Below, one piece after another: positions 1 through 32,534 of a DNA stretch of 32,534 nt. The first letter of the stretch is position 1. The number at the start of each line of letters is the position of its first letter. The notes beneath the pieces are model-generated. The model ran no database searches. It saw nothing but the letters and a program-made list of their open reading frames with translations, and had not been told where the DNA came from. Position numbers and translations under genes: made by a program. The DNA lies in assembly GCA_021299185.1 (NCBI GenBank), contig JAJTHZ010000163.1, forward strand, positions 1-32,534. The letters are read 5' to 3'. This stretch comes from Lysobacteraceae bacterium (GTDB lineage: Bacteria; Pseudomonadota; Gammaproteobacteria; Xanthomonadales; Ahniellaceae).

Positions 1-45
1 AGAGATCATGTACCGTTCTTCTTGGGTGAGCTGGTGATACAGCAT
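1..45 (-). CDS. IS30-family transposase, N-terminal fragment at window edge
   Basis: Only the first 15 codons are visible, reading MLYHQLTQEERYMIS. The YHQLTQEERY core is the hallmark N-terminus of IS30-family DDE transposases, where it leads into a helix-turn-helix domain that binds the terminal inverted repeats. The start is the ATG complementary to 43-45. The DDE catalytic domain is beyond the window, so integrity cannot be judged. The frame differs from that of the gene it interrupts. Confidence 0.7.
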   Translation of the reverse strand, partial: MLYHQLTQEERYMIS

Positions 46-138
46 GGGTGCAACCCCTTCTTGCCGGAACGAGGTGGCAGCCAGTATCACCGCTCACCCG
101 CTTTCGTTGATGGGTGTTGCACTTACTCTGTGAATCCG
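1..138 (-). mobile_element. End of an IS30-family insertion sequence (partial)
   Basis: The left edge holds the 5' end of an IS30-type element read on the minus strand: a transposase start codon at 45, a ~90-nt leader, and a terminal segment containing GATTCAC and AGTGCAACACCC (complement of about 113-137). In my recollection this resembles IS30-family terminal inverted repeats, but the exact tip is inferred and could lie a few bases either side of 138. To the right the sequence becomes the coding frame of the transglutaminase-like gene, so the element appears to sit inside that gene. The other end, the target-site duplication and most of the transposase are outside the window. Confidence 0.6.
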
Positions 139-3100
139 CGGGTATAGCGCCGGCGATGAGGCGGACCGCATCGAAGCCGTCATCCAGCGCACCACCCCGC
201 GCGATGCCGACTCCTTCGATCAAGCCTTGTCGCAGACGGACACGTGCGGGCGGCGACTCCATTCGGTAAGGCGTGCCTTCGTTGATCACTGTGGTGACCG
301 AGAGATCCTCCTGCGCGCCGAGAATCGTGCCCCGCGCGAGCGTGGAACTTCCTTGGCCATCGTCATAGAGATCGGTCGCGACCCCAAGGATCGCATTGCC
401 TTTGCGGTAAACATGGGACCGCGGTGCCGCGACGTAGGAACTCGAAGGCGTGAATGCCGTCGTCACTCGAAGGTCCTGCTGTACTGCGCCGAAAGGCGTC
501 AGCTCGATGAGCTCCGGATCAAGCCTTGGCGGCTCCAGGGCCACCACCGTCCCGGGCGTGAAGCCGACCCGCAAGGAGGGATCGTCGTAGGGCGGCACGC
601 CCAGTATCCGATTGAAGTCGAGCGTTGCCTCAACCGGGCCAGGAGCCGGTCCGGCGACGAGGCTGTATCGCCAATCGCCGGGCGCGGTGGCGACCAGTGG
701 TCCGGCTGTTGCGCCCGCGACGGTAAACGGCGGCAGCGCGCCGGAGTAGGGTTCGATTACGATCTTGTCCCCCCTGTAGAAGCCGCCACCCGGTAACGGC
801 CAATTGACGTCTTCCCTGTACCAGTAAAGAGCACGAAGTCTCTGTGGCACGGGAAACTGGGTCCCTGGCGCTGCAGCCGTGATGTCGTAACCGCCGCTCG
901 TCGCCTCACCACGATAGTCGCGCCACGCGTAGACAAGCACTTGCACGCCTTCGAGAGGATCGTCAAGCCCATCATCGCGGTATCGCGTTAGCCAATCGAC
1001 GCTCGCAACGAGGTCACCGGCCGATGCACGTAGCGTGACGACGACTCGCCACAGGTTCGTCGGCACTAGCAATCCATGCGCGCCGGTCGCCGTGGTCACC
1101 CCGGTCATTGTGGATGATGCGCAGGGCAACGACGGTGCACCGATGACCGGTTCCGGGCCGCAACCCCCTTCGGCATAGATTCGGCTCGGAAATGCCTCAG
1201 GCACGCCGGGCGTGACCGAATCGCTCACGGTGAAGGAAATCGCCGCATTTGAAATCGGGTTCTCGAACCGATCCTGTAGTTCGGCGCGAAAAGCTCTTCC
1301 TCCGATCCCTCCGAGTACCAAGTAGTTCGTGTTCCGGAACAGGCGCAATCTGGCCGGCTGCGCTGGCCGTGCCTCGAGGGTGTACGGCAAGCCTGCAAAG
1401 ATGTCTCCCCGTACGCTGGCGACCCGTACGTTGACCAACGAGACGCCGATCTTTTGAGGGTGCGGCCCGACCGACTGATCGATTTCGTAGATGGCGCCTT
1501 CGACGAAACGTTCTGGCGCTTGCGCTTCGACACGGGCGAGTCCGTAGCGATCGGTGATTCGCAGGATGCGCTGCGACGAAGCTCCAGAGTCTAGAAGTTG
1601 CGCATCACCTACCGCGACTTCAAAGGTCACGGCCGCACCCTGAACAGGCCGCCCTGTGGCGTCTCGAACCAACGCGGTCAGCGGCTGCTGGACACGCTCG
1701 CCCGCTACACCGCGCTGCACTCTGGCGGTTGCATCGATGGAAACGACCGCCGCCGCGCCAGGATCGGTGTTTGGCTCCTCCGCATACGGATTGCGCAAGG
1801 CCTCGGCGAGGTCGGGGAACGTCCACAGGCTCGGGGGGACCGCGGTGGATCCACCAGCAAGGCCGCCGGCGATGAACCAGCCGCTCTCGCCGCTGGCGAG
1901 ATCCTGCACACGCCACGCGGCACCGCGCCAGTTCGCCACGGCGGCCGGGCTGCGCACCGTGTCGACGACCTTGCCGTCGTCCAGCCAGGCCTGGATCGCC
2001 GCACGCACCGACGGCGGATGCGCGAGGACGTCGACACTGTCGCCGCGGGTGAGGCGGATGCGCTGCGCGGCGGGCGCGGCCGCCAGTGCCTTGTCGGCAG
2101 AGACCGAGGGCACGCCCCACTGCTGCTCGAACACCTGGTGTTCGAGTGCGCTGCCCTGCAGCGCCGACCAGCGCAGGAAGTCGGCCTCGAGCAGGAGCCC
2201 GTCGCGCTGCGCGACCGGCTCCACCGGGCGCAGACCGGCATCCACCGCGACCCCCGAGAACTCGAGCCGGTCGACGACGGCGCCGATGCGCTGCGCTTCG
2301 TACTGGCCGAGCACCAGCACGGCGCTCGGCAGCGGACGGAAGGCGGTCACGCCGACCCATCCCGCGAGTTCTGCGTCGGCGCGGTTCCAGGCATCGAGGT
2401 AGCGCGTGCCGAGACCCGCCAGCAGGCGGGCCGCCGCAGGCTCCGCATCGCCGGCGGTGGTCTGCGCGGCGGCTTCGACGTCCAGCGGATCCGCCTGCGC
2501 CGAGATGGCGAGCGCCGCATAGCCCCCGGCGACGAGGCGCTGCGACATCCGCGCGTCGCCATACGCATTGCTGAAGGTGGCTTCGATCCGCAACGGGTCG
2601 CCGATCGCCAGCGCACCGTCGCCGCTGCCGGCAGGTCGGCCGTCGATCATCACCACCGGCCGCACCCGGACCAGCGCGGGCGGCGTCGCCGCGAGTCCGC
2701 CGAAGGCCAGTACGGTGTTGTGATCGTCCACCGTGGCCGGCACGTAGGACAAGGTCAGGCGGCGGCCGGCGACGGCATCCACCGGGAAACCGAGGTCGAG
2801 CAGCGACGCGCCGGACTCGTCGCGCAACTGCAGGCGCAGGCGGACCTGCTGGGTCGGCCACAGCACGGCGTCTTCGGCCAGCACGCGGACGACCGGGTGG
2901 GCGGTGGTGCCCGGGACGAGCCCGAGCACACCGGCCTCGCTGGCGTGTACCGGCATCTGCGCGTCGAGCGTCTCCGGCGGCTGCCGCGCATTGAAGAACG
3001 ACTCGAGTTGCGCACGCAGGCGTGCCAACGGCAGGCCGATGCGCGGCTCGGCGAGTTCGGCGTCGATCCAGGCGCCGGCGCCGAGCGCGGCCAACGTGGT

Positions 3101-4273
3101 CGCGCCGCGTGCAGGCGTGAAGCGGTAAGGCTTGAGCGCAGGCATCATCGGCACCCATGCCGGGCTGCTGCGATCGACGGCGGCACCACGGTAGCCGCCG
3201 AACGGGACGTATGCGGCGACCCAGACCTGCTCGACGTGGAAGCCGGTGACGGTGCCCGACGACACCAGTGGGCGGGCGGGAATGCCGGCCACGCGCAAGG
3301 CCTGCTCGACCTTGGCGTCGGCCACGCCGAGTTGCCGTGCGAGATCGGGCAAGGGCACGGATACGACGCCGCGAACATAACGCACACCGACGCCGCTGGC
3401 GCGCAGCAGCGCGACCAGCAGACGCGCCTGGTCAACGTGGTTGCCGGCGCGACTGCGCAGCACGTCGTCGGGCGACTTCATCGCGCCGGCATACCACTGG
3501 GTGCCCACCTGGCCGCGCACGAAATCGAAGATGCGCGCTGCATCGTGCCCGAGCGACTGCGCCTGGCGCAGGACCTCCTCGCTGAACGGCGCGTCCGCCG
3601 AGGCCGAACGATCGGCCGCGGTCGGCTCACCGGCATCACCGCGCGCGTAGGACGGGACGATCGAGGGCCCGGTGGCCGGTTCCCCGGGTGCGAATCGCGG
3701 ACGATGGTTGGGCAGGATGCCGGCGGCGAGCACCGCCGGCGCCTCCATCGTCGGCGCGAGGGCGGCGTCCAGCGCACGCGCCAGCGCGCGCAGGGTGCCG
3801 GCATCCGGATTCGCGACGACGGCGTCGGCCGCATCGCGCAACGGCTTGCGCACCGCATCGAGCCGTGCGCGCCAGTCCGCGAGGCGCGCGCTGGCGCGCG
3901 CCACGACGGCGTGGTCGGCCATCTCGGCTTCGAGTTGGCGCACGCGGGCATCGAGCAGCAGGTCCGCGGCCTGGATCGCGCGCGCGGCCTCGACGGCAGC
4001 CTGGGCGGCATCCGCAGTTCCCGCAGGCGTTCCGGCGAGACGCGCCGCCTGCGCCCACAACGACTGCACCGCGCCTGCGGTGCCGGTCACGGCATCCTGG
4101 GGCGACACGCCGACGACCCGCGGCGCGGGTGCACCGCCGTGCTCGGCCACCAGGGCGGCAAGGTCTTCGCCACGCAACAGGCGGTCGACCACCACGGGCG
4201 TCGCATCCGCCGCCAGTGCCGCACCGACGCCGGCCAGGGTCGATCCGATGAACATCCCTGCAACACGCCACAT
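2..4273 (-). CDS. Exported transglutaminase-like protein with Ig-like domains, interrupted by IS30 at its 3' end
   Basis: The frame is open from 4273 to the window edge; the host portion ends near 139 (about 1,378 residues) and the rest is IS DNA. An in-frame ATG at 4279 overlaps the giant gene's stop (ATGA), but the ATG at 4273 has GGAG 8 nt upstream and begins a good signal peptide (MWRVAGMFIGSTLAG...ALA), so I prefer it. Residues ~245-385 show a transglutaminase fold of the RHS-associated type: IFDFVRGQVG, RAGNHVDQARLLVALLRASG, then HVEQVWVAAYVPFGGYRG and WVPMMPALK. The usual Cys position (G-x-C-x3-A-x-L) appears to be His within GNHVDQA, so thiol catalysis is doubtful; from memory, related proteins share a GN..DQA motif. 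LSYVPAT near 512 also fits that family. Ig/Big_1-like segments lie near 860-965 and 980-1040. Codon use changes near 1,597. Cell-surface location is inferred. Confidence 0.75.
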   Translation of the reverse strand, partial: MWRVAGMFIGSTLAGVGAALAADATPVVVDRLLRGEDLAALVAEHGGAPAPRVVGVSPQDAVTGTAGAVQSLWAQAARLAGTPAGTADAAQAAVEAARAIQAADLLLDARVRQLEAEMADHAVVARASARLADWRARLDAVRKPLRDAADAVVANPDAGTLRALARALDAALAPTMEAPAVLAAGILPNHRPRFAPGEPATGPSIVPSYARGDAGEPTAADRSASADAPFSEEVLRQAQSLGHDAARIFDFVRGQVGTQWYAGAMKSPDDVLRSRAGNHVDQARLLVALLRASGVGVRYVRGVVSVPLPDLARQLGVADAKVEQALRVAGIPARPLVSSGTVTGFHVEQVWVAAYVPFGGYRGAAVDRSSPAWVPMMPALKPYRFTPARGATTLAALGAGAWIDAELAEPRIGLPLARLRAQLESFFNARQPPETLDAQMPVHASEAGVLGLVPGTTAHPVVRVLAEDAVLWPTQQVRLRLQLRDESGASLLDLGFPVDAVAGRRLTLSYVPATVDDHNTVLAFGGLAATPPALVRVRPVVMIDGRPAGSGDGALAIGDPLRIEATFSNAYGDARMSQRLVAGGYAALAISAQADPLDVEAAAQTTAGDAEPAAARLLAGLGTRYLDAWNRADAELAGWVGVTAFRPLPSAVLVLGQYEAQRIGAVVDRLEFSGVAVDAGLRPVEPVAQRDGLLLEADFLRWSALQGSALEHQVFEQQWGVPSVSADKALAAAPAAQRIRLTRGDSVDVLAHPPSVRAAIQAWLDDGKVVDTVRSPAAVANWRGAAWRVQDLASGESGWFIAGGLAGGSTAVPPSLWTFPDLAEALRNPYAEEPNTDPGAAAVVSIDATARVQRGVAGERVQQPLTALVRDATGRPVQGAAVTFEVAVGDAQLLDSGASSQRILRITDRYGLARVEAQAPERFVEGAIYEIDQSVGPHPQKIGVSLVNVRVASVRGDIFAGLPYTLEARPAQPARLRLFRNTNYLVLGGIGGRAFRAELQDRFENPISNAAISFTVSDSVTPGVPEAFPSRIYAEGGCGPEPVIGAPSLPCASSTMTGVTTATGAHGLLVPTNLWRVVVTLRASAGDLVASVDWLTRYRDDGLDDPLEGVQVLVYAWRDYRGEATSGGYDITAAAPGTQFPVPQRLRALYWYREDVNWPLPGGGFYRGDKIVIEPYSGALPPFTVAGATAGPLVATAPGDWRYSLVAGPAPGPVEATLDFNRILGVPPYDDPSLRVGFTPGTVVALEPPRLDPELIELTPFGAVQQDLRVTTAFTPSSSYVAAPRSHVYRKGNAILGVATDLYDDGQGSSTLARGTILGAQEDLSVTTVINEGTPYRMESPPARVRLRQGLIEGVGIARGGALDDGFDAVRLIAGAIPADSQSKCNTHQRKRVSGDTGCHLVPARRGCTHAVSPAHPRRTVHDL

Positions 4274-4275
4274 GT

Positions 4276-7200
4276 TCATGACTCCGGATCCGATGCGGGG
4301 CGCGGCGAGACCACCCCGACGATGGGCGCCACGCCGGCGGGCGGTGGCGATGGCGGGCGCGGGCCGGGGGCGCCCACGTGCGTCGGTTCCGGACGCGGCG
4401 GCAGTGGCGGTAAGTCCGGTGCCGTCGCGACCGCGCCCTCGCTCGGCGCGCTGCCGCGCTTGGGCTCGGCCAGCGCGGGACGCACGGGCAGCGCTACGCC
4501 GCTGCAGGATTCGAAACCGTCGCCGAACACGCGCGGGGTGGCGCCGGACTCGAAGCCATCGGCGAACAGGCGACCCTGGAAGCAACTGCCGGTCAGGGCG
4601 ATCACGTGGTCGTCGAGCAACACCCAGTCCGGCACCTCGACGGTGCCGCGGTCGTGCTGCAGCAGCAGGCGCAACTCGTTCTGCGGCCACGCGTTGGTCG
4701 CGAAGTCGAACGAGCGCTGGATCGTCGCACCGGCGGCAAGGTCCGCACTGGTGCTCGCTGCGGCGACAGGCACGGCCCCATCGACGGACTGCACCAGCAC
4801 CCGGAAACGGGCGCCGTTCGCCGCCACCGTGCCGGTGTTGCGCAAGGTGGTTGGCACCGGCAACGGCTGGCCGGCTTCCCAGGTCTTGGCGACCAGGTCG
4901 ATGCTGCCGAGCAAGGTCGGGGCCGGCGCGCCGGTGCGGACGACGACGACGTTGGCGGGCGCGCCCTGGTTGCCGGCGCGGTCGCGCGCCGCCGCGCTGA
5001 TCGTGTTGCTGCCGAGGACCAGCGGCAGGTCCGGCACCGAGAACGCGCCGAGCTCATCGGCGGTGACGTCGCGCTGCGTGGCGCCGGCGATGACGCGCAC
5101 CGCGGCGCGCGGCTCGGTTTGCCCGGCGACGAGGATGGTGGCGAGCGGCGTCTGCGTGCCTGGCGCGGGCTGCGCGATCGTCACCACGGGCGGCGTGCGG
5201 TCGATGCGGAAGCGCGCCTCCGCCTCGGCGCTGTTGCCTGCCGCGTCGGTGGCGACCGCGCGCAGCACGTAGGCGCCGTCGGCCGTGATCGGCGTGCCCT
5301 GGGTGTACGCCTGGCCATCGAGCGTCAGCGCGAGGGTGGTCGCGGTGGCATCCTGTGCGGTCACGGTCGGCTGCACCGGGACGTTGACCGGCGGATCCTC
5401 CGGCGGGACGTTGCCGATCGTCACCTGCGGCGGCGTGCGGTCAATGGTCAACGCCCGCGGCGGCGCGACGCCGACCTGGTCGGCCGCGTCGATCGCACGC
5501 ACTTCGAGCGTGGCCGCACCTTCGATCGTGGTCGGCACGCTGCCGGAGAAGCGCGACGGCGTCGCGGGCAGCGGGTTGAGCGCAACCCAGGGGCCTCCGG
5601 ACAGCCGCGCTTCGACACGGGACACGGCGCTGAGCGCGACGACGGCGTCGGCCACGACCGCCACCTCGACGCCGTGCGCACTGCCCGCCGCAGGCGCCAC
5701 GAGGGTCACGGTGGGCGGCGTGCGATCGACGATCGCGAACGGCGCGCTGGCGATGCGGGTCCAGGCACGCGTTCCGTCGATCGCGGTGTACTCGGCCTCG
5801 AGCACGGCTTCATGCGCGCCCAGCGGGCGACCGGCCGTCGACAGCCCGGCGCTGCCGGGCATGCTTGCCGCAGGCGCCAGCGTGACCGACAGGTTCTGCA
5901 CCACCTCCGGCGTGGCGACGCCCACGCGCTGGAACGTCAGGCGCACCGGCAAGCCCGTGACGGCAGCGGACCCCGGGTTGCGCAGGGTCCATGCCGCCTG
6001 CGGTGTCGCACCGGGCTCACCCTCCGTCGGGGTGACGGCCAGCGTCGCTTCCAGCGTGGCCCCGGCATTCGGCACATGGCGCACGCTGCGGCCGGACTCG
6101 GTGCCGACGTTGCCCGCGACATCGGTGGCCTGGGCGACGATCAGGTTGTCGCCGAGGACCAAGGGCACGTCGACGGCCACGAACCGCCCCTCGGCATCGG
6201 CCGTGAGTTGCACGCTGTATGCCCCGCGTGCGACACGCACCGTGGCCCCGGCCTCGGTGCGCCCGGAGACCGTGACCCGGTCCACCGGCACGACGGCGCC
6301 CGCGGGCGGCGCGGTGAATTCGATCGACGGCGCCGTGCGGTCGAGCACGAACCGCAGCATGGCGCTGGCCGCATTGCCGGCGCGATCGGTGGCCGTCGCA
6401 TCGATCTGGTGCGCGCCCTCGCCGGTCACTGCAGTGCCGCTCGACCACGGCTGGCCATCGAGCGTGGCGACCAGCGTACCGGGGTTGGCGTCGATGACCG
6501 AAACCGTGGGCGTGACGCTTGCGGCGTTGCTCACCGCGCCGTCGGCGATGCCGCCGAAGGCAATCGAGGGCGCCGTGTCGTCGACCACGAACGACCGGGC
6601 GGACACCGTGGTCGCGTTGTCGGCGTCGTCGCGGGCCTCGACGTCGAGGCGGTGCGCCCCTTCGGCCAGCGGCAACAGTTCGCGCGTGAAGCGCGCGGCG
6701 TCGCCCGGATCCTGCAACAGGTCGATCCAGTCGCCCAGATCGATCCGCGCGCGGACCCGCGGCGGCACGCCACCCGGATCGGTCGCGCGGGCTTCGACCC
6801 GGACCCGGTTGCGGACCACGGCATCGGCCGCAGGCGACACCACCACCAGTGCCGGCGCCATGCCATCGACCACCTGCACGACGGCGGCATCGATCTGCTG
6901 CCAGTTGCCGCCAATCTGCGCATCGAGCGAGAGCGCGGCCTGGCCCAACGGCCATGCAGTGGTGGCCCACTGCACGGATTCATCGACGGTGCCGCCCGGC
7001 GGCAGGTCGCGCACGAACTCGCGCGCCTGCAGCAGGAGCGTCCCACCCGCGCCGAACGCCTGCAGCCGGAAGCGCTGCTGCGCGATCGCGGAGGCACCCG
7101 GATTGCGCACCTGCACGGCGATCGACAGATCGCTGCCACGATCGACCGCCGGTGGTGCCTGGATCGTGCCGACCAGTCCGCTGCCGCCGCCGTCGGTTCG

Positions 7201-10200
7201 GGTGACGGCGACGCTGCGCTCGGGGCTCGAATTGCCGGCCGGATCGGTGGCGCGCGCGCGCAGGAGATTGCCGCCCAGTTGCAGCGGCACGCCGGCGAAC
7301 AGCACTTGCCCGTCGCCGGCGGCGACCTGCTCGGCGGTGTAGGCGCCGACCTGCAGCACCACGCGTGCACCCGGCTCGCTCGACAGACGGGCATTGACGC
7401 TGGTGGACGCCGTGGCGCTGCCGTCGACCGGCGCCAGGAACTGCAGAGGCGGCGCCGTACGGTCGATCGTGAAACGCACGATGCGCTCGGTGCGGTTGCC
7501 CGCGCGGTCGATGGCGCGCGCCAGCAGCACGTGCGGGCCCTCGCCGTCCACGGGCGTGCCGGAGACATAGGGCTGGCCGTCGAGTCGCAGCAGGTCCGAC
7601 GACGGGTCGGGATTCGTGTCGGTGATGGTGATCGACGGCGTCACCGGATCCCGGCCCAATTGGCCGTCGACCACGCCGCTGATCGCGACCACCGGCGGCG
7701 TGCCGTCGACGACGAAGGTGCGCGTGGCGGTCTCGGCGCGGTTGCCATGCCGGTCGGTCGCGCGCAGGCGCCAGACGTGCGACCCATCGGCCAGCGGCGG
7801 CGCGCTCGCCGCGTAGCGACCATCGACCGATCCGAACAACGCGAACCATTCGCCACCGTCGACCTGCGCCTCGACCGCATCGACGCCGGCGTGGCGGTCG
7901 AGCACGCGCGCGCGCAGCACCCAGGGTGGTGCGACCGGGCGCGTGCCGTCGGGCTCGATGGCATCGATGACGGGCGGCTCGCCATCGGTGACCGGCAGGC
8001 TGCGCGCGGCCAGCAGTCGCCAGGTCCCGGCAGCATCGGTCGGCAAGCGCGCTTCCAGCACCGCGCGGTAGGCGCCGAGGGCGAGCGCGACCGCAGCGAG
8101 GTCCTCGGCGCGCTCGAGCGTCCCGGCCGGCGCGAGGTCGCCACCGGCGGTGCGCACCAGTGCATCGGCCCCGCCCTGGCCGATCACCCGCAGGCGCATC
8201 TCCACCTGCGACAGCGCAGCGGTTCCGCCGTTGCGGACGGACCAGCGCAGGACGGCATCGCGACCCAACTGTACGGCGGCGTCGGGCTCCAGGGCGAGAA
8301 GCCCCGACAACAGCGGCGGCGAGGCCGGGTCCAGGACCGTGAGCGAGCGCTCCGCGACGCGTTCGAACGCGCCGGCGCTGAGCCGCGCGGTGAGCTGCAG
8401 CACGCCAGGCGGCATGCCGGTGGTCGGCACGTCGAACGGCACCACGCCCTCGAATCCGGGGCGCAGGGTACCGAGCACGCGATCGACCGACAGCAAGGTG
8501 GTGCCGCCGGGTGCGATCGCCTGCAAGCGCAGCGTTGCGTCGCGCAGTTCCTGGTTGCCGGCGCGGAACACGATGCGACTGCGCGCCGGAACCACGCTCC
8601 CGCGGGCGACGGACGGCGTCGGCGCAACCCAGTCCAGATCGATCACGCGCCAGCCGTCGATCGCGAACGCTGCTTCGGTGGCTGCCACCGTCGTGCCGTC
8701 GCTGCCGCGCAGCAGCGCGCGCAGCCGGTAGGCGCCGCCCGGACGACCGGTGCTGGGCCACTCGATGGCGAACTCGCGGCGCTGCGCGAATCCGAGCGCG
8801 GGCACCGCGACCTGGAGCACATCGGCGATCGCCTCACCGCCGGCGTCGAGCACCTGCACGCGCAGGTCGCCGTCGAAGGGCGCGCCGGGGTTGGTGGCGG
8901 TGACCGTGCCGCGCAAAGCAACGCCCGGCGCGAGCAGGTCGCCGCGCAGGGCGACTTCCAGCAGTGGTGCACCGGCGGCCGAAACCGCGACACCGCGCTG
9001 CGCCGTGTTGTTGGACTCGTCGGACTCGACGATGGCGTTGCCGCCGTCGACCACGGCGCGCACCGTCCAGGTGCCCGCGGCATCGAGCGCGCCGAGCCCG
9101 AACTCGACGGTGCGCGATCCGCCGGCCTCGATGGCGCCGGTGGATCGCGGCGGCAAAGTGCGCTCGAGGCCGGCGGGGTTCGCGAGGCGCAGCACGACGG
9201 GTGCCGGCGGCGCTTCGACAGTGCCGCGATTTCGCACCGTCACCAGCGCGGTGAAGGCATCGCCGACCCGGCCTGCGGCGGGGGCGATCCGCAGGTCGTT
9301 GGCGCCGATCGCGAGGTCCGGCAGCGCGCCGGCGTCGACGGTGACCGTCACCGGGAGCGACGCCGTGCCCTGGTTGCCGGCTGCATCGCGCGCCATGGCC
9401 TGGATGCGCTGCGTGCCTGCAACGACCGGCAACGCGCGCACGCAGAACCCACCGGGCGCGTCGATCACGCGGACACCGTCGCGCATCACGACCAGGCGAT
9501 GGCCGCGGGTCCAGTCGACGATCGATCCGGCCGGCTCAGTCGACAGGATACTGCCGGTCGAAAGGTCCACGAGGTCGATCCGTTGCGCGCTCGGCAACGC
9601 CACCACACGACCCCGGGGGTCGACGGCGAAGTCGTCGACCCGTGCCGGGAACGTAAGGCGCGTGGTGCTCGCGCCGCTGCCGAGTTCGATCTCCGCCACG
9701 CTGCTGGTGGTGCCGTCATTGGCCAGCGCCAGCACGCGTGAGCCGTCCGCGGCCCAGTGGACGGCCCGCGTGCCCGAGCCGAGCGGCGTCTCCTGGCGCG
9801 TGCCATCCACCGCCAGCGCGACGACGATCGAGCGCACCGGGTCGCGGAACAGCACGCGGGCGCCGTCGGGCGACCAGTGGAAGCGCGCGCTGGAATCGAT
9901 CGCGCCGGCCGCCGCGAGCAGCGTCACTGCGGCGGACTGCGTATCGACAAGCCACGCGGCCTCCTCGGCGTCGCCGATGCGGCGGCCGACGACGAGCAGC
10001 CGGCGACCGTCCGGCGACGCTTCCAGTCGCGACACCAGGTCGAAGGCTTCGCTGAAGTCGGTGCTGTCCAGCGTGCGGGCATCGAGTCGTCGGATCCTTG
10101 CGCCGCTGTAGCCCACGTACCAGATCGCACGGGCGTCGGCGGAGACGCTTGCGAGCAGGGCCGTGGCGGTGCTGCGCGCAACCTCGGCACCGGTGTCGAG

Positions 10201-13200
10201 GTCGATGACCACGCTGCCGCGTGCGAACTCCGACACGAACAGCAGTCGCCCGTCAGGCGAGGCGGCCGCTTCGCCCGCGGTCTGCAGCCCGGCCGGCCAG
10301 GTGCGCGCCGACCATCCGGGCGCCGCCACGGCCTGTGCCTGTGCACCGCGATCGCTGGAAAGCGTCAGACGGGCGTCCGGTTCGGCACTGCCACACACAC
10401 CGACGGTCGTGGATCGAGTGAGATAAGTGGTGCCTGGCGGCAGCGGCAGGTCGAGTACCGGCGGCGCGGGCGGCGTCGAGTCCCGCGGGACGATGGCACG
10501 CACCTCGCTCGCCGCGCCCCGGTTGCCGGCCGCATCGCGCGGCGTGACCCGATAGTGGTAGGTCCGCCCGTCGACCAGGGGCGCATCGCGGAACGTCGTG
10601 GCGGCCTGCGTGGCGAGCGGCGCGAATGGCCCGGCGGCCGCATCGGCACGTTCGACGACGTAATCCGCGGTCGGGGTGCCTGCACCGGGCTGCCAGGCGA
10701 GCTGCACCGCGCGACCTTCCGGCAGCGCCTGGAGCGAAATCCATTGCGGCGCCCCGGGCAGCGCCGCGCTCACCGCCAATCGCACCGTGTTCGACGGCGC
10801 ACTCGCGTTGTCGAACGCATCGACCGCGACGACCGTGTAGTCGAAGGACCCGTTCGGGCGGGCGGCGTCGACGTAGCGTCGCTCGGCGCTGGCGGCGACG
10901 CGCGCGATATCGCGTCCGTCGCGACGCACCCAATAGGCGGCGACATCGGTCGACGCACTCGCCGTCCATTGCAGCACGACGTCGCTGCCGGCCACGCTGC
11001 CCGACAGCGCCACCGGCTGCGGTGGCTCGGCGTCGCCGACATCGACCGGCGCGGCCTGCGCGAGCGGACCTTCGAAGGCGAAGCGCTCGACGGCGCTGAC
11101 GGCGAACGCGTGACGCCCGTCCGGGACATCGACCACAAGCGGCGATGCCGCGGCCAGCGGTCGCCGCACGAGGTCGAGTTCGGCGATCGCGCCACCCACC
11201 AGCGGCGGCACTTCGCGCAGGATGAACCGAACGCGCTGCGTCCGATACACGATTTCGAACGGGACGAAGCGCTGGACCTCGTCATTGTCGGCGAAGGCGC
11301 CCACGCGCACCCAGCGGCGTCCCGACCAGGCTTCGATGTCCGCGGCCACGATGCGGCGGGACGATTCGCTGGCGAGCAGCCGCAGGCCGACGATGTTCGC
11401 TACGGCGGGCGCACGCAGTTCGATCACCGCGCCACCGTCGATGCGTCCGTCGTAGCCGGGGTCGATGTCGACCGCGGTCGCCGGATCGTCGTCGATGGCG
11501 CGCGACGGTGCGGTCACGCTGATCCCCGTCGCGGTAAGCAAGGGCGTGTCCTCGTCGCCGCGGACCGCCGTGCCGTTGCGATACACGCGGTAGCCGATGG
11601 CTTCGTCCGGTGGGCGCGGCGCCCAAGTGACGGTCGCCGTGCGCGCGGCCACCGAAACCGACACGGGCGCCGGGGCTTGCGGCAAGTTCGCGCGGTCGAC
11701 GATGGCCTCCGCCGCCACGCTGCGGTTGCCGTCAGCATCGGTGACGTGCACGACGAGACGGTTCTCCCCGGCAGCAAGGGGCACGCCGTCGAATGCGAAG
11801 CGGCCGTCGGCGCCCACGGGCTGCGGACCGACCGGCGGGGCGGCGCCGACGGACAGCGACGCAGTGCCCGCGGCGGGCGAACGCCCCTCGACGCGGATGC
11901 TCGGGGTCGCGACTGGGGTGAACGGATCGGCGAGCGACAGCGTGAAGATGCGCGCGGGCGACGCTGGCGGCGCCTCCGAGCGATTGCCCTCCGCATCGAC
12001 CGCGACCACGCTGCGGACGACGTCCCATTTACCCAACGCATCGTCCTCATGCGCCCGCGCGCTGGCGGGCAGTTCGGCGATCAGCGGTCCGGTTGCGCCG
12101 GGACCGCGATGGACGCGGTAGCTCGCAACGTCGGCGGACGGCGACCCCTGCCAGGTGGTGCGGATGCGCAGGCCGTCCGCGCGGGCGCGCACGTCGGACG
12201 GCGGATCGGGCGGCGTGAGGTCGGCGAAACGCACGGCAAGCACGGGCGGCGTCGGATCCACGCGGCCACCGACGTCGCGCGCCAGCGCGCGGACTTCGTA
12301 CTCGCCGAACGCCAGCCCCTGCGGCGCCCACTCGACCACCCACGGCGCTGCGTTGAGTGGGGCGCCAATGGTCGTCCACGCACCACCCGGCGGACGCCAG
12401 GCGAAGACCACCTCGGCCACGTCGACATCCGGCGACTGCACGCGCAGACGGATCGCGCGGTCGAAGCGCTGGCCGGGCAGCGGCTCGACCCACGACACGC
12501 GCGGCGCGGTGGTGTCGAGTTCGACCACCGCCTCCGCGGACGGTTCGCTGAGATTGCCGGCGCGATCGATGGCGCGCACGCGGTACCGCCGCGTGCCGTC
12601 GCCCACGCCTTCGTCCAGCCACTGGTCGGCGGCGATCGCGAAGGGGCGCAGGTCCGGTGGCGGCGCATCGCCGGCAGTGAGCAGCACGCCGTCGCGGTAG
12701 ACCAGATAGCCCAGCAGGTCCGACTCCGTGTTCGGCGACCAATCGAGGCTGATGTCGCGTCCATTGGCGCTGGCGACCAGTCCGACCGGCGGCGCCGGCG
12801 GGCCGTTGTCCACCGTGACGCGCGCTTCGACGCTGGCCCGGTTGCCGGATCGGTCGGCGGCCTCCAGCAGCAGACGATGGACGGACAGGTCCGGCAGGCT
12901 GCGCGTATCCCAGGTGGCCAGCGTGCCGTCCTCGCGTTCCTGCGTACCCTCCGCGAGCAGGACCGCAGCGCCACCCCCGTCCGGCGTGACCTGCAGCCGC
13001 CAGCCCGCGAGGTCGCCGGTTGCCACGATGCGGCCGTTGATCGCCAGCAATCCGGCGACCTGTGCGCCGTCCTGCGGATCGACCAGCGCGATGGCGGGCG
13101 GCGTGCGATCGAGGACCACGTCCACCGGCGCGGAGCGCGCGCTCTCATTGCCGGCGCGATCGACCGCGGCGACGGCATAGCGCTGTCGTCCCTCGGGCGC

Positions 13201-16200
13201 GAGGGCATCGAGCAGGCTGCTCTGCGTCGGCAGCCCCGGCAAGGCCACGCCGTTGCGGTATACGCGGTAGCCGGCAAGGTCATCGGCCACCACGTCGGAC
13301 CAGTCGAGTGCCACATCGCGATTGGCGACCGGCGTGGCGACCAGCCCGGTCGGCGCGGGCGGCGGTTGCGTATCGATGCGCAGCGGCACGCTGGCGGACG
13401 ACGTCCAGCCCGCGCGGTCTTCGACCGTCAGGCGCAGCACGTAGTCGCCTTCCGGTCGGGTCAGCGTGGCTTCGAAAAGACGACCGCCGACGACCGCTGC
13501 CTCGCCGTCGAACAAATCGGAGAACTGGCCCGCACCGGCACCCGCGGCAGGCGCGAGCGCGATCCGGTAGCTGGCGAAGTGGGGGTCGTCCGCCGTGCCC
13601 TCGACACGCAGGCGATCGCGCACCGCAGCACCCGAGGCGGGGGCGGTGATCGACGCCACCGGCGGCGTGCCGTCGATGACGACGGCGCGCTCGATCGTGG
13701 TGCGGTTGCCCGCGCGGTCGACGGCGGTCAGCACGAGGCGCGCCGGACCATCTGGCTGCTGCACCAACCATCCATGGATCGCGCCACCGGCTGGCACGGC
13801 CGCCGTGCCGCCGGCCAGCGCGACGGCAGCCGCACCCGCGCGCTCGAGCCGCAGGTCCCAGCGCTCGAGGTTCGTGTCGGTGATCGAGCCGCTCACGGCC
13901 ACGTTGCCGCCGCGTCGCAATACTGCTTCGTCGGCCGGCGTTGCGAAGGCGAGGTCCGGCGCGGTGCGATCGACGACGAAGCGGTGGTCGATCTGGCCGA
14001 CGTTGCCGGCGCGGTCGCTCGCGGTGCCGACCAGCCGATGCGCGACCTCGGCCAGGGCATCGGCGTCGGCCAGCACGACATCGCGCGCCGCCGTGCCGGT
14101 GTCGCGGGCGAGCTCGGTGCCGCTGTCGTCGCGTCGCAGTGCGACCTGGTAGTTTTCCAGTCGCGGTTCGACGATCGACACGCCCACGCCCCGGCCGCCA
14201 GGCACGAAGGCTCGTGCGTCCGGCAGCGGCAGCAGGCGCGGCGGCGCCGTGTCGACATCGACCGCGAACGCGTGGGCTTCGGTCGATGCAGGCTGCGCGG
14301 CGTCGACCAATTGCAGCTCGATCCGATACGCGCCGTCGGCGACCGGCTGGGCACCCGCCCCGCGCCCGTCCCAGGCCCACGAGGCGGCGCCGGCTGCCAC
14401 TGCGACATCATCGGCGAGCACGCGGACCGGCGCGTTCGCATCGTCGAGCACGCGGACCGTCGCGCGGACGGCACGCGACAACACGACGTCGAGCCGAGTG
14501 GCGTCGCGCACGCCGTCGTTGTTGGGCGAGAACGCTGAAGGCAGCAACGTCGCGCTCGCCAGCAGCCGCGAGGGCGCATTGAGCACGATGGGGACGTCGA
14601 CGCGGGTGATGTTGTCGAGCGCATCCTCGGCGACCAGGGCGATGGTCGCCGCACCGGACAGGCTGCCGCGCGACCACGAGCCGAGACGCCCAGCGGGCAC
14701 GACCGCGGTCGTGCCGTCGGCGACCGGGGCCAGCACGGACCCTGCACCTGTCGACCCCGCGAGCACCTGCCAGCGCGCGAGGCGCGGGTCGTCGACGGTG
14801 CCGCGCACGTCGATCGCGATCCCGCCAACGGTGGCGCCGCTCGTGGGTTGGGAGATGCCCGCTGTCGGCGGCGTGCGATCCACGCGCAGGCGGTACTCGA
14901 AGGTCTTCTCGAAGCCACATTCGTCGCGCATGATCAGCCGCAATCCGTGCAGGCCTTCAGCGAGCGGCTGTCCACCCAACACGCCATCCCAGGCGATCTC
15001 GAGCGCCGGCGGCTGCGCGAAGCCTTCCTGCACCGTCGCGAGCGGCGCATCGACCAGCATCGATGCCAGGTTGCCGGGTTCCGCGAGCGCGTGCAGCGTG
15101 AGGCGGAAGTCGACCCGCTCGCCGACGCGATACGGCAGCCGGATGCGCTGGAACCTCCCGCGTCCGGACAGTCCCAGCACTGGACCTGTCGACGTGACCG
15201 AAAGCACCGGCCCCGGTCCGTTGCCCGGCTGCTCTTCGGCGTCGAGCAGGGAGTCGATCCGCACGGTCCGCCTCGCGCAGACCTGCGCGCCGGACCAGTC
15301 CCACGCGCGCACGCGCAAGGTCGCGGCACCATCGATCCGGAACGCGCCGCTGGGCCGCCGGCCTTCGACGGCCACCGAGCCCAGCGGGCCGTTCTTGGGG
15401 CCAGTGGCCTCGACGGACTCCTCCCACGCCAGCGGCGCCGCGCCCTCGCCGACGCCCAGCCGATAGAACACGACACCTGGGTTGCCACCATCGACCGCAC
15501 CCACCAGCGGCACAGTCAGCGGCTGGAGGGGTTGCGGGCGGACCGCGCAGATGCGGGCGCCCGCCAGCGGCTCGAAGATCTGCGCCTGTCCGATCACCCG
15601 GTCGACGTCGAATGGCACCGCGTCGAGCATCTCCAGCCCGCGCCCGCGCCCGCGTTCGACGCGGACGATGGCTTCGGCGGCGCCGACTGGCAGGGCGCGG
15701 GTATCGAGATCCAGCGTGAGCGGCAATCGTCGGAACCACCCGATGGACACGGCGGGCGCGTAGGCGCGATCGAGCAGCAGCGCCTCGATGCCGGTCGCGG
15801 GATCGCGTGCGTGCACCACGATGCGCGCGATCGCGGTCGATGACCCTTCGCTCGCGGTGCCGACCTTGAGGCGCACGGCATCGCTCGGCAGCGCCGCGCA
15901 TTCGGCGCCAGGTACGGGCTCGACGCCCGCGACGAGTTCCGCGCCCCCAGGTGGCACGGTGACGACGCATTTCGTGACCCTGGCAGCCGCCGCCCGCGCC
16001 TCGTCGAAGCGGGTGCGCAGGCGCACGATGGCAATCGTTGGGCGCTGCGCCGCCTCGCCCGCCTCGATCTCGGCCAGCGCGGCGGCCGATAGCAGGACCA
16101 GCGCGCCACCGGATTCTTGCGCGAGCACCTGCGCGCCATCGAGAACCGCGCCCACCGTGATGCGCTCGATCGCCCTGAGGCCATCGGGCAACACGAGGTC

Positions 16201-19200
16201 GTGGGCGACGAAGCGCATGGCCGCCGTGGTGTCGCCCGAAGCGAGGCCTGCGGACCTGAGCAGGGATTCGCGCACCGCAGCGGGCAGACGTGCGGCATTC
16301 GAGGAGGTGTCATCCGGGCAGAGCAAGCCGACCGCGAGTGAATCGGGCTCGAAACGGATCGGTTCCGATGCTACGCGCGTGCCGTCAACGCGACGCCCGA
16401 CGACGCGCGCGAGGAACGGGCGTGCGGCGGCCAACGCCTCGGGATCGCCGACGACCCGCAGGTATTGCCAGTGCTGCGGTGGCGATTCCAGCAAGCAATC
16501 GGCTGGCGATACGCCAATCTCTCCGCAGGTGGCCGCACCACCACCATCGAGGGTCGCTGTTGCGCGTACTTGCCATTGCGGCGCGACATCGACGGCCGCC
16601 GTCTGGTATTCGAGCTCGACGAGATTGGGTACCGTCGCGGAGACTTCGAGGCGGTCAAGGTCCGGCGGCTGCGCCAGGAAGTAGCGGCTCGGACGCAGGC
16701 GCGCCGGATCGGTCGGTGCCACGTAGAAGCCGTAGCGCTGGAGCAGCGGACGTCGCTCTCCGGGCCGCGCACGCGACAGGCCGATCCGCTCCGTGATGTT
16801 GATTTCCTCGCGCGCGGCGCCCAGCTGGAACAGCGAACGATTGCCGGCGAGGTCGCTGGCCCGCAAACGGAAGGTCCGGTTCGCGTAGTCCTCGATCGCA
16901 ATCTCGACGACCGCGGTGCCCGGCGTCAGCTCGCGCAGCGTCTGCCAGTCGGCGCCCTGGCGGAACTCGAGCGCCAGCCCGGCGAGGTTCGCATCGGCGA
17001 CCGCCGCACGGCCCGGTGGCGCGAGCTGCACGGCTGCGTGGCGACCGGCCGATGCCTCGGACGGCGCCCGAATTCGCGGCTCGCCGACCGGGGCGCGCGT
17101 GTCGACCACGATCGGAAGCCGCTGCTCGTTGATCCACAGCGTGTAACGCCCGTCGGGCACCGTGTCGCCGGCATCGGAGCGGCCGTCCCACGCCCAGGTG
17201 GCCGGGCCCGTCTCCGCGGCACCGAAAGCGCGCACATACGTGCGCAGCGGCTGGCCGCCGGCATCGCGGATCTCCACCCGAATGGTCGCCGCGCGGCGCA
17301 CTTCGAAGTCGACGCGCATCACATCCTGCACGCCGTCTCCGTTGGGCGAAATCGCACGCGGCGCGGCGACCACGCGCCCGACATCGGCGCCGAATGCGGA
17401 CACGACCTGGACCACCGACGTGCGCGAGTTGCCCGCGCGATCGAAGGTGCGCAGGCGCACCTGGTAGGTGCCCGGCTCGGGCGGCGTCCAGTAGTGGAAA
17501 TCATCCGCCAGCACCTCGGTCGGCGACGGTTCAGTGATCGATTGCCACTGGGTCGGCGTGGCGGCGTGCGCCCATTCCAGTTCCCAGCGATCGAACTGGC
17601 GGTCGGCGGCGAGGCCGAACAGCCGCATCGTGCGCCCGAGGTTTTCCACCCGCAGCACGGTCGGCAGGTTGAGGAAGGAGCCGAGCACACGCCCGCCGGA
17701 GGGTCCGTTCGCGGGATCGCTTCCGGGTGACAGCAGCAGTGCATCGTCCAAGGGCGCCGCGGCCAGCACCTGCTGCGCAAGGTCCCAGCGCTCGCGGAGG
17801 CGCTGCCCGCCCGCCGACCACAGGCTGCCGTCGCAGCCAACCCGACTGCCGTCGGCGAACATCCAGGCGGGTGCCATCCCTTCGCCTTCGCCGGCGATGC
17901 CGGCGAACAGGTCGACGTCGAGCCACGAGATTCCGGCCTCGTCCACCGCAGGAATCCATTCGCCGATCTCGGAATCCTTGCGCCGAACCGCGAGGTTCCG
18001 CGCGACTCCGAGCGACAGGCGCTCGCTCGCCGCATCGAACCATTGGTGGACCGGATGTTCCGCGAGCCAGGACGGCGAGCCATTGCAGCCCTCCACGGTC
18101 TGGAAGGTCGACCGCCCACGATGGACGCCGTTGGCCGAGCCGACCGGGATCGAGCCAGGATCGGGCACACCGAGCGGTTCGTGCCGCACCGGCAGCGGCA
18201 CCTCGCCGAGGCTCTCGCCCGCGCTGGAGAAGAACAGCGCGCGCGGCGCGGCGGCATCGACCACCAGCAGTTCGCCTGCGCGCGCGATCCACGACATCGT
18301 GAGCTGGTCGGGGAACCGGAGGTCATCCGCGGCGAACTCGAACGGCGTGCGCTCGACCGCCGCCAGACGCCGCGGCGCGGTGCCGTCGAGCGCGGCCAGC
18401 CACACCGACTGGGTCGGTCCGTTCTCGCGGATGCCGGCGATCGCCCGGCGGTCCGGCGACAGCACCGCACCCCGCCAGGTGCCGAGTTCGCGCGGCGTCG
18501 ATCCGTCGCGTGGCGCGAACAGCCACCGCTCGCCGTCGGCATCGGGCATGCGCAACACCACGCCTTGCCCGAACACCGCATGCACGGCGGCCGCTAGCGG
18601 GACGTCGTTCGCGAACGGCGTGGTGACGCCGCTGCGGATATCGAGCAGGCGTCGTTCCACGCCTGTAGGCGTGGGCCATCGGACCAGGGCGGTGCTGGCG
18701 TCGATGAATCCTTCGACGTACGGCACGCCGCCCTGCGGAAACACCTGCGGCGCGCCGAGCAGGGTCGGATTGTCGACCGCATCGGCGCGCGTCACGGCAA
18801 ACACGTGGCGATACGGCCCGAACGCGACCTCCGTTCGCAACAGCACGAGTACGCGCTGTCCGTCGGGCACGAACCAGAAGGCGCGCGCCTCACCCGCGTA
18901 TTCGCCACGGCTGGCCGTGTAGCGCTGCACCCATTCCTGCGAAAGAACCGGTTGCAGCGCCGGAAACAGGGTGTCGGACCGATAGAGTCCGACGTAGCGC
19001 GGCGGCGAGATGCCCGGCGGCGGCCGTGCCCCGAGCGCGAACACGGCGAAGCGGCTGGCCGCGCCGTCCGGCGCGAAGCGCCAGCCGCCGACGTCCGGTG
19101 GGATGGCCGGCGGCAACGCGACGAGGCGCGATCGCGGCGTGTCGATCGCCTCCACCACGGTGCTGCGATTGGTGTCGACGGTCGCATCGACGGCGCCGAT

Positions 19201-22200
19201 GCGGCGCTCGCTCGCGCCACGCACGTCGATCGCATAGTCGCCGTCGGGTACCACGCGGCCGCGGTCGTTGCGGCCGTCCCAGGTGGCCTCGCCGCGGGCC
19301 AGCGTGACCGTCGCGAATCGCCGCACGGTTTGGCCGGCGGCGTTGCGCACCTCGATGCGCACCGGCTCGGCCGCCGCGAGCCGCCACGCCACGCGCAGGT
19401 CGTCCTTGATGCCGTCGCCATTCGGCGAGAACCAGCGCTGGCTGGCGAACACGTTACCGTCCTGCAGGCTCAAGGGGACGTCGAGCCGATTGTTGTCTTC
19501 GCGGGTTTCTGCCACTGCGGCCACCGCATCGACCTCGATGCGAAGGGCGCGCGGCGCGGGATCGAGGCCGAACCGCCAGGTCCAGGTCAACTCGGTGCTG
19601 GCGCCCGCCGGCAAGCCGTCGACGCTCCGGGGTGGGGCGACCAGGACCGAACCGGCGCCGATTTCCTCCAGGCGGACGGTGAAGGACGCGGCGTCCTGCT
19701 GGCCGAGGTTGCGAACGCGTATGCGGGCGGTCGCGTCCTCGCCGGGGACCGGCCGGCTGGGGTCGAGCTCGACGTCGGCGAGCGCGACCGCGAGATCGGC
19801 GAGCGCCAGCACCGGCGCCGTGCGAAGCGCGAGATTGTTGCTTTCGTCGGCCTCGGCGACTGCGGCGCCGGCATCGGCCTGGACGTAGAACGTGGTGTCG
19901 CCCCGCAGGTCGAGCGCGGAGACCGCCATCTCCACGTCCTGGCTGCCGCCAGCCGGCAGCGCGGGCACGCCGGTGCGCGCCAGTTCGCGGCCCGCGAGCC
20001 TTGGATCGCCGGCGAAAAGCGCCGCAATGGTCGCCGGCGCGGCATCGACGCCGAGGTTGCGAATGCGCGTGCGCGCCACCAGCGGCCGGGCTTCGCGTGG
20101 CGTCGCTGGATCGAGGTCGAGGCGGGCGTCGTCGATCGCAAGGTCGATGCCACTCGCGGCGGCAACCGTGAGATCCAGCGACCCCCGGTTGTTGGTCTCA
20201 TCGAGCTCGGCGATCGCGCCGGCCGGATCGACCTCGGCTTCGATCGTCACCGCGCCGCTGGCGCGCGGAGTCCAAGGGAACTCGCGGGTCTCGCGGCCGC
20301 CGGCAGCGACCTGCAGCACCTGCACCGGCAGCACGACGCGCTCCCCGGACACGATCACCGTGACGCGCAGGGCGGCTGGCGGCGCGTCGCTGGCGCCTCG
20401 GTTCTCGACTGCGACCCGGATGGGTGCGATGCGGCCGGCGACCGGGGGGCCCGCGAGCGCGACGGACAGGCCCGCGGCGGGCACGACCAGGTCGACGCCC
20501 TGGCCTGCGGGGACATCGCGCAGCAACGTATTGTCGGATTCATCCGCTTCGGCGAACTCACGCGCGGCGTCGGCTTCCACCCGCAGGCGGAATCCAGAGG
20601 CCACGTCGCGCACGAACCGCAGCTCGAAGGGTGCGTTGCCGCTGGCTGACACGTCGACGCGCGCCTCGGCGAGCATCACCGGTGGCACGGAATCCAGCGA
20701 GGCGCGCAGCAGCACGCCGTTGGCCGCGGCGCGACCGAGGTTTCGCAGCACGCCAGTCACCACCAGCTCCACCGGTGCGCGTTCGATGCGCGGCGGGGTC
20801 ACCACCAACTCGCTGGCGGCTAGCGCCAGCTCGACGCCGGGCGGGGCCGGTGCCACCACCAGCGGCGAGCTCGTCACGTTGTCGGTTTCGCTGGACTCCG
20901 CGATGGTGCCGGCGGCGTCGACCTGCGCGTGGATGTTGCGGGTCCCGGTGCGTCCGCGCGTGTCGAGCAGCACGACGGCGATGCTGCGGGCGCCGACCTC
21001 GAGCGCCGGCACTGCGACCGGGCCCCCGATCGGCTGGCCACCGGCGTCCGGGACGCCGTCGAAGAACCGCACGACGCTCGCCGGCGCGGCGCCACCGCCA
21101 CGGTTCTCGACCACCGCGACGACCCGCACGATCGCGCCCTCCACCGGCTGCGCCGGGTCGAACTGCAGGGCGCCGGCCACCGCGAGGTTGGGCGCGCCAT
21201 CGCGGGTCAAGGCCAGTAGTGCGAGGCTGGTGGCGTACACGCTGCCGCCGAAGTCCCCGCCGGTGCCCTGCCGATTGCGCAGCCAACCCCGCAAGCGCTC
21301 ATAGGGTGTGCTGGGAAGACGGATCGCCGGCTGACGGGCAAACACCTCCAGCGACTCGGTGAGCGAGGTTCCGAAGCCGCCGTCCGCAGACTGGCGCGAC
21401 ACCAGCCAGGTGCGTGCGCGGTCGCGGATCCCCGAAGCGCGAGGCCCGGTGGGGTCGACCATGGCGAGGTTCGCAATCGAGAGCGCCGTGCCGCGCAGGC
21501 TGCCCACGCCGCCCGGGTGCAGGCCGAACGCGCCATCAGCGGCCTGCCAGGCTTCACTGCGCTCGACGTACCACGCCCAGGACTGCGGATTCGGATTCTC
21601 GCGACCGAGCAGGTCGACGCCGATCTGGGTGTCGAGCACGCCCGGCTCGAGGCCGCGCGCCAGCCGGAAGCCGCCGGCATTCCCGAGTGCTTGCACGGCC
21701 TGCAGCGAGAGCGCCCGATCCGCCGGCAGCCCGGCCGCGCGCCAGGCGTATTCCTCCAGCGTGGCCACGGGCGCGGCGGCGAGGAATGTCCGCGCGCGCG
21801 CGATCGCCGGATCGCCGGGCGCCAGTTCCGCGAGCGCCATCACCGCGTAGGCGGTATCGCGCAGCACCGTCGCCGGGTCGTCCTCGAAACGACCGTCGGG
21901 CCGCTGGCGGGCGCGCAGCCAGTCGAGGCCCGCTGCCAGCACGAACTCGCCATCGCGCAGCGCGCTCGGCTGCACGACCTGCGGCAGCCCCGGTGCAAGG
22001 CCACTGCGCGGCAGACTGCCGAAGCGCAGCGTACCGCGACCGCCGGTCATCGCGGTGAAGCGCTGCTGGAAACTCACTCGCACCCGCTCCAACTGCGCCA
22101 GCAGGCGTGGCGGCAATGCCTCGCCCGGGCGCTTGAGCAGCACCAGTCCCGCACGGAACGACTTCTGCGCGTCGGCCGCCGAAGGCAGGCGCACGCCCTC

Positions 22201-23064
22201 GGCCGCGATCACCTGTTCGATGCTGACGCTCTCGCCGCTCGCGGCGACTTCGGCGCCGAGGGTCGGCAGGTCGCCGGGCACGCCGGGTGCACCGCGCAGG
22301 AGGACGGTGGGCGGGACCTCGGAAGCGGCGAGGAATCCGCCGAGGTAGAGATCGAACGGCGAGTACTGGTGGCGGACGCGCACGCTGCGGAAGCGTCCGC
22401 CGGGCAGCGCCTGCCAGTCGTTGCCGTACATCACCGAGCCATCGCTGTCGACGAACCAGCTCCAGTGGCTGCCTTCACGGCCGATCAGGTCGGTGCTGTC
22501 GGAGCCGCCCGGCGTGCGGAAGCGCACGCCGACCGCCCAGCGGTGCATCAACTCGTGGGCGATCGTGTTGAGCAGCTCCGGGTGGCGCGGGTCCGCGGGA
22601 TCGAGCGCGTAGCGCGTGACCGCCGCCATGTCGACGATGCCCTGCAGGCGACTCGGGCTGCCGTAGGCCGCGCCGTTGTCGAACACCGGCTTGCCGATGC
22701 CACGCACTTCGTTGCGCAGCGGGTTGTAGAACGCCTGCGCGTCGCCGCTGTCGAACTCGAAGGTCGTGAACACGACGATGAAGTCGTACTCGTCCGCGCG
22801 CCCCTGCAGGAAGGCGCGTGCCAGTTCCTGCCGCGGCAGCGCGCTGCCGCGCGCGTAGCTGCCCTCAAGGTCGATCACCGTGAGGTTGCCGAGATCGGAC
22901 ATGCCGACCACCGCCTTCGGCGCGCCGGCCTTCGGCACTTCCGGCTGCAGGCGCCACTCGAGGCACGTCGAGGCTTGAGGCGGCACGAACCCAAGCGGTC
23001 CTGCCGCCACCGCCGGGGCAGCCAGGGACAGCAGTGCGAGCAGGCCGAACGCGCCGCGTCTCAC
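4276..23064 (-). CDS. Giant exported mosaic protein (6,262 aa) with HExxH, CARDB, FlgD-like, propeller, FN3 and Ig-like modules
   Basis: The start is GTG at 23064, overlapping the upstream stop as GTGA, with GGAG 9 nt upstream. Residues 1-20 form a signal peptide ending APAVAA. A zinc-peptidase-like segment carries HELMH at 170-174, followed by GSHWSWFVDSDGSVMYGND; no clear third ligand is seen, so protease activity is only possible. Residues ~370-615 hold prenyltransferase/squalene-cyclase-like repeats (WLRARQRPDGRF, WLVSRQSADGGFG). Five CARDB modules follow (~630-1200), each ending like DESNN. FlgD-like Ig modules carry SPNGDG or SPNNDG at ~1213, 1906 and 2846. A propeller-like segment spans ~1290-1830 and a TolB/WD40-like one ~4250-4530. 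FN3 modules (GYRVYRNG) occupy ~3230-4200, with a discoidin-like insertion near 3850-3980. A further CARDB module is near 4560, then mixed Ig/CARDB domains, a threefold super-repeat (5027-6150), DGFES at 6169 and 6182, and a Pro-rich tail. The role is probably adhesive or structural, but this is unproven. Confidence 0.9.
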   Translation of the reverse strand: MRRGAFGLLALLSLAAPAVAAGPLGFVPPQASTCLEWRLQPEVPKAGAPKAVVGMSDLGNLTVIDLEGSYARGSALPRQELARAFLQGRADEYDFIVVFTTFEFDSGDAQAFYNPLRNEVRGIGKPVFDNGAAYGSPSRLQGIVDMAAVTRYALDPADPRHPELLNTIAHELMHRWAVGVRFRTPGGSDSTDLIGREGSHWSWFVDSDGSVMYGNDWQALPGGRFRSVRVRHQYSPFDLYLGGFLAASEVPPTVLLRGAPGVPGDLPTLGAEVAASGESVSIEQVIAAEGVRLPSAADAQKSFRAGLVLLKRPGEALPPRLLAQLERVRVSFQQRFTAMTGGRGTLRFGSLPRSGLAPGLPQVVQPSALRDGEFVLAAGLDWLRARQRPDGRFEDDPATVLRDTAYAVMALAELAPGDPAIARARTFLAAAPVATLEEYAWRAAGLPADRALSLQAVQALGNAGGFRLARGLEPGVLDTQIGVDLLGRENPNPQSWAWYVERSEAWQAADGAFGLHPGGVGSLRGTALSIANLAMVDPTGPRASGIRDRARTWLVSRQSADGGFGTSLTESLEVFARQPAIRLPSTPYERLRGWLRNRQGTGGDFGGSVYATSLALLALTRDGAPNLAVAGALQFDPAQPVEGAIVRVVAVVENRGGGAAPASVVRFFDGVPDAGGQPIGGPVAVPALEVGARSIAVVLLDTRGRTGTRNIHAQVDAAGTIAESSETDNVTSSPLVVAPAPPGVELALAASELVVTPPRIERAPVELVVTGVLRNLGRAAANGVLLRASLDSVPPVMLAEARVDVSASGNAPFELRFVRDVASGFRLRVEADAAREFAEADESDNTLLRDVPAGQGVDLVVPAAGLSVALAGPPVAGRIAPIRVAVENRGASDAPPAALRVTVIVSGERVVLPVQVLQVAAGGRETREFPWTPRASGAVTIEAEVDPAGAIAELDETNNRGSLDLTVAAASGIDLAIDDARLDLDPATPREARPLVARTRIRNLGVDAAPATIAALFAGDPRLAGRELARTGVPALPAGGSQDVEMAVSALDLRGDTTFYVQADAGAAVAEADESNNLALRTAPVLALADLAVALADVELDPSRPVPGEDATARIRVRNLGQQDAASFTVRLEEIGAGSVLVAPPRSVDGLPAGASTELTWTWRFGLDPAPRALRIEVDAVAAVAETREDNNRLDVPLSLQDGNVFASQRWFSPNGDGIKDDLRVAWRLAAAEPVRIEVRNAAGQTVRRFATVTLARGEATWDGRNDRGRVVPDGDYAIDVRGASERRIGAVDATVDTNRSTVVEAIDTPRSRLVALPPAIPPDVGGWRFAPDGAASRFAVFALGARPPPGISPPRYVGLYRSDTLFPALQPVLSQEWVQRYTASRGEYAGEARAFWFVPDGQRVLVLLRTEVAFGPYRHVFAVTRADAVDNPTLLGAPQVFPQGGVPYVEGFIDASTALVRWPTPTGVERRLLDIRSGVTTPFANDVPLAAAVHAVFGQGVVLRMPDADGERWLFAPRDGSTPRELGTWRGAVLSPDRRAIAGIRENGPTQSVWLAALDGTAPRRLAAVERTPFEFAADDLRFPDQLTMSWIARAGELLVVDAAAPRALFFSSAGESLGEVPLPVRHEPLGVPDPGSIPVGSANGVHRGRSTFQTVEGCNGSPSWLAEHPVHQWFDAASERLSLGVARNLAVRRKDSEIGEWIPAVDEAGISWLDVDLFAGIAGEGEGMAPAWMFADGSRVGCDGSLWSAGGQRLRERWDLAQQVLAAAPLDDALLLSPGSDPANGPSGGRVLGSFLNLPTVLRVENLGRTMRLFGLAADRQFDRWELEWAHAATPTQWQSITEPSPTEVLADDFHYWTPPEPGTYQVRLRTFDRAGNSRTSVVQVVSAFGADVGRVVAAPRAISPNGDGVQDVMRVDFEVRRAATIRVEIRDAGGQPLRTYVRAFGAAETGPATWAWDGRSDAGDTVPDGRYTLWINEQRLPIVVDTRAPVGEPRIRAPSEASAGRHAAVQLAPPGRAAVADANLAGLALEFRQGADWQTLRELTPGTAVVEIAIEDYANRTFRLRASDLAGNRSLFQLGAAREEINITERIGLSRARPGERRPLLQRYGFYVAPTDPARLRPSRYFLAQPPDLDRLEVSATVPNLVELEYQTAAVDVAPQWQVRATATLDGGGAATCGEIGVSPADCLLESPPQHWQYLRVVGDPEALAAARPFLARVVGRRVDGTRVASEPIRFEPDSLAVGLLCPDDTSSNAARLPAAVRESLLRSAGLASGDTTAAMRFVAHDLVLPDGLRAIERITVGAVLDGAQVLAQESGGALVLLSAAALAEIEAGEAAQRPTIAIVRLRTRFDEARAAAARVTKCVVTVPPGGAELVAGVEPVPGAECAALPSDAVRLKVGTASEGSSTAIARIVVHARDPATGIEALLLDRAYAPAVSIGWFRRLPLTLDLDTRALPVGAAEAIVRVERGRGRGLEMLDAVPFDVDRVIGQAQIFEPLAGARICAVRPQPLQPLTVPLVGAVDGGNPGVVFYRLGVGEGAAPLAWEESVEATGPKNGPLGSVAVEGRRPSGAFRIDGAATLRVRAWDWSGAQVCARRTVRIDSLLDAEEQPGNGPGPVLSVTSTGPVLGLSGRGRFQRIRLPYRVGERVDFRLTLHALAEPGNLASMLVDAPLATVQEGFAQPPALEIAWDGVLGGQPLAEGLHGLRLIMRDECGFEKTFEYRLRVDRTPPTAGISQPTSGATVGGIAIDVRGTVDDPRLARWQVLAGSTGAGSVLAPVADGTTAVVPAGRLGSWSRGSLSGAATIALVAEDALDNITRVDVPIVLNAPSRLLASATLLPSAFSPNNDGVRDATRLDVVLSRAVRATVRVLDDANAPVRVLADDVAVAAGAASWAWDGRGAGAQPVADGAYRIELQLVDAAQPASTEAHAFAVDVDTAPPRLLPLPDARAFVPGGRGVGVSIVEPRLENYQVALRRDDSGTELARDTGTAARDVVLADADALAEVAHRLVGTASDRAGNVGQIDHRFVVDRTAPDLAFATPADEAVLRRGGNVAVSGSITDTNLERWDLRLERAGAAAVALAGGTAAVPAGGAIHGWLVQQPDGPARLVLTAVDRAGNRTTIERAVVIDGTPPVASITAPASGAAVRDRLRVEGTADDPHFASYRIALAPAAGAGAGQFSDLFDGEAAVVGGRLFEATLTRPEGDYVLRLTVEDRAGWTSSASVPLRIDTQPPPAPTGLVATPVANRDVALDWSDVVADDLAGYRVYRNGVALPGLPTQSSLLDALAPEGRQRYAVAAVDRAGNESARSAPVDVVLDRTPPAIALVDPQDGAQVAGLLAINGRIVATGDLAGWRLQVTPDGGGAAVLLAEGTQEREDGTLATWDTRSLPDLSVHRLLLEAADRSGNRASVEARVTVDNGPPAPPVGLVASANGRDISLDWSPNTESDLLGYLVYRDGVLLTAGDAPPPDLRPFAIAADQWLDEGVGDGTRRYRVRAIDRAGNLSEPSAEAVVELDTTAPRVSWVEPLPGQRFDRAIRLRVQSPDVDVAEVVFAWRPPGGAWTTIGAPLNAAPWVVEWAPQGLAFGEYEVRALARDVGGRVDPTPPVLAVRFADLTPPDPPSDVRARADGLRIRTTWQGSPSADVASYRVHRGPGATGPLIAELPASARAHEDDALGKWDVVRSVVAVDAEGNRSEAPPASPARIFTLSLADPFTPVATPSIRVEGRSPAAGTASLSVGAAPPVGPQPVGADGRFAFDGVPLAAGENRLVVHVTDADGNRSVAAEAIVDRANLPQAPAPVSVSVAARTATVTWAPRPPDEAIGYRVYRNGTAVRGDEDTPLLTATGISVTAPSRAIDDDPATAVDIDPGYDGRIDGGAVIELRAPAVANIVGLRLLASESSRRIVAADIEAWSGRRWVRVGAFADNDEVQRFVPFEIVYRTQRVRFILREVPPLVGGAIAELDLVRRPLAAASPLVVDVPDGRHAFAVSAVERFAFEGPLAQAAPVDVGDAEPPQPVALSGSVAGSDVVLQWTASASTDVAAYWVRRDGRDIARVAASAERRYVDAARPNGSFDYTVVAVDAFDNASAPSNTVRLAVSAALPGAPQWISLQALPEGRAVQLAWQPGAGTPTADYVVERADAAAGPFAPLATQAATTFRDAPLVDGRTYHYRVTPRDAAGNRGAASEVRAIVPRDSTPPAPPVLDLPLPPGTTYLTRSTTVGVCGSAEPDARLTLSSDRGAQAQAVAAPGWSARTWPAGLQTAGEAAASPDGRLLFVSEFARGSVVIDLDTGAEVARSTATALLASVSADARAIWYVGYSGARIRRLDARTLDSTDFSEAFDLVSRLEASPDGRRLLVVGRRIGDAEEAAWLVDTQSAAVTLLAAAGAIDSSARFHWSPDGARVLFRDPVRSIVVALAVDGTRQETPLGSGTRAVHWAADGSRVLALANDGTTSSVAEIELGSGASTTRLTFPARVDDFAVDPRGRVVALPSAQRIDLVDLSTGSILSTEPAGSIVDWTRGHRLVVMRDGVRVIDAPGGFCVRALPVVAGTQRIQAMARDAAGNQGTASLPVTVTVDAGALPDLAIGANDLRIAPAAGRVGDAFTALVTVRNRGTVEAPPAPVVLRLANPAGLERTLPPRSTGAIEAGGSRTVEFGLGALDAAGTWTVRAVVDGGNAIVESDESNNTAQRGVAVSAAGAPLLEVALRGDLLAPGVALRGTVTATNPGAPFDGDLRVQVLDAGGEAIADVLQVAVPALGFAQRREFAIEWPSTGRPGGAYRLRALLRGSDGTTVAATEAAFAIDGWRVIDLDWVAPTPSVARGSVVPARSRIVFRAGNQELRDATLRLQAIAPGGTTLLSVDRVLGTLRPGFEGVVPFDVPTTGMPPGVLQLTARLSAGAFERVAERSLTVLDPASPPLLSGLLALEPDAAVQLGRDAVLRWSVRNGGTAALSQVEMRLRVIGQGGADALVRTAGGDLAPAGTLERAEDLAAVALALGAYRAVLEARLPTDAAGTWRLLAARSLPVTDGEPPVIDAIEPDGTRPVAPPWVLRARVLDRHAGVDAVEAQVDGGEWFALFGSVDGRYAASAPPLADGSHVWRLRATDRHGNRAETATRTFVVDGTPPVVAISGVVDGQLGRDPVTPSITITDTNPDPSSDLLRLDGQPYVSGTPVDGEGPHVLLARAIDRAGNRTERIVRFTIDRTAPPLQFLAPVDGSATASTSVNARLSSEPGARVVLQVGAYTAEQVAAGDGQVLFAGVPLQLGGNLLRARATDPAGNSSPERSVAVTRTDGGGSGLVGTIQAPPAVDRGSDLSIAVQVRNPGASAIAQQRFRLQAFGAGGTLLLQAREFVRDLPPGGTVDESVQWATTAWPLGQAALSLDAQIGGNWQQIDAAVVQVVDGMAPALVVVSPAADAVVRNRVRVEARATDPGGVPPRVRARIDLGDWIDLLQDPGDAARFTRELLPLAEGAHRLDVEARDDADNATTVSARSFVVDDTAPSIAFGGIADGAVSNAASVTPTVSVIDANPGTLVATLDGQPWSSGTAVTGEGAHQIDATATDRAGNAASAMLRFVLDRTAPSIEFTAPPAGAVVPVDRVTVSGRTEAGATVRVARGAYSVQLTADAEGRFVAVDVPLVLGDNLIVAQATDVAGNVGTESGRSVRHVPNAGATLEATLAVTPTEGEPGATPQAAWTLRNPGSAAVTGLPVRLTFQRVGVATPEVVQNLSVTLAPAASMPGSAGLSTAGRPLGAHEAVLEAEYTAIDGTRAWTRIASAPFAIVDRTPPTVTLVAPAAGSAHGVEVAVVADAVVALSAVSRVEARLSGGPWVALNPLPATPSRFSGSVPTTIEGAATLEVRAIDAADQVGVAPPRALTIDRTPPQVTIGNVPPEDPPVNVPVQPTVTAQDATATTLALTLDGQAYTQGTPITADGAYVLRAVATDAAGNSAEAEARFRIDRTPPVVTIAQPAPGTQTPLATILVAGQTEPRAAVRVIAGATQRDVTADELGAFSVPDLPLVLGSNTISAAARDRAGNQGAPANVVVVRTGAPAPTLLGSIDLVAKTWEAGQPLPVPTTLRNTGTVAANGARFRVLVQSVDGAVPVAAASTSADLAAGATIQRSFDFATNAWPQNELRLLLQHDRGTVEVPDWVLLDDHVIALTGSCFQGRLFADGFESGATPRVFGDGFESCSGVALPVRPALAEPKRGSAPSEGAVATAPDLPPLPPRPEPTHVGAPGPRPPSPPPAGVAPIVGVVSPRPASDPES
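4510..4564 (-). other. Tandem DGFES C-terminal motif (putative sorting or processing tag)
   Basis: Near the C-terminus of the giant protein, the motif occurs twice, 13 residues apart: LFADGFESG with D at 6169 and VFGDGFESC with D at 6182. A Pro/Ala-rich tail of about 75 residues follows. From memory, short F-x-D/N-GF-E/D motifs are common near the C-termini of secreted proteins in Lysobacterales. A sorting function is inferred, not shown. The second copy carries a Cys directly after FES, and the upstream SCFQG adds another Cys, so a disulfide across the motif is conceivable. Confidence 0.45.
4597..7986 (-). repeat. Three tandem ~375-codon super-repeats in the giant gene
   Basis: Units begin at residues 5027 (DGEPPVIDAI), 5400 (DGMAPALVVV) and 5780 (DRTPPTVTLV). 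They are spaced 1,119 and 1,140 bp apart and all lie in the same codon phase. Each has the same order: an Ig-like domain, a second Ig-like domain with LDGQ(P/A)(Y/W)..GT and a DRAGN- or DAAGN-type ending, a third with a (L/V)LG.N motif near its end followed by D.AGN, and a CARDB-like spacer. The copies have clearly diverged at protein level, so this is an old duplication rather than a recent expansion. Confidence 0.7.
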
Positions 23065-23567
23065 GGCACCTGCTCCGGCACCACCACCGGCTCCGTTTCG
23101 ATCCAGCCGGGTCGCGGCCCCATCGCTTCGATCGAGCGGCTACGCAACGCGACGGGGTCGAAAGACGCGCCGACCGCGACGCGCACCTGCAACGATGACG
23201 CCCTGCCGTCGTCGATCGCGAACACGGCGGACTGTCCTTCGATGCGCGCCAGGCGCACCTCAGGATCAGCGGCAGGATCGCCGACGCAGCGCAGGACGGC
23301 GCGGCGCCCGTCGTCGAGCACGGCACACGCGGTGTCGGCTGCGATCGAGCGCAAGAGCCACGTCGTGGACGGCGGCCCGCCATCGGCCGACGTCGCGAAG
23401 GCCGAGAAAGACACGCAGGCGGCCGTCGCGGCGAACATCCACGCGGCACGGCGAGCCCAGTCAGCCCGAGACCCCCGGGCGCCCTTCCCTGTTGCGCATG
23501 ACCATCCTTCCCCTGGCAGCGTCGTTCCGCGCTGCCGTCCGTCCTTGCGGGCCTGCCCCCCCGGCAC
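23061..23567 (-). CDS. Small exported protein of unknown function, first gene of the giant-protein operon
   Basis: The frame encodes up to 168 residues from a GTG at 23567, about 34 nt below the inferred transcription start. The only later in-frame candidate I see is the ATG at 23438 (125 aa), but that would remove the basic RADWARRAAW stretch in front of the hydrophobic segment MFAATAACVSFSAFA. I therefore keep the longer form with moderate confidence. The arrangement of a basic n-region, hydrophobic core and AFATSADGG looks like a signal peptide. The mature part has two Cys flanking a short strand (CAVLDDGRRAVLRC) that could form a disulfide. I recognise no family. The stop overlaps the giant gene's GTG by 4 nt (GTGA), so translation of the two is probably coupled and a helper or chaperone-like role is possible. 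Confidence 0.6.
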   Translation of the reverse strand: MPGGQARKDGRQRGTTLPGEGWSCATGKGARGSRADWARRAAWMFAATAACVSFSAFATSADGGPPSTTWLLRSIAADTACAVLDDGRRAVLRCVGDPAADPEVRLARIEGQSAVFAIDDGRASSLQVRVAVGASFDPVALRSRSIEAMGPRPGWIETEPVVVPEQVP

Positions 23568-23876
23568 GCCTCGTTGCGATCACCTTGCGCAGGCGGTAGC
23601 GATGCGGAGGCTAAGTGCCGCGCGTCGTGTTGTCAATCGAGTGCCGGCCGGACCCCGGTACGAGGCCACACGCCCATCGACCGGCAGGGCGCGTTGCGAC
23701 GGTCGGGACGCCGCAACTGCCAGGCCCCGGCGCCGGCGCCTCGGCTTCGACGTCGTCCTCGCCGACCCGTTCAGCCGTGCGGCCGCCGCAATACGGCGGA
23801 CCCTCTGATGGTCTGACGGCGCCAGCGGTCTGCAGCGGCACCGCGATGCTAGTCTGACCCGCTTCATTCCGGCCCT
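23568..23876. other. Divergent intergenic region between the giant-protein operon and the MFS gene
   Basis: This 309-bp gap contains the minus-strand promoter described separately. On the plus strand a TAGTCT (23850-23855) could serve as a -10 box for the transporter gene, but no convincing -35 box stands 16-18 nt upstream. I see no RNA gene, no riboswitch-like structure and no intrinsic terminator here. Confidence 0.4.
23608..23636 (-). promoter_or_regulatory. Sigma70-type promoter of the giant-protein operon
   Basis: On the minus strand a perfect -35 box TTGACA (complement of 23631-23636) is followed by a 17-nt spacer and TAGCCT (complement of 23608-23613) as the -10 box. Transcription would start near 23601, leaving a leader of about 34 nt before the GTG at 23567. 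The position just upstream of a three-gene overlapping operon fits. No operator-like palindrome is evident around it. Confidence 0.6.
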
Positions 23877-25133
23877 TTGCTGCGCTTGGACGCTTCCGCC
23901 GCCCCCCACCCCACCACCCCACCCCGCCGCGCCGCCGTCGTGTTCGTCTTCGTGACGGTGGTGCTGGACCTGCTGGCGCTGGGGATCATCACGCCAGTGC
24001 TGCCGCAACTGGTGCGCGGGTTCGTCGGTGGGGACCATGCGCAGGCGGCGCTGTGGGTGGGCCTGTTCGGGACGGTGTATGCACTGGCGCAATTCTTCTG
24101 CTCGCCGGTGCAGGGCGCGCTGTCGGACCGCTTCGGGCGGCGGCCGGTGATCCTGCTGTCCAACCTGGGCCTGGGGCTGGACTTCGTGCTGATGGCGCTG
24201 GCCAACACGCTGCCGCTGCTGTTCCTGGGCCGCGTGGTGGCCGGGGTGACCGCGGCCAGCGTGAGCACGGCGAATGCCTACCTGGCCGATGTCACACCGC
24301 CGGAGGGCCGCACGCGCGCCTTCGGCCTGCTGGGCGCGGCCTTCGGGATCGGTTTCGTGGTGGGGCCGGCGCTGGGTGGCGTGCTGGGCGAGATCGACCT
24401 GCGCGCGCCGTTCTGGGTGGCGGCGGGGCTGTCGCTGTGCAACTTCCTTTACGGCTGGTTCGTGCTGCCGGAATCGCTGCCGCGCGAACGCCGCACGCCG
24501 CGGGTCGACTGGCGGCGCGCGCATCCGGCCGGCGCGCTGCGGCTGCTGCGTGGATACCCGCAGGTGACGGGGCTGGCGTCGCTGCTGTTCCTCGGCGCGC
24601 TGGCGCACTACGCGCTGGTGGCGACCTTCGTGCTGTATGCCGACTACCGCTACGGCTGGGGCGAGGCCACCGTGGGCTGGGTGCTGGCGGCGATCGGCGG
24701 GCTCAATGCGGCCGTGCGCGGCGTGCTGGCCGGCGTGGTGGCCAGGCGCTTCGGCGAGCGGCGCGCCGTGCTGTGGGGCCTCGGCTGCGGGCTGGCCGGG
24801 TTCGCGTTGATGGGGCTGGCGCCGTCCGGTGCGCTGTTCCTGCTCGGCGTGCCGCTGCTGGCCCTGTGGGGCCTCGGCACGCCGGCGCTGCAGTCGCTGG
24901 TCTCCATGCGCGTGCCGGATGCGGAACAGGGCCGGCTGCAGGGTGCGCTGACCAGCCTGTCGTCGGTGGCCGGCATCTTCGGGCCGTGGATGTTCGGCAC
25001 GGTGTTCGCCCGCTTCGTGGGCGCCGACGCCTGGGCGGACCTGCCGGGCGCGCCGTTCCTGCTCGCCGCCGGCCTGCTGGGGCTGGCCTTCGGCGTGGCG
25101 CTGCGGGTGGCGCGCAAGCCCGGCGCCGCGTGA
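23877..25133 (+). CDS. MFS transporter of the Tet/TCR (DHA1) type
   Basis: The product is a 418-residue inner-membrane protein with about 12 predicted membrane segments, starting after a short Pro/Ala-rich cytoplasmic N-terminus. Motif A of the major facilitator superfamily is clear in the first cytoplasmic loop ([20 protein letters not shown]). The segment [28 protein letters not shown] and the following [13 protein letters not shown] (motif C-like) match the TCR/Tet drug:H+ antiporter branch. The likely activity is proton-coupled efflux of a small molecule; the substrate cannot be read from sequence, and tetracycline resistance should not be assumed. The start is TTG at 23877, as no ATG lies near the 5' end; a later GTG within [11 protein letters not shown] would cut into the first helix. 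The SNF2 gene follows after 49 bp on the same strand, so co-transcription is possible. Confidence 0.85.
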
Positions 25134-25182
25134 AGACGCCGGCGGGCGCCGGGACGGCTCGCGCGGAACACAGAGTGGTGCG

Positions 25183-28533
<3,351 letters not shown>

Positions 28534-28563
28534 GCGGGGGTTTGCGGCCGCACAGCGGCGATA

Positions 28564-28960
28564 TCGCCCGCAAGCGGGCTCCTACGGGAATCGGCCGCCT
28601 TTCGTAGGAGCGCGCTTGCGCGCGACCGGCGCCGCGCATCGCGGCGAGGATGCAGGTGGCGGTCGCCCGCAAGCGAGCTCCTACGGGAATCGCGTGGCTT
28701 TCGCAGGAGCGCGCTTGCGCGCGACCGGCACCGCGCACACCGCGGCGAGCATGCAGGTGGCGGTCGCCCGCAAGCGGGCTCCTACGGGAATCGCATGCCT
28801 TTCGTAGGAGCGCGCTTGCGCGCGACCGGCACCCCGCACACCGCGGCGAGCATGCAGGTGGCGGTCGCCCGCAAGCGGGCTCCTACGGGAATCGCGTGGC
28901 TTTCGTAGGAGCGCGCTTGCGCGCGACCGGCGCGCCGCGCATCGCGGCGGGGATCTTGTT
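28564..28960. repeat. Tandem array of four ~100-bp REP-doublet units
   Basis: Four copies start at 28564, 28663, 28764 and 28865, with periods of 99, 101 and 101 bp. Each unit contains two small palindromic elements in opposite orientation: CCCGCAAGCGGGCTCCTAC and GTAGGAGCGCGCTTGCGCGC, joined by a short AT-richer linker and a GCGGCGAG..TGCAGGTGGCGG spacer. The GTAGGAGC tail with a following hairpin is the layout of REP sequences in Lysobacterales and Pseudomonas, and paired inverse copies resemble a BIME. The array lies between convergent 3' ends, so it may also act in transcription termination or mRNA protection. No RAYT transposase gene is in the window. Most differences between copies are single bases. 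Confidence 0.85.
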
Positions 28961-28972
28961 TCGGCCGCCTGC

Positions 28973-29560
28973 TCAGTCGCGCTTCGTGGTGTCGACCGGA
29001 TTCGTGCCCGCCGCCTGCCCCAGCAGCTGGTTGACCTCGATGAAGTTGCCGTCTGGGTCGAACACTGCGGTGAACATGACCGGGATCGTGGTGCCGTTCG
29101 GGCCGGGGTACTCGATGCGGGTGGGTTCGGTGTGCACGCGCACGCCCGGCAGGGCCTTGATCGTGGGCCAGCGGGCGTCGAGGTCCTTGGCGTTGAAGAC
29201 CAGGATCGCGTCACCCGGCATCGCGCGCTCGAACACCGGCGCCGGTTGCGGACCGATGTCGAGCCGCTGCATCAGGCCCAGCGCACCGATGAAGGTGTCG
29301 TTGGCGCGCAGCAGGACCAGCCGAACGGTGGCCGGCTTCTCGCTGCCGTCGGGGTTCTTGCCGCCGCCGATGCGCTGGTCGTAGATCACCTTCATGCCGA
29401 GGCCGTCGCGGTACAGCGGCAGCGAGGCGTCGATGTCGCGCACCACCAGGGTGGTGCGCCGCAGGTCGACCGGGATGCGCTCGGCCTCGGGCACCGGCTC
29501 GGCGCGCGCGGCGGAAGGAACCAGCAGTCCGCACAGGGCGGCAAGCAGCAAGGCGCGCAT
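28973..29560 (-). CDS. Exported VOC-fold (glyoxalase/bleomycin-resistance-like) protein
   Basis: The product of 195 residues starts at ATG 29560, with GGAG 6 nt upstream. It opens with a Sec signal peptide (MRALLLAALCGLLVPSAARA, cleavage before EPVP), so it should act in the periplasm, which is unusual for this mostly cytoplasmic superfamily. The mature part shows paired beta-alpha-beta-beta-beta modules: RTTLVVRDIDASLPLYRDGLGM at the first module and AVFDPDGNFIEVNQLLG closing the second. The Glu of FIEVNQ is in the usual metal-ligand place, while the first module lacks the ligand His of glyoxalase I (VVRD). A dioxygenase, lyase or binding role cannot be chosen. A longer frame reaches upstream to 29704 but would bury the signal peptide. 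Confidence 0.8.
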   Translation of the reverse strand: MRALLLAALCGLLVPSAARAEPVPEAERIPVDLRRTTLVVRDIDASLPLYRDGLGMKVIYDQRIGGGKNPDGSEKPATVRLVLLRANDTFIGALGLMQRLDIGPQPAPVFERAMPGDAILVFNAKDLDARWPTIKALPGVRVHTEPTRIEYPGPNGTTIPVMFTAVFDPDGNFIEVNQLLGQAAGTNPVDTTKRD

Positions 29561-29588
29561 CACCGGCTCCACGCGCCGGAACGGCCGG

Positions 29589-29617
29589 CGCCCGGCGGCA
29601 TCCTCGCCGTCCGGGCG
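29589..29617 (-). terminator. Stable hairpin between the YqaE-like and VOC genes
   Basis: On the minus strand CGCCCGG-a-CGGC pairs with GCCG-CCGGGCG around a 6-nt loop, an 11-bp stem with one bulged A. No U-run follows, so it is not a classical intrinsic terminator. It sits 15 nt below the YqaE-like stop and could attenuate read-through or stabilise the upstream mRNA. Confidence 0.35.
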
Positions 29618-29631
29618 CGGTCTGGCAAGCC

Positions 29632-29826
29632 TCAGCGACGCTGGCCGAGCGCTTCCTCGATGCGCTGTTCGGTCTTGTACTGGCTCAGCGCATAGACAGC
29701 CCACAACGCGGCCGGAATCCAGCCGATCAGGGTGATCTGCAGGATCAGGCAGATGATCCCGGCGAACGGGCGCCCGATGGTGAAGAAGACCACCGGCGGC
29801 AGGAAGATGGCGAGCAGCAGGCGCAT
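29632..29826 (-). CDS. YqaE/Pmp3-family small membrane protein
   Basis: This 64-residue protein starts at ATG 29826, preceded by GGGGAGGA about 8 nt upstream. A frame extension to 29862 exists but has no such site. It consists of two hydrophobic helices: MRLLLAIFLPPVVFFTIGR with the family's LAIFLPP motif, then a second helix ILQITLIGWIPAALWAVYAL with the I/LGWIP motif. A charged C-terminal tail (QYKTEQRIEEALGQ) follows. UPF0057/Pmp3 proteins are inner-membrane peptides linked in yeast and plants to membrane-potential and salt or cold stress; the bacterial role is poorly defined. The VOC gene lies 71 bp downstream on the same strand. Confidence 0.9.
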   Translation of the reverse strand: MRLLLAIFLPPVVFFTIGRPFAGIICLILQITLIGWIPAALWAVYALSQYKTEQRIEEALGQRR

Positions 29827-29867
29827 GGTCGGGATCCTCCCCGCGCGCGGGATTGCGCGCAAACGCC

Positions 29868-29895
29868 TTTATGGTGCGGATCGCCCGTGAACCAA
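29868..29895 (-). promoter_or_regulatory. Possible promoter of the YqaE-like gene
   Basis: On the minus strand TTGGTT (complement of 29890-29895) stands 16 nt from CATAAA (complement of 29868-29873), about 40 nt upstream of the ATG at 29826. The match is partial but lies in the only AT-richer part of the divergent gap between this gene and the ABC unit. Confidence 0.35.
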
Positions 29896-29946
29896 GGGTG
29901 ACTTTCGACCTCCCGCCGCCCGCCGGCGCACGGCTACGATGGCGGG

Positions 29947-31095
29947 ATGCCCGCCGCGGCCTTCCACCCGATCCTCGACCAGTCCCTGCTGGGGCTGCGC
30001 AACGCGGCCCGCGCGCAACTCACGCGGCCGGCCGAAGCGCTGTTCCTGGCGCTGGCCTGGGGCGCCGCGGGCGCGATCGCGTGGATGGTCTACACGCGCC
30101 TGCCGGGCGAGCCGATCGCGGCGGCGATCGAATCCGCGGCACGCTCGCCGTGGACCACCGGCGCGGTGCTGGCGGCGTTCGCATTCTGGGTCCAGCGCGC
30201 GCCGCTGCTGATGCTGCGGCGCCACCTCGCCGAGAGCTGCTGGGCCGCGCTGCCGATCGCGCGCGCGCGCACCACCCGCACCCTGCTGCTGCTCGGCGCG
30301 CTGCAACTGGCGCTGCTGCTGCTGGCCGCCGACTTCGCGCTGCAGGCCGCGGCAGCACTGGTGCGCAACCCCGAGCGCTGGCTGTCGGCGGCGCGACAGG
30401 TGGCCGCGATCGGCCTCGGCGCCGGCGGGCTCGCGGGCCTGGCGGTGGCGCGGCGGCGGAACATCGACCTCGACCATGCCGGACGCCGCTGGGGCCACGG
30501 CCTGCCGCTGTTCCCGCTGCCGCCGCTGGAACGTGCGCGGCTACCGGTGTTCGCGCACTGGCAGCGCATCGAGACCCTGCGCCGCTTCCGCGCCGGCGGG
30601 CGCTGGTGGCAGTGGCTGCTGATCGGGCTCGCCATTCCGGCTGGCATCACCCTGCCCTCGCTGGCCGGGCTGGTGCTGATGGGCGTGGTGCTGGTCTGGT
30701 ACGGGCTTGCGATGACGATGGCGCGCGAGACCATCGTCGCCGCCGCGCGCCTGACCGCGGCCACGCCGCTGCGCTTGCGCGACTTCGCGTGGGCGACCGC
30801 GCGCTACCCGCTGCTGGCCGCCGGCGTTGCCGTGCTGTGGGGCACGCTGGCGCTGCTGCTGCAGGAAGCACCGCGGCTGTTCCTGCTCGGCTGGCCGCTG
30901 CTGGCGATCGGCTGGTGCGTGCTCGAACTCGCCGTCGCCTGGCACTGCCGCCACCGCCCGCGCCAGGTGGGCGTGCGCCTCGCGGTCGACGCCGTGCTGA
31001 TCGTCGGCGCCGCGCAAGCCTTTCCGCCGTTCGCCGCCGTGGCCTGGACCGGCCTCGTCGCCTACCACCTGATCGCCGCCCGACGCCCGCCATGA
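29947..31095 (+). CDS. Polytopic membrane protein, probable ABC exporter permease
   Basis: The 382-residue product has about seven or eight hydrophobic segments, for example LFLALAWGAAGAIAWMVY (~33-50), TLLLLGALQLALLLLAADF (~115-133), LLIGLAIPAGITLPSLAGL (~225-243) and PRLFLLGWPLLAIGWCVLEL near the C-terminal third. Arginine-rich loops between them suggest cytoplasmic sides. I recognise no named family. The stop overlaps the ATG of the ABC ATPase gene (ATGA), which strongly suggests that it is the ATPase's membrane partner. The start ATG at 29947 has a weak GGCGGG upstream. The substrate is unknown. Confidence 0.75.
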   Translation: MPAAAFHPILDQSLLGLRNAARAQLTRPAEALFLALAWGAAGAIAWMVYTRLPGEPIAAAIESAARSPWTTGAVLAAFAFWVQRAPLLMLRRHLAESCWAALPIARARTTRTLLLLGALQLALLLLAADFALQAAAALVRNPERWLSAARQVAAIGLGAGGLAGLAVARRRNIDLDHAGRRWGHGLPLFPLPPLERARLPVFAHWQRIETLRRFRAGGRWWQWLLIGLAIPAGITLPSLAGLVLMGVVLVWYGLAMTMARETIVAAARLTAATPLRLRDFAWATARYPLLAAGVAVLWGTLALLLQEAPRLFLLGWPLLAIGWCVLELAVAWHCRHRPRQVGVRLAVDAVLIVGAAQAFPPFAAVAWTGLVAYHLIAARRPP

Positions 31096-31832
31096 GCGAT
31101 GCCCTGCTGATCGAGAACCTGGCCCACGCCTACGGCGACCAGCCGGTGCTGCGCGGCGTCGACCTGCGCCTCGCGCGCGGCGACTTCATGGCCCTGATCG
31201 GCCCCAACGGGTCGGGCAAGACCACGCTGTTGCGCAGCCTCACCGGGATCCTCGCGCCGCAGTCGGGGCGCATCCTGATCGACGGCGTGGACCTGCGCAC
31301 CGACCCGGTGGGCGCGAAGGCGCGGCTGGGGCTGGCGATCGACCCGGAACTGCTGCCAGGCGCGCTCACCGGGCGGCAGTGCCTGAAACTGTTCGCCAAC
31401 GTGCGCGGCATCGCCGACGTGCCCGAGGAGAGCCTCGATCTGGCCAAGGTGCTCAACTTCGCGCCGTGGCTGGACCGGCTGGTCGAGCAGTACTCGCTCG
31501 GCACGCGGCAGAAACTGGGCATCCTGCTGGGGCTGATCGGCGACCCGCCACTCATCGTGCTCGACGAGCCGATGAACGGGCTGGACCCGGTCAGCGCCTG
31601 GGCGATCAAGCAGCACCTGGTGACGCTCACCCGCGAGCGCGGCTGCGCGGTGCTGCTCGCCACCCACGCGCTGGAGGTGGCCGAACGCTTCATCACCCGC
31701 GCGCAACTCTTGCTCGAGGGCCGCTGCGCGCGGCACTGGGACGAGCAGCAACTGATCGCCATCCGCCACGACCCGAGCCGCTCGCTGGAACAGGCGATGG
31801 TGGAGACGCTGCGCGAGCTGGCCGCGGCTTGA
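31092..31832 (+). CDS. ABC transporter ATP-binding protein
   Basis: The product is 246 residues. Walker A is GPNGSGKTT (37-45), Walker B is LIVLDEPMNGLD with D158 and E159, and the switch His is in ATHALE. The signature is degenerate: YSLGTRQKLGILLGL (134 onward) replaces LSGGQ, as often seen in ABC-2-type exporter subunits where SxGxRQ is typical. The C-terminal ~35 residues (RCARHWDEQQLIAI...) match accessory tails of such ATPases. The start ATG overlaps the preceding stop by 4 nt, giving coupled translation with the membrane protein. The same frame is open upstream, but that part is out of register with real coding and is not used. Confidence 0.9.
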   Translation: MSDALLIENLAHAYGDQPVLRGVDLRLARGDFMALIGPNGSGKTTLLRSLTGILAPQSGRILIDGVDLRTDPVGAKARLGLAIDPELLPGALTGRQCLKLFANVRGIADVPEESLDLAKVLNFAPWLDRLVEQYSLGTRQKLGILLGLIGDPPLIVLDEPMNGLDPVSAWAIKQHLVTLTRERGCAVLLATHALEVAERFITRAQLLLEGRCARHWDEQQLIAIRHDPSRSLEQAMVETLRELAAA

Positions 31833-31837
31833 AGCGA

Positions 31838-32005
31838 GGGCCGAGGGCTCAGGGCTCAGGGCCCAGACGGCGCTTCGTGCCCTTCGCGCACCATAAGGTG
31901 CGTGAACCATCGCCGCCGAACAAACCCAAGCCCCCGCCAACACAGAACCCGCCGATACCCTGCGCCCTATACCCAGGGCCCTGGGCCCTGGACCCTGGGC
32001 CCTGA
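31838..32005. repeat. GGGCTCAG/GGGCCCT low-complexity blocks in inverted arrangement, with a hairpin between
   Basis: After the ATPase stop, a block of GAGGGCTCAGGGCTCAGGGC type (about 31838-31865) is answered by CCCAGGGCCCTGGGCCCTGG and related heptamers (31971-32005), roughly in inverse orientation. Between them CGCACC-ATAA-GGTGCG (31887-31902) forms a perfect 6-bp hairpin. No gene is evident in 31833-32020. The blocks probably form strong RNA structures at the 3' end of the ABC mRNA, but no U-run marks a classical terminator. Confidence 0.5.
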
Positions 32006-32020
32006 CGTTTCCCCTGTTTT

Positions 32021-32534
32021 TCACCGCCCGATCCACAGCCTTTCGTGAAGCGCGGCAACCGCTTGCGGCGTGAACCGGATGATCCGCTCGGTACACAGCA
32101 AGGGTCGCCAGCGCGACGATCGATAGCTCGCGCGTGGTGCGGGCGGTCACCTTGAAGCGCTTGGCCATGCCTTCGGCTTCGGCGAGTTGGCCCAGGTGCC
32201 AGAGCAGATAGGCTGCCAGTTTCGCGATCAGCAGCAATGCTTGAAGGCGCAGGGCCGAGCGCGAGCGGCCGATCTCGGTCTCCATGCCGAAGGCCAGCGA
32301 CTTGGTGTCGCGAAAGTTCTCCTCGATCTGCATCCGGCGCACACACAACGCCACGATCTCGTCCGGTCGCCGGTCGCCGGTCGCGCTGGTCGATCGAGGG
32401 CGCCAGCACCCACGGTTCGCGCGCGCTGGCGCAGCGCGACGCGGCCCGGCGCCAGGAGGCGCGCCCCATCCTGCAGCAGCTCGCGCCACGCACGTCGTTG
32501 GCGGAGTGGAACATCCGGCGCCTGATGGCCCTCG
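32021..32534 (-). pseudogene. IS4-family transposase C-terminal remnant, frameshifted
   Basis: The minus strand encodes the conserved C-terminal catalytic block of an IS4-type DDE transposase: VRRMQIEENFRDTK, then AYLLWHLGQLAEAEGMAKRF and TRELSIVALATL. The R-x3-E-x6-K part of the YREK motif is intact, but the expected Tyr is Cys (TGT). The frame is broken at least twice. The segment AREPWVLAPSID (near 32400) lies in a different frame from the catalytic block, and a one-base insertion near 32098-32103 shifts the end away from CTERIIRFTPQAVAALHERL and its natural stop at 32021. The N-terminal part is outside the window. The element is therefore inactive unless the frameshifts are programmed, for which I see no slippery site. 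Confidence 0.75.

Follow-up and report, generated by a model that had tools for sequence, protein, structure and literature searches.

The locus

The window analysed here is a stretch of 32,534 nucleotides, which represents one entire contig (C58) of a genome of 4.84 Mb in 270 contigs with a G+C content of about 72%. Three adjoining genes on its minus strand, in the following named C, A and B in 5' to 3' order, are the subject of this study. Gene A, which encodes an exported giant mosaic protein, is a single frame from a GTG start at position 23064 to a TGA stop at position 4276 and comprises 6,262 aa. The coordinates and the length of this 18.8-kb frame were correctly given in the initial annotation, and neither an internal stop nor an N occurs within it in the window sequence. 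The G+C content by codon position is even along the whole of gene A, which is the pattern expected of one coding frame. In the same order 12 genomes, the own one among them, contain N-terminal homologues with frames open for 5,700-6,500 aa, and the frame length is therefore far above chance.

The genes on both sides overlap gene A. The TGA stop of gene C (positions 23061 to 23567, minus strand) and the GTG start of gene A share 4 bp (GTGA), and the start of gene B (positions 2 to 4279, minus strand) overlaps the stop of gene A likewise by 4 bp (ATGA). Gene C encodes 168 aa as called, and its true start may be further in. The contig ends within gene B, before its Rhs region would begin. In homologous loci the same operon-like arrangement was found, and the three genes form a conserved operon C-A-B, which has the giant A in its middle and occurs in at least five phyla.

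Upstream of these genes the window contains a 101-bp tandem repeat (positions 28564-28949, 3.8 copies, 91% alike). A transposase-like fragment (ENFRDTKS..., positions 31849-32534, minus strand) runs to the contig end, and 7-bp CCCTGGG repeats adjoin it.

Domain architecture of the giant protein

The modules of A were scanned with Pfam and NCBIfam profiles, and two regions were in addition modelled and compared to known folds. The protein begins with a Sec signal peptide (approximately residues 1-21, MRRGAFGLLALLSLAAPAVAA, positions 23002-23064), which had been claimed before and is recognized by eye as well as by the hydrophobic leader in the aligned relatives. A zincin-like HExxH domain follows (residues 40-350 approximately, positions 22015-22947).

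Residues 371-627 (approximate limits; positions 21184-21954) form an alpha/alpha toroid of the squalene-hopene-cyclase fold. The model of residues 21-700, calculated from 41 sequences, has a mean pLDDT of 89, and its toroid matches class II terpene cyclases with a Z score of 23.2 (rmsd 3.1, 250 aligned residues), the best match being drimenyl diphosphate synthase. By sequence profile the same region matches squalene-hopene cyclase with an E value of 2.5e-31. The squalene-cyclase-like repeats of the initial annotation are thus real as a fold. An active-type squalene-hopene cyclase was nevertheless rejected, since despite the class II cyclase fold the DxDD motif is missing in the window copy and in 10 of 11 relatives. 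A protein of the thioester or alpha-2-macroglobulin type was rejected as well, for the CxEQ motif is absent from all 12 members. In comparison to squalene-hopene cyclases and to the TED of complement and alpha-2-macroglobulin the toroid of A has the same fold, but it is placed between a peptidase and Ig-type domains, and only one of the 12 members retains DxDD and none the thioester motif.

Behind the toroid lies a CARDB array of four stretches (about residues 625-1190, positions 19495-21192; PF07705, 1.5e-51). Three FlgD-type Ig domains could be identified by Pfam together with their motifs, namely at residues 1205-1290 (positions 19195-19452, PF13860, SPNGDG at 1213), 1898-1985 (positions 17110-17373, SPNGDG at 1906) and 2838-2920 (positions 14305-14553, SPNNDG at 2846), all limits being approximate. 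Matches to CHU_C are internal and fall in the same place as FlgD_ig. Between the first two of these domains a large beta-propeller is found (around residues 1302-1798, positions 17671-19161), for which the model of residues 1200-1900, from 44 sequences and with a pLDDT of 82, gave a best Z score of 14.7 (rmsd 5.6, 360 aligned residues). The third FlgD-type domain is located within an array of Ig-like (Big_7, Big_3, Big_13) and fn3 domains, which Pfam and NCBIfam place at about residues 2728-4200 (positions 10465-14883). A second beta-propeller is probable at about residues 4219-4540 (positions 9445-10410), to judge from SPDG-type repeats only. Residues 4582-4689 are a further CARDB domain (positions 8998-9321; PF07705, 4.4e-12), and tandem Ig repeats of the Big_13/OmpL47 type occupy approximately residues 5070-6045 (positions 4930-7857; PF19077, 2.9e-32; NF047446, 4.3e-39). 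The FlgD-like, CARDB, FN3 and Ig modules noted initially are therefore all present. From the two propellers that had been claimed, the first is supported by its model and the second by its repeat pattern alone, while a supposed discoidin-like insertion at about residues 3830-3960 matched no discoidin or other family in Pfam and NCBIfam.

The protein ends with two F-x-D-G-F-E motifs (residues 6165-6187 approximately, positions 4504-4572). No sorting-signal model matched the C-terminal tails of the A proteins above its cut-off, and in three of them a hydrophobic IPTL-like tail replaces F-x-D-G-F-E. In the DNA of the source genome the motif was found 48 times, compared to two matches for the reversed pattern, and 20 of 29 sampled copies end six residues or less from a stop. 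It has the look of a C-terminal tail, not yet described, on exported proteins of the Lysobacterales.

The HExxH head

The residues H170, E171, H174, H200, W201 and D238-L239-Y240 are invariant in all 41 aligned members, which come from several phyla. H200 is likely to be the third metal ligand. The head was proposed earlier to carry HExxH and to be possibly catalytic; its motif residues are indeed intact throughout, and catalysis is predicted from them. None of the Pfam and NCBIfam families claims this domain, and sub-threshold matches to Reprolysin, M1 and M48 were seen in single members. A sequence search of the PDB with the peptidase domain returned only a 24-residue HExxH match to an aminopeptidase with an E value of about 1, and a search of the viral fold library returned no match. 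In the PDB fold search with the N-terminal model the toroid occupies the entire match list.

The same domain was also observed at the C-terminus of other large exported proteins, in Nitrospirota and relatives of Geobacter at loci L064, L069 and L093, and further at L079 and L090. These proteins contain beta-helix, Laminin_G_3, PKD and fn3 modules.

Distribution of the A family

Among 101 genomes, i.e. the source genome and 100 related ones, 15 encode the head of A, and in 12 of these the frame is open for the 5,700-6,500 aa mentioned above. The 12 homologues align colinearly from end to end with identities of 22-47%. A wider search with two peptide patterns over 84,980 species genomes revealed 103 loci, 80 of which were kept. 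The family thus comprises at least 103 loci in the Lysobacterales, Acidobacteriota, Myxococcota, Thermodesulfobacteriota and Nitrospirota. Carriers include Tahibacter, Dokdonella, Wenzhouxiangella, Marinicella, Andreprevotia, relatives of Geobacter, Hyalangium and Sulfidibacter, and many are metagenome-assembled genomes (MAGs) of Acidobacteriota, Myxococcota, Thermodesulfobacteriota and Nitrospirota. The 39 complete frames range from 5,481 to 7,089 aa with a median of 6,090 aa.

The description of A as a mosaic protein and a long surface or secreted filament of unusual domain order stands as far as the mosaic and the long fibre are concerned. It does not stand for a solitary protein of unusual order, as A belongs to a conserved family with a fixed order and with operon neighbours. 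Repeat content and export are shared with the large modular adhesins, which consist of Big, CARDB and fn3 arrays; A differs from them by the fixed order over 6,000 residues, the peptidase head, the Rhs partner and the adaptor gene.

In the tree of the A proteins the window copy groups with full support beside Tahibacter and Dokdonella (Rhodanobacteraceae), and several phyla are intermixed. The betaproteobacterium Andreprevotia is sister to a MAG of the Desulfovibrionaceae, and a MAG of the Myxococcota groups with one of the Thermoanaerobaculia (L043, L044, L055, L067). This scattering of phyla suggests that A genes were transferred between phyla. One weak match, in Granulicella, was found for A-family DNA on plasmids.

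Gene C encodes a GspC-HR-like protein

The C proteins were gathered by position from many loci and aligned, and HMMs were trained on one phylum group at a time. An HMM from 16 members outside the Lysobacterales was run on the 4,998 ORFs at 57 loci and gave 36 matches. Each of these lies immediately upstream of A, and 20 had been held out from training. The reciprocal training gave the same picture (29 of 29 matches directly upstream of A). In total C was detected at 37 of the 57 loci and was not detected by these models at the other 20, among them notably those of Marinicella and myxobacteria. It abuts A also where B lies upstream or is divergent.

C is a small Sec-exported protein with a GspC-HR/PilP-like domain. 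T2SSC was matched by 9 of 24 members (best E value 9.7e-5), and the window copy alone has no Pfam match. GspC and PilP chains are the top matches in the PDB. An alignment of the C profile with a profile of true GspC from these genomes (hhalign) reached 93.7% with an E value of 1.9e-7, compared to at most 0.3% for 30 column-shuffled controls. These profile comparisons show that C is related to the HR domain of GspC. The likeness to GspC and PilP is confined to this domain. With about 80-220 aa, against open frames of 283-393 aa for the true GspC in the same genomes, C is too short to include the C-terminal part; it has an apparently cleavable signal peptide and is located outside the gsp operon. 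The source genome has its true GspC on another contig (C15), adjacent to a GspD. For GspC it is known that the HR domain binds to N0 of the secretin GspD (PMC3169554).

Gene B encodes a predicted Rhs toxin

The locus was read in 12 genomes of the order, the own included, and each of them has B directly 3' of A. Complete copies have about 3,500 aa, and five of the 12, with that of the window among them, are cut by contig ends. Thirty further genomes contain 33 A loci, at which B lies directly downstream in 19 cases, upstream on the same strand in three and divergent in one. Several of the remaining loci are cut by contig ends. A and B are clearly unlinked in two myxobacterial genomes, and probably also for the second A copy of one more genome (G121). 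B-like proteins were found in the absence of A as well.

The B proteins of the relatives consist of a signal peptide, a transglutaminase fold, Big_1 or DUF6531, 11-19 stretches of RHS repeats and a variable C-terminus. RHS_repeat was matched with 2e-113 and 1.5e-93 in two of them. In the window the transglutaminase-like domain (PF01841) is encoded at positions 3206-3583 on the minus strand and reads AGNHVDQA at the place of the expected catalytic Cys. This Cys, whose position was taken from the general transglutaminase consensus and not from a structure, is exchanged for Asp or His (GND/GNH) in all 12 copies including that of the window, and B can be described as an exported inactive-transglutaminase protein. 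The transglutaminase profile of B matched no chain of the PDB. The C-termini of the relatives carry Ntox15, Tle1-like, methyltransferase and other domains. Immunity-like genes are located 3' of B in the relatives, and SUKH adjoins two of the B genes.

Owing to the same architecture we assign B to the class of inactive-transglutaminase polymorphic toxins of Zhang et al. 2012, of which it is a predicted member. Signal peptide, dead transglutaminase domain, occasional Ig domains and, as seen in the relatives, Rhs repeats and a variable toxin with an immunity gene are common to B and the toxins described in that paper (PMC3482391), for which its authors suggest surface anchoring. The section on these toxins names neither a giant nor a GspC-like partner, whereas both are present here. 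Bacterial teneurin-like proteins (TLPs; PMC13018210) are likewise Sec-exported Rhs/YD shells with a variable toxin and an immunity gene. B differs by DUF6531 and the dead transglutaminase domain. TLPs are defined by an FN-plug/NHL superfold, and the likeness was judged on export, shell, toxin and immunity gene. In the sections consulted of that paper no mention of a 6,000-residue partner was found.

In Tahibacter soli two complete A-B pairs are located about 53 kb apart on one contig (G101:C18). In Dokdonella sp. BIN16 (L165-L166, G104:C16) the frame which holds B is open for 6,843 aa, twice the usual length, and has a non-Rhs end. Orphan Rhs-toxin cassettes are found behind the toxin gene at four loci (L150, L160, L161 and L162), an arrangement also known from classical Rhs loci.

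Secretion route

C, A and B each have a Sec signal. A GspD-type secretin was matched in all 33 A carriers tested, in 30 of them over the cut-off. Nearly every genome of the order has a T2SS (39 of 41 lie over the cut-off), and its occurrence in the carriers is therefore permissive evidence only and does not discriminate. It is gene C alone which leads us to prefer type II secretion, with C as adaptor. On the other side, a Rhs shell and a fibre of 6,000 residues would exceed the usual size of what a type II secretin exports, which counts against this route.

Two other systems were considered and rejected or given less weight. TssB is absent from the source genome (G000) and from 23 of the 33 carriers, which speaks against B as a Rhs effector of T6SS. 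A as a cargo of T9SS was rejected as the source genome encodes no protein matching Por_Secre_tail (PF18962) and the CHU_C matches of A are internal and overlap FlgD_ig.

A possible surface-displayed toxin system

With confidence only slightly better than even, we propose that C-A-B is a translationally coupled operon for a surface-displayed polymorphic toxin system, in which A, exported via Sec and then type II secretion, would be the surface scaffold and the processing peptidase of B. The order and the overlaps of the genes, their conservation across phyla, the folds, the intact HExxH, the lost Cys of B, the toxin and immunity ends of B in relatives and the relation of C to GspC are observed, and the route, the display on the surface, the contact between A and B and the target of the peptidase are what we infer. 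C would act in the periplasm as a free GspC-HR-like domain; it would attach to N0 of the type II secretin GspD and guide A and/or B over the outer membrane. On the cell surface, A would then extend as a long fibre of Ig, CARDB and propeller domains. Its N-terminal toroid and its propellers may bind partners including B, perhaps via the dead transglutaminase domain of the latter. The HExxH peptidase might cleave B, a target protein or both, by which it would release the toxin from the Rhs shell on contact with a competitor or clear its way. The 20 loci at which C was not detected, the two myxobacterial genomes with A and B unlinked and the B-like proteins that occur in the absence of A count against this reading.

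The composition of A, with its CARDB, fn3, Big and OmpL47 repeats, is that of large adhesins, and A could therefore be an independent surface adhesin or filament with a protease head, which serves in biofilms or in binding of substrate or prey. B would then be a separate, co-regulated weapon and C would export A only. The myxobacterial A genes without adjacent B fit to this explanation, and so does the position of C, which stays with A even where B is upstream or divergent. The adjacency of B in most loci across phyla and the 4-bp coupling in the window speak against it, as co-regulation alone rarely holds two giant genes together across such divergence, and we regard an independent adhesin as rather unlikely. 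That A is itself the attacker appears less probable still. It would be a secreted metalloprotease on a long tether, degrading proteins on the surface of prey or host, and B would serve the same predatory programme as another effector. The intact HExxH in 41 of 41 members, the occurrence of this same domain at the end of other large proteins of the surface, which contain beta-helix, Laminin_G_3 and fn3 modules (L064, L069, L093), and the origin of some carriers from predatory groups such as Hyalangium are in line with such a role, but a nearly constant architecture of 6,000 residues and a toxin partner exceed the needs of a tethered protease.

The pairing of a giant protein with a Rhs shell whose toxin C-terminus varies also recalls the Tc/ABC toxins, where A would correspond to a translocating needle on which the B shell docks, so that the toxin is injected through A. 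We consider this highly improbable: at the thresholds used neither A nor B matched a domain of the TcA, TcB or TcC families, the matches and models of A point to a string of Ig-like domains and propellers and not to an alpha-helical channel, and both proteins have Sec signals.

Polymorphic toxins of the B type are already known. A search of the open-access literature met no description of the giant partner, of the adaptor gene or of the arrangement of the three genes as the C-A-B operon. How Sec-exported Rhs and teneurin-like toxins reach their targets and release the toxin is described as unsolved (PMC13018210). Under the surface-displayed toxin system which we favour, A may be the partner, so far missing, by which Rhs toxins are displayed or delivered. 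More tentatively, and with somewhat less than even confidence, C-A-B could represent a distinct, T6SS-independent delivery or display of Rhs toxins. A free adaptor of the GspC-HR kind would recruit the type II secretin, and the cargo would be a toxin together with a 6,000-residue fibre dedicated to it, which brings along its own releasing metallopeptidase. The head of A supplies an unclassified HExxH family, and a conserved operon which joins a Rhs toxin, an adaptor resembling secretin-docking domains and a family of very long fibres makes the question of delivery directly testable.
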